Shown in pieces: positions 1-64,000 of a stretch of DNA of 64,000 bases. Within the stretch, counting starts at the first letter, position 1. Each line of letters opens with the position of its first letter. The stretch is taken from the NCBI GenBank assembly GCA_020048895.1, contig JAIFLV010000020.1, positions 1-64,000 of the forward strand, read 5' to 3'. The notes under the pieces were generated by a model. It was not told where the DNA came from. It searched no databases and saw nothing but the letters and a program-made list of their open reading frames with translations. This stretch comes from Rhodoferax sp. GTDB taxonomy: Bacteria; Pseudomonadota; Gammaproteobacteria; Burkholderiales; Burkholderiaceae_C. Both the position numbers and the translations under genes were made by a program.

Positions 1-671
1 CGGTCCTCCAGCTCGGTGGACAAGGGCATGGCCCAGAGGTCGCCGTGGCGGGTGTGAAAGCGGTAGGGCAATTCGTCGTTGACCCAGTCGCAGAAATAGT
101 CGATGCCATTGGCCTTGAGCAACTCGGGCGTGTGTTCGCTCTCGAGTTTGCCGGGGCTCAGCCACCCGCGCACTTGCTGCCCTGAGAGCTCGCGCAGGCG
201 TTGCAGCGAGCGCTGTACCAGATCAGCCTCATCGGCCTCCGACAAGCCGCCGGCATGCGGCGTGTCCATGCTCCAGGAGTGGCCCAGAATCTCGTTGCCA
301 CGCTCTTTCACTGCGCCCAGCAGGTAGGGGTAGCGCTCGGCCAGCCGCGCATTGATGGCAAAAGTGGGTTGGATGCCGTACTGGTCAAACGCCTTGAAGA
401 ATCGGTAGATGCCGACCCGGTTGCCGTAGTCGCGCAGCGTGTAATGGCGCAAGTCCGGGTAGGGCATGGTCATCGAGCCCGGCAGCTTGACCGGCTTGCC
501 TGCCGGGTTCATCGGGAAGTGTTGCAGGCTGACATTCACCCACAGCGCCAGCTTCTTGCCATCGGGCCAGACCACCGGCGGGCGCTGCGTCAGCATCGAC
601 CACGCGTAGCGGTCGTGGTCCATGCCGTAGCGGCGTTTGGGGTATTCCATGCAGGCTTGATCGAGTGCCAT
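1..671 (-). CDS. polysaccharide deacetylase / PuuE-like family protein (partial, runs off left edge)
   Basis: Minus-strand reading from ATG at 671 (MALDQACMEYPKRRYGMDHDRYAW...); RDYGNRVG and GHSWSMD motifs shared with the adjacent paralog. Confidence 0.75.
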   Translation of the reverse strand, partial: MALDQACMEYPKRRYGMDHDRYAWSMLTQRPPVVWPDGKKLALWVNVSLQHFPMNPAGKPVKLPGSMTMPYPDLRHYTLRDYGNRVGIYRFFKAFDQYGIQPTFAINARLAERYPYLLGAVKERGNEILGHSWSMDTPHAGGLSEADEADLVQRSLQRLRELSGQQVRGWLSPGKLESEHTPELLKANGIDYFCDWVNDELPYRFHTRHGDLWAMPLSTELED

Positions 672-673
672 GG

Positions 674-1591
674 TCATCCTTTGGGTTGATGCGCGGCGAT
701 GTCGGCAGCGCTCTGGTCGTAGCCGTTGGCGAGGTAATGTTCGGCAATTTCGCGTCCGGTGGTTACCCATACATCAGAGTGGCCGGTGATGTACTCCAGC
801 GCTTCTTCAAAGGCCTTGAGACGGTGCGGGCAACTCACCTGGTAGTTGTGCGTGGGGATGCACATTACCGTGCCCGATTCGGCACCCTCAGCGTACAGGC
901 GATCAAAGCTGTCCTTGATCATCTGGCCATAACGCCGTGGCTCGATCTTGTTGACCACATAGACGATGGTGTCATTGAGTTCCAGCGAATACGGCACGGA
1001 GACAAAACGCTGGCCGCCGCGCACCTTGACCGGGGTGGGCTGGTCGTCGTGAAACAAGTCACAGGTGTAGATGCCGCCAAGCTCGGCAAACAGATCGACC
1101 GTCACTTCACTGTGCGAGAGCGCAGGCGCCAGGTAGCCGGCCGGGCGGCGCCCGGTGTGCTGCTCGATGACTTCCATCGATTCGAGCAGTGCACTGCGCT
1201 CCTGCGCTTCGGACATGCCATAGGTGTAACGCGTGTTGTAGATACCGTGGCTGAAAAACTCCCAGTCGCGCTCCTTGCACATCGCGATGATTTCCGGGTG
1301 GTGGGTACACAGAGCGGTGGAGAGCGAAATCGAGCCGCGGATGCCGTACTTTTCGAGCAGGTTCATCTGGCGCATGTGGCCGACACGGTTGCCATAGTCG
1401 CGAATCGAGTAGCCCGGCACCGCAGGATAGGGGTGTGGCCAGGGCGTGCGCTGCGGGTTCTTGGGCGGGTCGAGTTCGTAAAACTCGATGTTGGGCGCGA
1501 CCCAGAACGCCACCCGTGCTCCGTTGGGCCAGCGGATCTTCGGGCGGTTTTGGTAGGGCCAGTAGTCGTAGTAGCCGGTGTCTTCGCGCAT
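674..1591 (-). CDS. polysaccharide deacetylase / PuuE-like family protein
   Basis: 305 aa ORF; IRDYGNRVG, FFSHGIYNTRYTYGMSEAQE, paralogous to the preceding ORF. Confidence 0.8.
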   Translation of the reverse strand: MREDTGYYDYWPYQNRPKIRWPNGARVAFWVAPNIEFYELDPPKNPQRTPWPHPYPAVPGYSIRDYGNRVGHMRQMNLLEKYGIRGSISLSTALCTHHPEIIAMCKERDWEFFSHGIYNTRYTYGMSEAQERSALLESMEVIEQHTGRRPAGYLAPALSHSEVTVDLFAELGGIYTCDLFHDDQPTPVKVRGGQRFVSVPYSLELNDTIVYVVNKIEPRRYGQMIKDSFDRLYAEGAESGTVMCIPTHNYQVSCPHRLKAFEEALEYITGHSDVWVTTGREIAEHYLANGYDQSAADIAAHQPKG

Positions 1592-1609
1592 GGGTGGCTC
1601 CTTGTCAGG

Positions 1610-2284
1610 TCAAAGCGCAGCGACAGTCTTGTCCAGCCAGCCCAGCGTTTCGTTGACGTCGACCACATCGGCATATTTCAGCATCAGGTCGGTCAGGTTG
1701 GCGAAGTGGTAGCTTTCGTGCTTGTCGGCAACGCACTGCTCGGGCACGATGGTGCGGTAGCCGCGCGAGAGTGAATCCACCGCACCGGCACGCACACAGC
1801 CTGAGGTCGAGCCGCCGGTGATCACCACGGTGTCGCACTGGTGCCAAACCAGCAGCGACTGCAGGGGGGTTTCGAAAAACGGCGAAGGCATGCGCTTGCA
1901 GTAGATCAGATCGGTACCATGCTGTATTTCGCAGCGATCGTCGAGTTCGGCGCGACGCGAGCCGTGCTTGATGTTTTGCAGCGAGTCGGGTGTATTGGTG
2001 CGCGTACCCCACACGCCGGCGTCTTCGGCCGAGTCGGCATAGGCCACATGGGTCCAGACCACCGGCCAGCCCAGCTTGCGAAACCCTTGGGCAAGTGCGT
2101 TGACGTACTCAATCTGGCGCGGGTCGGTCTCATAGGCTGTCTTGAACTCGTCGGGTCGGGTGTAGGCGCGCTGAAAATCGATGTTCACCAGTACGGCTTT
2201 CTTGCCGTAGCCAAAGCGGGCCCGGTTTGGATTGGCCTTGACTTCGAGCCACAGCTCGCGCGCGGTTTTATTGGAAAGTTCCAT
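1610..2284 (-). CDS. isochorismatase-family cysteine amidohydrolase (N-carbamoylsarcosine amidase-like)
   Basis: 224 aa; VLVNIDFQRAYT and VVITGGSTSGCVRA catalytic-Cys motif. Confidence 0.85.
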   Translation of the reverse strand: MELSNKTARELWLEVKANPNRARFGYGKKAVLVNIDFQRAYTRPDEFKTAYETDPRQIEYVNALAQGFRKLGWPVVWTHVAYADSAEDAGVWGTRTNTPDSLQNIKHGSRRAELDDRCEIQHGTDLIYCKRMPSPFFETPLQSLLVWHQCDTVVITGGSTSGCVRAGAVDSLSRGYRTIVPEQCVADKHESYHFANLTDLMLKYADVVDVNETLGWLDKTVAAL

Positions 2285-2326
2285 CGTGACTCCTGTGAAT
2301 AACGGCTTGGGATTCTGGTGAATTAC

Positions 2327-2376
2327 TCAAAAATGATAGCGCCTTGCGCAGATGCTGCAAGCGCTACAGGCCAATA
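2327..2376. repeat. intergenic repeat family copy 1
   Basis: TCAAAAATGATAGCGCCTTGCGCAGATGCTGCAAGCGCTACAGGCCAATA; resembles copies at 6392 and 38301. Confidence 0.5.
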
Positions 2377-2382
2377 TTGTTC

Positions 2383-3834
2383 TCAACTTTTCCGATTGGT
2401 CGCCGGCGCCGTTGCGCTGGCAAACCACCAGGGCGAGGCGCTGCCGTCGTTGATCAGAAAGGCCTGCTGGCGGTAGAAGCGCTGCAAACTCGGCGTGCCC
2501 ATGCGCGAGCCACCCAGCCCGGAGTACTTGAACGATTGCTTGGCGGCATCATGGACCATACTGGTGAGCGCCGCGTCGTTGATCGAAATGGCGCCCGCTT
2601 CGAGCCGCGCCGCAATGCGTTTGGCGCGTTCAATATCCCGCGAGAAAACGCAGGCCGACAACCCGAAGTCAGTGGCGTTGGCCAGGCGCACGGCCTCCTC
2701 TTCGTTGTCGAATGGCATCACGGGCAAGATGGCGGCAAAGGTCTCTTCCCGGATGATCGCCATATCGTGGTTCACGTCCACCAGCACCGTAGGCTCACAC
2801 CAGGCGCCGCCGCCGAGCCCGAGCACCTTGCCGCCCGTGATGGCGCGTGCGCCCTTGGCGTAGGCCTCTTCCAGATGGCGCTTGACCACCGGGATTTGCA
2901 CCTCGGCAATGATGGGGCCAATCTGCCCGCTGGCAATATCGGGAAAGCTGTGGCGCAATGCCGCGACCTCGGCGGACAATGCTGCGACAAATGGTTCGAA
3001 TATTGATCGGTCCACATAACAGCGCTCGATGGACATGCAGGTTTGTCCGGCATTGACCATGCTACCCCAGGCCAAGGCCCGCGCGGCGTGGGCAATGTCG
3101 GCATCGGCGCAGACGATGGCCGGGTCCTTGCCACCGAGTTCCAGATGTACCGGTACAAACACCTCGGCCGCCAGTTGTCCGACACGCCTGCCGGTGCGCA
3201 CGCTGCCGGTGAAGCAGACCACGTCGCTGTTGCGGATGAGCGCTTCGCCGGTAGGGCCGGCACCCGTCACAAAAGCCAGTACGTCGGAGAGTCCGGGTAC
3301 ACGCTCGATGGCGCGCCGCAACACCGGAACAAAGCGCGGCGTGGCCTCAGACGGTTTGATCATCACGGCGCAACCCACGGCCAGTGCCGGAATGGCGTCA
3401 ATGAGCGACAGGATCAGCGGAAAGTTCCACGGACTGATGATGCCCGCCAGCGGATAGGGCCGCTTGTGCTGCTCAATGATGACGTTGGGGGTGTTAGCGC
3501 GCCGCGGCGCCTCGTCAACCAGCAAACCCGGCGCATCACTTAGCCAGCGACGGATGGTGTTTTGCATGCCCTGCACTTCCAGCACCGATTCGATGCGCCT
3601 GCCGGTGTCGGCGGTCAGTGCTTCCACCAGGGGCTCGCTTTCTGCGGCGATGGCTTGGGCAAACTGTCCCAGCAAGTCCAACCGGTGCGCGACCGACTGC
3701 GCTGACCAGGCAGGCTGCGCTGCGCGCAGGCGCTTGGCCACTGCAGCCACGGCTTCGGCCGTGAAGATGGGCATCTGGTAATCGACCTCACCAGTGCGAG
3801 GATTGCGCGTAGGCAAGGTGCTGGCATCATTCAC
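2383..3834 (-). CDS. aldehyde dehydrogenase (coniferyl-aldehyde-DH-like)
   Basis: 483 aa; SPWNFP, FTGSVRTGR, LELGGKDPAIV, NAGQTCMS motifs. Confidence 0.9.
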   Translation of the reverse strand: MNDASTLPTRNPRTGEVDYQMPIFTAEAVAAVAKRLRAAQPAWSAQSVAHRLDLLGQFAQAIAAESEPLVEALTADTGRRIESVLEVQGMQNTIRRWLSDAPGLLVDEAPRRANTPNVIIEQHKRPYPLAGIISPWNFPLILSLIDAIPALAVGCAVMIKPSEATPRFVPVLRRAIERVPGLSDVLAFVTGAGPTGEALIRNSDVVCFTGSVRTGRRVGQLAAEVFVPVHLELGGKDPAIVCADADIAHAARALAWGSMVNAGQTCMSIERCYVDRSIFEPFVAALSAEVAALRHSFPDIASGQIGPIIAEVQIPVVKRHLEEAYAKGARAITGGKVLGLGGGAWCEPTVLVDVNHDMAIIREETFAAILPVMPFDNEEEAVRLANATDFGLSACVFSRDIERAKRIAARLEAGAISINDAALTSMVHDAAKQSFKYSGLGGSRMGTPSLQRFYRQQAFLINDGSASPWWFASATAPATNRKS

Positions 3835-4927
3835 GACCGATGACTCCCCTGGCGATCAGTTGGTTGATGGTATCGCGCTGCGTGTTGGCGAACTGTGCGC
3901 GTTCGGGCACAAAGGGCTGGCCCGCGGCATTGAGCATCGTGTTGGGTGGGTGCACCGAGCCAGCATAGGTGGCTGCAAAGAGTTCCAGGCGCTGGCGCGA
4001 CAGCATATTGGCCATGCCCGGGGTGCGGCGCTGTCGGCGCAGCGCGGCGATGTCAATGCTGGCGTTGGCGACCATCGACTCACCGGTACCAGCCTCGGCC
4101 AGCACTTCACCCTTGGCATCCACAATCTTCGACAGCCCATCGGTGGAACTCTCGGGGAAGTCGACGTCGCGAATGCCCGCGGAGTTGGCCGAAACCACAT
4201 AGGCACAGTTTTCGTAAGCGCGGGCGCGCTTGGCGATGTCTTTCGGTGTCAGGCGCGGACTGCAGACCTCGCTGGACGAGTGCAGAAAAACCTCGGCGCC
4301 GCGCAGGGCTAGCGAGCGGGCAATCTCGGGGTACAGAATTTCCTCTGATGCAATGCAGGCGAGTTTGCCCAGAGGAGTGTCGGCCACCGGGAATACGCCG
4401 TCCAGGCCATAGAGTTCGAGATAGCGGTCCCACACGTCGTGCGGCGTTGGAGCAAACATCGACACCAGACGCCGGTAGCGCAGCACCACTTCACCGCTGT
4501 CGTCGATGATGAAGCTGGTCTGGAAGTACAGGCCCGGGAAATGTGCGTCCGTCTCGTAGGCATTGCCGGAGAAATACAGGCCCAGGCTTTTGCACATCGC
4601 GCGCATTTGGGCGTACTCGGGACCGTCGGGTGCGAGCGCAGCTTTCTCGGCCCACGCAGGCAAGGCGTCGCCCAGAGGGTAGCTGGTCAAGAAATACTCG
4701 GGAGCCACTACCAGTTTGAGCCCGGGGCCGATAAAGGCGCGACTGGCAACAATCTGCCGGTGCACACGGTCAATGTTGCGGCGCATCGCGGCGCGCGCGG
4801 CATCAGCATCCGGGCAGGCGTTGACGGCGTAGCACGCGGTTTGCAGCGCCAGCGCCAGATAGGGAGCCGGCACCGGGTGCACTACCTTGGCAGTGGCGGA
4901 CACCAATGGCGTGGCAACGGCACTCAT
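3827..4927 (-). CDS. carbon-nitrogen hydrolase (nitrilase superfamily)
   Basis: VVAPEYFLTSYP, KLACIASEEILYPEIARSLALRGAEV; start taken at ATG 4927. Confidence 0.75.
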   Translation of the reverse strand: MSAVATPLVSATAKVVHPVPAPYLALALQTACYAVNACPDADAARAAMRRNIDRVHRQIVASRAFIGPGLKLVVAPEYFLTSYPLGDALPAWAEKAALAPDGPEYAQMRAMCKSLGLYFSGNAYETDAHFPGLYFQTSFIIDDSGEVVLRYRRLVSMFAPTPHDVWDRYLELYGLDGVFPVADTPLGKLACIASEEILYPEIARSLALRGAEVFLHSSSEVCSPRLTPKDIAKRARAYENCAYVVSANSAGIRDVDFPESSTDGLSKIVDAKGEVLAEAGTGESMVANASIDIAALRRQRRTPGMANMLSRQRLELFAATYAGSVHPPNTMLNAAGQPFVPERAQFANTQRDTINQLIARGVIGRE

Positions 4928-5646
4928 GGGTGGTTGCGCACCAGTTCGACCAGTTCGTAATAGGTCTGCATGTAACCACCGACGCCGCCTTTGAGGAAGA
5001 TGTAGTCGCCATCGGCGCTGCACCAGACGTCGTAGGGTGGATGCTCCTGGGGCAACTGTCCGGCGGTGTCGACATAGCGGAAATGCAATGCATCAAACGT
5101 ACCGGCCACCACCGTGATGGTTTCGCGGCCGACGAACTCCAGCCCAAAGCCCAGACTGAACAGCATAGGCCCAGTCGCACCACGATGGTCCGGCGAGGTC
5201 AGCATCAGGTTGGGAAAGAACTGCTTGCCCGGCCCCTGGCTGAGGTCGTAAATCCGCAGGCACAGGGCGTCGCCGCAAATCGGGTGCGCACCTAGCCAAC
5301 GCACGCGTCCTGGGAGCTCAATGCGCTGGGCAATGCGACCGTCGCGCCGGTTGATGGTCTGGCAATCCGCATACTGCGGCGTGAAATGCATCAGCCCGGT
5401 GCCTTCATACTGGTCACCCACCGTGATGCGCACCGAGCAGTCCAGCGGGTACCACTGGGCATCCATGGCCATCACCACATCGCGAATGACGTTCGGCGCA
5501 TCGTCAATCTCGCAGTGGGCGTGTACCACTCGCACGCCATCGGCCTGATCGGTCAGGCTGAAATACTCACGGCCCCGTTCCTGACCCAGTCGCTCGGGCT
5601 TGGTGCTGGTGTAGCGGATGGCTCCGCGAATGGTCTTGTGTTTCAT
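4924..5646 (-). CDS. uncharacterised protein
   Basis: MKHKTIRGAIRYTSTKPERLGQERGREYF...; 4-bp overlap with downstream CDS; no family recognised. Confidence 0.7.
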   Translation of the reverse strand: MKHKTIRGAIRYTSTKPERLGQERGREYFSLTDQADGVRVVHAHCEIDDAPNVIRDVVMAMDAQWYPLDCSVRITVGDQYEGTGLMHFTPQYADCQTINRRDGRIAQRIELPGRVRWLGAHPICGDALCLRIYDLSQGPGKQFFPNLMLTSPDHRGATGPMLFSLGFGLEFVGRETITVVAGTFDALHFRYVDTAGQLPQEHPPYDVWCSADGDYIFLKGGVGGYMQTYYELVELVRNHP

Positions 5647-5656
5647 GGTGAGGCTC

Positions 5657-6328
5657 TCAAAACGGTTTGGTGGCACCAAAGAAGGCTGTGGTCAAAATCA
5701 AAACCCAGTACCCGTAGGCGATGCTGCGGCCAAAGCGGATGGATTTCTCCAGTCGGGCTTCGATTTCGGTCGAGGGGCCCTGCGCCAAGGCACGGAACAT
5801 TTCGGTCCACTCGCGCATGATGAAGCGCAACTTCAGGCCGATGATCAAGGTCAAGGAGTAGGTCAGTACCTTTGCCGAATACCATTTGGCTGGCCCGAAG
5901 GGCCCATAACCCAGCAACGAAGAAACGGCACTGATCAGCAACACGGGAATCAGCACAAAGCGAATGGACTCATCGATCTTGGTCAAGCGTAAGCCGGTAT
6001 CGGTTTCCCTGAAGTAGAAAGCCGACCAACACAACCCCAGCCATCCGGCAAACAGCACCCACATTAGGGTCAACCAGCCCCCGCCCAAGGGTTGCGCACC
6101 CCAGAGAAAACCCATGTGCAGTCCCAGGGGCAACAGCATGATGATGCCGGTGCGCGCCAGGATGTCGATGCGGTAGGCCGTTTCCATGTGGCGGCGACGC
6201 TCGTCCATAGACAGCTTGCGATTGATCACGTTGTAGGAGGTCTGAAACACGCCCCACTCCCCCCCCAGCCAATAAACCATGGCAACAATGTGCAACCATC
6301 GCAGTACGTTTACTTCATGAATTTCCAT
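5657..6328 (-). CDS. small polytopic membrane protein (CopD/HemJ/DUF2269-like)
   Basis: LHIVAMVYWLGGEWG N-terminal motif, several TM stretches; paralog of CDS 18690-19367. Confidence 0.7.
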   Translation of the reverse strand: MEIHEVNVLRWLHIVAMVYWLGGEWGVFQTSYNVINRKLSMDERRRHMETAYRIDILARTGIIMLLPLGLHMGFLWGAQPLGGGWLTLMWVLFAGWLGLCWSAFYFRETDTGLRLTKIDESIRFVLIPVLLISAVSSLLGYGPFGPAKWYSAKVLTYSLTLIIGLKLRFIMREWTEMFRALAQGPSTEIEARLEKSIRFGRSIAYGYWVLILTTAFFGATKPF

Positions 6329-6391
6329 CCGCTCTTTCTCCAGTTGGGTAGAGGCAAGTCTGCAACCGCTCCATGCGGATGTTCAACTTGC

Positions 6392-6446
6392 TCCTAAAAA
6401 TGTAGCTGCTTGCGCAATGCCATCGGGCGTTAGATGGCAAAAACGC
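6392..6446. repeat. intergenic repeat family copy 2
   Basis: CTAAAAATGTAGCTGCTTGCGCAATGCCATCGGGCGTTAGATGGCAAAAACG. Confidence 0.5.
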
Positions 6447-6482
6447 CCTGAAAAACCAAGGCGCAATACTGCGCCACAGGCA

Positions 6483-7481
6483 TCAATGGTCGTGGTCGTG
6501 GCTATGTCCATCGCCATGGTGGTGGTGTTTCCCGCCATGGCTGTGGGCGAAGCCTTGCTTCGGGTCAGGTTCGGACACTTTGTGTGCACCGCCGACGCGC
6601 GGCATGGTGAGCTCAAAATCTTCCGGGCCATGCGGGTGGTTGTGGCCGAACTGGACAATCCATTTGTACAACTCCGGGTCGCGCTCGGCCACCCTGGCCG
6701 CTGCCCGCATCTGGTTCTCCTCGACGGTGCTCCACGGGTTGTAATGGAAATGGTTGAACAGCTTGGAATCGACCCGCCCGAGCGCAATGCAGCCGCGCTC
6801 GCTGGCAAACGCTCCGTGGTTGATGTAAGCCGGACGCCAGAAGTAGCCGCCGGTGGGGACCGTGCCGAACTGCATCATCCACGAGTCGCCCCACAGGTGG
6901 TACGACTCCTCGGCGCAATCGTGGTAAGAAATGTTGTCCTGCCAGAAATGGGGCGTCATGCAGTACAGAAACGTCAGCGCGTGGGTGCGGTCGTTGAAGT
7001 TGAGCAATTTGATCAGGCAACCGGTTGCCACGCTGGGCTTGGCCACATTGCCCATGGCCCAGGGAATATCGTTGTACGAATCGGTCTGGTGAAAACGGTC
7101 AGTGCGGCACAGGGGGTGGTTGGTGTCGGACTCCACCAGGCTGGGCTCACCGGTGTTGTACATCATCAACAACAGACAGCCATTCTCCGATGACATCTGC
7201 GGTTGTACATAACCCGCAGGGAAAAAGACATAGTGCCCCTTCCCGACCTTCTTGTTGCCAAGTTGCAATTCACCTTCCATCACCAGCAGTTCCAGCTCAG
7301 ACCAGCTGAAACCGGGCTTTTGCTGGTAGCCCGCGTCGAGCTGGACGGTCATGGTGCAAGCACCGGTATCGGTATCGAGGCTGAGCATCTTGTATTGCAT
7401 GCCGCTGCCAAACCCCTTCATGGTCATTTTCTTGAAGGGAACATCGCGGTCGCAAAACGGTTCTATATGTGGACGTGCCAT
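6483..7481 (-). CDS. cupin-type (DUF4437-like) protein with His-rich C-terminus
   Basis: 332 aa; beta-rich duplicated cupin-like sequence; ends HSHGGKHHHHGDGHSHDHDH. Confidence 0.7.
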   Translation of the reverse strand: MARPHIEPFCDRDVPFKKMTMKGFGSGMQYKMLSLDTDTGACTMTVQLDAGYQQKPGFSWSELELLVMEGELQLGNKKVGKGHYVFFPAGYVQPQMSSENGCLLLMMYNTGEPSLVESDTNHPLCRTDRFHQTDSYNDIPWAMGNVAKPSVATGCLIKLLNFNDRTHALTFLYCMTPHFWQDNISYHDCAEESYHLWGDSWMMQFGTVPTGGYFWRPAYINHGAFASERGCIALGRVDSKLFNHFHYNPWSTVEENQMRAAARVAERDPELYKWIVQFGHNHPHGPEDFELTMPRVGGAHKVSEPDPKQGFAHSHGGKHHHHGDGHSHDHDH

Positions 7482-7507
7482 GGTGCTACTCCTGGTTATT
7501 GATTGCG

Positions 7508-7774
7508 TCAGTAAACGACCTTGTGGGGGCGATCAGGCTTCACTGGAATGTCTGCCAACTTGATTTTGGTGCGCGCGTCGCCGTCGGTGTTGAAGCCACG
7601 GGTCTGAATCCGTTCCAAAAATTCGGCATACCACTTGTCCCGCGTGGGCGTCATCTCCTCCATGGCTTGCACGATGCCCGCGTAGCGCTCTTCCTGCTCC
7701 TTGATTTCCTGCTTCAACCACTTTGTCTCGGCAGCGGTGCGCTTGTGTGGAATGAAAAGGCTTTGAAAAGACAT
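7508..7774 (-). CDS. small uncharacterised protein (88 aa)
   Basis: MSFQSLFIPHKRTAAETKWLKQEIKEQEERYAG..., start at ATG 7774, lies between cupin and ligase in the same operon. Confidence 0.6.
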   Translation of the reverse strand: MSFQSLFIPHKRTAAETKWLKQEIKEQEERYAGIVQAMEEMTPTRDKWYAEFLERIQTRGFNTDGDARTKIKLADIPVKPDRPHKVVY

Positions 7775-7830
7775 GATGTAACTCCTGTTGCGTTGAGATT
7801 TGGTTTGAACAATTCGCCGGGCTGTGGCCC

Positions 7831-9426
7831 TCAAATCTTGCGGGCCTGTTCTTTCCAGAAGGGCTCGCGCAGCTGCCGATGCAGAATCTTGCCGGTGGCA
7901 TTGCGCGGCAGCGCCTGGACAAAATCGATCGATTTGGGTTTCTTGTACCCGGCGATACGGCCATCGCACCAGGCGATCAACTCTGCAGAGGTAGCTTCGC
8001 AGCCCGGCCTGAGCACCACGACCGCCTTGATGGCTTCGCCCCACTCGACCGAGGGCACTCCGATAACTGCAATCTCGTACACCGCCGGGTGGGCTTGCAG
8101 AACCCGCTCCACCTCCGACGGATACACATTGAAGGCGCCAGTAACAATCAGGTCCTTCTTGCGGTCGACCAGATAGATGTAGCCGTCTTCGTCCATCCGC
8201 GCCATATCACCGGTGAACACCCAGCCGTCGCGAATCGACTCCGCGGTCGCCTCCGGGTTGCCCCAGAAACCGGTGATATTGGCCTCGGTACGCACGCCAA
8301 TTTCTCCCACCGTGCCCGCAGCGACAAGTTGACCATCGTCGCCAAAAATGCATACGTCGACATTGACCTGCGGCTTGCCGCACGACAGCAAGCGGTGTTC
8401 AAAAGCCGGGTCGTTCAGGGCCAGTTCGTGGTCTGCCGGCTCCAGCACGGTGCCGGCAGTGCCAGTCTCCGTGGAAGCAAAGGTTTGGCGGAAGCGGCAA
8501 TGCGGCAGCTTGCGCTTGGCCTCCCTTAGCACCGGCACCGGGATTGGCGAACCACCATACAGAACGGTATCGAGCGCGCTGAGGTCGTATTGCTCGAAGT
8601 CATCACGGGCGAGCAGGCGCTGAATGGTGGTTGGCACCAGGTTGGTAAAGGTAATCCGCTCGCTTGAGAGTGTTTCCAGTGCCCGCTCGGCATCGAAATT
8701 GACGATCACGCTGGTGGAGCCGACGTACACCGCGCAATAGATGCCCGCGGTTCCAGCGGCCGAGTACAGTGGTGATGGCAACATCACCCGGTGGGTGCCC
8801 CGACTGCCGATGGCGTGCACATGCACAAACATACCCACCAGCGTACTGCCATGGGTGTAGGTGGCCCCCTTTGGAAAACCGGTGGTGCCGCTGGTGTAGA
8901 GCAGCATCGATGGTTCATCGTAGGCTAGCGGTGTGTCGAGCACGGGCTCGCCAGGGTCTCCGCGTGCCACCATCGCCTCATAGTCCATTACCGAATCATC
9001 CGCAGTGTCGATGCCAATCAGCAGCTTGCAGGCAGGCACCTGGGCCAACGCCAACCGCGCCGCGGGCAGTTCTGGCTTGGCCACGATCAACGCGCGCGAA
9101 CCAGAATTTTCCAGGATGAACGCAACCTCAGGCGGCGACAAGCGGTTATTCACGGTAACCGTCACGGCCCCGAGTTTGGCCAGGGCAAATGACGCCTCGA
9201 CCCACTGGTGGCTGTTGCGGGCAAAGATACCGACGCGGTCCCCCCGCCCCACCCCCAGCTTGCGCAGTTCATTGGCAAACCGGCAGGAGCGCTCATTGAC
9301 CTGACGCCAAGTCAGGCGCGTGTCTTCAAATACCAGGCCCAGTTTGTTACCTGACACTCTGGCGTTGCGACTGAGCAAGTCGCCCACGCCCGCCAGTCCG
9401 CCGAATACTCCTGCAACGTTGCTCAA
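7831..9426 (-). CDS. AMP-dependent acyl-CoA synthetase/ligase
   Basis: LLYTSGTTGFPKGATYTH, GWVFTGDMARMDEDGYIYLVDRKKDLI, GKILHRQLR. Confidence 0.92.
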   Translation of the reverse strand: MSNVAGVFGGLAGVGDLLSRNARVSGNKLGLVFEDTRLTWRQVNERSCRFANELRKLGVGRGDRVGIFARNSHQWVEASFALAKLGAVTVTVNNRLSPPEVAFILENSGSRALIVAKPELPAARLALAQVPACKLLIGIDTADDSVMDYEAMVARGDPGEPVLDTPLAYDEPSMLLYTSGTTGFPKGATYTHGSTLVGMFVHVHAIGSRGTHRVMLPSPLYSAAGTAGIYCAVYVGSTSVIVNFDAERALETLSSERITFTNLVPTTIQRLLARDDFEQYDLSALDTVLYGGSPIPVPVLREAKRKLPHCRFRQTFASTETGTAGTVLEPADHELALNDPAFEHRLLSCGKPQVNVDVCIFGDDGQLVAAGTVGEIGVRTEANITGFWGNPEATAESIRDGWVFTGDMARMDEDGYIYLVDRKKDLIVTGAFNVYPSEVERVLQAHPAVYEIAVIGVPSVEWGEAIKAVVVLRPGCEATSAELIAWCDGRIAGYKKPKSIDFVQALPRNATGKILHRQLREPFWKEQARKI

Positions 9427-9462
9427 GACGAATCCCCGATCACGATGGTGTCACCCTCAACG

Positions 9463-11349
9463 TCAAGCGAACGCCCCCGACTTCTTCATCCATTTGGCAA
9501 ACACTGGAGGTTTTGGTGGCTCAAGGAACGTCTCTTCCTTGCAGCGTGCGCGTAATTCTTCAATCGTGCCGCCGCGATCGAACAACTCGATCGTGCGCCG
9601 CTCCTGAGCCATCTTGGAACGCAATGTGTCAGTAGCCGTTTGGTCCAGACTGAAGTCTGCCCGCACAACTACGCCGTAACCACGCGCGCCTTGCTGCGTG
9701 ACCAGGCCTCGCCTGCAGTCCAGTGCCACCAAGTCGGCTGAACGCTGCAGCGGGTCGCCCCAGCCGCCACCGCCCCAGGTGTTGAAATACAGAATGTCAC
9801 CCTCTGCCACCTTGACCCGATCGCACTTGGCAGGTAACCATTCCTGACTACCGTCGGCTCGCTTGAGCAATTTGTTGCTGCGCGCGCCCGGCTTGCCACC
9901 ATTGACACCCCAGGGGTAGGTCAACCAGCGGTCGTCGTGGATAGAGATCTCGCCATTGGCCAGAAACTCGTAAGCCGTGCAGACGCCATTGCCGCCGCGG
10001 TGCTTGCCAACGCCGCCGGAATCTGGGATCGAGCTGTATTCGACAATCCGCAGCGGGAAATAACTCTCCAGAAACTCATTAGGCACGTTGGTAAACGAGG
10101 GCCACAAGGAATGCCCGTCGGGACCGTCACCGGCAGGACGTCCGGGAATGCCGCCAAAACCGATCTGAAACAGCTGGTACCACTCGCCGTTCTTGTCGTA
10201 GCCCGAGAACATCAGGTGCGGGCTGTCGGAGAATCCCGCTGCGTTGAGCGCTTCGGGCGTGCCCTGGCCCAGCACACCACCCATGATGTCGAAAATCCGG
10301 CCAAGCAGGTGGGTGCGGCATGACAATGCCGCCGGACGCTTGGGCTTGAGAATGCTGGCCTCGGGGATACGCACATCAACCAGTTCATAGAAACCGTCGT
10401 TGAACAGAATCTGCGGATCAAAAAGGTTGATCACGAAGGCGCCCAGGAACATCTTGAACATGTCCTCGTTGAGCAGGAAGTTCACCGAACTGATGGACTG
10501 GGGATCGGTTCCCGCAAAGTCAAAGATGGCCTTGTCACCCTCGCGCCACATGGTGCAGGCAATCTTGTATGGGCCCATCCCCACACCATCGTCGTCGATG
10601 TAGTCCTCGAAATATTGGGCCTTTTCAGGTACCACCATCTGAATGATGGCGCTCATGGCGCGGCGGTTGCGATCGAGCATCTCGCGCAGCGCGGCAATGT
10701 ACTCATCGACCCCAAAGCGACTGATCATTTCCTGTACACGGCGCTCTGCCAGACGCAGCGCCGCCACAATGGCGTCAAAGTCAGCGCGATTCCAGTGCGG
10801 CATCCGGCAGTTGCGCAGCAGCAGGGCGTGCATTTCGGTGTTGAGTTCGCCCTTGCGGTAAATCTTCACTGGCGGAATCTGCAGGCCTTCCTCGAAAATC
10901 TGCGCCGCATCGGTGGGCAAACTGCCCGGCACCTTGCCGCCGATGTCGGTCATGTGTCCGAACATGGCCGACCAGCTGACGATGCGACCTTTATGGAAGA
11001 TCGGCATCATGGTGAGCCAGTCGTTCAAGTGACTGACCGCTCCGTTGCAGGAGTAGGGGTCGTTGGTCAGGAAGATGTCGCCCTCTTCGATGGTGCCCTC
11101 ATAGCCTTCGATGAAGCCGTGAATGAAGGAACCGAACTGCCCCACCACCATCTTGCCATCGTTGTTGGCAATCATGGGGAAGGCGTCGTGCTGCTCGCGA
11201 ATGCCAGGAGACATGGCCGTGCGAAACAGCACGGCATCCATTTCAGTACGCGCATTGCGCAGGGCATTCTCGATGATGTCGAGCGTAATGGAATCAAGCG
11301 GCACCGATTTGAATGGGGTGCTGTCGGTCTGGATAATTTTGGCTGCCAT
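9463..11349 (-). CDS. hydantoinase B / oxoprolinase family protein
   Basis: 628 aa; GDIFLTNDPYSCNGAVSHLNDW, FDFAGTDPQ. Confidence 0.9.
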   Translation of the reverse strand: MAAKIIQTDSTPFKSVPLDSITLDIIENALRNARTEMDAVLFRTAMSPGIREQHDAFPMIANNDGKMVVGQFGSFIHGFIEGYEGTIEEGDIFLTNDPYSCNGAVSHLNDWLTMMPIFHKGRIVSWSAMFGHMTDIGGKVPGSLPTDAAQIFEEGLQIPPVKIYRKGELNTEMHALLLRNCRMPHWNRADFDAIVAALRLAERRVQEMISRFGVDEYIAALREMLDRNRRAMSAIIQMVVPEKAQYFEDYIDDDGVGMGPYKIACTMWREGDKAIFDFAGTDPQSISSVNFLLNEDMFKMFLGAFVINLFDPQILFNDGFYELVDVRIPEASILKPKRPAALSCRTHLLGRIFDIMGGVLGQGTPEALNAAGFSDSPHLMFSGYDKNGEWYQLFQIGFGGIPGRPAGDGPDGHSLWPSFTNVPNEFLESYFPLRIVEYSSIPDSGGVGKHRGGNGVCTAYEFLANGEISIHDDRWLTYPWGVNGGKPGARSNKLLKRADGSQEWLPAKCDRVKVAEGDILYFNTWGGGGWGDPLQRSADLVALDCRRGLVTQQGARGYGVVVRADFSLDQTATDTLRSKMAQERRTIELFDRGGTIEELRARCKEETFLEPPKPPVFAKWMKKSGAFA

Positions 11350-11372
11350 GATGTGGTTCTCCGGTAGGCGAC

Positions 11373-13445
11373 TCAGACGTTCGGACGGATCAGGATATTG
11401 CCCACCGCGTCAACCTCGCCGGTATGCCCGGGCAGGATCAAGGTGGTTGTATCCATTTGAGCGACGATGGCCGGCCCGGGAATGCGGTTGCCGGCAGCGA
11501 GCTTGCTGCGATCGTAGATGTTGGCCGGATGCTCTGCCCCTTCCACAAAGACAGTGGAGCGGTCAATCACGGCCTCGGAGGCATCTGCGCCGCCCTTTTC
11601 CAACTGCTCGGCACGTACTTTTGTTTCCGGCCCCTGGACGATGGCGCGCAAGCTGACCAACTCCTGTTCGGCATCGAGCGCGAAGGTATACAACTGGGTG
11701 TGCATGTCGTCGAAACGTTTGGCCACACCAGCGAGTCCGTTGGTCTCCAGAAAGGCGTGCGTCACATTAACGCTCAGACGCATGCCTTGTCCCTGGTAGC
11801 GCACGTCAAGCTGGTACTCCACACTTTGCTGGTCATCGGGCACGTTCTCAGCGACCAGTGAGCGTTTTGCAAGCGCTGTCAACTCGTCAAGAATGCCCAA
11901 CACCTCAGCACCGGACGTTTCCTTGAAACGACGAATGAAGGTGCGCGATGCCTCGTCGCGCAAACGTGTGGTGGCATCTCCGTAGGCGCAAAGCACGCCC
12001 GGACCCGGCGGGATGATGACGGGCCAGGATCCGGTAAGGCGACCCAGCGCGTTGGCGTGCAGGGGTCCTGCACCACCAAATCCGATCAGGGCAAAGTCGC
12101 GCGGATCGTAGCCCTGCTCAATTGAAACCAGTCGCAGCGCGCCAAACATGTTTTCGTTGACGATGTTGACGATACCCTCGGCGGCTTCCTGCAGTGTCTT
12201 GCCCAGCGCGTCCGCCACCGTTTTGACTGCCTTTTCAGCCAGTTGACGGTCGATCTTCATGTCCCCGCCAAGGCGCGACGATGCGGGCAAATAGCCCAGG
12301 ACCACATTGGCATCGGTCACCGTCGGACTCTCGCCGCCCTTGCCGTAAGCGGCAGGGCCAGGATCGGCGCCCGCGCTTTGCGGACCCACGCGCAGAGCCT
12401 TGGTCAACTCGGGAACATAGGCAATGGATCCGCCACCTGCACCCACCGTGCGAACGTCAATCGAGGGCGCCCGTACGGTCACGTCTGCAACCCGCGTTTC
12501 ACGTCGGGTCTGGGCCACTTCGCCCTGGATCAATGCGACGTCGGTGGAAGTACCGCCCATGTCGAAGGTCAGCAGATTCTTGAATCCAGACTGCCGTGCA
12601 ATCCACTGCGCACCTGTCACGCCACCAGCAGGGCCGCTCATCAAGAGCGCCACCGGGTTGTCGCGGGCTGCGTCTACAGCGGCCAGTCCGCCGTCGGAGC
12701 GCAACACATGGAGCTTGACGCCCGGCATCTTGCGCTCCAGTTCGGTGTAGAGATTCTGGATATAGCGCGACACCTTCGGGCGTACGTAGGAGTTCACAAC
12801 GGTGGTCTCGGTACGCTCATACTCGTACATCTCCGGGATCACCTCGGACGAGATCGACACCGGAATGCCGGGCAATGCTTCTTCGATGATCTCCCGTACC
12901 CGACACTCATGCGCACCGCTGGCATAAGCGTTGATCAGCGAGACCGTCATGGCCTCGATGCCCTGATCTTTCAAGCCAGCAAGACTGGCTCGCAAACTAT
13001 CTTCATTCAGTGGACTCACCACGTTGCCACGGGCATCTATGCGCTCATCCGCTTCTATGGTCAACTCCAGCGGAGCCAGCAATGGTCGCTTGTTGTAAAT
13101 TACCCAGCCGCCCAGTCCCCCCGGAACAAACGAGCGAGCAATTTGCAACACCTGACGGTAGCCCTTGGTGGTTACCAAACCGACCCGGGCACCTTTACCC
13201 TCCAGCACGGTGTTGGTCGCAACAGTGGTGCCGTGCATCACGTGGGTGATTTCTTTGGGATCAATATGATTTTGATCACACAGCTTGGCAATGCCATTGA
13301 GCACACCGATTGACGAGTCCGCCGGTGTCGATGGGACCTTGGCCGAATACGTCTCCCCGCTGCTTTCATTGATCAGCAGAAGATCGGTAAATGTTCCCCC
13401 TACATCGACCCCGAGTCGATAACTGGGTGCTACTTTAGATTTCAT
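11373..13445 (-). CDS. hydantoinase A / oxoprolinase family protein
   Basis: 690 aa; LGVDVGGTFTDLLL, HGTTVATNTVLEG, FDMGGTSTDVALI, GFGGAGPLHA. Confidence 0.92.
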   Translation of the reverse strand: MKSKVAPSYRLGVDVGGTFTDLLLINESSGETYSAKVPSTPADSSIGVLNGIAKLCDQNHIDPKEITHVMHGTTVATNTVLEGKGARVGLVTTKGYRQVLQIARSFVPGGLGGWVIYNKRPLLAPLELTIEADERIDARGNVVSPLNEDSLRASLAGLKDQGIEAMTVSLINAYASGAHECRVREIIEEALPGIPVSISSEVIPEMYEYERTETTVVNSYVRPKVSRYIQNLYTELERKMPGVKLHVLRSDGGLAAVDAARDNPVALLMSGPAGGVTGAQWIARQSGFKNLLTFDMGGTSTDVALIQGEVAQTRRETRVADVTVRAPSIDVRTVGAGGGSIAYVPELTKALRVGPQSAGADPGPAAYGKGGESPTVTDANVVLGYLPASSRLGGDMKIDRQLAEKAVKTVADALGKTLQEAAEGIVNIVNENMFGALRLVSIEQGYDPRDFALIGFGGAGPLHANALGRLTGSWPVIIPPGPGVLCAYGDATTRLRDEASRTFIRRFKETSGAEVLGILDELTALAKRSLVAENVPDDQQSVEYQLDVRYQGQGMRLSVNVTHAFLETNGLAGVAKRFDDMHTQLYTFALDAEQELVSLRAIVQGPETKVRAEQLEKGGADASEAVIDRSTVFVEGAEHPANIYDRSKLAAGNRIPGPAIVAQMDTTTLILPGHTGEVDAVGNILIRPNV

Positions 13446-13521
13446 AGGGTTTCCTTTGCTTTATTCCCGCCCGTGGGCACATGCCGGTGTTGGTTGTCTC
13501 ATCTTGATCGCTTTAATGGAG

Positions 13522-14721
13522 TTATTGAATCGCTGCGCAGTCGCGCAGCGATTCAATTCGTTTTGCATCGTAACCAAGCAAATTTCGCAAAACAGATTCA
13601 GTGTGCTCTCCGAGCATCGGCGGAGGCTCAAACGTGACATCGGACGTGCCACCGATCTTGACCGGATTGCCGGGCATCTGGACAGTCTCGCCGTTTTGCA
13701 GTTGAACGTCGACCACCATGTCCCGCGCACGAATCTGAGAGTCGTTTAGTGCTTGTTCGAAATTGTTGACTGGTGCACACGGAATGCGGGCATCCCGCAA
13801 CCTGGACAACCAATATTCGGCGGTATTACCCATTAACTCAGCCTGGATAATGGCGTTAATTTTTTCGCGATCTTCATATCGCGCGGGTTGCAACAAATAT
13901 CGTGGATCCTTCAGTTCCGGCGCCACAAGGACATCGCGGAACTTCTCGAAAAAGGCATCACCGATACAGGCAATAATGATGTAACCCGTCTGCGTCTGAT
14001 AGGCGTTATAGGGAACATGCACGAAATGGCTGTTACCGATTCGCTCGGGCACATGGCCCGACATCAGGTGCATCGTGGCCATATAGTTCAGGAGCGATAT
14101 CTGAACATCGAGCATAGAGATGTCAACGTGGCGCCCACATCCGGTAGAAGCACGTTCATGCAGCGCCGCTAAAACACCGATGGCTCCAAATACCCCTCCC
14201 CCCAAATCACCCACCGGGATACCCGAGCGCAAAGGCGCCTGATCCGGGAAGCCGGTAATCGACATGCCGCCCCCCATACCCTGAACAACTTGGTCAAATG
14301 CCGGGCGGTTCGGCTCGGGGCCGGTTTCGCCAAAGCCGGACACCGAACACGTCACAATGCGAGGGTTGATTTTTGCAAGTGTCTCGTGATCTATTTTTAG
14401 CCGTTTGGTGACTCCAACACTAAAGTTGTCAAACACCACATCGGCCTTACGCACCAGGTCATAAAAAATTTCACGACCGACATCCGACTTGAGGTCAATG
14501 CACACGCTTTCCTTGCCGCGATTGAGGGTGAGGAAATATGCGCCCATGCCCTGACGGGAATAGTCCGCACTGCCTGCCAACAATGCACGCGTTCCTTCGC
14601 CCGTTCCCGGTGGTTCGACCTTGATGGTTCTGGCACCCAAGTCTGTCAGCAACATGGCGCCATAGGGACCTGACAACATGTGTGTCAAGTCCAGCATTAA
14701 TATCCCATCAAGTGATTTCAT
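13522..14721 (-). CDS. CaiB/BaiF family CoA transferase (copy 2)
   Basis: LDLTHMLSGPYGAMLLTDLGARTIKVEPPGTGE, DVVFDNFSVG. Confidence 0.92.
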   Translation of the reverse strand: MKSLDGILMLDLTHMLSGPYGAMLLTDLGARTIKVEPPGTGEGTRALLAGSADYSRQGMGAYFLTLNRGKESVCIDLKSDVGREIFYDLVRKADVVFDNFSVGVTKRLKIDHETLAKINPRIVTCSVSGFGETGPEPNRPAFDQVVQGMGGGMSITGFPDQAPLRSGIPVGDLGGGVFGAIGVLAALHERASTGCGRHVDISMLDVQISLLNYMATMHLMSGHVPERIGNSHFVHVPYNAYQTQTGYIIIACIGDAFFEKFRDVLVAPELKDPRYLLQPARYEDREKINAIIQAELMGNTAEYWLSRLRDARIPCAPVNNFEQALNDSQIRARDMVVDVQLQNGETVQMPGNPVKIGGTSDVTFEPPPMLGEHTESVLRNLLGYDAKRIESLRDCAAIQ

Positions 14722-14770
14722 GTTCCCTGAGTCCGTGGACGAGCTTGCGTTGTTTCAGCCGTTCATCTTT

Positions 14771-14786
14771 AGCAATTTTCTTGCCA
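14771..14786 (-). promoter_or_regulatory. sigma54 promoter (TGGCAAG-AAAA-TTGCT on minus strand)
   Basis: Matches TGGCACG-N4-TTGCW with GG-N10-GC spacing; TGAAACA motifs at 14877-14883 and 14898-14904. Confidence 0.7.
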
Positions 14787-14956
14787 CCATTGGAATGCTT
14801 CAAGGAATGCGGGAAGCGGGCATCTACCGGGGGTTTGACAAACCTTAGCATCTTCACCAGCTCAGCGAAACAAATTTGAAACAGTTCCAGCATAGAGTGA
14901 AACACGAACAATTCATGCGCTTGATCAGCACTCAGAGGTGTGACTGTGCTCAACCA

Positions 14957-15610
14957 CTATTTTGTTGTCTGAAAACGGTTACGCTGAACCCATTGTGTGG
15001 ACGGCAGGTAGATCCATGGGCGTTCGGTCCGATCGCGTTGTTGAAATGCAAGGATGCGGTCGTTGAGTTTGAGTGTCAGCGCCACGGGGTCGAGTCCATC
15101 TAACAGCATGTCTCTCGCTTCGGCCTGTATCTCAAACGGGTATTCAATACCATCCTGCGAGACCAGCACGCAACGTTCCAGGTCAACTGTCAACGTGGAG
15201 GGTATCTGAGTGTCAGCCAGTTTCCCGATCACCGCTTCGGAAAGCACCACCGGAAGCAGCCCATTTCGAATGCAATTGTTGTAAAAAATGGCTCCGAAAC
15301 TTGGAGCAACCAGAACCCGAAAACCGTACTCCTTCAGCGCCCAGACCGCATGCTCACGCGATGAGCCACAACCGAAATTGACTCCTGCGAGCAGGATGGT
15401 AGCCTTCGTGAAGTTCGGCTGATTGAGTATGAAATCTGGATTTAGCGTTCGCCCACCAGGCTCTATGTAACGCCACCCTGCAAACAGCCCTTCTCCAAGT
15501 CCGGTCTTCGACACCTGCTTCATCTCACGCGAAGGGATGATGGCATCGGTATCGATGTTGATGCGCAGCAAAGGCGCTGCCACGCCACGGTGTATCCGGA
15601 GTTTATCCAT
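14957..15610 (-). CDS. aconitase-family hydratase small subunit (LeuD-like)
   Basis: NFGCGSSREHAVWALKEYGFRVLVAPSFGAIFYNNCIRNGLLPV. Confidence 0.9.
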   Translation of the reverse strand: MDKLRIHRGVAAPLLRINIDTDAIIPSREMKQVSKTGLGEGLFAGWRYIEPGGRTLNPDFILNQPNFTKATILLAGVNFGCGSSREHAVWALKEYGFRVLVAPSFGAIFYNNCIRNGLLPVVLSEAVIGKLADTQIPSTLTVDLERCVLVSQDGIEYPFEIQAEARDMLLDGLDPVALTLKLNDRILAFQQRDRTERPWIYLPSTQWVQRNRFQTTK

Positions 15611-17030
15611 GGGCAATGCCTCCAACCACATCGCGCGGATCGGCGAGATACCCGGTCAGGGCGCTCGCAGCAACGGTCAGCGGACTGGCAAGATGGCTGC
15701 GAGTCTGCGGGCCCTGACGGCTCTCAAAATTGCGGTTGGTGGTACTCACAACACGTTCACGCAGGCCAAAACTCTCTCCGCCGGCAAAAAAACACATGGA
15801 GCAGCCCGACTCGCGCCACTCGAACCCGGCATCGATAAAAATCTGGTCAAGCCCCTGTGCCTCTGCGGCGCGCTTGACCTGCGACGATCCGGGCACGCAA
15901 ATGGCCTTGACTCCGCGGGCAACTCGCCGCCCGCGCAGAAGTTGCGCCGCTGCTTGCAGATCCGATAGCCGGCTATTGGTACACGAGCCGATAAAGGCAG
16001 CATTGATCGGAACACTGGTCAGACTTTGACCTGGTTGCAGGTCCATATACGCTAGCGCACGCTCCATGGCTGTACGTGAATGGCTGTCGGTTTCAAGACC
16101 CGGATCAGGAACGTTCGCATTGATGGACACTGCGTGCTGCGGACTTGTTCCCCACGTCACCATCGGGCCAATCGTCTGGCTGTCGACAACAATCTCGCGG
16201 TCAAAGTGTGCGCCATCGTCGGTCTGCAACGTACTCCAGTGCTTCAAAGCCTGAGTCCACATAGCGCCCTTGGGTGCGAAAGGCCGCCCTTGCAGGTAGT
16301 CGAACACTGCTTGATCCGGCGCAACCAAACCGGTAAATGCAGAAAACTCCACCGCCATGTTGCACAGCGTCATGCGTGCCTCGACAGTCAAATTCCGCAC
16401 CGCAGAACCGGCAAACTCAACAGCATGTCCGGCTGCCCCGCTGGCCGAATATTGGCCAATCAACCACAGCATCATGTCCTTGGCGGTGACGCAGTCCGAC
16501 AAAACCCCCTCAAAACTGACCCGCATGGACCGTGGCTTGGCCACCCGCAGTGTCTGGGTGGCAAGCGCATGCTCAGCTTCCGACGATCCGATTCCCCACG
16601 CCAACGCGCCGAAAGCGCCTTGGGTACAGGTGTGGCTGTCGGGACAGACCACCGTAGCACCCGGCAGAACAATGCCCTGCTCCGGCGAGATCACATGCAC
16701 GATCCCCTGATTGGGGTCATTGACGTCGAATAGCCGGATACCTGCGCGGCCTGTTGTCTCACGAGTGGTTCGAATGAATTCTTGACCCCCCGGCATAAGA
16801 GTCTTGTCGCTACGGCCCGGCAAGGTATCGACAATGTGATCCATGGTGCAGAAAGCAAGCTCGGGGTGGCGTACCCGACGGCCATCATTTTCCAGTGTCT
16901 GCAGGGCGACACTGCCCGTCCTCTCATGCAAAAATACACGATCAATGTGCAAAAGACTTGTGCCAGCGTCCAGATCGGCCACGACATGCTGCATCCACAG
17001 CTTTTCGAACAAGGAACAAACGGGCATCAC
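15603..17030 (-). CDS. aconitase-family hydratase large subunit (LeuC-like)
   Basis: VVCPDSHTCTQGAFGALAWGIGSSE, FIGSCTNSRLSDL. Confidence 0.92.
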   Translation of the reverse strand: MMPVCSLFEKLWMQHVVADLDAGTSLLHIDRVFLHERTGSVALQTLENDGRRVRHPELAFCTMDHIVDTLPGRSDKTLMPGGQEFIRTTRETTGRAGIRLFDVNDPNQGIVHVISPEQGIVLPGATVVCPDSHTCTQGAFGALAWGIGSSEAEHALATQTLRVAKPRSMRVSFEGVLSDCVTAKDMMLWLIGQYSASGAAGHAVEFAGSAVRNLTVEARMTLCNMAVEFSAFTGLVAPDQAVFDYLQGRPFAPKGAMWTQALKHWSTLQTDDGAHFDREIVVDSQTIGPMVTWGTSPQHAVSINANVPDPGLETDSHSRTAMERALAYMDLQPGQSLTSVPINAAFIGSCTNSRLSDLQAAAQLLRGRRVARGVKAICVPGSSQVKRAAEAQGLDQIFIDAGFEWRESGCSMCFFAGGESFGLRERVVSTTNRNFESRQGPQTRSHLASPLTVAASALTGYLADPRDVVGGIAHG

Positions 17031-18223
17031 GCTTCTTCCTGCTTTGCGACGACACCACTCTGAACCAACTCGGCTATCTCGGCCAGACTCAAACCGGCAT
17101 CCTGTAGCACTTCATGGGTATGCTGCCCTGCCTGGGGAAGATCACGGTACACACCGAGGCGTTGCCCCTGCATCTCAATCGGAAGGGAGGGCAGCTTTGT
17201 CTTTCTTCCGTCTACAAGTGTGATCTCTATCAGCCCATTGGCGGCATTCAAATGCCTGTCGTCAAACAACTCCTCGGGCTTTGTGACGGGTGCAAACGGC
17301 AGGCCAATGGCTTCCAGTTGCGCCATCAGTTCTGCTTTGGTCAGCTGACGAAACCGCTCGCGCAATACGCCCATGATGCGCTCGCGCTGTTTTACACGCT
17401 CACCATTTTGATCCAGGGAACGATCATTCGCAAACTCCTGTAACCCGAAGGCTTCACAAAATTTGCGCCACTGCGTGTCGCTCACTACACCAATGAACAC
17501 CTGATCAATGTCGGCGGTTTCGAAAATATCGTACACGGCCCATGCCGACAGCCGCTGCGACATGGGCGGAGCGGGCTTGCCCGTCACAGCATACTGAGCC
17601 ATGTGCTGCCCTACCAGAAATGCAGTCGTCTCAAACAGCGAGGTCTTCACCTCCTGCCCGAGGCCAGTGCGGTGGCGTTGCTCTAATGCAGCAAGAATGC
17701 CGATGACGCCAAACATGCCGCCAGTGACGTCAATAACCGACGCCCCTGCGCGCATGGGCTTGCCAGGAAGCCCCGTCATGTAGGCCAAACCGCCCATCAT
17801 TTGCGCGACTTCATCGAGTGCGGTTCGTTGCTCGTACGGGCCTTTCAGGAATCCCTTGGCCGAACAGTAGATCAGGCGTGGATGACGAGCAGACAGCGTC
17901 GCATAGTCCCAGCCACTTTCCGCCATGCCACCCGGACGAAAATTCTCAATGAACACGTCGGCTCTATCGATCAGCTTGTTAATCGTCTTTTTCCCGGCCT
18001 CTGCCGTGGTATCGATGCACAGACTACGCTTATTGCGGTTGTACATCGAAAAGTAACCGGCACCAGCACCGGAAAGGCGGCGCGTATTGTCCCCTTTGAG
18101 GGGCTCCACTTTGACAACATCCGCTCCCAGATCAGCCAAAATCACACCCATAGTTGGCCCCATCACCATGTGTGTGAATTCAACCACCTTGATGCCATCC
18201 AGCGGCCGCGAAATATTTCCCAT
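17027..18223 (-). CDS. CaiB/BaiF family CoA transferase (copy 1)
   Basis: VVEFTHMVMGPTMGVILADLGADVVKVEP, DVFIENFRPGG. Confidence 0.92.
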   Translation of the reverse strand: MGNISRPLDGIKVVEFTHMVMGPTMGVILADLGADVVKVEPLKGDNTRRLSGAGAGYFSMYNRNKRSLCIDTTAEAGKKTINKLIDRADVFIENFRPGGMAESGWDYATLSARHPRLIYCSAKGFLKGPYEQRTALDEVAQMMGGLAYMTGLPGKPMRAGASVIDVTGGMFGVIGILAALEQRHRTGLGQEVKTSLFETTAFLVGQHMAQYAVTGKPAPPMSQRLSAWAVYDIFETADIDQVFIGVVSDTQWRKFCEAFGLQEFANDRSLDQNGERVKQRERIMGVLRERFRQLTKAELMAQLEAIGLPFAPVTKPEELFDDRHLNAANGLIEITLVDGRKTKLPSLPIEMQGQRLGVYRDLPQAGQHTHEVLQDAGLSLAEIAELVQSGVVAKQEEA

Positions 18224-18285
18224 TACCAGTATTTCCTAAAGCGCAGTCACAGACCCATTGTCTGAGCATGGCTTATTGGGCTGAA

Positions 18286-18301
18286 TGCAAAATCCTTGCC
18301 A
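18286..18301 (-). promoter_or_regulatory. sigma54 promoter (TGGCAAG-GATT-TTGCA on minus strand)
   Basis: GG-N10-GC; 63 bp upstream of the caiB-leuCD operon start; GAAAC repeats 60-105 bp further upstream. Confidence 0.75.
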
Positions 18302-18359
18302 TGGATTTGGTGTAGGTGCCACGACTGGGGCAGCGTGTCGTGTAGAAATTGCGGACAGT

Positions 18360-18407
18360 TGAAACGGCCGCGAAACATCGCCAAAGAAACTGAAACACAT
18401 CGAAACA
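18360..18407. promoter_or_regulatory. candidate UAS array: TGAAACG, CGAAACA, TGAAACA, CGAAACA (starts 18360, 18371, 18391, 18401)
   Basis: Four direct GAAAC repeats at 10/11/20-bp steps between divergent transcription units. Confidence 0.55.
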
Positions 18408-18689
18408 CTGCGAGCAGCCGCGCTCGCCAAAGTGTCTCAAAGTGTGCAATGCGCGCTCAACCTGAGCGGCATGAATTCTGCTTATTTACACTCAGTAGGA
18501 TGGTGGAAGCCGCGCTTTTCTTGCACATTGCTGAACATTGGGTGGTGCTCTGAACGAGACAGTCCCGACATTTCCCAGATATTCAGTTCTGAATTTTGCG
18601 CCATTACTGCTTAACCCACACTTTGGGCGCCGTGATGGAATGGCTACCGTCTTGACGCCGATTATTGGCAACGTGAAGAGGGCTATACG

Positions 18690-19367
18690 ATGATATTTTA
18701 TGATTCCTTGAATTTCCTCCACATGCTCTTTTTTGTTTACTGGCTTGGTGGAGACCTCGGCACCTTCTACGCATCACGGTTTGTGCGCAATCCGAAGCTT
18801 TCCGTAGACGCAAGAGTAACCGCCCTGAAAATTATGGCGGGCGTCGATATGGCTCCACGCATTTGTATGCCAATGATTTTTGGTTTAGGAATCCATCTGG
18901 CATATTTGGAAACTGGTCTTGCGATTTCAAAGTCCGCTGTTGTTTTGGTTTGGTTAATTACTTTGTTATGGCTTGGGTTGGTGTTCGCGGTACACAAAAA
19001 GGCTGGTGATCCTTTGGGCGCCAAGCTGGCGAAATTTGATATCGGTTTTCGTATAGTTCTTATTGCTGCAATGGTGGCACTTGCCATTTATGGCTTTGCC
19101 ACCGGAGAGGTTGTTAGATTTGACTGGATAGGGATAAAGCTATTGATCATGGCAGCGCTTGTGGCTGCCGGATTGATGATCAGGGTCAATCTGATGCCGT
19201 TCGCGCCAGCGTTTGGAAAGCTGGTAGCCAACGGACCGACGCCCGATATCAATCAGGAAATCACGCAATCCCTGCGAAGTTGCCTGCCCTGGGTCTACCT
19301 TATCTGGATTGGACTGATTGTTAATGCAGCGATTGGTCTCAATATGTACAACCTTTTCCGGGGTTAG
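18690..19367 (+). CDS. small polytopic membrane protein (CopD/HemJ/DUF2269-like)
   Basis: LHMLFFVYWLGGDLGTFYASRF; paralog of CDS 5657-6328. Confidence 0.75.
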   Translation: MIFYDSLNFLHMLFFVYWLGGDLGTFYASRFVRNPKLSVDARVTALKIMAGVDMAPRICMPMIFGLGIHLAYLETGLAISKSAVVLVWLITLLWLGLVFAVHKKAGDPLGAKLAKFDIGFRIVLIAAMVALAIYGFATGEVVRFDWIGIKLLIMAALVAAGLMIRVNLMPFAPAFGKLVANGPTPDINQEITQSLRSCLPWVYLIWIGLIVNAAIGLNMYNLFRG

Positions 19368-19374
19368 CAGCAAT

Positions 19375-20022
19375 ATGAAATCACTGGACCTGAACTTTTC
19401 CCCTTACGCATCGCGTGTTCGCATTGTTGTAAGGCTCAAACATTTGCCAGTGACCTTTGAATATCCGCAGTTAGGCCTAAAAACACCGGAGTTCAAGGCT
19501 GCTTTTCCACTCGGAAAAATTCCAATACTCGAATTGGACGATGGTACCTACATCCCCGAATCTTGGGCGATCATGGAGTATCTGGAGGAAATGTTCCCTG
19601 AGGTCCCACTAAGTCCCACCGATCCCTTGGCGCGCGCTCAAATGCGTGTTCTTGGGCGCTGCGCAGACCTGCATCTGGGCCCGGCATTGTTTCCTTTGTT
19701 CGTGCAATTAAAACGGCCGCAAAGAGATGACGCTGCCATTGCACTGCAAATTGACGCCACTCGGAATGAACTTGCCAAGTTGGGCCGGTTGCTGGAGGAA
19801 TACGGACTGCCCGACTCCCGTTCGCTGCACCTGGGCGACATCGCGCTTGTGCCAACGATCTACTACGTGACCGCAGTACTGCCATTATTTGGTGTCGAAG
19901 ATCCGCTTGCCACTGCTCCACTCGTTGCCCGCTGGTGGTCACTGGTCTGTGATGTTGCCGTCATTGCGCAGACCTTGAAAGAAATTGATGATGGGTTTCG
20001 TGGTTTTCTCAAGCAGGGTTGA
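19375..20022 (+). CDS. glutathione S-transferase family protein
   Basis: LDLNFSPYASRVRIVVRLKHLPVTFEYPQL...GKIPILELDDGTYIPESWAIMEYLEE; start ATG 19375. Confidence 0.88.
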   Translation: MKSLDLNFSPYASRVRIVVRLKHLPVTFEYPQLGLKTPEFKAAFPLGKIPILELDDGTYIPESWAIMEYLEEMFPEVPLSPTDPLARAQMRVLGRCADLHLGPALFPLFVQLKRPQRDDAAIALQIDATRNELAKLGRLLEEYGLPDSRSLHLGDIALVPTIYYVTAVLPLFGVEDPLATAPLVARWWSLVCDVAVIAQTLKEIDDGFRGFLKQG

Positions 20023-20121
20023 CACACCTCAGCCTGCGCCCGGCATGACCAACCGATTCAATCCGCTGGCCTGTGCAATTGCATTTGCGCCAGTTGCCGA
20101 CAATCAACGCTAGAGGTTTTC

Positions 20122-23079
20122 ATGAAGTCTTCCATCATTCTTTTCGGAATGGTACAGGCACTGCGACTTGCAGCAACTGTGTATCCGGAGTTTTCTCAGC
20201 GACTCAAGCAGCGCGACATTTCCGTGCAATTCAAGTTGAAGGACAACACGGAAGGCCGCTGGATTCGAATCGAAAATGGAAAGATAAATTCCAGCGCAGG
20301 CGTACTCGAAAGCCCGGGCTTGGCCATTGTTTTTCAGAATAGCGCCGTCGCAGAAGAGTTTCTGACCCCGCCGTTTAATCAATTGACACGGATTGATGCG
20401 GCGAAGAATTTCAAGGTATGTATTGAAGGTTCAGACGAGTTGGCTGTCTGGTTTATGACCACACTTAACCGAATGCAGACGCTAGGCTGGAAAAGTGGCA
20501 CCGATGTCGGCGATGGTGTCGTTCGTTATACCAGTGGCACAAATGGAGGGCCGTTATTTGTCTATGTTAAAGACGGCAAAATCCTGCGAATCACTCCCGT
20601 CGAATTCGACGAGGATGACGCTCCTTCTTGGTCCATCAACGCCCGGGGCAAGACATTCACACCACCCAGACGCACTACGTTGGCTGCCCACGGTATGGCG
20701 CAAAAGTCGATGGTGTATTCAAAGGACCGGCTTTTGTATCCAATGAAAAGGGTGGATTTTGACCCAGATGGAAATCGAAATGTACAAAACCGCGGGATAT
20801 CCGAATTCGTTCGCATCTCATGGGAAGAAGCGCTTGACATCGTTGCAAAGGAAATACAACGCGCCAAACGCAAAGGCCCTGGGGCAGTTCTGGTGTACCA
20901 CGGAGGCCACCACCAGTGGGGAAATCTTGGGCATTATTTAAGCGCTTTTAACCGATTTTTTAATCTTATCGGCTGTAGTCGTGTGCACAACAACCCCGAC
21001 AGTTGGGAAGGCTGGTATTGGGGCGCGATGCATCACTGGGGCAACAGCATGCGCCTCGGTGTGCCGGAGTCCTATGGGACGGTTGAAGACTGCCTCAAGG
21101 AAACGGAGATGATCGTATTCTGGTCCAGCGACCCTGATGCCACCTATGGTTACGAGGGAACGATACGACGTGAATGGGCCAAACAGCTTGGTATCAAGAT
21201 GGTCCATATTGATCCCTACCTTAACCATACAGCAGCCTTGCTGGGCGGTAAATGGATCGCGCCAAAGCCAGGTACTGATGCTGCCTTCGCGCAAGCGCTT
21301 TGCTATATCTGGATCACAGAAAATCTGTATGACAAATCATTTGTAGAAAATCGAACTACGGGGTTTGAGGAGTGGAAAGATTATGTTCTCGGGACGATAG
21401 ACGGAGTTCCGAAGACTCCTGAGTGGCAAGAAGCGGAAACGGGCGTCCCAGCCCGGGAAGTGCGCGCCCTGGCAAGAGAATGGGGGCGCAAGAAGACCTA
21501 TCTCGGCGTGGGAAGTTGGGGTTGTGGTGTGGGAGGCGCCTGTCGTTCGCCAACGGGTGCGCAGTGGGCGAGGATGATGACGATTCTGGGCGCCATGCAG
21601 GGATTCGGAAAGCCAGGCGTCAATTTCGGCAATTTGCAGTTTGGAGCGCCGCACGATTTCACTTTCTATTTCCCCGGATATGCAGAGGGCAGTATGTCGG
21701 GAGAACTTCAGTTCAGCGCGAATTCGGCAAACAATTATCAGCGCATGCCCCACATCGTGACCATGAACTCCGTCAGACAGAGCATTCACCGCATGCAACT
21801 GCCTGAAGCGATCCTGAACGGCCAATCATTTGGCTACCTGACCGACATAACCTCTCAGCAAGGTCAATTTTTCAAGTTCGGATATCCATCGCCAGGGCAT
21901 GCAAAAATCGAAATGATTTACAGATACGGCAGTTCATCTTTGGGAACGACGATGGATTCCAATCGCTGGATAAAAATGTACCAGTCAGAAAATTTGCCAT
22001 TCGTGGTGAATCAGTCGGTTTGGAACGAAGGCGAGACACGGTTCGCAGATATTATCTTGCCGGCATGTACCACGTTCGAGCGCTGGGACATAGGCGAGTA
22101 TTACAACGTCGGCGCTGGCTATGTGCACCATATGTATCAGATGGTGAACCACCGCGTCATATCGATGCAGCATAAATGCATTGAACCGTTGGGCGAATCC
22201 AAATCTGACTACGATATCTTTCTTGCATTAATGCAGCGGATGGGTATGGGTGCCCTGTATTCGGAAGGAGGGAATTCGGAACTGGACTGGTGCAAGCGCG
22301 TTTTTGATTCCTCTGATTTATCCAAGCACACATCCTGGAAAAACTTTCTGAAGAAGGGCTACTTTGTTGTTCCCTCTCCAGCGGAATCTGCGCGTGCACC
22401 AACAGCACACCGGTGGTTTTACGAAGGTCGGCCCAAGGATGTCCCGGAGCCCTATCCCTTGCCGTCGGAATACGTGAATAACTTCGGTTCGGGCTTGCAA
22501 ACACCTTCGGGCAAGTATGAATTTATTCCTACTACGCTGGGCAGGATCGATGACCCTGAACGCCCGCCGCTCAACAAGTATATGCCCACCTTTGAGGATG
22601 CCGCAACCGATGAGCGGTTAAAGGCTTTCCCCTTGCAACTGCTGACACCACATTCGCGCTACACGTTCCATCTGATGGGTGACGACCGGGGCAGCACGGT
22701 CATGGATATCGACGACCACCGCGTGTTGGTCGACGGGCATTACTACCTGGTAGCAAGAATCAGCCGGGCGGATGCGAAGGCGCGAGGGGTCCAGCATGGT
22801 GAACTGATTCGCCTGTGGAACAACCGAGGCTCAGTGGTCTGCGCAGCGCAGGTCACGGACCGGCTGCGACCGGGGGTTGTCAGCGTTTCTGCATCATCTG
22901 CCCAGTACCGCCCCGCCGGCGTGCCGGGCAATTCGACCGATCTTGGCGGTTGCATCAATATGCTGTGCACCAGCAAGCCACTGACAAAGCAAACCAGCGG
23001 CATGGCGCCCAACACAACGCTGATTCAGTTCGAAAAATGGCTGGGTGTCGATACCTGGCAACGCGAGGAGGTCAAGTGA
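20122..23079 (+). CDS. molybdopterin oxidoreductase (pyrogallol transhydroxylase/resorcinol hydroxylase-like large subunit) with N-terminal SCP2-like domain
   Basis: 985 aa; residues ~1-120 SCP2-like (FKLKDNTEGRWIRIENGKI...AEEFLTPP...CIEGSDELAVWFMTTLNRM), remainder molybdopterin-type (NNPDSWEGWYWG, MIVFWSSDPDATYGYEG); no N-terminal Cys cluster for Fe4S4. Confidence 0.8.
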   Translation: MKSSIILFGMVQALRLAATVYPEFSQRLKQRDISVQFKLKDNTEGRWIRIENGKINSSAGVLESPGLAIVFQNSAVAEEFLTPPFNQLTRIDAAKNFKVCIEGSDELAVWFMTTLNRMQTLGWKSGTDVGDGVVRYTSGTNGGPLFVYVKDGKILRITPVEFDEDDAPSWSINARGKTFTPPRRTTLAAHGMAQKSMVYSKDRLLYPMKRVDFDPDGNRNVQNRGISEFVRISWEEALDIVAKEIQRAKRKGPGAVLVYHGGHHQWGNLGHYLSAFNRFFNLIGCSRVHNNPDSWEGWYWGAMHHWGNSMRLGVPESYGTVEDCLKETEMIVFWSSDPDATYGYEGTIRREWAKQLGIKMVHIDPYLNHTAALLGGKWIAPKPGTDAAFAQALCYIWITENLYDKSFVENRTTGFEEWKDYVLGTIDGVPKTPEWQEAETGVPAREVRALAREWGRKKTYLGVGSWGCGVGGACRSPTGAQWARMMTILGAMQGFGKPGVNFGNLQFGAPHDFTFYFPGYAEGSMSGELQFSANSANNYQRMPHIVTMNSVRQSIHRMQLPEAILNGQSFGYLTDITSQQGQFFKFGYPSPGHAKIEMIYRYGSSSLGTTMDSNRWIKMYQSENLPFVVNQSVWNEGETRFADIILPACTTFERWDIGEYYNVGAGYVHHMYQMVNHRVISMQHKCIEPLGESKSDYDIFLALMQRMGMGALYSEGGNSELDWCKRVFDSSDLSKHTSWKNFLKKGYFVVPSPAESARAPTAHRWFYEGRPKDVPEPYPLPSEYVNNFGSGLQTPSGKYEFIPTTLGRIDDPERPPLNKYMPTFEDAATDERLKAFPLQLLTPHSRYTFHLMGDDRGSTVMDIDDHRVLVDGHYYLVARISRADAKARGVQHGELIRLWNNRGSVVCAAQVTDRLRPGVVSVSASSAQYRPAGVPGNSTDLGGCINMLCTSKPLTKQTSGMAPNTTLIQFEKWLGVDTWQREEVK

Positions 23080-23951
23080 TGGGAAAGAAATGGAACATGG
23101 TTGTCGATGTCGCGCGCTGTGATAACTGCCGCAACTGTTTTCTGGCGACCAAAGACGAGCATATTGGGAACGATTTTCCGGGTTATGCTGCGGCGCAAGC
23201 ACCGGCGGGGCACCGCTGGGTGGACATTCAGAAAAAGGAGCGCGGGAGCTGGCCGATTATTGAATCGAACTACTTCCCTGTGATGTGCAATCACTGCGAT
23301 AACGCACCTTGCATGCAGGCAGCCAAAGACGGTGCCGTGCGGAAACGCGATGACGGAATCGTCATCATCGACCCCGTAAAGTCCCAGGGACAGAGACAGA
23401 TTGTCGATGCCTGCCCCTATGGCGCAGTATATTGGAACGAAGAATTGAATATCCCGCAGGCCTGGATATTCGATGCGCACCTGCTCGACCAAGGTTGGAA
23501 AAAGACGCGAGTGGAGCAAGTCTGCCCGGTTAACGTGTTCCAATCGATCAAGGTTGAAGATGGAGATATGCGCGGTATTGCTGACCAACAGGGGCTAGAG
23601 GTTCTGCAACCGGACCTGCGAACCAGTCCACGCGTTTATTACAAAAATCTGCACCTGATCACCAAGTGTTTCGTCTCCGGATCGGTGACGGTGGATATTG
23701 ATGGCGTCGAGGAGTGCGCTGAAGGTGCAGAGGTTATCTTGAGCCAAGTTGGAAAAGAGATTATGCGAGCCACTACCGATATGTTTGGCGAATTCAAAAT
23801 CGATAGACTTGAAAAACAAAGTGGCGTATATGACCTGGACCTAAGCTTAGGTCCGAATAAGAGCACCCCACTGAAGTTTGAACTGGGTGACGACAGTCAG
23901 TATCTTGGCCTAATCAAACTCCTGAACCAGCGGCAGAGTGTCGGCGTTTAG
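23079..23951 (+). CDS. 4Fe-4S ferredoxin-type subunit with C-terminal beta-sandwich-like domain (transhydroxylase small-subunit-like)
   Basis: CDNCRNCFLATKDEH, CNHCDNAPCMQAAKDGA; C-terminus GSVTVDIDGVEECAEGAEVIL...FGEFKIDRL resembles Cna-B; TGATG overlap with large subunit. Confidence 0.82.
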   Translation: MGKKWNMVVDVARCDNCRNCFLATKDEHIGNDFPGYAAAQAPAGHRWVDIQKKERGSWPIIESNYFPVMCNHCDNAPCMQAAKDGAVRKRDDGIVIIDPVKSQGQRQIVDACPYGAVYWNEELNIPQAWIFDAHLLDQGWKKTRVEQVCPVNVFQSIKVEDGDMRGIADQQGLEVLQPDLRTSPRVYYKNLHLITKCFVSGSVTVDIDGVEECAEGAEVILSQVGKEIMRATTDMFGEFKIDRLEKQSGVYDLDLSLGPNKSTPLKFELGDDSQYLGLIKLLNQRQSVGV

Positions 23952-24905
23952 TGGTTTCCATCCCTTGGGCAAACCAGCCTCTGGAACCATGCCGTACAGA
24001 GGTTCTCCGGGCAGGCCCAACCTAAGACATTCGCGGGCTGCAATGAGTCTGTCGATATTTACCCCAGTGTTCAAGCCCATACTTTCGAACATGAAGACAA
24101 GGTCCTCAGTCACGACGTTGCCCGATGCTCCGGGCGCATAGGGACAACCGCCCAGACCAGCGAGAGAGCTATCAAAAGTGCGCACACCCACGTCATAGGC
24201 TGCCAGGCAGTTCGCCAGACCCAGGCCTCGTGTGTTGTGCATGTGCGCCGCGCCTGATTTATCGCCAATCGCAGCTCGTACTTTGTCGAACAAACGCCGA
24301 ACCTGCGCCGGGTTTGCCATACCTGTGGTGTCTGACAGGCCGGACTCATCGGCACCAGCGATGATGCATTTTTTAGCCAACCAAACGACATCTTCTTCAG
24401 GTACAACCCCCTGAAGCGTGCAGCCAAATGCGGTAGATATCCCAGCCTCCACCTTGACGCCGGGTGCAATCGCATCGCGCAGGGCAACAATGGCGCGCAC
24501 TTCCTCAACCATTTCCTCTGGCGACTTGCGCACATTTGCCAACGAATGTGCAGCGCTTGCAGAAACCGGAATTGTGAGCTTATGAACCCCTGCTTTCAAC
24601 GCGTTTTCAGCACCACGCCGATTTGGCACCAGCGCCATCACAGTGACTCCTCGGTGAGTAAGTGCATGCTGCACCACCTCCACCGCGTCGGCCATCTGTG
24701 GCAGAGTCTTCGCCGGCACGAATGAACAAACCTCTATCTCACGCAATCCAGCTGCGACAAGGCTGTCAATCCATTGACACTTATCGGCAGTACGCATCGT
24801 GGCTTTTATCGATTGCAGACCATCGCGCGGCCCAACTTCGCTAATCAAAATGTCAGGAACGGACAAGTTCATGGGCATGCTTTTTTGTAACGTCACGGGG
24901 CTCAC
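23910..24905 (-). CDS. HMG-CoA lyase-like (DRE-TIM family) acyl-CoA lyase
   Basis: EVGPRDGLQ, AGLGGCPYAPGASGNVVTEDLVFM signature. Confidence 0.92.
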   Translation of the reverse strand: MSPVTLQKSMPMNLSVPDILISEVGPRDGLQSIKATMRTADKCQWIDSLVAAGLREIEVCSFVPAKTLPQMADAVEVVQHALTHRGVTVMALVPNRRGAENALKAGVHKLTIPVSASAAHSLANVRKSPEEMVEEVRAIVALRDAIAPGVKVEAGISTAFGCTLQGVVPEEDVVWLAKKCIIAGADESGLSDTTGMANPAQVRRLFDKVRAAIGDKSGAAHMHNTRGLGLANCLAAYDVGVRTFDSSLAGLGGCPYAPGASGNVVTEDLVFMFESMGLNTGVNIDRLIAARECLRLGLPGEPLYGMVPEAGLPKGWKPLNADTLPLVQEFD

Positions 24906-25579
24906 TCTTTCAAGAATATGTAGGACGCAGTTCCAGGCACCATGAATGCAGGGGTACCGTCAGCGTAGCGGCCTCGTTCTCTATAGACCAGTTTCCCGGG
25001 GCTGACCTCGATATCAGCACCGAGTGCAATCTCCTTGCCAGATCGTTGTGCCGTTGTCCTGCAAGTCACGTCATTTAAGCGCCCAAGCCATGCTCGTTCT
25101 GCAACCTGGGCAAAAGAAACCTCGCAACCAGGCGGATAGCTCACCAGCTGCTCCGGGCTCAATTGTGCGAGCGCCAAGTGCCAGTTTTCCCTATCTGAAA
25201 ATGCGGACTCATCCCTGAAACTATAGAAATGCATCGTCACCCTTTCATCAGCGGTGTCAAAGGACCACACGCGTCGACGTGTGACCGAACCTTCGCTATC
25301 GGGCGAGCGCCACTCAAGAAAAACCGAGCAGGAACCAAACACCGGATTGAAAAAGGTCACGAAGCGTCCGTATTGCTGATCGATCCAATCGCCATCGCGC
25401 ACCGGTTTGCGCGAAACAGATGGTGAAAGCGCGTCAATCTGAGCAACGTTACTGAAGTTTCCTGATATTTGCTCGCACAATTGCCGCGCTGGGTTGGCGG
25501 GTACTGCTGTCAACGATCCGGCGCAACCTGCCAGTAGCAACCCAAAAGTGACAGACGATAGTTTGTGCCAAGCTTTCAT
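24902..25579 (-). CDS. CpcT/CpeT-like lipoprotein
   Basis: Lipobox LLLAGCAG; LCEQISGNFSN...SFDTADERVTMHFYSFRDE...YPPGCEVSFAQV resembles the CpcT/CpeT fold family. Confidence 0.6.
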   Translation of the reverse strand: MKAWHKLSSVTFGLLLAGCAGSLTAVPANPARQLCEQISGNFSNVAQIDALSPSVSRKPVRDGDWIDQQYGRFVTFFNPVFGSCSVFLEWRSPDSEGSVTRRRVWSFDTADERVTMHFYSFRDESAFSDRENWHLALAQLSPEQLVSYPPGCEVSFAQVAERAWLGRLNDVTCRTTAQRSGKEIALGADIEVSPGKLVYRERGRYADGTPAFMVPGTASYIFLKE

Positions 25580-25614
25580 GAAAATGTCGTGTCGACATAC
25601 TCAAAAATACAAAA

Positions 25615-26883
25615 TCAGGTTGGTTTAAATCGCCGATAGGGTCCCATTGCCAGTAGCATTCCTGCTCCAAGCAACAGAAGAACGGCCGACGCAAGCAAAA
25701 TTTCGCGATATGAACCAGTGGAATCGAAGACCTTTCCGAAAACCACCGGACCTATCCCTGCGCCAAGAGCAAAGAATCCGTAGAGAACACCATAGATGGA
25801 TCCGTAGTTCTTCATGCCGAAATAGCGCGCCACCAGGAATGCCATCAAATCGTATTCAACACCCGCTGCAAAACCGATCAGCAATATCGAAAAGCGGGCG
25901 GAGTCAATGCTCATGGCACCACCCGCCATCATCCAGCACGCGAGCGCAGGAAGGCTCAGCATGACAAAGGCTATCGCGGGTGCCCAAAATCTATCTATCA
26001 ACCATCCACCAACAATGCGTCCTGCGATCACCGACAAGCCAATCAGGGCGACCAAACCGACCACATCGTTGCGCTGAAAACCAGCAACCTTCAAGATGTT
26101 CTCCATGTTCGGAATCGGCCCGCCCACTGCAAACGAAATCAAGGTGAACGAAACTGCAAGCAACCAGAAACGCCAATCCCGCAACGCTTGCGCCAATGTC
26201 ATTCCCGGCGCCGAAGCCACCCGCGCAGCGTCTGCCGCATTGCGCTCGAGTCGGCCGGCACCGGCTGATCCGACATCGTGAAATCCAAAATAGGCGATGG
26301 GCAACGCCAGCAGTATCGGTAGCGCCCCCACCGCACAATACGCGGCGCGCCAACCGTAGTCGGCAATGAGCCACGCGGTCAGCGGCTTTACCAGGAATCC
26401 GAATATCCCTGTCCCCAGAAGCGAGAAGCCCAGTGCGAGACCCTTGTGGGTATCAAAACGGTTATTTACGGCACGCGTCCAGGTAATAGGAAGCGTACCC
26501 GCACCCAACACGGCCATCAAGGCCCAAGTCAGATAGAACATCACGATCGAGCCGTTGCCCAGTGCAAACGCCATAAAGGACAACCCGAACAGCACTACCG
26601 ACACCAACGCCACGGAACGCACACCAAAACGGTCAGACAGCAACCCGACCGCCGGACCGGCGATCAGCACTCCCAGCGTCATGATCGGCAGGCCACCCAT
26701 GATGGCGCCAAACTCCCAGCCAAACTCCTTGTGCAGCTCGGGTGCCAGCATGCCTATGGTGTAGAAGGGCACAGGAGAAAGACCCATACCGATACCTACC
26801 ATGGCCGCCAACACCACCGCCCATCCACGGCGAAATTCGTGCTGCTCGTCAACCGACGCTGTGTTTGCCGGAGTGTTATTCAT
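25615..26883 (-). CDS. MFS transporter
   Basis: 422 aa, about 12 hydrophobic segments; GPAVGLLSDRFGVRSVAL. Confidence 0.9.
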   Translation of the reverse strand: MNNTPANTASVDEQHEFRRGWAVVLAAMVGIGMGLSPVPFYTIGMLAPELHKEFGWEFGAIMGGLPIMTLGVLIAGPAVGLLSDRFGVRSVALVSVVLFGLSFMAFALGNGSIVMFYLTWALMAVLGAGTLPITWTRAVNNRFDTHKGLALGFSLLGTGIFGFLVKPLTAWLIADYGWRAAYCAVGALPILLALPIAYFGFHDVGSAGAGRLERNAADAARVASAPGMTLAQALRDWRFWLLAVSFTLISFAVGGPIPNMENILKVAGFQRNDVVGLVALIGLSVIAGRIVGGWLIDRFWAPAIAFVMLSLPALACWMMAGGAMSIDSARFSILLIGFAAGVEYDLMAFLVARYFGMKNYGSIYGVLYGFFALGAGIGPVVFGKVFDSTGSYREILLASAVLLLLGAGMLLAMGPYRRFKPT

Positions 26884-26936
26884 CGTATGAGGGGGCCAAA
26901 CAATAGTTCATCTGTACATTGCATTTCATAAAACAA

Positions 26937-26952
26937 AGCAGTAATCATGCCA
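26937..26952 (-). promoter_or_regulatory. sigma54 promoter (TGGCATG-ATTA-CTGCT on minus strand)
   Basis: GG-N10-GC, upstream of MFS gene. Confidence 0.65.
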
Positions 26953-27050
26953 TCACAAATCCCGCAGCCACATTGGCTTATCGGATACAAAGGTGATGCA
27001 TTTGAAACTTTCTACAGCAGTACTCAATTGGAACTGTTCCACCACCAAAG

Positions 27051-27069
27051 TGAAACATCGCTTGTTTCA
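27051..27069. promoter_or_regulatory. UAS palindrome TGAAACA-TCGCT-TGTTTCA
   Basis: Perfect 7+7 inverted repeat with 5-bp spacer, about 100 bp upstream of the sigma54 promoter. Confidence 0.65.
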
Positions 27070-27209
27070 GTTCGATCAGAAATCCGCGATGAAAGCAGGG
27101 ACCCTGGACAGTTGTGAATGGCTGCTTACTCACACCACGTACGTCCCGCCCACAGGCACACCATGTGAGTCAGTTTTGGGGTGAACGACCAGGGCGCTGA
27201 TACGACGGC

Positions 27210-27803
27210 CTATTTCGACGGTGGGGTGAGCGTTCCGGCGGGAACACCAAGAATTTGGTTCAGTTCAATTTTGTTGCCATCCGCATCCCGCACGGCACTG
27301 AACATCACAGGGATCACGCCACCATCAGGTGCTGGATAGTCGACTCGCGTCGGTTCGGTTTCCACCCGAATGTGCGGTGTGGCTGCAATCTTGGGCCAGC
27401 GGGTGCTCAAGTCCGCCACATTGATCACCATAATCATCTTGACCGGCCCTGTCTGCACCACCGGCGGTTCGGGTTCTGCTGCCGGGGTCAGACGCTGCAA
27501 CAAACCCAGCGCACCGATGAAGGTATCGTTAGCCCGCAAGAGTACCAAACGCATGGTCGGCGCGGTGGGCTTGCCGTCGCTGCCCACGGGACCACCCATG
27601 CGTTGATCGTAGATTGGCTTGAGTCCCAATGCATCGCGATACAACGCCAGGGATTTGTCGATGTCGCGCACGATAAGGGTCGTGCGTCGAATATCCACCG
27701 GGGTGCGTTCATCGGGTGGCACCGGTTCCGCACCCACCAGCGAACTAGTGAGTCCACAGACCATCGCAAGCGTGACCAAGCGTAACAACAAGGGTATTTT
27801 CAT
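27210..27803 (-). CDS. exported VOC/glyoxalase-superfamily protein
   Basis: Signal peptide MKIPLLLRLVTLAMVCGLTSSLVGA; RRTTLIVRDIDKSLALYRDALGLKPIYD. Confidence 0.8.
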   Translation of the reverse strand: MKIPLLLRLVTLAMVCGLTSSLVGAEPVPPDERTPVDIRRTTLIVRDIDKSLALYRDALGLKPIYDQRMGGPVGSDGKPTAPTMRLVLLRANDTFIGALGLLQRLTPAAEPEPPVVQTGPVKMIMVINVADLSTRWPKIAATPHIRVETEPTRVDYPAPDGGVIPVMFSAVRDADGNKIELNQILGVPAGTLTPPSK

Positions 27804-27956
27804 CAAGCATCTCCACAATGGTACGGAACAAGTCACTGTCACATTCGCCGTGCGCACGGCGCAAAGTCGCAGCGTGCACCAACAGACCTGACGTATAAAC
27901 AAGAAACGTGCCGAAGTACCACCTGCCGGCCCCCATAGAAATCCATACGCTTAAAT

Positions 27957-27972
27957 GCGCACAAATCTTGCT
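27957..27972 (+). promoter_or_regulatory. possible sigma54 promoter (GCGCACA-AATC-TTGCT)
   Basis: Good -12 element but the -24 GG reads CG; precedes 28018 operon; no adjacent TGAAACA site seen. Confidence 0.3.
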
Positions 27973-28017
27973 TATTTGCTTGGTACAGACCAATAACCTT
28001 TTCGCGCCAACCGTGAG

Positions 28018-28329
28018 ATGCCCATGACAGCCTACATGATCGTAACTGCACATATCAAGGACCGAGACACCTTTATTTCCGGATACGGCAAGGCTGCTGC
28101 GGCGCTGGTGGCGCAATTCGGCGGCACCTATGTGTTACGTGGACCGGGTGTCACTATGCTGGAGGGAAACTTCGGTCGAGACGCGTCGATGGTGATTTCA
28201 GAATGGCCCGACAAGGCCACGGCGCAAGCCTTCTGGGATTCGCCCGAATACCAGCAAGTCAAAAAACTGCGTGACGGTATTGCGGACTGCCAGGTACTCC
28301 TGATTGAGGCGCCGAAGATCAATGGTTGA
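28018..28329 (+). CDS. DUF1330 (EthD-like) family protein
   Basis: AYMIVTAHIKDRDTFISGYGKAAAALVAQFGGTYVLRG. Confidence 0.8.
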   Translation: MPMTAYMIVTAHIKDRDTFISGYGKAAAALVAQFGGTYVLRGPGVTMLEGNFGRDASMVISEWPDKATAQAFWDSPEYQQVKKLRDGIADCQVLLIEAPKING

Positions 28330-28786
28330 TATTGTCAAGCGCACGACGCTGATGGTGCGCAGCGCCGAAGTCGCAGCGCATTGGTACGAGTCCGTGTTTG
28401 GCATGACGCGCTGGATGGACGTGCCATTTACGCTGTCTGGCACCCAACTCGCCGCTGGAAGCAAAGGTGATCAGACCCGACTGGTCATCATGAAAGCGGT
28501 TGACGACGTCATCGGCATGATCGGATTGCTCGAATGGGTAGAACCAAAAGCCGATGCGCCGACCGAAATTCCGCAACGGATTACTTTTGGCGCACCGATA
28601 TTTGTGATCGCTGCAACGGACTGCGTGGCTACCACCGAACGCGCCCGCAAGGCGGGCTCACACATCCACTGCGAACCGCACGACTGGACCGTCACTGGCG
28701 CGGATGGGCGGGTCAAGGCAATGATAGGGTCGAGTTTTTTTGATCTCGATGGCTACTTCTTTGAAGTGAACCAGGCTGTCGCATGA
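28322..28786 (+). CDS. VOC/glyoxalase-superfamily protein
   Basis: KRTTLMVRSAEVAAHWYESVFGMTRW...FFDLDGYFFEVNQ. Confidence 0.8.
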   Translation: MVDIVKRTTLMVRSAEVAAHWYESVFGMTRWMDVPFTLSGTQLAAGSKGDQTRLVIMKAVDDVIGMIGLLEWVEPKADAPTEIPQRITFGAPIFVIAATDCVATTERARKAGSHIHCEPHDWTVTGADGRVKAMIGSSFFDLDGYFFEVNQAVA

Positions 28787-29865
28787 ACATGCTTGGCGAA
28801 TTTGATGCCAAGGTGTGTGGCAAAGAAATTCACGATGGCAGTAACTTCCAGTGGCGCGTAGCACGTGCTCCACAGGGAGTACTGCTGCCCGACGATTTTT
28901 CCTGGGTGGAGTCTCCAACACCCGAACCGGGCCCTGGTGAAGTGCTGCTCAAGACACATTATCTTGGCCTCGCCCCGGTGATGCGCATGTACATGCAGGG
29001 TGCAGTTGCAGCAGGTGAGACGCCGCTTCGAGTAGGTGATCTGATCCATGGACGTGGCGTTGCACAGATCATGAAGTCGCGTCACTCCGACTGGAGCGAA
29101 GGTGACATGGTCCAGGGCCAGATTGGCTGGCAAACATACAAGGCCAGCGCCATGACGGCCGCCGAGAAGATGTTTCGGGTGCGTCATCACGGATTGCCTG
29201 CACTCTACGCCTGCAAGACCCTTGGCATGACCGGTTTGTCAGCCCATGCGGGTCTCTTTGCATGTGGTGAACCACGTGCCGGCGATACCCTGGTACTTTC
29301 AGGAGCTGCGGGTGGCGTAGGTTCCATCGTCAGCCAATTGGCTGCGAACATTGCCGGGTGCCGCGTGATTGGCATAGCTGGTGGCCCGGAAAAATGTACA
29401 TTGATCCGCCAGCAAGGCTGTGAATCCGCCATTGACTACAAGTCGGACGACCTGCAACAACGGCTCAAGGATTTTTGCCCCGATGGCATCGATTGCTATT
29501 TTGACAATGTCGGCGGCGAAACTCTGGCCGCCGTATTGGAGCAGTTGGCTCTGAAGGCGCGCATTGTGCTGTGTGGCTCCATCTCGGAGTACGCTCGGGC
29601 GCAGCCGTTCGGCCTGAACAACTACACGCGCCTGCGTAGCAAGGATGCACGCATGCAAGGTTTTTTTGTGTACAACCACCTCGATAGATGGGAGACCGTA
29701 ATGGCAGAACTTGCAGGATGGATACGCGACGGGCAGCTATGCCCCAGGCATGATGTGACGAGGGGGTTTCAGAATATGCCAAAGGCTCTTGCCCGACTCT
29801 ACGCCGGACTGAATCAAGGTGCCGCCATTTGTGACGTGCGTGGTGAACCGGAGCATTGGGCATGA
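28783..29865 (+). CDS. MDR-family NADP-dependent oxidoreductase (copy 1)
   Basis: SGAAGGVGSIVSQLAANIAGCRVIGIAGG, YFDNVGGETL. Confidence 0.9.
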   Translation: MNMLGEFDAKVCGKEIHDGSNFQWRVARAPQGVLLPDDFSWVESPTPEPGPGEVLLKTHYLGLAPVMRMYMQGAVAAGETPLRVGDLIHGRGVAQIMKSRHSDWSEGDMVQGQIGWQTYKASAMTAAEKMFRVRHHGLPALYACKTLGMTGLSAHAGLFACGEPRAGDTLVLSGAAGGVGSIVSQLAANIAGCRVIGIAGGPEKCTLIRQQGCESAIDYKSDDLQQRLKDFCPDGIDCYFDNVGGETLAAVLEQLALKARIVLCGSISEYARAQPFGLNNYTRLRSKDARMQGFFVYNHLDRWETVMAELAGWIRDGQLCPRHDVTRGFQNMPKALARLYAGLNQGAAICDVRGEPEHWA

Positions 29866-30308
29866 GCGGCGTGCGCTTTCAGCGCGGTAACCATGTCGTC
29901 GCAAATCTGGACCTTGCACTGACTTTTTACCGCGACGTGCTGGGTTTTGACGTCACATTCATCTTGCCGCACAACCCCGAGAGCTATTCGTATCCGGTAT
30001 TCGATATTCCCGCGGCCGCCCAGATGCGCTTTTGTGTGTTGTCCACCGCGACCCAGGAGCGGGTGATGGCGCTCACCGAAATCACCAACGTCCCACTCGC
30101 TCCCGTGCCACACCCACGCCGATCTGCCATCGTGCTGGAAGTGGATGATCCGGATGCCGTGATGGCACAAGCGCAGGCGCTTGGCCTGAAGGTACATGAC
30201 GAAGCGGTACTCCTTACCAAGGATGGTCGTAGGGGTCGGGAAATAGGTATTGTTGACTTTGATGACAATCTGGTAGTGATTTACCAGATCACGGGGGTGG
30301 CGCAATGA
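29862..30308 (+). CDS. VOC/glyoxalase-superfamily protein
   Basis: GNHVVANLDLALTFYRDVLGFDVTF; ATGA overlaps on both sides. Confidence 0.8.
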   Translation: MSGVRFQRGNHVVANLDLALTFYRDVLGFDVTFILPHNPESYSYPVFDIPAAAQMRFCVLSTATQERVMALTEITNVPLAPVPHPRRSAIVLEVDDPDAVMAQAQALGLKVHDEAVLLTKDGRRGREIGIVDFDDNLVVIYQITGVAQ

Positions 30309-31621
30309 ACACCACCGCGTGGCCAGCACCCCGTTCCGCCTGGACTATGGTGATTTTGCTTACCATTGCCTACGTCTTTTCCTACGTCGATCGTTCGATT
30401 CTGGGCTTGCTGATCGAACCGATCAAGGCAGATATTCATTTGACCGATGAGCAGATCGGTTACCTCATCGGCCCGGCATTCGCGTTGTTTTATGCAACCA
30501 TGGGATTGCCGCTGGGCTGGCTGGCAGATCGCAAGCGGCGCACCTGGATCGTTGCGGCTGGAGTCGCGCTATGGTCATTGGCCACGGCAGCCTCCGGACT
30601 CGCCCGCAGCTTTGGAGCATTGTTTGTCGCACGTATGAGTGTCGGCATTGGCGAGGCAACGTTGAGTCCCTGTGCCATGTCGATGATTGGCGACAGCTTT
30701 CCTCCGGAGCGACGCGGCAAACCGGTGGCCTTCTATTCAGCCGCTTTGGGACTGGGAGCAGGCATCGCTTCCTTGATCGGCGCGGCTGTGTTGACATGGG
30801 CCAAGACTTCCGAAGGGATCACGTTGCCAATAGTTGGTGCGGTAAAGCCATGGCAGTTTGCTTTTTTCGTGGTGGGTCTGCCAGGTGTACTCATCGCAGT
30901 GGCAATGCTGTTTGTGGCAGAGCCTCCGCGCCAGGGATTCAAAGCCGCGGACGGCCCTGTTGCGGCTGGATTTGCCAACGGCCTGGGCTATGTCAAGAAC
31001 CATATTTGGGCTTTTCTAGGTCTGTTTTCCATGGTGTGCGTTATGACCATCACCGCTTATAGCCATGGTTTCCTGGCGAGCGCCTTTGTTCGCAAGTTTG
31101 CCTGGGAAGTAAAAGACTTTGCGCTTGTGAACGGCCTGATGACACTGGCCATTGGTCCGCTAACTGTCTGGAGCGTAGGAGTGTTTTGCGACCGCTGGCG
31201 TAACGCCGGACAGACCGATGCACCATTTCGCCTGTTGGCGATGGGCTTTGTGCTCATGGTCGCCAGTTCGTCACTGGCACTGCTGATGCCATCGCCATTG
31301 ATGGCTTTTGTACTGCTCGGTTTGAGTACCATGGGCATTGGAACGGTCACCGCAACCGGCATCATTTCGCTGCTGGACATCACGCCGTCGCCGGTGCGCG
31401 GCCAGCTCGTAGCGCTCTACTATATGGTCATCAGCATCGCCGGCCTGGGGCTGGGCCCCACTTCTGTGGGCTGGTTATCAACCCGGATCTTTGGTGAATC
31501 GCAATTGCACCTGGCAGTGGCGGCAGTTCCGGTGCTATATGGTTTGATTCCATTGCTGCTGATTCCCATGATTCGCCGCCAGTACTTGGCCCAGTTGCAA
31601 ATTACGAACCAAGCGCCTTGA
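30305..31621 (+). CDS. MFS transporter (second copy in cluster)
   Basis: 438 aa; YVDRSILGLLIEPIKADIHLTDEQIGYLIG, LPLGWLADRKRR. Confidence 0.92.
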   Translation: MNTTAWPAPRSAWTMVILLTIAYVFSYVDRSILGLLIEPIKADIHLTDEQIGYLIGPAFALFYATMGLPLGWLADRKRRTWIVAAGVALWSLATAASGLARSFGALFVARMSVGIGEATLSPCAMSMIGDSFPPERRGKPVAFYSAALGLGAGIASLIGAAVLTWAKTSEGITLPIVGAVKPWQFAFFVVGLPGVLIAVAMLFVAEPPRQGFKAADGPVAAGFANGLGYVKNHIWAFLGLFSMVCVMTITAYSHGFLASAFVRKFAWEVKDFALVNGLMTLAIGPLTVWSVGVFCDRWRNAGQTDAPFRLLAMGFVLMVASSSLALLMPSPLMAFVLLGLSTMGIGTVTATGIISLLDITPSPVRGQLVALYYMVISIAGLGLGPTSVGWLSTRIFGESQLHLAVAAVPVLYGLIPLLLIPMIRRQYLAQLQITNQAP

Positions 31622-31635
31622 CAGTGTGCAGGTCA

Positions 31636-32670
31636 CTAAAACCCGAAGTGGGTCCGCTCTGATTTTTGTGCCACGCCAGCCTGGAACCATCCCAGGTTCA
31701 TGCCGATAGTGGTTGCCTGCGCATTGGCCCAGGCGTATGTCTTGGATTTGCGCGTCTCGCGATCCAACAGAGTAAATTTCAATACTGGCTTTCGCGTATT
31801 CTGGTAGGTCAGGACAGCGAGTTCGAGCATATATGGGGACGCAGTGCCATCTTCGTACAGCACTGTCATGCGCTGCCCCTCCGAGTGCAACAGATATTTG
31901 GCCGTGAAACTGGTTTTCTTGTCGTTTTCCGCCGCGCCAGGGCCGGCCAATTTGAACCAGACCCAACCTTCAAAATAGCGCACTTTGCGGTTGCGGCTGG
32001 GAATGTTGTCAGGACTACCAAACACACGCAGCCCTGCATCATCGTGCGCTTGGTCGTTGATCCAAAGATCCTGCTCTGTCAACCGCAATGTATCGTTGAC
32101 GAATATACGTTTACCTGAGCGCGTGGAAACAAAATTGCATCGGTCCACAGGCATGCTGGCATTAAAAGACTGGTCTTTGGCATCGAATCGCCAAAAGACC
32201 TCGCAGCCGGCCATCGGCTTGACGTCAGCAGGTGTCAAATCTGCAAACATCGCCGGCGTGCGGTGGGCGTCGACAAAGCGCTTCTCATCGTTGAGCGTGA
32301 AGATGTCCAGTCGAATTGCGCCCTGGGTTGAGTCGGTGGTGAAACGATAGATTCTTTGACGGAAAACCTTGGACAGATCGTCACCGCGCGACTGCTGCAC
32401 ATAGAACAGGTTTTCACCGACTTTGGGTGCAACAACCGGCGAAAAGATGTAGTGCAGATGGTCATGCGCAGTGATCTTGGCCGTTATCTTGGGATCCTCG
32501 GCATCGATCTTCTGCTGCCAGACCTGCTCGTTGTTATTCCATTCGCCCCCAAACCAGGTCAAGAAGCGACTCAAGTCTTGATCCAAGGGTGTTTGTGCCT
32601 GCGCCAAGCCCGCGAGGCCACCGAGAAAGCACAAAAAGAGTGCACGCCATGGAAGCAGGTTCATCAACAT
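31636..32670 (-). CDS. exported CpcT/CpeT-like protein
   Basis: Signal peptide MLMNLLPWRALFLCFLGGLAGLAQA; FLTWFGGEWNNNEQVWQQK...HLHYIFSPVVAPKVGENLFYVQQ. Confidence 0.65.
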   Translation of the reverse strand: MLMNLLPWRALFLCFLGGLAGLAQAQTPLDQDLSRFLTWFGGEWNNNEQVWQQKIDAEDPKITAKITAHDHLHYIFSPVVAPKVGENLFYVQQSRGDDLSKVFRQRIYRFTTDSTQGAIRLDIFTLNDEKRFVDAHRTPAMFADLTPADVKPMAGCEVFWRFDAKDQSFNASMPVDRCNFVSTRSGKRIFVNDTLRLTEQDLWINDQAHDDAGLRVFGSPDNIPSRNRKVRYFEGWVWFKLAGPGAAENDKKTSFTAKYLLHSEGQRMTVLYEDGTASPYMLELAVLTYQNTRKPVLKFTLLDRETRKSKTYAWANAQATTIGMNLGWFQAGVAQKSERTHFGF

Positions 32671-32704
32671 GTCCGGTCTCCTGTGCCTACAGACAGTCGC
32701 CCGT

Positions 32705-33592
32705 TCAATCGCAGCGCTGGGGCAACTTTCCAGCCTTCTTGAGTTTGGCGTAGTAACTCCAACTGGTTTCATTGGGCTGGTAGAAGGACTCCGGGGCGGT
32801 CACATAGGTCGGGTAATTCTTTTTGGTGTACTCCTTGATCTGTACGGGGAGTTCATCAAACGAGGCGTACTTTCTGCCTTGGCCGCTATAAATAAGATAG
32901 CCCGGTGCATTGCCCATCTTCATCCATGGCAGCCAGGGGCCGGTACGGAACCACGAATAGTGAACCGGTGTGGAGCGCTGCGTGTCTGAAGTCAGGTCAG
33001 CCGTATTGGTAAAAAACAGAAAGTGCTCCGAGGCCAGATAGGTAGGCCCGGTGGACTCTTCCGGATGCTCAGCAGGCTGCAGTGCGTTGGGGTAGGCCAG
33101 CGGAATATCCCAGCGCAGGGAAGTGATCTCACCCATCTGGTTAAACGGGGCAAAGTTGTTGGGGCCGTCTTTCGGCGGCATCGGAAACTTGTTGCTGACG
33201 GGATCATTCGCAACATGGACCACGCACACCTTCTTACCGTTGAACGGATTGTTCCAACTCTCGATGATGCTTCCTGTCTTGAGATCCTGGTAGTAGGAAA
33301 CTTCGCGCGTCACCCACTCATAGCTGCCATCCGGTTTGGCGATCATGCGACCCGCGTTATAGCCCTGTGTACGCATGATGGGCTTGGCTCTCTCACCAGG
33401 CACCACCGCGAGAATGGTGACTGACCAATCCTTGAACACCGGTTTGCCATCGAGGTCGCCGACAACACGAATCATCGATTTAAAAGCATCTTCATTTTTG
33501 CTGAGGTCGAGTGCGGCTACCGGATTGGAGACCAGACAGATCGAAGCGGCAACAGCAAGACTTACTTGGCAAAGAGTGGGTTTGATCAGCAT
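32705..33592 (-). CDS. exported DUF1838-type protein
   Basis: Signal peptide; HYSWFRTGPWLPWMKMGNAPGYLIYSGQGRKY, ASEHFLFFTN. Confidence 0.7.
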   Translation of the reverse strand: MLIKPTLCQVSLAVAASICLVSNPVAALDLSKNEDAFKSMIRVVGDLDGKPVFKDWSVTILAVVPGERAKPIMRTQGYNAGRMIAKPDGSYEWVTREVSYYQDLKTGSIIESWNNPFNGKKVCVVHVANDPVSNKFPMPPKDGPNNFAPFNQMGEITSLRWDIPLAYPNALQPAEHPEESTGPTYLASEHFLFFTNTADLTSDTQRSTPVHYSWFRTGPWLPWMKMGNAPGYLIYSGQGRKYASFDELPVQIKEYTKKNYPTYVTAPESFYQPNETSWSYYAKLKKAGKLPQRCD

Positions 33593-33702
33593 ATGGGATT
33601 TCCTTGTTGAAGTGGGTCACTGACCCGGTTGCTACCCGGCATCAAGGTCAGAAGGCAGAGCCTTGGCAAGCGCCAAGACTGGTGAAACATCGCACGCCAT
33701 CA

Positions 33703-33718
33703 AGCAAGACGCTTGCCA
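33703..33718 (-). promoter_or_regulatory. sigma54 promoter (TGGCAAG-CGTC-TTGCT on minus strand)
   Basis: GG-N10-GC, upstream of DUF1838 gene; TGAAACA direct repeats at 33782-33788 and 33803-33809 (21-bp step). Confidence 0.72.
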
Positions 33719-33829
33719 GCATCCTTTTGGGCGGCAAATGCCAAGTCCAGGATGCATATCAACTGGCCCGGACTCGCGCGATGAAACACCTATTGAGTCG
33801 AATGAAACAATCCTGGAACAGGAACATAT

Positions 33830-34795
33830 TCATACGAATGGTTCGTAAAACTCGATCCAGGCCCCACCCGGCGCACGCACTGCCAGCATACGAACATCGC
33901 CGTACGGGGCCAGAGAGGTGGTCACGACTGGCATCACCGGTGCGCAGCGGTGCTCGGTCAGGTGCTGTGCCAACGCCGCAATTCCCTGCACAGGGAATCT
34001 AAGACTCGCCATGCCGAAATTGGGCGGTCGACAAGTCTCAGACCAATCCAGCCCCCGCGCCCCCGGCACGCGAACAATTTCGATCGAGCCATCATTGCGG
34101 CCCTCGGGGTGCAGGATGTGCAGTTGAAGGCCGACCTGCGACGACAGGTTCGCGGGTACACCAAATACGTTCGGCCCCGGTGGAAAGTGTTCGAGATCAA
34201 ACGAGACGTAGTTCTTGAACCCCAGCGTGCCACTCCAGAACTGCTGTGCGGCTTCGAGGTCGTCAACAATCAGGCTGGAGTTGAAAACCGGGCCGAGACC
34301 TTTCAGGTGCGACATGCCAGTGAGTGGCGGTGCCACCCGCTCGATCAAGGCCAGTCGCACGTTGTCTGGGCCACGCACCAGCCACTCCTTGACCGTCAGG
34401 CTGCCAAAATCCCATTGCACTGGCGGCGATGCGCCGCTCCACTGCTGCCCCCGCAGCGCGGCGGACTGGCGCTGCATGTCATGTACGCGCACATTCAGGT
34501 CAAAAATGCCGCCCACGTCCCAGCATTGATCGTCTGGACGCATATCCACCTGCGGTCCCGCATTTTCCAATCGAATCAATCGGACAAATCCACTGTGCAG
34601 ACCGGGGTGCCCAATTAGCCATTCTTCACCGTGGGCCTGCGGAAAACCCCAGCCACAAAGCAAACGCGGATCAACCGTGCCATGGCGGCGCAACTCCCAA
34701 CCGCCAACATCGATCCAGCAGGCCAGATGTGGTGTTTCTGAACGAACAATCACAACAGCCTCGGTAAATCCTCCGATCTGAAACTCTGGACTCAT
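33830..34795 (-). CDS. two-domain VOC/glyoxalase-superfamily protein
   Basis: VFNSSLIVDDLEAAQQFWSGTLGFKNYVSFD...APGGAWIEFYEPF. Confidence 0.75.
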   Translation of the reverse strand: MSPEFQIGGFTEAVVIVRSETPHLACWIDVGGWELRRHGTVDPRLLCGWGFPQAHGEEWLIGHPGLHSGFVRLIRLENAGPQVDMRPDDQCWDVGGIFDLNVRVHDMQRQSAALRGQQWSGASPPVQWDFGSLTVKEWLVRGPDNVRLALIERVAPPLTGMSHLKGLGPVFNSSLIVDDLEAAQQFWSGTLGFKNYVSFDLEHFPPGPNVFGVPANLSSQVGLQLHILHPEGRNDGSIEIVRVPGARGLDWSETCRPPNFGMASLRFPVQGIAALAQHLTEHRCAPVMPVVTTSLAPYGDVRMLAVRAPGGAWIEFYEPFV

Positions 34796-34838
34796 GCTTT
34801 AAACCTTTCCCGATTGACAATGCACCGCAGGCAAGTGA

Positions 34839-35222
34839 TCACCGCACCGCGGTCTGCGACTTGAGAAACACCAGCAGGGCCTGAACTTCTGTCTCGCTTA
34901 ATGTGTTGACATACGTCATGGCCGTTCCAGGGACCACAGATGCCGGATCCTGAATCCAGCGCTTGAGTGTGGCGTCGTCCCAGGTTAGTCCCGCTTTGCG
35001 CAACGCCTCGCTGTAGGCAAAGCCGGGCACCTGTGCCGCACCACGGCCCAGGGTACCGCGCAGATTCGGGCCAACCTTGCCCGGTTCATCTACCTGTAAC
35101 GCATGGCAAGCCGCGCATCGCAAAAATGCAATGCGTCCACGTTGCAGGTCGTTCACTCCGGCAGCGAACACAGGGCTGCACACCAGGCCCACCATGAATG
35201 CCCATAGCAATCTACATATCAT
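34839..35222 (-). CDS. class I cytochrome c
   Basis: Signal peptide; CAACH heme motif; KVGPNLRGTLGR; M ligand region PGTAMTYV. Confidence 0.88.
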   Translation of the reverse strand: MICRLLWAFMVGLVCSPVFAAGVNDLQRGRIAFLRCAACHALQVDEPGKVGPNLRGTLGRGAAQVPGFAYSEALRKAGLTWDDATLKRWIQDPASVVPGTAMTYVNTLSETEVQALLVFLKSQTAVR

Positions 35223-35242
35223 TTGGTCAACTCCAGGTGATT

Positions 35243-36670
35243 TCATAACAGACCAAGAATCTCCGTCGCGGCACGTTCTCCAGACTCCATTGCTGCTTCC
35301 ATGCCGCGGATAGCACGCCCGGTATGCTCGCCCGCAAAGTGCAGCCGACCGTGCGGTACACCGAGCGCCTGTGCATACCGAGAAATCTGCCCCGGCCGCC
35401 AGTTTGCCCAGGCACCCCCGGTCAGCGGTGACTGCTGCCAAGCCACGCGACGCGCCAAACGAACCGCACCGAGTGAGGAAGGGTAGATCCTGGCCAACTC
35501 ACTCATCAGCCTCTGTTGTGCATCAGCGTCACCCAGCACATCCCAACTGGCAGTACCGGCTCCGTTGATCCACACGGTCAGACACTCGGCGTTTCCGTTG
35601 CCTTTGGCATCTTGCGGGAAGATGCGCTCAATGGGGCCGTCCGACCACAAATAGGGCGACACTCCTTCACTCTCCCAGAACGGTTTAAGTACCTCCAGGT
35701 GGAACTGGGTAACCTGACCGTAGGCCAACTGCTGCACGGCCTCGGCATGGCGATCGGGAAGACCAGGCGAAAACCGCACGTTGCGCATGGCCGGTAGCGG
35801 CAGTGCACAGACGACAAAACGTGCCCTATGCCGCGTGCCATCTGCGCATTCCACGGTAACACCTTTGGCACCCACATCCACGGCAGTGGCCCGACTATTC
35901 AACCGGACGTCACCCTTGAGCGCCTTGGCCATCGCCTCCGGCAAACGCTGGTTGCCACCCACGATGTTCTGCACCGGGCCCTTGATCTTGACGATTTCAC
36001 CAATATTGGTTTGCACGTAATACAAATTGAGGAGCGAAGTGTCTGCCAGCGTTTCGCCATAGCCATTGTTGACCTCCAGCAAATGCAGTGCTGCGTTGGC
36101 CAGTCCTTGTGCCTTGAGCTCGCCCGATACCGGGACGTCATAGCGAAAGTTGACCGGGTCGGCCCAGCCGGAGATGTTCTTGAGCGGACTGATTCCTGCC
36201 AATCGGCCCAGTGCGCGATCCGGCGGCATGCCCCGCAATGCAGTGGGAAACGGATTGTCCGGGGAGCGTGACCATTCGTCGCGTGTGAGACGCTTACCGT
36301 TGATGAAGTACACCATGCTCTCATCCCTGAGCAGCGGCGATCGGGCACTGGTCTCCAGTTTGAGTCCGAGTTGCTGTGCAGTGCTGACCACGCGCGCATA
36401 GGCGGCACCAACTTGGCTGCCACCGGCCTCAGGTCGCCCAGGTACATCATCGAGCGTATGCAGGCGACCACCCATGCGGGTACTGGCCTCGAGCACGCGC
36501 ACCCGCAAGCCAAACTGCTCCAGCAACAGCGCCGCATTCAGCCCGGCCAGACCGGCACCCAGGACCACAACGTCCGGGTCCTGCGCAGCCCACAATGGCT
36601 GAAAACTGGCAGCACTGGCAAGGGCCGCGCCACCGGCCTTCAACATTGTTCGTCTTGGCAGATTAATCAT
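35243..36670 (-). CDS. flavin amine oxidase with Tat-type signal
   Basis: MINLPRRTMLKAGGAALASAASFQPLWA; VVLGAGLAGLNAALLLEQFGLRVRVLEASTRMGGRLHT; HFAGEHTG. Confidence 0.87.
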   Translation of the reverse strand: MINLPRRTMLKAGGAALASAASFQPLWAAQDPDVVVLGAGLAGLNAALLLEQFGLRVRVLEASTRMGGRLHTLDDVPGRPEAGGSQVGAAYARVVSTAQQLGLKLETSARSPLLRDESMVYFINGKRLTRDEWSRSPDNPFPTALRGMPPDRALGRLAGISPLKNISGWADPVNFRYDVPVSGELKAQGLANAALHLLEVNNGYGETLADTSLLNLYYVQTNIGEIVKIKGPVQNIVGGNQRLPEAMAKALKGDVRLNSRATAVDVGAKGVTVECADGTRHRARFVVCALPLPAMRNVRFSPGLPDRHAEAVQQLAYGQVTQFHLEVLKPFWESEGVSPYLWSDGPIERIFPQDAKGNGNAECLTVWINGAGTASWDVLGDADAQQRLMSELARIYPSSLGAVRLARRVAWQQSPLTGGAWANWRPGQISRYAQALGVPHGRLHFAGEHTGRAIRGMEAAMESGERAATEILGLL

Positions 36671-36685
36671 GTTTGTGGCTCCTCA

Positions 36686-38275
36686 TCAGGTGTTGCAATG
36701 GGGCGCTAATCCGAGCGCGCCCGGATTGACCAGTCCAAGGGGGTCCAATGCCTGCTTGATCTGGCGCACGAGGGCCGCATTCGGTGCGTTGATCTGCTCC
36801 AGGTAGGGGTAGGCGCGACCAATCTGGAAGTTGACGGCTCCGTGTCTGGCCAGGATGCGCGCGGTATCGTTCCACAGCGTCAGCACAAACGTGCGGATGT
36901 CCGGGCGGTTCTGGCGCTTTGCCCATTCACCCGGTGGATCGCTCAACTCGGTGGCCTGCACGTGCAGTGCGGTGACTTCGTCGTACCAGTAGAAGCAGGG
37001 CTCATACAGCACGCCATTGGGAACATTGGTAGTCAACGGGGAATACAGCACACCGAACTGGTCAAGCTCGGCCTGCCGTCCGGAAATCATGGCCTCTACT
37101 TCAGCGACTGCGGCCTGGATGTGCCCCAGTGGCACGATGCCATGAATAGGCACCCAGCGCTGCCCATCGATTCCAAGTGCCGAGCGCAGCGGCGGGAATG
37201 GTCGGCCACGCAAGCCCTTGGGCACCACCGGCGGCAGCACCTTGCCGCCATTTTTCAGGGCGAACGTCTCAATTTTTCGGATCTGCCGATCGGTATCAGC
37301 TTCTTCGTCACCTTCGACCGTCAGGTGCAGCGAGTAAGCAGCATTCTCAAGCTCTGAAGTGCCCGCCAATGCCATGCCGGCCACATCCTTGAGTCCAGAC
37401 AACAATGTCTTTCCACCCTTGATCACGCCCAGTGCGGTCTTGGCTGCGTCGCCGAGTTTCTTTCCGGTTTGCGCCGAGTTGCGTGCCTTGTAGGCGTCGA
37501 TACCAAAGGCCTCATTGCCCAGCCCTGAACGCGCCAGATCGATCTGTGTGGCGATCATCGACGCAAAATCGGGGAATGCCAAGGATGCATAACCGATAGC
37601 CTCAGGCTGCGCAATCAGCCTCAGGCTGACCGCCACCTTGATGCCAAAGGCACCCACGTCGCCAATGAACAGACCCGTCAAATCCGGCCCGCCCCAGCGC
37701 GTAAAGGGAATGCCGTTATTGCGACCAGCGCCGCCCGTGACCAGGCGCGTGCCGTCGCCCAGCACCACATCCACACTCAGCACCGACTCCGCTGCACTGC
37801 CGTAGCGAACCGAGCCGAAAAAAACACTGTTCTGCGACACGGTCCCCCCTACCGTGGCCAACAGCCCCGAAAGCGGACCCCAGTAAGGCGTGCGCAGGCC
37901 TGTTCCAACCAACGCCTCGTGCAGGGCTGCCCAAGTGCAACCTGCCTCCACGGTGACGAAACGGTTGTCTTCGTCAATCACCAGCACCCGGTTCAAGGCA
38001 CGCAGGTCCAGCAATACGGCACCCTCATGGTCAGCCACATAACCGCCGGTATACGACATGCCGCCACCGCGCGGCACCACTGGGTGTCCGGCACCGGTAG
38101 CTATCTTGACCGCCGTCTGCACCTGCTCGGCATTGGTTGGCACCACCACGCAGACAGGCGGCTTGCCGTACCAGAACAGGTCATGGGCAAAGTGCGCACG
38201 GTTGGCGGGATCATCCAGCACCTGCTGATTGCCAAGGACTTTTCGAAGCTGTTCGACGATGGGGATTGAGTTCAT
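36686..38275 (-). CDS. FAD-linked oxidase (PCMH/VAO superfamily)
   Basis: VVPRGGGMSYTGGYV; LLATVGGTVSQNSVFFGSVRYGSAAESVLSVDVVLGDG; QALDPLGLVNPGALGL. Confidence 0.87.
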   Translation of the reverse strand: MNSIPIVEQLRKVLGNQQVLDDPANRAHFAHDLFWYGKPPVCVVVPTNAEQVQTAVKIATGAGHPVVPRGGGMSYTGGYVADHEGAVLLDLRALNRVLVIDEDNRFVTVEAGCTWAALHEALVGTGLRTPYWGPLSGLLATVGGTVSQNSVFFGSVRYGSAAESVLSVDVVLGDGTRLVTGGAGRNNGIPFTRWGGPDLTGLFIGDVGAFGIKVAVSLRLIAQPEAIGYASLAFPDFASMIATQIDLARSGLGNEAFGIDAYKARNSAQTGKKLGDAAKTALGVIKGGKTLLSGLKDVAGMALAGTSELENAAYSLHLTVEGDEEADTDRQIRKIETFALKNGGKVLPPVVPKGLRGRPFPPLRSALGIDGQRWVPIHGIVPLGHIQAAVAEVEAMISGRQAELDQFGVLYSPLTTNVPNGVLYEPCFYWYDEVTALHVQATELSDPPGEWAKRQNRPDIRTFVLTLWNDTARILARHGAVNFQIGRAYPYLEQINAPNAALVRQIKQALDPLGLVNPGALGLAPHCNT

Positions 38276-38300
38276 ATCAGGGGTTCAGGGTTATGAGGTT

Positions 38301-38354
38301 CATCAAAAATGATAGCTGTCTACGCAATCTGGATAAGCGCTGGAGGGCAAAAAT
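38301..38354. repeat. intergenic repeat family copy 3
   Basis: CATCAAAAATGATAGCTGTCTACGCAATCTGGATAAGCGCTGGAGGGCAAAAATG. Confidence 0.5.
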
Positions 38355-38384
38355 GTTCAAGGAATCTGAAGCGAAAATGTCTCA

Positions 38385-39278
38385 CTAGGCCTGTAGTTCG
38401 ATCCACTCGCCAGATGGCCCTTGAAACAGCGCCAACGCACTGTCGTCGTCGGCCAGTCGGTTCCATCGTGCGCCCGGTGGCAACGGCACTGTGCGGCTGG
38501 CAGAAAAGCTGACTATGGCCAGCCCGGCGGGGAATCCTGCCAACACCGCGCTGGCCGGTCCATGTTCAGGTACCTGATCGATTTCGATCAGCGATGCCCC
38601 CGCCAGTTGCAGAGTGGCCACCGGCCGTTGCCAGTCGGGGTCCAGCGCGAGCGCATTGTTGAGCGCCGAAACGCGGGTCTCAAAGCGCAAACCGGAGTTG
38701 CCATTCAGCGCCTCGTAAAAACGAAGCGAAGTGTCTCGCTCGGGGCAACTCAGCACCGGAATGAACAGGCGCTCAGCCGTATGGGTCGCAGGCATCGGCA
38801 ACCGAAACGGCGGCACCGGCCCACGCACTTCGGTAAGGTACAGCGTCTCGCCAGCAGGTCCTGCCACTTGCATTGCCACAATGGCGTCGCTGACCGACAG
38901 CGGGCGCGGTTCACCCAACACGGTAAAGCCGCTGTTGACAAGCCTGACTCCCAGCGCATACACGTCGCGCACCAGAACTTCCAGCGCCAGCCAGCCTCTC
39001 TGACGCATCGGGGCCGGTTTGACAACTCCTGGCACCTCAACGATGCGCATCCAGTGCGTCGAGGCGTCCTGCACATCGGCGCCCAAGACAACCATGCGCC
39101 GTGCGCTCAAAGCCGGCTTTTCCCACGCAGCCGCCAGTGATGCAGGTAGCGGCATATCGCACACCACCTGCATATCCAGTCCATCGCAGTACGCAGAAAT
39201 CATCGCGTCAGCGTCATCGGTTATGACGGTGCCACCAACAGAATGATCGATATGAAGGGCAGCATTGGAGGATGTCAT
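38385..39278 (-). CDS. VOC/glyoxalase-like two-domain protein
   Basis: RGWLALEVLVRDVYALGVRLVNSGFTVLGEPRPLSVSD; weak family evidence. Confidence 0.55.
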   Translation of the reverse strand: MTSSNAALHIDHSVGGTVITDDADAMISAYCDGLDMQVVCDMPLPASLAAAWEKPALSARRMVVLGADVQDASTHWMRIVEVPGVVKPAPMRQRGWLALEVLVRDVYALGVRLVNSGFTVLGEPRPLSVSDAIVAMQVAGPAGETLYLTEVRGPVPPFRLPMPATHTAERLFIPVLSCPERDTSLRFYEALNGNSGLRFETRVSALNNALALDPDWQRPVATLQLAGASLIEIDQVPEHGPASAVLAGFPAGLAIVSFSASRTVPLPPGARWNRLADDDSALALFQGPSGEWIELQA

Positions 39279-40123
39279 GGTTGCGGGATTTGTCGTGAAG
39301 GGTGTGCGGCGACAAACTCAAGCCGCATTGCAGCGTAGCGCTCGGGCATGATCAGCGGCGTTTCAACTACCCTCAGGTTGGCGGGCAATGGGTGAGCCAA
39401 CAGTGCGTCGATATGGCGCAACAGGACCGACCCTAACCACCGGAAGAGCGTTGTCGGCACCTTCAGCGCCTGCACGTTCTGCGCTCGCTCGTGTTCAAAA
39501 GCGGCCCGGTAGGCGCTGTCATAGTGCGATCCGGCCGCCAAGAACTCCATGGCCAGCGTTTGCACCTCGGCAGGAGCTGGTATGCGCTGACTGATGCGAT
39601 GCGCCTCGTCGTTCTGGAACCAGGGAAAGAACTGAGTCATTTGCTGAGCCATTTTCCAGGCGCGCTGCAAATGGCCGCCATCGGCGCAGGGGGTCAAATC
39701 GGGGAAATAACCTTCCACGATACGCTGGCGCGCGGCAGGGTCAAAGTGCGCCGCGTTATCCAGAAAAAGGTGGGCCACGTCGCCCGGGTGGGAATTGGCA
39801 TAGGCAATTGCCAGTTGTGCACCGGTGGCCGACCCATACAGCATGAAGCGTGGTCCGGCCACCTCCAACAGCAAGGCGCGAAGACTGGGCAGATAGTCCG
39901 CAATGCCTGCAGGCACTTCCGGCAAAGCGTCCGAGCCACCATAGCCAGGTGTGTCGGGCGCAACCAGATCAAAGTCATTCCGCAGCAACCGCATCATCGG
40001 CTCGAACATCGCGGAGTTGCGCGGCGAAGGGTGCAACAAGACCAATGGCACGCCCCCAACCTTGCTCGTCTTGCGGAAGTGCAGGTAGGCGCCGTTTATC
40101 TGACGCAGGTGTCTCTCAATCAT
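39275..40123 (-). CDS. alpha/beta hydrolase
   Basis: PLVLLHPSPRNSAMFEPMMRLL...LVAPDTPGYGGSD; MLYGSATGAQLAIAYA. Confidence 0.85.
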   Translation of the reverse strand: MIERHLRQINGAYLHFRKTSKVGGVPLVLLHPSPRNSAMFEPMMRLLRNDFDLVAPDTPGYGGSDALPEVPAGIADYLPSLRALLLEVAGPRFMLYGSATGAQLAIAYANSHPGDVAHLFLDNAAHFDPAARQRIVEGYFPDLTPCADGGHLQRAWKMAQQMTQFFPWFQNDEAHRISQRIPAPAEVQTLAMEFLAAGSHYDSAYRAAFEHERAQNVQALKVPTTLFRWLGSVLLRHIDALLAHPLPANLRVVETPLIMPERYAAMRLEFVAAHPSRQIPQP

Positions 40124-40132
40124 CAGAAGTTC

Positions 40133-41122
40133 CTACACAGACACCAGGAGTTTGCCAAACGTCCCACCCTGGTATAGCTTGACCAGCGCGTCGGGAAAAC
40201 TCGACAGGCCGGGTTCGATCACTTCACGTGTCGAGACTTTGCCCTCGCGCAGCCAGCCAGCCAGTTCGCGCACAGCCGCTGGCCATTGCGCTGCATAGTC
40301 AAACACGATTAACCCGGTGAGGATGCCCCGCGCCGTCAGGATCTTCATGTAGTTTTTCGGACCGGCGTAGGCGGATTCGTTGTACTGTGACAGGGCGCCA
40401 CAAATCACCACCCGCGCACCGCGCGCCAGGTTCAGCAACGCTGCGTCAAGCGTATCGCCCCCAACGTTGTCAAAATAGATGTGGACTCCGCCCGGCGCCA
40501 GGCGCTTCAAAGCGGCATCGGTGTCCTCGGTTTTGTAGTTAAACGCTGCGTCGAAGCCGGCCTCCACCAGATAGCGGCACTTTTCATCGCTGCCGGCGCT
40601 GCCAATCACGCGGCAGCCTTTGATCTTCGCAATTTGCCCGACGGTCGTGCCGACCACTCCTGCTGCACCCGATACGAAAATCACTTCACCGGCCTGCGGT
40701 TGCCCTTTGTCAAGCAAACCAAAATAGGCGGTCATACCGGGCATACCCAGCACCCCAAGATGCTGCGACAAAGGACCGTCGGTCGGATCACAGCGTGCCA
40801 GGCCAACCCCATCACTGATGGCGTACTCCTGCGCACCAAGCAGTCCCGTTACCCACTGCCCCACCGAATATTCATCGTTTCTTGAGGCCACTACTTCGCC
40901 TGCTGCAAAACAGCGCACCGGTTCGTCAAATTCGACCCCACGGATGTAGGTGGTACCAGCGTTGAGCCAATAGCGGATCGCCGGATCAACTGACAAGAAT
41001 TGGTTTTTCACCAGCAGTTGGCCCACCTGCAAATTGGGCACTTGGGCACTGTGCAATGCCATGTCACCAGACTTGACCATGCCATGTGGACGTGCTGCCA
41101 GAACAATTTGTTGATTAAGCAT
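40133..41122 (-). CDS. MDR-family NADP-dependent oxidoreductase (copy 2)
   Basis: SGAAGVVGTTVGQIAKIKGCRVIGSAGSDEKC; IYFDNVGGDTLD. Confidence 0.9.
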   Translation of the reverse strand: MLNQQIVLAARPHGMVKSGDMALHSAQVPNLQVGQLLVKNQFLSVDPAIRYWLNAGTTYIRGVEFDEPVRCFAAGEVVASRNDEYSVGQWVTGLLGAQEYAISDGVGLARCDPTDGPLSQHLGVLGMPGMTAYFGLLDKGQPQAGEVIFVSGAAGVVGTTVGQIAKIKGCRVIGSAGSDEKCRYLVEAGFDAAFNYKTEDTDAALKRLAPGGVHIYFDNVGGDTLDAALLNLARGARVVICGALSQYNESAYAGPKNYMKILTARGILTGLIVFDYAAQWPAAVRELAGWLREGKVSTREVIEPGLSSFPDALVKLYQGGTFGKLLVSV

Positions 41123-41263
41123 GAGAACCTCGATTCCTGGCGGCGCTTGACTTTGCTATTTCACTAGTACCAGCGACAACTTCGCGAAATCGACCATCAC
41201 GAGACCTAGAAGCATGAAGTCAATATGTTGTGCAGTGAATACTGGCATGCGATACCGCGGGTG

Positions 41264-41872
41264 TTAGTTGCGATCCGTCATGCGTTGGAGCATCTTCAGC
41301 GCCTCCGATGTGCTAACCACGTCCCCGGTTTTGAGGCTGAGGTCACGAAGGTTGTAATGGTGGGCTTCCTGATCACGATCTCCACAGGCGTCTTGCGCCA
41401 CCACAACACGCAAATTGTTTTGTAGTGCGTCCACGGCACTCGCTCGAACACAGCCGCTTGTCGAAAAACCGCACACCACCACCGAATCAACGCCGCACGC
41501 ACCTAACATCGATGCCAGTGGCCCGGCAAAGAACGCGCTCGGTACCGTCTTGCGTAACACGGGCTCCCCTGCCGCAGGCGCGACTCTCGGATCAATTTCT
41601 GCCCAATGCCCGCCGGCCACCAGTTCGTTCAGTACCGGCAGTTTTTCGCGAAACACACTGGCTTCATCGGGTGTGGCGTACGCATTGGAAGTAAAGAAGA
41701 CAGGCAGTTGGCGCCGCCGGAACTCTTCCAGCAGCCTGGCAATCATGGCAATGGCGGCAGAGCCATCGGTGCCCACCGGCGAGGCAGGATCCGTAAAGCC
41801 GCGGGTGACATCGATGACCAGCAGCGCAGGACTCTTGCCGAGTCCCACCGCCTTGTTTGAGAGAGCTGCCAT
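41264..41872 (-). CDS. isochorismatase-family cysteine hydrolase (copy 2)
   Basis: LLVIDVTRGFTDP, VVVCGFSTSGCVRASAVDAL. Confidence 0.9.
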   Translation of the reverse strand: MAALSNKAVGLGKSPALLVIDVTRGFTDPASPVGTDGSAAIAMIARLLEEFRRRQLPVFFTSNAYATPDEASVFREKLPVLNELVAGGHWAEIDPRVAPAAGEPVLRKTVPSAFFAGPLASMLGACGVDSVVVCGFSTSGCVRASAVDALQNNLRVVVAQDACGDRDQEAHHYNLRDLSLKTGDVVSTSEALKMLQRMTDRN

Positions 41873-41901
41873 GTTTGTCTTATCAGGTACTCAAAAGGCC
41901 G

Positions 41902-42825
41902 TCAGACGGCTCCGGCAACAGGTTGAAGCTGCGCCTGCTTGTCGAGCCAGGCAGCGCTACGGCCACCGAGCTTGCGGTGCGTCAGATCTTCCGCAAGCGC
42001 GATAGCCACGCGCAACAGCCCCAGATCAATGCCCGTCTTGAACCCGCACTGCGTGGCCATGAGCACCAAGTCTTCGGTGGCCAAGTTACCGGCAGCTCCC
42101 GGAGCGAACGGGCAACCTCCCATGCCGCCCAGGCTGCTGTCAAATTTGCGGATCCCGGCCTCCATCGCAGCCCAGGCATTCGCCAATGCGAAGCCGCGGG
42201 TGTCATGAAAGTGTGCAGACAGCCGATCAGCGCCCCATTCGCGCGCGCAACGCCCCATCAGTTTCGCCACGGCGCGTGGATCGGCTGCACCAATGGTATC
42301 GGCAATGACTACCTCTCGCGCACCGGCCCGAACCATTTGCTCAACCAGTGCCAGCACGATGGCCGGGTCTACCGGTCCCTCAAAAGGACATTCAAATGCC
42401 ACCGCAACATAAGCTTTTGTACGCATTCCTGCACCCACTGCGCCCTGCAGGGTTTCAGCACATACAGCGGTTGCCTGCGCCAGACTCATGTTAATGTTGC
42501 GCTGGTTCATGGTCTCGGTCGCCGACAACACCACAGCCACCTCGCGGACACCTGCGGCACGGGCGCGCTCCAAGCCTCGTAAATTGGGGACCAAGGCCGA
42601 ATAATCCACCTGCGCTGCGTTTGGCAACAAGGGGAAAAGTTCATCGGCATCCGCCATTTGGGGCACTGCCTTGGGGGATACAAAGCTGGTGGCCTCGATG
42701 GACCGCACTCCCGCATCCACCAAGGCACGGACCAATCGCAACTTATCGGACCGAGCAACCAGCACTTTCTGATTCTGCAAGCCATCGCGCGGACCGACTT
42801 CATTGACCAACAGGACTTCGTCCAT
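41902..42825 (-). CDS. HMG-CoA lyase-like (DRE-TIM) enzyme (copy 2)
   Basis: VNEVGPRDGLQNQ, LGGMGGCPFAPGAAGNLATEDLVLM. Confidence 0.92.
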   Translation of the reverse strand: MDEVLLVNEVGPRDGLQNQKVLVARSDKLRLVRALVDAGVRSIEATSFVSPKAVPQMADADELFPLLPNAAQVDYSALVPNLRGLERARAAGVREVAVVLSATETMNQRNINMSLAQATAVCAETLQGAVGAGMRTKAYVAVAFECPFEGPVDPAIVLALVEQMVRAGAREVVIADTIGAADPRAVAKLMGRCAREWGADRLSAHFHDTRGFALANAWAAMEAGIRKFDSSLGGMGGCPFAPGAAGNLATEDLVLMATQCGFKTGIDLGLLRVAIALAEDLTHRKLGGRSAAWLDKQAQLQPVAGAV

Positions 42826-42874
42826 CCGTTACGCTCCTTCAGTGCCCAAAATTACCATTCAGTACCCATTCGAC

Positions 42875-42890
42875 AGCAAGATCCCTGCCA
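42875..42890 (-). promoter_or_regulatory. sigma54 promoter (TGGCAGG-GATC-TTGCT on minus strand)
   Basis: GG-N10-GC, 50 bp upstream of 41902-42825 start. Confidence 0.72.
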
Positions 42891-42988
42891 GATGGTAGGG
42901 CTCAGCAGCTTCGGGTAGAACTGCTTCACTTCGCATGGGGTAGTCTTGCCACCTAAAGCGCACACGGATTGACGACACTGATGAATTG

Positions 42989-43071
42989 TGAAACATCGGC
43001 ACGAATCCCGAAGCTTAAAGCCGCCAACATGTGAAACAATTGAAACAATTAATTGAACGCCTCTTGAAACA
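42989..43071. promoter_or_regulatory. UAS cluster: TGAAACA at 42989, 43032, 43041, 43065
   Basis: Four exact TGAAACA copies in the 313-bp gap between lyase gene and regulator gene. Confidence 0.6.
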
Positions 43072-43138
43072 CTGACCATTAGAATCCCCTTCCCCCCCTC
43101 GCGCAGTGCTTTCGAACTTCCACCCAAGGAAACCAAAA

Positions 43139-45085
43139 ATGACATCCGGTAAACTTCGTTCGCCACGTATTTGTGTGCTGAGTTACAACTCCCTCAGCCA
43201 GATGGTGCACACCGTGGTGTCCGAATTTGCCTCCCGTGCCGAGATTGAAGTGGTGGAGGTATTGCTGGATCAGGCGCTCACGTTGGGTTTGGATATTGAA
43301 AAGAACCGACGTGCCGATGTCATTATCACGGCCGGAGCGAATGCGGTATTGCTTCGTTCCGCATTGAGTCTGCCGGTCGTTGCCATCAAGGTGACCGGGT
43401 TCGATTTCCTGCTGGCACTTCAGCGGGCGCGCAAGGTGTCCGACCGGATTGGTGTCGGCGTTTTTCGCCAGAAAAGTCTTGAGCTTGAGACCGTAAAGGA
43501 ACTACTCCAAGTCGAAGTCTCACAGCAAACTTACGAGACGCGTGCCGATGCACAGGAGAGTTTTCAAAGGTTGCACGATGAGGGCTATCAAGTGATTGTT
43601 GGCTCCAGTCTGGTGGTCGAAATGGCAGAGGGCAGCGGATTGACGGGCATCTTGATCTATAGCCTGGAGTCGGTACGTCAGGCATTTGAAGAAGCCATTC
43701 AACTCGCTGAACTGGCCGTTCTCGAGGCAGCTCGATACGACAACCTCAACAGCGTGTTGCGTAACCTGCATGAGGCGGTACTGGCGGTCGATACCGAACA
43801 TCGGGTCACTGCCATCAACCCCTTGATGGAGCGGGTACTGGGCGCCGTCAATGGGTCCGTTATCGGCCGGGCGCTCACCGAGTTTGACCCTTTGTTCTCG
43901 TTAACCAATGTGCTGTCTGATCGGGACGAGGCGGTAGATGTCGTTTTGCCGTACGAGAACAAGACCTATCTCATGTCACGCACAGCGATTCGCGAGTCCG
44001 GCATCGTTACCGGTGCCATATTGACGCTGTACGATGCGCATGACATACAGCGTGCCGATACCGTGATGCGGTCCCAGCGCCGTCCGCGCAGCTTGACTGC
44101 CAAGTACCATTTCAGCCAGGTGGTTGGCGCGAGTCCCGCTCTGCGTCAGGCGCGGGCAGTGGCGCAGCGATGTGCACAAAGCGATTCCACGGTTCTTATC
44201 ACCGGTGAAAGTGGCACTGGAAAAGAGTTGTTTGCCCAGGCCATTCATAACGCGGGCGGACGCAATGGCAAGCCGTTTGTAGCTCTGAATTGCGCCGCAT
44301 TCCCAGAGTCTTTGCTGGAAAGCGAATTGTTCGGCTATGACGATGGGGCATTCACCGGTTCACGCAAAGGTGGCAAGGCGGGGTTGTTCGAAACTGCCCA
44401 TACCGGTACGATATTTCTGGATGAAATAGGTGACATGCCGGTGTCCTTGCAGACGCGCCTGCTGCGTGTGTTGCAGGAGCGCGAAGTAGTGAGGCTCGGC
44501 AGCCTGCAGCCTATACCCATTGATGTTCGCGTCATTGCCGCGACGCACTGCCATCTGCCCGATCGCATTGAGCGCGGCACGTTCAGGGCCGATCTCTACT
44601 ATCGCATCAATATCCTGAGGGTCTCACTTCCAGCACTTCGAGACAGACCCGAGGACATCGGCAGCTTGGCGCTGCAACTGCTTTTTTCAGCGTTGCGGCG
44701 CCAGGGATGCAGCTTGCCAGCGGACCAACTCCTGGCACCCTTGTTACCCGTTATAGTCAAATATACATGGCCGGGTAACGTGCGTGAACTTGAAAACATC
44801 ATGGAGCGATTTGCGGTCTACGCCAGTGCATCCGGGACAGCCAACGCGGTTGACTACCCAACCTTTATGCTCGAGATCGCAGAGTTAAGCGTCATGCCCG
44901 CCGAATCCAGACTGGCGCAACCACCCGCTGCATCCTATCCAGAGACTCCGATCAAGATCGATAAAGCTGCAATCATCAGTGCTTTGACGCACGCTGGTGG
45001 TAACAAGCAGATCGCCGCATCACGGCTGGGCATCAGCCGCACAACATTGTGGCGAAAGATTCGTGAGGAGCAACTCGAAGACTAG
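43139..45085 (+). CDS. sigma54-dependent Fis-family activator with PrpR_N-type sensor
   Basis: N-terminal PrpR_N-like (RADVIITAGANAVLLRSALSLPVVAIKVTGFDFLLAL), PAS-like, GESGTGKELFAQAIHN Walker A, GAFTGSRKGG (GAFTGA variant), C-term Fis HTH (NKQIAASRLGISRTTLWRKIRE). Confidence 0.92.
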   Translation: MTSGKLRSPRICVLSYNSLSQMVHTVVSEFASRAEIEVVEVLLDQALTLGLDIEKNRRADVIITAGANAVLLRSALSLPVVAIKVTGFDFLLALQRARKVSDRIGVGVFRQKSLELETVKELLQVEVSQQTYETRADAQESFQRLHDEGYQVIVGSSLVVEMAEGSGLTGILIYSLESVRQAFEEAIQLAELAVLEAARYDNLNSVLRNLHEAVLAVDTEHRVTAINPLMERVLGAVNGSVIGRALTEFDPLFSLTNVLSDRDEAVDVVLPYENKTYLMSRTAIRESGIVTGAILTLYDAHDIQRADTVMRSQRRPRSLTAKYHFSQVVGASPALRQARAVAQRCAQSDSTVLITGESGTGKELFAQAIHNAGGRNGKPFVALNCAAFPESLLESELFGYDDGAFTGSRKGGKAGLFETAHTGTIFLDEIGDMPVSLQTRLLRVLQEREVVRLGSLQPIPIDVRVIAATHCHLPDRIERGTFRADLYYRINILRVSLPALRDRPEDIGSLALQLLFSALRRQGCSLPADQLLAPLLPVIVKYTWPGNVRELENIMERFAVYASASGTANAVDYPTFMLEIAELSVMPAESRLAQPPAASYPETPIKIDKAAIISALTHAGGNKQIAASRLGISRTTLWRKIREEQLED

Positions 45086-45248
45086 TAGTCCGTTTCATCA
45101 AAAACGTTACGAAATGAAATCGATGGATTTTTCAGGCTGGCTAGGCGTGAGGAGGCGACATAGCCGTAGCTATGGCAACGACGAACAACAACGCCGGACG
45201 GGAAAAGGCACGATTTCATGTAAGCGTTTTGGTGAAACGGACTACTAG
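45082..45248. mobile_element. MITE-like element with ~40-bp imperfect terminal inverted repeats
   Basis: Left CTAGTAGTCCGTTTCATCAAAAACGTTACGAAATGAAATCG; reverse complement of right end CTAGTAGTCCGTTTCACCAAAACGCTTACATGAAATCG; internal hairpin ATAGC-CGTA-GCTAT; no ORF. Confidence 0.7.
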
Positions 45249-45281
45249 GGTGGATCAGTCTGCTTGCAGTCGTACCTCGGA

Positions 45282-45297
45282 TGGCACGATTTCTGCG
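45282..45297 (+). promoter_or_regulatory. sigma54 promoter (TGGCACG-ATTT-CTGCG)
   Basis: Exact TGGCACG -24 block, GG-N10-GC, 38 bp upstream of the amidohydrolase ATG. Confidence 0.68.
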
Positions 45298-45335
45298 TGA
45301 AAGCGCTCATCGTGCAGTTTAGAAAATAGGCAATC

Positions 45336-46193
45336 ATGGCATTTGACATTTTGGCGATTGACGCAGTCGTCAACATTTGGACCAAAGAGGCTCTCGCAAA
45401 CCGACCTGAGCGAAAGAGTTTTTACGTTGACAAGATGCGTGTGGGAGACGGCACGTTTGGTGGTGTCAGCCTTGAGGAAATGATCGGTCGCATGGACGCT
45501 GCGGGAATCGAGCGATCGTTTCTGATAGCCGCCAAAGTGGGTGTGAAGCACCACCCGGCCTGCTATCAGGTCCCGTACGCACTGGTAGCGGATGCGGTGC
45601 AAAAATATCCGGAGCGTTTTTCGGGTCTGGCAGGCGTCGACCCGACCGAGGGAATGGCGGGTGTTCGTGAACTGGAAAAGTCGGTACGGGAATACGGTTT
45701 TATCGGTGCCCATAGCTACCCTCACTGGTTTGAGCTCGCACCCGACCATGCGAAGTACTACCCCTTTTACGCCAAATGCGTAGAACTCGATATTCCAATC
45801 CAATTACAGGTTGGGCAATCGATGGTCTATGACGCCTCCTACCCTCGTCGAAGTGTGGGTCGACCAATCTCATTGGACTCGGTGGCCTGTGATTTCCCAG
45901 AATTGAAATTAGTAGGTATTCATGTCGGTATTCCATGGACGGACGAGATGATCGCAATGGCCTGGAAGCACAGGAACGTCTATATTGGTTGCGATGCGCA
46001 TCGGCCCACTTATTGGCCAGAATCGTTTGTCAAGTTCATTAATAGTTATGGACAAGACAAAGTGATTTTTGGAACTGACTTTCCGGTACTGCCGTTCGAA
46101 CAAACGCGTTCTGACATCGAAGCACTGGGTCTAAAGCCTGCAGCTCTGCGCAAGTTGCTGCGTGATAACGCAGTAAGCGTTTACAAGCTGTAG
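45336..46193 (+). CDS. amidohydrolase-2 family protein
   Basis: AIDAVVNIWTKE, HSYPHWFELAPDH, HVGIPWTDEMIAMAWKHRNVYI, VIFGTDFPVLP. Confidence 0.87.
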   Translation: MAFDILAIDAVVNIWTKEALANRPERKSFYVDKMRVGDGTFGGVSLEEMIGRMDAAGIERSFLIAAKVGVKHHPACYQVPYALVADAVQKYPERFSGLAGVDPTEGMAGVRELEKSVREYGFIGAHSYPHWFELAPDHAKYYPFYAKCVELDIPIQLQVGQSMVYDASYPRRSVGRPISLDSVACDFPELKLVGIHVGIPWTDEMIAMAWKHRNVYIGCDAHRPTYWPESFVKFINSYGQDKVIFGTDFPVLPFEQTRSDIEALGLKPAALRKLLRDNAVSVYKL

Positions 46194-46350
46194 TTCGGCA
46201 CCGCCCTGATCGTCTGGGGATTTCCCCCAGAACAGGCACGGGCAAATTCAATCACATAGAGGCTCCGGCCACCGCAGGTCGCTGTCTGACGCAATCACTC
46301 TGATCCCAGTTCACACAGTTGAATGTGTCGGTGTCCAAAAAAAGGACGTA

Positions 46351-46377
46351 AAAAAAGGTGGCACCACCGGTGCCACC
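46351..46377 (-). terminator. Rho-independent terminator for TonB receptor gene
   Basis: Minus strand GGTGGCACC-GGT-GGTGCCACC followed by TTTTTT. Confidence 0.75.
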
Positions 46378-46401
46378 AACCCTTAGAGAATACCGTGTGA
46401 A

Positions 46402-48837
46402 TTAGAAGTCGTATGTGAGGGTGACTCCCGCCTGTCGCAAACGCGGCAGAAAATCGACAGACGTCAGCCGGAAAAACGCGGGATCACGGTAGCGGAAACC
46501 ATTGACCGAAGTTTTGTCATCGGTTGCGTTCTTGACCCAGCCCGTAACACGCCAACCTGGCCCTCGTATGCCGGCACTCAGGTTCACATGGGTAAATGGA
46601 TCAGCCCAAATGGTATTTTGCAACTCAGCATAGCGACGTGACTGATAAATCACGTCTGTACGACCGAAGAAGCGAAGGTTGTCAACCGAGATCGGGAAAT
46701 CTACCGCCACCGACATCGCTGCAGAATGCTGCGGAGTGCGTGGCAGCTTAAAGCCTGCCACCGAACGGTTGCCGCCATAAACAGTTCCTTGGGTGGTTTC
46801 AGTGCCTTCATCCGCGATCGCATCGGTATAGGCGTAATTCCCAGAGAGGGTCAACCAGCGCGTGGCGCGGTAGGTCCCGTCCAATTCAAAACCCTGGGTA
46901 TGCGCTTTGCCAACATTGTTAACAATGGTCGCCGTCGTCTGCAATCCGCTCACCGGGTCGATCCGGGTAGCAAGGTTAGACAACTGCAGGCCATCAATCT
47001 CATTGCGGAACAGTGAAGCGTTAAATGCCAGGCGTTTGTTATCAAGCAAGGTTTTGAACCCAATCTCATACGACTGGATCTTCTCTCCGTCATAAGTGAA
47101 CGTGCTAGCTGGCAGACCGGCAGACGCGTTGAAACCTCCGCTCTTGCTACCTCGAGCTGACTGCGCATAGAGCATCGTGTCCTGATTCATTTTGTAGTCG
47201 AAGGTCACACGCGGCGAAAAATCGGTGAAGGTTTGGCTGCCTTGAATAGCACAGACCTCACCAGCAACACAGGTGCCGGACGTGACTTTAGCGATCCCCA
47301 GCGGCGTTCCCCCAACTTCTACCGTCTCCTTGTTGTAGCGACCTTCCAGCGAAACGCGCATAGATTTGTCGATCTCGTATTGCAGGCGACCAAATGGGGC
47401 CACATTGCTGGTACTGGTAGTCGATTTTGCGACCATTGGATCGGCGGTTACCTGACCTTTGGAGTCACGCAGGATCACGCCACTGCCGATGCCACTGGTA
47501 TCTTCCTTGTAAACAAATGCCCCCACCAACCAAGTGAGGGGCTGGGTCTGGGGCGAAGCCAAACGCAGTTCTTGGGTGTAGTAGGTCATCTCATCACGGT
47601 TGTAACTCAGCCATGAAGTGCCAAAAATAGAAAATCGACCGCCTGCGTACGACTCATCAACGCCATTGTTGGTATTCTGGCGGGTGTAGGACGACTGTGA
47701 GGTCAACGTATAACCGTTGTCAAAACGGTAGTTGAATGTGAGCGCTGTCTGTGTCGTCTGACGATCCAATCCAGCAACATTGCCGTAGTTGGTGCCGGTT
47801 TTGGGATCCGTGTAGTTGGCGAGATCAGCTGTGTTCAAGCGCACGATCGCGTCGGCCAAAATCGACGGGCCGCATGGCCAGCCATTGAGGCGGTTGGAAG
47901 CACTTGGCGCCACTGCCCCATCGGGGATACCTGCAGCATTGTTGCCGACTATGTTAATGGTCTTGCCATCGCACACGCCACCATTGGGGACGTTGGTGGA
48001 TCCGTTTTGACTGGTGACAGCACCGCCGGCTTGTGTTGGCACAGGGCGATTCACCGCCGCAAACTGTCCATCCCTGATGCTGGACGTGTTCAGTGAAAGC
48101 AGCGCATCAAAAGCCTTGCTTGGGGTAAACAGCAATTGCACGTTGGCCGCATTTGTACGCTCTTCACCAATCTTCTGATCGGTTAGCGAGTTCGTGTATT
48201 GACCGCCGAACTGGTGATGCTTGGCAGTGACTCTTGCAGCAAGAACGTCCTTTAAAACAGGAAAGGAAATCGCACCAAAAATCGATGATTCACCCGCTTG
48301 TCCACCGGTCACAGACACCCGCCCCTCCACTTCATGCGAAGGCTTTACTGTGACATAGTTGATAGCACCGGCATAGGTGGAACGACCGTACAGCGCAGAC
48401 TGCGGGCCTTTGATGACTTCAACCCGCTCTGCGTCATCAAGCAACAGCCCCAAAGCGCCGTAACGCTGATACACACCGTCGACGAAAACCGAAGTCGCCT
48501 GCGGCGCCGTAGGAATCAGCGTCGTTATTCCGCGCACTACCGGACGTTCACCTACACGCCCAAGATCGGCGGTGTAGCTCAAGCCAGGCGTGTACTGCGA
48601 CAACTCGGCGATCGACGTGATCGAGCGTTCTTCGAGATCCTTGCCCGAGAGAGCCTGAATGGACAGCGGCACCTCCTGCAGGCTCTCGCCGACTCGGCGG
48701 GCAGTTACCACTACCTTACCCAATTGCCCGGTATCGGCCGCAGCCTCCTGGCCGGCGGACGTTGGAGCGGTTTGCGCCATAACCTGGCAAGTTGCTAACG
48801 CCACAGCAGTCATCAAAAAAGGCTTGAACTTACGCAT
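46402..48837 (-). CDS. TonB-dependent outer membrane receptor
   Basis: 811 aa; signal peptide, KVVVTARRVGESLQEVPLSIQALSGKDL (plug), terminal LRQAGVTLTYDF. Confidence 0.93.
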   Translation of the reverse strand: MRKFKPFLMTAVALATCQVMAQTAPTSAGQEAAADTGQLGKVVVTARRVGESLQEVPLSIQALSGKDLEERSITSIAELSQYTPGLSYTADLGRVGERPVVRGITTLIPTAPQATSVFVDGVYQRYGALGLLLDDAERVEVIKGPQSALYGRSTYAGAINYVTVKPSHEVEGRVSVTGGQAGESSIFGAISFPVLKDVLAARVTAKHHQFGGQYTNSLTDQKIGEERTNAANVQLLFTPSKAFDALLSLNTSSIRDGQFAAVNRPVPTQAGGAVTSQNGSTNVPNGGVCDGKTINIVGNNAAGIPDGAVAPSASNRLNGWPCGPSILADAIVRLNTADLANYTDPKTGTNYGNVAGLDRQTTQTALTFNYRFDNGYTLTSQSSYTRQNTNNGVDESYAGGRFSIFGTSWLSYNRDEMTYYTQELRLASPQTQPLTWLVGAFVYKEDTSGIGSGVILRDSKGQVTADPMVAKSTTSTSNVAPFGRLQYEIDKSMRVSLEGRYNKETVEVGGTPLGIAKVTSGTCVAGEVCAIQGSQTFTDFSPRVTFDYKMNQDTMLYAQSARGSKSGGFNASAGLPASTFTYDGEKIQSYEIGFKTLLDNKRLAFNASLFRNEIDGLQLSNLATRIDPVSGLQTTATIVNNVGKAHTQGFELDGTYRATRWLTLSGNYAYTDAIADEGTETTQGTVYGGNRSVAGFKLPRTPQHSAAMSVAVDFPISVDNLRFFGRTDVIYQSRRYAELQNTIWADPFTHVNLSAGIRGPGWRVTGWVKNATDDKTSVNGFRYRDPAFFRLTSVDFLPRLRQAGVTLTYDF

Positions 48838-48897
48838 TCATTTCTCCAGCAAGTTAATTGTTCCGGTTGTAAATAGCAGGGCAACAGACCGAGTAAT

Positions 48898-48913
48898 AGC
48901 AACATTCGTACCA
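48898..48913 (-). promoter_or_regulatory. sigma54 promoter (TGGTACG-AATG-TTGCT on minus strand)
   Basis: GG-N10-GC, 61 bp upstream of TonB receptor start. Confidence 0.72.
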
Positions 48914-48980
48914 CGAAACAAGGTGCCAACTTTGCCAAAAGGTGGTTTGAATCTTGGCTTCGAGCCTGGTTTTCGAGTTT

Positions 48981-49021
48981 TGAAACTGTTTCAATCAGTC
49001 GATGAAACGCACATTGTTTCA
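48981..49021. promoter_or_regulatory. tandem UAS palindromes: TGAAACTGTTTCA and TGAAACG-CACAT-TGTTTCA
   Basis: Second site (49003-49021) has the same 7-N5-7 geometry as 27051-27069. Confidence 0.65.
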
Positions 49022-49216
49022 ATTGATCAGCGCATACGATCGATTCGATACCGCCTGGTCAATTCATCCTATTAGTGACAACGGGAAAGCACCCCTGCGT
49101 AGCACCTCATTTTGTGAAGGAAACAAGGTCACGGCGTCCGTACTATATGCGCGAATTGCTATCACAATAATAGCGAACTCTATTGGCATGGCCAGGTTTG
49201 GGGTGGCCATTGGGGG

Positions 49217-49678
49217 TCAGGCAAGAGGCAAAGCGGTGGTGAATTTGATCTCTTCCATCGAAAAAGCAGACGAAACGCTCGTCAAATCCGCCATCTTGAT
49301 GAGTCTTTTGTAAATTTTGTCATAGCCGTCGATATCGGACGTTACAACCTTCAGTAGATAGTCTACGTCGCCACTCATACGGTGAAATTCAACTACCTCG
49401 GGCAATGAAATAACCGCAGCTGCAAACTGTTCAAGCCACTTTTCATCGTGGCGCGCTGTGCGGACGCTAACGAAGACCGTTACCGGCAAACCAAGCTTCT
49501 TCCGATTCAGTAGCGCCACACGGCTTTCGATGATGCCGTCATCTTCCAGTCGCTTCAACCGCTTCCAGCATGGCGTTGTGGACAATCCGACACGCTCACT
49601 CAAGGAGGCAATGGAAAGCGACCCGTCCGTTTGAAGCACGGACAGAATTGCGACATCGATACGATTAAGTTTATTCAT
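49217..49678 (-). CDS. Lrp/AsnC-family transcriptional regulator
   Basis: NRIDVAILSVLQTDGSLSIASLSERVGLSTTPCWKRLKRLEDDGII. Confidence 0.92.
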   Translation of the reverse strand: MNKLNRIDVAILSVLQTDGSLSIASLSERVGLSTTPCWKRLKRLEDDGIIESRVALLNRKKLGLPVTVFVSVRTARHDEKWLEQFAAAVISLPEVVEFHRMSGDVDYLLKVVTSDIDGYDKIYKRLIKMADLTSVSSAFSMEEIKFTTALPLA

Positions 49679-49810
49679 TCTTCAATCCAGAAAATTTCAG
49701 CACATTCATGCTACATATTGACTATATCTCAGGCATTTTAGGGACGTTTTTGACGAGATGACAGGTCACACTCAGGCTTAGGCATACTTCAATATGATCG
49801 CGGAAAACAG

Positions 49811-50857
49811 ATGAGAGACCCAACACGAATCCTTCAGAACCTGACGCAACTGGTGGGCAATACGCCCATGCTTGCCATCAATTTTCGTTTTCGAGGCAGA
49901 GAACGTTGCGTTTATGCAAAGGCAGAGTATCTGAACTTCACGGGTTCAATCAAGGACCGGATGGCCCTGCATATATTGCGACGGGCACACGCGCAGGGCA
50001 TATTGAAACCGGGAATGCCTATCGTCGAAGCGACAAGCGGAAACACCGGTATAGCCTTCTCGGCCATTGGTGCCGCGATCGGACACCCGGTTCGTATTTA
50101 CATGCCAGACTGGATGAGTCAGGAGCGAAAAGATTTGATTCGGTCGCTTGGGGCGGAGGTTTGCCTGGTGAGCAAAGACGAAGGAGGATTCTTGGGAAGC
50201 ATAGCTCTGAGTGAAGCTTTCGCCAAAGAAATAGGCGGCTTTCTGCCACGTCAGTTTGCAAATGACGCGAACGTCGAAGCCCACGCATTGTCAACAGGAG
50301 CGGAGATCTGGACTCAGCTGGAAAAAGAATCCATTCGCCCAGATGCATTTATTGCGGGTGTCGGAACCGGCGGAACGGTGATGGGCGTTGCCAGATACCT
50401 GAGAAGTGTTCAGTCCGGTGCAAAAGTCCATCCCCTGGAGCCGTCCAACAGTCCAACCCTGAGTGCCGGACACAAGGTGGGAATACACCGCATCCAGGGA
50501 ATCAGTGACGAGTTCGTTCCTCCTATCGTCAAACTTGAGCTACTGGATGACATCATCGCTGTAGATGACGGCGATGCCATCTGAATGGCGCAGGCGTTGT
50601 CAAGTCAACTCGGGCTGGCGGTTGGCATCAGCAGCGGCGCAAACTTCCTTGGAGCGTTGCTGGCGCAGGAACGGCTTGCTCCTGAAGCAAATGTTGTGAC
50701 CGTCTTTTGCGATGACAACAAAAAGTACTTGAGCACAGCGCTCATGCAGAATGAACCGGAAAAACCAGACTTCCTGCACCGCGAGGTGGAGTTGTTAAGT
50801 TTCCGATGCCTGCCCAGAGGATTTGCGCGCGATTGGGATCCGTCCGAATCGGCGTAA
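49811..50857 (+). pseudogene. PLP-dependent cysteine synthase-like gene interrupted by in-frame TGA (50582-50584)
   Basis: [13 protein letters not shown]-lysine motif and EATSGNTG before the stop; same frame resumes [29 protein letters not shown]. Confidence 0.75.
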
Positions 50858-50889
50858 GCGGCTGGTCCCCAAACGAACTTGATCCGACA

Positions 50890-51912
50890 TCAGTTCGTGC
50901 GGGTTACTTTGTTCAAGTGGCGTGGCGCGTCGGGATTGAGGCCGCGTGAGCGCGCCAGCGCTTCGACCATGGGGTAGAAACTCTGAATCACCGAGATCGG
51001 GTCCAGATCAACGGAGCCACTGTCGGTCACGCACAGGTTCGCTCCTGGCGTTCCGGCGGGTGCCGCCAGCAGGATGCGGGCACCCCGGCCGCGCATCTCT
51101 TCGGCCAAGGCCAAAAGACCTGCTTGTGCAGGTCCACGCGGCGCGAAAATCAGCAGCGGATAGCCTTGGTCAATGAGCGCCATCGGCCCGTGCTTGACCT
51201 CGGCACCGGAAAACGCCTCTGCTTGTATGCCGCAGGTTTCCTTGAACTTCAATGCAGCTTCCATGGCAATGGCCTGCCCGGTGCCCCGGCCAATGACAAA
51301 TAGTCGGTCTGCGCCCTGCAGCAAGTCCACACCATCAGACCAATCCTGACGCGTCGCGCTGAGCAGCGTGGCAGGCAGGTCGGCGAGTGCAGCCTGCAGT
51401 TCCAAATCATCTTGCCAGGCAGCCACGGTGCGGGCACCAGCGACAAGTTGCGCAATGAAACTCTTGGTAGCCGCCACGCTCTTCTCCACGCCTGCATGTA
51501 GCGCAAACACCCAATGGGCGGCTTCTGCCAGTGGCGAGGATGGGGCGTTTACAAAAGCCGCAGTGCATGCCCCCCCGTCGCGAAAGAACCGGGTGGGAGC
51601 AACCAAGTCCGGACTCTGGCCGGATTGCGAAAAGGCCATGGACACCAGGCCGTCGCATTGGACTTTTGACTGGTACAACGTGATCAGTGACATCGGCAGG
51701 GATGTCACCAGGCGGCCCATGCGGGCCATGATGAGGTAGGCCATGAAATGCGCGGCATGGTCGGAACTGCCGCGCGCAATGGTCAGGATGGACGAAGGTG
51801 GCTGCGTACGCAAATGCGAACCAAAGGCACGGTAGAGGGCGTCATCGTTGGCGAGTTGGGTCGCGACGGATTCGGGCGCTTGCAGGGCCTCAGCCAGCAT
51901 GTGAGTGTTCAA
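50890..51912 (-). CDS. SIS-domain sugar isomerase / glucosamine-6-P deaminase-type (GlmS C-terminal-like)
   Basis: LTIARGSSDHAAHFMAYLIM, VSMAFSQSGQSPDL, LKFKETCGIQAEAFSGAEVKHGPMALI. Confidence 0.87.
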   Translation of the reverse strand: MNTHMLAEALQAPESVATQLANDDALYRAFGSHLRTQPPSSILTIARGSSDHAAHFMAYLIMARMGRLVTSLPMSLITLYQSKVQCDGLVSMAFSQSGQSPDLVAPTRFFRDGGACTAAFVNAPSSPLAEAAHWVFALHAGVEKSVAATKSFIAQLVAGARTVAAWQDDLELQAALADLPATLLSATRQDWSDGVDLLQGADRLFVIGRGTGQAIAMEAALKFKETCGIQAEAFSGAEVKHGPMALIDQGYPLLIFAPRGPAQAGLLALAEEMRGRGARILLAAPAGTPGANLCVTDSGSVDLDPISVIQSFYPMVEALARSRGLNPDAPRHLNKVTRTN

Positions 51913-53020
51913 TGGACTTTCCTTCTATATACACGTCAGTGAGGTTCAGGTCGCGGTCCAGCAGCACAAGGTCTGCCCAGGTGCCGGTCTGAAGGCGGCC
52001 ACGGTCGGATGCTCCGATGTGATTGGCAGCATGGGTGGATACACGCTGGGATGCATCCACCAGCCCCAGGCCCAGGGTGTGCACCAGATTGCGCAACGCC
52101 TGGTCCATCGTCAAGGTGGAGCCCGCCAGCGTGCCGTCAGCCAGGCGCACGCCACCCAGGCACTTGATCACGGTTTGGCGGCCCAGTCGGTATTGGCCAT
52201 CTGGCATGCCCGCCGCTGCGGTGGAATCGGTCACACAGTACAGATGGGGGATGGCGCGCAGCGCTACCCGGATGGCACCAGGATGCACATGCACGAGGTC
52301 TGGAATGATCTCGGCGTATTGCGCATGCGCCAGCGCCGCGCCAACCGCACCGGGCTTGCGGTGGTGCAAGCCGGTCATGGCGTTGTAGAGGTGCGTAAAG
52401 CCAACTGCGCCTTTGTCCATGGCCTGCACCGCTTCGTCATAGCTGGCCAAGGTATGGCCAATTTGCACGCGATAGCCGGCCTCGACCAATGATTCGATGA
52501 CATCCATGTTGCCCGGAACTTCGGGTGCCAGCGTGATGAGGCGGATGGGCGCCAGGGCATGCAGGTGTTTGAGTTCAGCGGCATTGACCGGCCGGGCGAA
52601 GTCTGGTTGGGCACCCAGCATTTCGTAGCTGATGTAGGGGCCCTCCAGATGCACTCCCAGCACCCGCGCGCTGCGCGGACCGCGCTTGACACATGCCTGG
52701 GCAAGGCCGGCAAATGCCAGCTCCAGGTCCTCCAGCGGTGCGGTCATGGTCGTGCCCAGCAGTGCCGTGGTGCCATGTTGCGCATGTTGGGCGGCAAGCG
52801 TTGCAATCGCTTCGCCGCCGTCCATCACATCGCAGCCGCCACCGCCGTGCACATGCAAGTCGATGAAGCCAGGAATCACCAACGGAATGCGCTTCTCCAG
52901 AACCTGCGCTTCGCTGACCGGCTGCCCCGTGATCTGCGCGACGCGTCCCGATGCATCGATCGTCAGTTCTCCATGAACAAAGCCTGTGGGCGTCAGGATG
53001 TGGCCTCTGACGGGGTTCAT
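51890..53020 (-). CDS. nagA: N-acetylglucosamine-6-phosphate deacetylase
   Basis: PGFIDLHVHGGGGCDVMDG, GVHLEGPYIS, GFTHLYNAMTGLHHRKPG. Confidence 0.9.
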   Translation of the reverse strand: MNPVRGHILTPTGFVHGELTIDASGRVAQITGQPVSEAQVLEKRIPLVIPGFIDLHVHGGGGCDVMDGGEAIATLAAQHAQHGTTALLGTTMTAPLEDLELAFAGLAQACVKRGPRSARVLGVHLEGPYISYEMLGAQPDFARPVNAAELKHLHALAPIRLITLAPEVPGNMDVIESLVEAGYRVQIGHTLASYDEAVQAMDKGAVGFTHLYNAMTGLHHRKPGAVGAALAHAQYAEIIPDLVHVHPGAIRVALRAIPHLYCVTDSTAAAGMPDGQYRLGRQTVIKCLGGVRLADGTLAGSTLTMDQALRNLVHTLGLGLVDASQRVSTHAANHIGASDRGRLQTGTWADLVLLDRDLNLTDVYIEGKSIEHSHAG

Positions 53021-53134
53021 CGTTCCCGCCTCATTTCCACCACAAAGTCGTAATAGTCGCTGCGGCAATAGGAGTGCGTGAGTTCCACCACCAATCATTG
53101 CCACAGAAACGGTGCGTTCCAGCCAGCGCGGTGC

Positions 53135-54010
53135 TCATGAGGGTGCCCCCAGCGTTTGTTGCAGTAACCATAGTGCTCCCTCGGCAGGTCCCATCGCCGC
53201 GTCCACGCACCGGTTGCGCAGTTCCCGGGTCATGCGGCTCTGCAGTCGCATCCCGATGCTGCCGCAAATCGCCACTGGGAGCGCACGCGTGGGATCCAGT
53301 GCATCGGCGATGGATTCAAGGTGTTGCGCGGCCTGCTGCAACAGGTTGGCAGCAACCGGATCACTGGCCTCACATTCAAACACCAAGGGTGCAACCTGGG
53401 CGTAGGAGAATTGGGCGGATGTCGCGCACCAGGCCGCCAAGTCCTGGCGGGTCTGGCCACAATGCCCCCATGTCCGACGCGCCAGTGCGCCCGCCGGCGC
53501 CCGCCCATCCATTGCTGCCTGGGCCAGTCGCACCGCTTGCAGTCCAAGCCAGGCACCGCTGCCCTCATCGCCCACCGGAAAGCCCCAGCCCCCTGCGACT
53601 GCATGGGATGCGTCGCTGCGCAGAACTTCCCCCACACTTCCGGTACCGGCGGCCACCATGACACCAGGTTGGCCTCCATGTGCCCCAATCAACATGGTGT
53701 AGCCATCGGTTTCGAGCAGAATTTTCCCAAATGGCGGCAGTTCAGCACGAAAGGCATCGCAGAGCGCCATCGTATGCACCCCGGAGAGGCCGGCGGCCAG
53801 CGCTATGCGTGACCATGCAGGAAGGGTCAGATCCGCCCCGACAAATGCCGCCGAAATGGCGTCTTGCACCTGCAACCATGCGCCAGGCACTCCTTGCCCA
53901 AGTGCACTGGGTCCCGCTTCACCATGCGCGAGGATAGTGCCATCCGGACGCGCCAGAAGTGCCCTCGTTCCAGTACCGCCTCCGTCCACGCCCACCAAAA
54001 ACTCGACCAT
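53135..54010 (-). CDS. BadF/BadG/BcrA/BcrD ATPase family, N-acetylglucosamine kinase-like
   Basis: LVGVDGGGTGTRALLA, VMVAAGTGSVGEV, GGWGFPVGDEGSGAWLGLQAV. Confidence 0.87.
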   Translation of the reverse strand: MVEFLVGVDGGGTGTRALLARPDGTILAHGEAGPSALGQGVPGAWLQVQDAISAAFVGADLTLPAWSRIALAAGLSGVHTMALCDAFRAELPPFGKILLETDGYTMLIGAHGGQPGVMVAAGTGSVGEVLRSDASHAVAGGWGFPVGDEGSGAWLGLQAVRLAQAAMDGRAPAGALARRTWGHCGQTRQDLAAWCATSAQFSYAQVAPLVFECEASDPVAANLLQQAAQHLESIADALDPTRALPVAICGSIGMRLQSRMTRELRNRCVDAAMGPAEGALWLLQQTLGAPS

Positions 54011-54181
54011 GCCGCTCCCTATGTGCCTCGGACAAATGAAAACAAGCCAATTAAATACCAAAATTTCACTGGTATTGGTTTGTTGCCCATGCGCTACACG
54101 GGTTAATGTCCCAGGTAGTGGCCCAAACGATTGACTTGCCAGACATTCCCAAGACCGTTGACGAGCGAAGACAGGGAAAGA

Positions 54182-55648
54182 CTAACGCGGCAGCGCGCTG
54201 CACCCCATCAGAAACTCATCGACCGCACGGGCGGCCTGACGGCCCTCACGTATCGCCCAGACCACCAGGCTTTGGCCGCGACGCATATCACCGGCAGCAA
54301 ACACTTTGACCACGTTGGTTGCGTAGCCTCCGGCTTCTTCCGTGGTGGCGCGTGCATTGCCGCGTGCATCCTTGGCCACACCGAACGCTTCCAGCACGGT
54401 CGCTACCGGATTGACAAAGCCCATGGCGAGCAGCACCAAATCAGCCTTCAGGACCTGCTCCGACCCGGCAATCTCCACCATCTTGCCGTCTTTCCACTCG
54501 ACCTTCACAGTCTTGAGTCCGGTGAGCTTGCCTTTTTCTCCGATGAATTCCTTGGTGGAAATGGCAAACTCGCGCGAGCAGCCTTCGTCGTGGCTGGAAC
54601 TGGTGCGCAGTTTGATGGGCCAGTAGGGCCAGGTCATGGGGCGATTTTCTTCCGCCGGCGGCTGGGGCATCACCTCAAACTGGGTGACGCTTGCGGCTCC
54701 ATGGCGATTGCTCGTGCCCACGCAGTCCGAACCGGTATCGCCGCCACCAATGACGATGACGTGCTTGCCATCCGCCCGCAGTTGGCCCTTGAGCTTGTCG
54801 CCTGCGTTGACCTTGTTTTGTTGCGGCAGGAACTCCATGGCGAAATGAATGCCCGCCAGATCGCGGCCGGGCACCGGCAGATCGCGGGATTGCTCCGAGC
54901 CTCCGGTCAGCAGCACGGCGTCAAATTCCTTTTTCAGTTGTTCTGCGGACACCGACTCTTTGGACCAGTTGGTCACTTTGGAGTCCTTGGGCCAGTCGCC
55001 AACCACGACACCGGTGCGAATCGTGACGCCTTCTTTCACGAGTTGCTCCACCCGGCGGTCGATATGGGACTTTTCCATCTTGAAGTCGGGAATGCCATAG
55101 CGCAGCAAACCACCGACCCGGTCGTTCTTCTCAAACAGGGTCACTGCATGCCCGGCACGCGCCAACTGCTGCGCCGCGGCCAATCCGGCCGGCCCTGCGC
55201 CCACCACAGCCACGCGCCTACCAGTCTTGTGTGTTGCGGGTTGGGGGACGACCCATCCCTCGGACCAGGCGCGGTCGATGATGGCGTGCTCAATCGATTT
55301 GATGCCTACGGCCTCACCGTTGACGTTCAGGGTACAGGCGGCTTCACAGGGAGCAGGACAAATGCGACCGGTGAACTCGGGGAAGTTGTTGGTGCTGTGC
55401 AACGTATCGATTGCGGTCTTCCAGTCGCCCCGATAAACCAGATCGTTGAAATCCGGAATGATGTTGTTCACCGGGCAACCGTTGTTGCAAAACGGTGTGC
55501 CGCAGTCCATGCAACGCGCAGCTTGTTTGTTGGCCTGCGCATCGTCCAGGCCAATCACAAACTCCTTGTAATGCTTGAGCCGCTCGGCAACGGGCTTGTA
55601 GCCTTCCTCGATGCGCTCAAACTCCATGAATCCAGTAACTTTTCCCAT
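54182..55648 (-). CDS. gltD: glutamate synthase small subunit
   Basis: [47 protein letters not shown]. Confidence 0.95.
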
Positions 55649-55717
55649 GATCTTTCCTAGTCAGTTGGGGACAGAGCAGATTGGCTACGCCAATCCTGGT
55701 CTGTCCCGCAAGGTGAT

Positions 55718-60508
<4,791 letters not shown>

Positions 60509-60571
60509 GGCGCGCTCCTGTAAAAGTTGCAGTGAAAGAAGAGTACCGCCACGCAACAAAAATGCCAAACC

Positions 60572-61441
60572 ATTTAATTGGGGTCAGATTCCAATTGATG
60601 TACGGATCTTGGTGTAAGAATAAAATAGGGGACACATCAAAAACGATAGCGCATAACGTAAGCAGGATATGCTGAAACGGGAATTCTTACATCTTCAACA
60701 AGGGGATGGATGGCCGCCCTGCACTACACTTGACCAATCGTCGGGTGGTCCTTTTTTGCAACTCTGCAACAAATTCACGCTCCCCCAAAGCCCATCCCCG
60801 CAGCGTTGCATCGGTCAGAGCCTGCTGCTGCACCAGAGTGACTCCCGCCCGCACCAACTCCGCATAGGCAGCTTCCCTGGCAAACGGCGTATTGCCCAGG
60901 TTCCAGAACAGTGCGTGAGGCGTGATCAGCTTATCGGTTCGCAAACCTAAATAGTGACCGTGACTGGACCACGGGTAGTCGTGCGCGTGTACCGAGATGC
61001 CGGCGCGCACCGGGTTGAGGTCGATATAGGCCATGCACGCCGTGAGATAACGATCCGTTTGGATCAGAGTCGACTTGTAACGCCCTTCCCACAAGGTGCC
61101 GGTGCGTTTCTGGGCGCCATTGAAGAATCGGACATAGCGCCGACCTACGGCTTGCATCATTTGGGGCAACCCGGTCTCGCTGTTCGGTGTGACCAACAGA
61201 TGGAAGTGGTTGTCCATCAACACATAGGCATGCACCGCGACATCGAACTTCTTGGCGTTCTCACACAAAAGCTCAAGAAGAGTTTCCCGATCCGCTACCG
61301 ACGAAAAAATGGCCTGTCTGTTGTTACCACGCTGAATGATGTGGTGCGGATAGCCAGGAAGCGTGAGTCGGGCAAGGCGTGCCATAACGGTGCAGCAAGG
61401 AGTTGTGCCGCATCATAATTGGAATCTGACCCCAATTAAAT
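60572..61441 (-). mobile_element. RAYT-type transposase unit bounded by perfect 25-bp inverted repeats
   Basis: Left ATTTAATTGGGGTCAGATTCCAATT (60572-60596), right AATTGGAATCTGACCCCAATTAAAT (61417-61441). Confidence 0.8.
60687..61385 (-). CDS. REP-associated tyrosine transposase (IS200-like Y1 family)
   Basis: PGYPHHIIQRGNNRQAIF, HAYVLMDNHFHLLVTP, RTGTLWEGRYKS, YIDLNPVRAGI. Confidence 0.93.
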   Translation of the reverse strand: MARLARLTLPGYPHHIIQRGNNRQAIFSSVADRETLLELLCENAKKFDVAVHAYVLMDNHFHLLVTPNSETGLPQMMQAVGRRYVRFFNGAQKRTGTLWEGRYKSTLIQTDRYLTACMAYIDLNPVRAGISVHAHDYPWSSHGHYLGLRTDKLITPHALFWNLGNTPFAREAAYAELVRAGVTLVQQQALTDATLRGWALGEREFVAELQKRTTRRLVKCSAGRPSIPLLKM

Positions 61442-61458
61442 GACCCCAATTAAAGCAA

Positions 61459-61929
61459 TTAACGGGGGGCGCGGGTGACGCGTACTTTGTTGCCGGTGGT
61501 TACCAAAATGACCGAGTCGCCGGGCATGAACGTCTCGTTGCCCTTGGCTTGAACGATGGCGCGGCGCTCACCACCTTTGAGCTGCACCAGAATCTCGAAC
61601 GCTTCTTCGCGCGTCGCCATCCGCTCCATGGCATTGCCAGCGGCTGCACCGGCTACGCCTGCGAGCAGCCCCAGCACCTGCCCTTCGCGGCGTACGCCAC
61701 TGCTGGCAAAGCCACCGATGGCACCGGCCACGCCGCCCACCGCAGCGCCCACACCGCTCTGGCTGCCATCAACGACGACCGGGCGCACCGTAAGCACCAC
61801 CGCATCTTCCACCTTGGCCATGCGCTGGGCGTCTCCACGTTGAACGACATCCGGGCTGCTCGTCGCACAGCCGCCCAGAACGGCCACCAACACTGTCGAC
61901 ACAGTCCACACCACCATTCGTTTCATCAC
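61459..61929 (-). CDS. glycine-zipper outer-membrane lipoprotein (SlyB-like)
   Basis: Lipobox VLGGCATS; VGAAVGGVAGAIGGFASSGVRREGQVLGLLAGVAGAAAGNAMERM. Confidence 0.82.
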   Translation of the reverse strand: MMKRMVVWTVSTVLVAVLGGCATSSPDVVQRGDAQRMAKVEDAVVLTVRPVVVDGSQSGVGAAVGGVAGAIGGFASSGVRREGQVLGLLAGVAGAAAGNAMERMATREEAFEILVQLKGGERRAIVQAKGNETFMPGDSVILVTTGNKVRVTRAPR

Positions 61930-61971
61930 TACCTCCTGCTAAATCAATGATCCAAAATCCAACCAAACCGC

Positions 61972-62853
61972 CTACATGTTCGCTGCATTGTCCGGCAACA
62001 ATGTAAACCGGGTATGAAGGAGCTCTGTCAGACCGAATTGCTCCAACAGCGCGTGCAGCCGGTGCGCCGCTTGGCGGTTGCTCGATTTGACGCGCCGCGC
62101 AATGATTAGTTCATTCTTGAGGCTGTGTTCCCAGCCTACCAACTCCGTCACCACAACCTGGTAACCCATGGCCTCCAGGTACAAGCAGCGCAGCACATTG
62201 GTCAGCTGACTGCCCACTTCACGCGTATGCAACGGATGCCGCCACAGTTCGGCCAGCGCACTGCGTTGCAGGTTGAGCGCCTTGTGCGCATTCAGGTTGC
62301 GTGCAATCTCTGCCTGGCAACAGGGCACCAGCACCATGGCTTGCGCCGATTTCTGCAATCCAAACGCGATGGCGTCGTCGGTCGCGGTGTCGCAGGCATG
62401 CAGTGCCGTAACCACGTCCACTTTCTCAGGCAGCGCCTGCGCCGTCGTCGCTTCCAGTACGCTCAGGTTGACAAACGTCATGCGCTCGAACCCCAGGCGT
62501 GCCGCCAGTTCCTGCGACTTCTCAACCAATTCAGCGCGCGTCTCGATACCGTAAATGTGCCCGGTGCCCAATGCCTTGAAGCACAGGTCGTACAGGATAA
62601 ACCCGAGGTAGGACTTACCGGCCCCGTGGTCCGCCAGTGTCAGCGGCTTGCCCGGCCCGGCCCCCAAGTCCTGCAACACTTTTTCGATGAACTGCACCAG
62701 GTGGTTCACCTGCTTGAGTTTGCGACGTGAATCCTGGTTGAGCTTGCCATCGCGGGTCAGGATGTGAAGTTCCTTGAGCAGTTCAATAGACTGGCCACGC
62801 CGAAGTTCTGCCAGCAGTGGATCGGGCTCGTGTTGGGACTTGCGCTGCCTCAT
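61972..62853 (-). CDS. class I SAM-dependent methyltransferase-like protein
   Basis: LTLADHGAGKSYLGFILYDLC, VDVVTALHACDTATDDAIAFGL. Confidence 0.75.
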   Translation of the reverse strand: MRQRKSQHEPDPLLAELRRGQSIELLKELHILTRDGKLNQDSRRKLKQVNHLVQFIEKVLQDLGAGPGKPLTLADHGAGKSYLGFILYDLCFKALGTGHIYGIETRAELVEKSQELAARLGFERMTFVNLSVLEATTAQALPEKVDVVTALHACDTATDDAIAFGLQKSAQAMVLVPCCQAEIARNLNAHKALNLQRSALAELWRHPLHTREVGSQLTNVLRCLYLEAMGYQVVVTELVGWEHSLKNELIIARRVKSSNRQAAHRLHALLEQFGLTELLHTRFTLLPDNAANM

Positions 62854-63434
62854 GGCACCCTCTTGCCAGACCCGCCAGCTCGCACACCAAGTGCATCCCA
62901 ACCGGAGCGCCCGAGCCGCATCATGGTGGCCATATTGACCTCAAAAATCGCCTCCGCACGAGGGAACGCCTGCACCGCCCGGTCAATACTCGCTTCGCGC
63001 AGCAAGTGCAGTGTGGGGTATGGCGCCTGGTTGGTGCAGTTGGTGATGTCGTCGGGCTCGGTATCGGCAAACTGATAGCGGGGGTGCAGACTGGCAATCT
63101 GAAAAACCCCCTCGTAGCCCCATTTCGCCAGCATGCGGTCAGCTTCCTGCAGCAGGCCGTTGAAATCCAGAAAGTCGACAAAACCATCGGGGGCGATCAA
63201 CAGCGTGGTGTCGCGCACCTGCGCCTCGGTCGCGGACAGGTCTTCCAACTCCTGCTTGAGGTCGACCAGCATGTCCTTCCATCCGACCGCACGGCTGACG
63301 GCGTAATGCACCTGGTTCTTGACATCGACCGACTTGGCAAACGGACAGAGGTTCAAGCCAATCACGGCCCTGCGCAACCAGTGGCGTATGTCGTCCACCA
63401 CTTGTGCGTCCGTCAGGGCGGGGGTCCGTGTCAT
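62850..63434 (-). CDS. DUF1415 family protein
   Basis: RAVIGLNLCPFAKSV, LHPRYQFADTEPDDITNCTNQAPYPTLHLLREASIDRAV. Confidence 0.8.
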   Translation of the reverse strand: MTRTPALTDAQVVDDIRHWLRRAVIGLNLCPFAKSVDVKNQVHYAVSRAVGWKDMLVDLKQELEDLSATEAQVRDTTLLIAPDGFVDFLDFNGLLQEADRMLAKWGYEGVFQIASLHPRYQFADTEPDDITNCTNQAPYPTLHLLREASIDRAVQAFPRAEAIFEVNMATMMRLGRSGWDALGVRAGGSGKRVP

Positions 63435-64000
63435 ACAAACTGGTTGGGTTGGCCCACAATCATTTTGGCCATTTCGTCCAACAGATCGCTCGACACTCGC
63501 TCAGACGCGATGCTGGTCTGGAGAATTTCAAAACCCGCAGCATTGGCCACACGAAAATGCAGCTGCGCCTTGTCGTGGTCAGCAGTCACGGTCAGACTGC
63601 CACGCGCCTGCATAACGTAATCGAACCGAATCGCTTGCAAAGTGTTCTTCTCGGGGTGGCGTACATCCTTGCGCTCATGCTTCACGGCTCCTGCGGCGAT
63701 TCTCTTTTCAACCCGCTCGAGATCTGGCGGAAAATTGACGCTCACCGAACCCGAAGGAGTGGCACCATCACGAACCACGATGTCCCAACCCATGGCAATG
63801 TAATCAAAGACCTCCTTGTCACGCAGCATCTTCTTGCGGGCGTCTGCGCGAAAAGAGCACAACTTCATCGCTGGCCAGGGCGTCTTGCCATCAACCGACA
63901 GACGCGGTCCATCCGGCACGATGACATTGAGTTGCTTGGCTAAGTCTGCGACATACAACCACGCGGTTTTGGCCGCCAGTTCGGTTTTTGCCCGGTTCGA
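63431..64000 (-). CDS. uncharacterised protein (partial; frame open to right edge)
   Basis: Frame stays open upstream of the TTG called at 63958 to the window edge (SNRAKTELAAKTAWLYVADLAK...). Confidence 0.6.
   Translation of the reverse strand, partial: SNRAKTELAAKTAWLYVADLAKQLNVIVPDGPRLSVDGKTPWPAMKLCSFRADARKKMLRDKEVFDYIAMGWDIVVRDGATPSGSVSVNFPPDLERVEKRIAAGAVKHERKDVRHPEKNTLQAIRFDYVMQARGSLTVTADHDKAQLHFRVANAAGFEILQTSIASERVSSDLLDEMAKMIVGQPNQFV

Follow-up and report, generated by a model that had tools for sequence, protein, structure and literature searches.

The locus at positions 20122–23951 of the window, by which is meant the whole stretch of 64,000 nucleotides of Rhodoferax sp. DNA that was analysed, is shown here to encode a molybdenum enzyme with two subunits, which belongs to the resorcinol-hydroxylase (RhLS) branch of the transhydroxylase family. 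New here are two points, namely that one [4Fe-4S] cluster was lost from the small subunit in a single event after the gain of an SCP2 domain by the large subunit, and that the window protein belongs to a separate 20-member clade within the SCP2-bearing branch. The presumed pocket of this clade is remodelled and less polar, and of the two known hydroxyhydroquinone routes neither seems to be present in the window genome.

Large subunit and its N-terminal domain

The large-subunit gene (20122–23079, + strand) encodes 985 residues in an uninterrupted frame. Residues 133–985 (20518–23076, +) constitute the Mo-bisMGD catalytic core, where residues 133–975 match 4v4c_A, the Pelobacter transhydroxylase AhtL, with an E-value of 3e-271, and the Pfam scan gives PF21423 (E 7e-30), PF00384 and PF01568. 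By sequence homology across the whole catalytic core, the large subunit is a member of the AhtL/RhL family. The N-terminal stretch is also coding, with in-frame conservation in all of the best 80 relatives reaching that region and a codon-position GC (0.51/0.40/0.55) like that of the core (0.55/0.45/0.60). An earlier note, made from the letters of the DNA, had read the gene as an SCP2-type domain fused in frame to a molybdopterin oxidoreductase without the N-terminal FeS cysteine cluster, and all three parts of that reading stand; no FS0 motif of the DmsA type is found in the sequence at the start of the core.

Residues 1–120 (20122–20481, +) are an SCP2 fold, as settled by the AlphaFold2 model together with Foldseek. 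The model, built with a 50-sequence alignment (pLDDT 81), has helices at residues 3–20 and 22–29, strands at 33–39, 45–51, 54–59 and 67–71, helices at 74–81 and 87–95, a strand at 99–103 and a last helix at 105–120. The first 36 Foldseek matches in the PDB are all SCP2-fold (best E 2.3e-6) and include alkylsulfatases, matched via a C-terminal domain that is the closest fold, AF1534, UbiJ and SCP2 itself. Compared by profile with true SCP2 proteins, residues 32–109 give an E-value of 2.5e-4, with an HHalign probability of only 43%. Single-sequence Pfam and NCBIfam scans of the window large subunit make no SCP2 call, the cut-off of PF02036 not being reached, and a plain sequence search of the PDB with the domain gives nothing significant; among 50 relatives, PF02036 is weakly matched by 12 (best E 0.0019) and Alkyl_sulf_C by 6.

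Four residues of the domain are invariant, R46, A93, K95 and G103. As a set they are not hydrophobic, and they could pack against the core; the alignment with standalone SCP2 proteins is weak, as might be expected of a structural or assembly module for dimerisation, subunit docking or passive membrane contact, with no ligand that matters. We consider such a role unlikely, since the full SCP2 topology is maintained across phyla, including the apolar N-terminal helix, and a lipid-binding cavity is typical of SCP2 domains (PMC6747719); UbiJ, for one, uses its SCP2 domain to bind hydrophobic ubiquinone intermediates (PMC6747719).

Distribution of the fusion

The same fusion, which the earlier note proposed to look for elsewhere, is present in all 86 sampled members of the clade, from Bacillota to Pseudomonadota. 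The domain-bearing proteins fall together in one clade, whose sister group is the short AhtL type (100% SH-aLRT), in a tree made by a quick method with SH-aLRT as its only support measure. Searches with the core only agree with the tree, the domain being present at an identity of at least 56% and absent at about 50%. A copy in Sinorhizobium terangae was considered as a natural domain-free member and rejected; both the N-terminal domain and the core are there, about 1.5 kb apart and in different frames, indicating that the gene is broken. As the fusion is common to the whole subfamily, the window protein represents a known enzyme in an unusual form and not a new kind. In the literature searched, RhL is nowhere described with an SCP2 domain; this is weak evidence for novelty, the main primary papers on RhLS lying outside the coverage.

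In the tree the window large subunit groups with the RhL-type protein of Aromatoleum anaerobium LuFRes1 and not with AhtL. This strain is a resorcinol degrader with resorcinol hydroxylase, and resorcinol is water-soluble. The plasmid copy of LuFRes1 (L055) is adjoined by genes for E1 and E3 proteins of the 2-oxoacid dehydrogenase type and for a sigma-54 regulator, as in the published resorcinol cluster. The earlier note had taken the SCP2 fusion as a sign of a hydrophobic substrate, an argument that is not supported as it was made, because the fusion is clade-wide and includes LuFRes1. Recruitment of a hydrophobic substrate by the domain, as is thought for the C-terminal SCP2-like domain of alkylsulfatases, might still be suggested by analogy with these nearest folds, by the less polar presumed pocket of the window clade (below) and by the single polypeptide, which suits local delivery of a substrate. 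We give this proposal about one chance in several, as the domain is shared with a degrader of a water-soluble substrate and was inherited, not gained along with a new one.

Catalytic core and presumed pocket

The motif NNPDSWEGWYWG (20989–21024, +) lines up with D174-S175-W176 of AhtL in the alignment with 4v4c_A, as the earlier note had suggested, making S294 the presumed Mo ligand, flanked by D293 and W295. The other catalytic residues are also retained, namely the invariant active-site histidine H263 (AhtL H144; 20908–20910, +) and the two tyrosines Y520 (AhtL Y404; 21679–21681, +) and Y667 (AhtL Y560). The latter ends the stretch V663-G664-A665-G666-Y667 (22108–22122, +), in which Val replaces AhtL C557 and A665 is inserted.

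AhtL Y152-R153 corresponds to H271-Y272 (20932–20937, +). At the position of R153 the entire SCP2-bearing clade has an aromatic residue, Tyr in most members and Trp in many others, while His271 is found solely in the window's own clade. That clade also has Val or Leu for W354, Thr for F468 and Val for C557 (AhtL numbering). Positions 152, 153, 354, 468 and 557 are taken by us to line the pocket in the crystal structure of AhtL, and the pocket of the window clade is on this ground presumed to be remodelled and less polar.

Small subunit

The small subunit of 290 residues (23079–23951, +), whose ATG overlaps the stop codon of the large subunit, belongs to the AhtS/RhS family (4v4c_B, E 1e-72), so that the subunit plan of transhydroxylase and resorcinol hydroxylase, foreseen in the earlier note, is that of the locus. 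The ferredoxin-like cysteine clusters also noted there are incomplete. FeS motif I (23118–23138, +) has C14, C17 and C20, with T24 at the fourth position (AhtS C23); motifs II and III (23286–23414, +) supply C70, C73, C78 and C112 as ligands of one retained [4Fe-4S] cluster; and motif IV (23463–23525, +) is degenerate, AhtS C126, C129 and C145 being replaced by W129, D132 and V145, with C149 alone kept. Eight cysteines are left, sufficient for two [4Fe-4S] clusters compared with three in AhtS, and corresponding to 8 of the 16 ligands of the canonical four-cluster plan, in which the lost cluster lies between two retained ones. The loss spans the proteobacterial members. The Cna-B-like C-terminal sandwich was correctly recognised; this transthyretin-like domain (23589–23948, +) is modelled by AlphaFold2 with pLDDT 94, its first Foldseek match is 4v4c_B (E 3e-10) with a CnaB2 domain also among the matches, and CarboxypepD_reg is matched in 40 of 40 members.

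A redox-neutral enzyme would bear the loss of a cluster at no cost, and the core and catalytic residues are those of AhtL. The enzyme might thus be a true transhydroxylase that transfers a hydroxyl from one phenol to another without net oxidation, the FeS clusters and SCP2 domain being unrelated to electron export. We hold this to be quite improbable, given the grouping with the A. anaerobium protein, the clade-wide aromatic residue in place of R153 and the scanned window genes, among which no phloroglucinol-pathway gene was recognised. Compared with the 12 cysteines (three [4Fe-4S] clusters) and Arg153 of the AhtLS type, the window enzyme has 8 of the 12 and Y272.

Genomic neighbourhood

Two co-directional genes upstream are possible operon members. 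One (18690–19367, +) encodes a small membrane protein with no Pfam match that resembles the DUF2269-like protein at 5657–6328; a relative of it adjoins the subunit genes in another locus (L012) too. The other (19318–20022, +) is glutathione S-transferase-like (Pfam GST_N/GST_C) and is not kept beside relatives. Reading the substrate from conserved neighbours was given up, as nothing but the two subunits is conserved across the window's clade; VOC, Rieske, DUF1838 and DUF2269-like genes recur near its members, in a scattered manner only. A scan for promoters and terminators gave no more sites than chance.

The window genome encodes two haem-copper oxidases and looks like that of an oxygen-respiring organism. 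Neither an intradiol dioxygenase nor a close BqdL-like E1 was found in it, and since the genome is about 91% complete, absent pathway genes may sit in gaps. The resorcinol step of a known pathway is for these two absences not favoured as the role of the window enzyme. A substrate other than resorcinol is likely for the window's own clade, judging from the pocket substitutions and from a genome with no recognised hydroxyhydroquinone pathway.

Proposed function

The best explanation of the whole, and one that we regard as somewhat probable, is a hydroxylase of the RhLS branch with an SCP2 membrane dock and a larger or less polar phenol as substrate. The enzyme would be cytoplasmic, with Mo-bisMGD and Ser294 as a ligand, and would add a water-derived hydroxyl to an electron-rich polyphenol, in the window's clade a phenol larger or less polar than resorcinol, handing two electrons to the respiratory chain. 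The SCP2 domain is probably a lipid or quinone dock by which the enzyme, itself soluble, would be held at the membrane or at the quinone pool, and the reaction may be a step in a catabolic island where genes for VOC enzymes, CoA transferases and lyases are plentiful. Counted against a respiratory reading is the presence of the domain in relatives from Bacillota, Chloroflexota and sulfate reducers.

A more far-reaching and rather doubtful idea is that electrons are taken from the Mo enzyme by the domain itself, which would bring ubiquinone or a related lipid quinone to it, and that part of the FeS relay could for this reason be dispensed with. The order of events would be accounted for in this way, with the domain gained first and one cluster then lost once in the proteobacterial members. 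An SCP2 fold built into every sampled RhL-type enzyme, followed by a specific cluster loss, is a concrete and testable idea about how O2-independent phenol hydroxylases hand over electrons to the respiratory chain, and with its remodelled presumed pocket and oxygen-respiring-looking genome the window may encode a hydroxylase that uses water and acts on a different class of polyphenols.

Comparison with known systems

The C-terminal domain of alkylsulfatase SdsA1, AF1534, UbiJ/UbiT and human SCP2 have the same fold and order of secondary structure as the window domain, which is less than 20% identical to them, has no Pfam SCP2 match and sits N-terminal on a molybdoenzyme. RhLS, here A. anaerobium L055, is homologous over the full length, with 42% identity in the SCP2-like domain, 59% in the core and 53% in the small subunit, and it shares the loss of the FeS CxxC pair, with W..D in its place. 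The window locus, in contrast, has no recognised neighbours of the E1/E2/E3 type and its genome no close BqdL homologue. In the window's clade, Tyr is replaced by H271, Cys by V663 and Trp by T574, A665 is inserted, and none of the four ligands of the lost cluster remains.

RhL is listed as a Ser-ligated Mo enzyme of anaerobic respiration with resorcinol as electron donor, and PgtL/AhtL as fermentative (PMC10100899). DMSO/TMAO reductases and BisC have the Ser-ligated MopB core in common with the window enzyme, and DorA-type members likewise have no N-terminal FeS motif (PMC10100899), but they lack the SCP2 domain and score about 228 bits compared with 905 for AhtL. AhtLS of Pelobacter acidigallici (PDB 4v4c) has the same core, with H144, D174, S175, W176, Y404 and Y560, and a small subunit with the C-terminal sandwich, whereas AhtL lacks the SCP2 domain, the cluster cysteines of AhtS number 12, compared with 8 in the window small subunit, and AhtL R153 is replaced by Tyr (Y272).

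Gene organization and catalytic core

The large subunit (985 aa) is encoded on the plus strand from the ATG at 20122 to the stop at 23079, and the small subunit (290 aa) from the ATG at 23079 to 23951; the stop codon and the second ATG share one base, and a strong ribosome-binding site, AGGAGG, precedes the latter. Directly upstream on the same strand are a GST-like gene and a gene for a small membrane protein, which from the spacing may belong to the same operon. The small membrane proteins encoded at 5657–6328 (weak DUF2269 match) and 18690–19367 resemble each other and have a Trp-x-Gly-Gly motif after a histidine, and a relative also adjoins the enzyme genes in L012.

Residues 133–975 of the large subunit match AhtL, the large subunit of the Pelobacter acidigallici transhydroxylase (4v4c_A), with an E-value of 3e-271, far exceeding any match to DMSO or TMAO reductases, and the Pfam AhtL-like domain 1 is matched with E 7e-30, in agreement with the transhydroxylase-like core proposed in the earlier note. 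Aligning 103 family members shows that AhtL H144, D174, S175, W176, Y404 and Y560 are all retained in the clade of the window protein, and the Asp-Ser-Trp stretch had thus been correctly placed as active site. No cysteine motif was found at the start of the core, indicating that the FS0 cluster is lacking, as had also been read.

The N-terminal domain and its distribution

Plain Pfam scans gave no SCP2 call for the N-terminal domain (residues 1–120), but among 50 relatives there are weak matches to PF02036 in 12 and to Alkyl_sulf_C in 6. The domain profile matches genuine SCP2 proteins in register (E 2.5e-4; HHalign probability only 43%), and the AlphaFold2 model (pLDDT 81) has SCP2-fold proteins as all of its top 36 Foldseek matches in the PDB. 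Taken together, these results bear out the SCP2 fold that the note had assigned.

Every one of the best 80 relatives that reaches the N-terminus carries the domain. Since the query had been the full protein, the search was rerun with the core only, in three sets comprising 50 genomes, 369 from the class to which the window belongs, and 398 from the phylum of a Bacillota relative; as checked with the domain profile, the domain is present in members with about 56% identity or more and absent near 50% or less. In the tree a single branch (SH-aLRT 100) separates the 86 domain-bearing members from the rest, and the group beside them is the short type containing AhtL; both types co-occur in several genomes. 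The fusion is therefore not peculiar to the window genome. In Sinorhizobium terangae (plasmid pCB3126_1, L188:2100-6547) the homologous gene is broken, with about 1.5 kb between N-domain and core.

The domain-bearing side includes the plasmid-borne copy of the resorcinol strain Aromatoleum anaerobium LuFRes1 (L055), with E1- and E3-type dehydrogenase genes and sigma-54 regulator genes as neighbours; an E2 gene was scanned in its close relative L049. Neighbours of this kind are also reported for the published resorcinol cluster. As resorcinol is water-soluble, the fusion alone is no argument for a hydrophobic substrate; the earlier observation stands, and its interpretation holds in part.

The window protein and 19 others form a clade (SH-aLRT 100) with a long stem (0.52), the others being from MAGs labelled as gamma- or alphaproteobacteria, Chromatiales, Steroidobacteraceae and one Acidobacteriota. 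Clade-specific changes include, in AhtL numbering, Y152 to His, C557 to Val, F468 to Thr, W354 to Val or Leu, and one inserted Ala. Positions 152, 354, 468 and 557 presumably line the substrate pocket in the crystal structure, and the pocket of this clade is therefore probably larger and less polar.

Metabolic setting and possible function

The window genome encodes two haem-copper oxidases. At about 91% completeness it has no NarG over threshold and no detected intradiol dioxygenase, and it lacks a close homologue of the E1 gene adjacent to L055. The latter two leave both known routes of hydroxyhydroquinone use without recognisable versions, which at this completeness is only suggestive of their absence. 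The genes at 27210–40123, for several VOC-family proteins, a DUF1838 protein (32705–33592), a FAD_binding_4 oxidase and an alpha/beta hydrolase, are suggestive of extradiol ring cleavage. A catabolic island (9463–18223 and 23910–24905; genes named by reading the sequence) contains a hydantoinase/HyuAB-like pair, two CaiB-type CoA transferases, a LeuCD-like isomerase pair and an HMG-CoA-lyase-like gene, and a second lyase is found at 41902–42825. A PrpR_N sigma-54 activator is encoded at 43106–45085 with an amidohydrolase gene immediately downstream, and 60687–61385 reads as a REP-associated transposase (RayT-like).

By family knowledge, the protein would be a Mo-bisMGD enzyme with a Ser ligand that hydroxylates a polyphenol, taking the oxygen from water. 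More tentatively, the SCP2 domain might dock it to the membrane or to quinone. The resorcinol hydroxylase activity of A. anaerobius is reportedly membrane-associated. One SCP2 protein, UbiJ, binds ubiquinone intermediates (PMC6747719). The resorcinol hydroxylase large subunit (RhL) is described as cytoplasmic and Ser-ligated and as serving an anaerobic respiration in which resorcinol donates the electrons; the Pelobacter enzyme is listed as fermentative (PMC10100899).

The iron-sulfur subunit

The Cna-B-like C-terminal sandwich noted in the small subunit was recovered as CarboxypepD_reg in 40/40 members, and its AlphaFold2 model (pLDDT 94) has 4v4c_B as first Foldseek match and a CnaB2 domain among the matches; it is also present in the Pelobacter small subunit AhtS, and is an old trait of the family.

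The 12 cluster cysteines of AhtS suffice for three [4Fe-4S] clusters; the window subunit keeps 8 of these cysteines. By the ferredoxin pairing rule (the first three cysteines of one motif with the last of the partner motif), C23, C126, C129 and C145 of AhtS should ligate one cluster. This cluster is lost in 70 of the 97 small subunits. In these, Trp and Asp invariably take the places of C126 and C129, and substitutions of C23 and C145 are frequent as well; in the window's clade all four are replaced. The remaining eight cysteines are intact in 65 of the 70, and the other five have one Cys-to-Ser change each. In five small subunits of Rhodospirillales type (L021, L036, L037, L041 and L045) Ser replaces the second cysteine of motif I, which belongs to a retained cluster. 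The loss can be placed on one branch (SH-aLRT 99) inside the domain-bearing clade. All 12 cysteines persist in 11 members that carry the domain, from genomes of Bacillota, Chloroflexota and deltaproteobacterial type, which indicates that the domain was gained first and the cluster lost second. The cluster was thus lost a single time, in the common ancestor of those proteobacterial members that were sampled; no mention of this was found in the literature searched, which did not extend to key primary papers. Compared with the four-cluster subunit PsrB (2vpw_B), the window subunit keeps the ligands of two clusters only, those of motifs I+IV and II+III, and in the canonical four-cluster plan these two are not adjacent.
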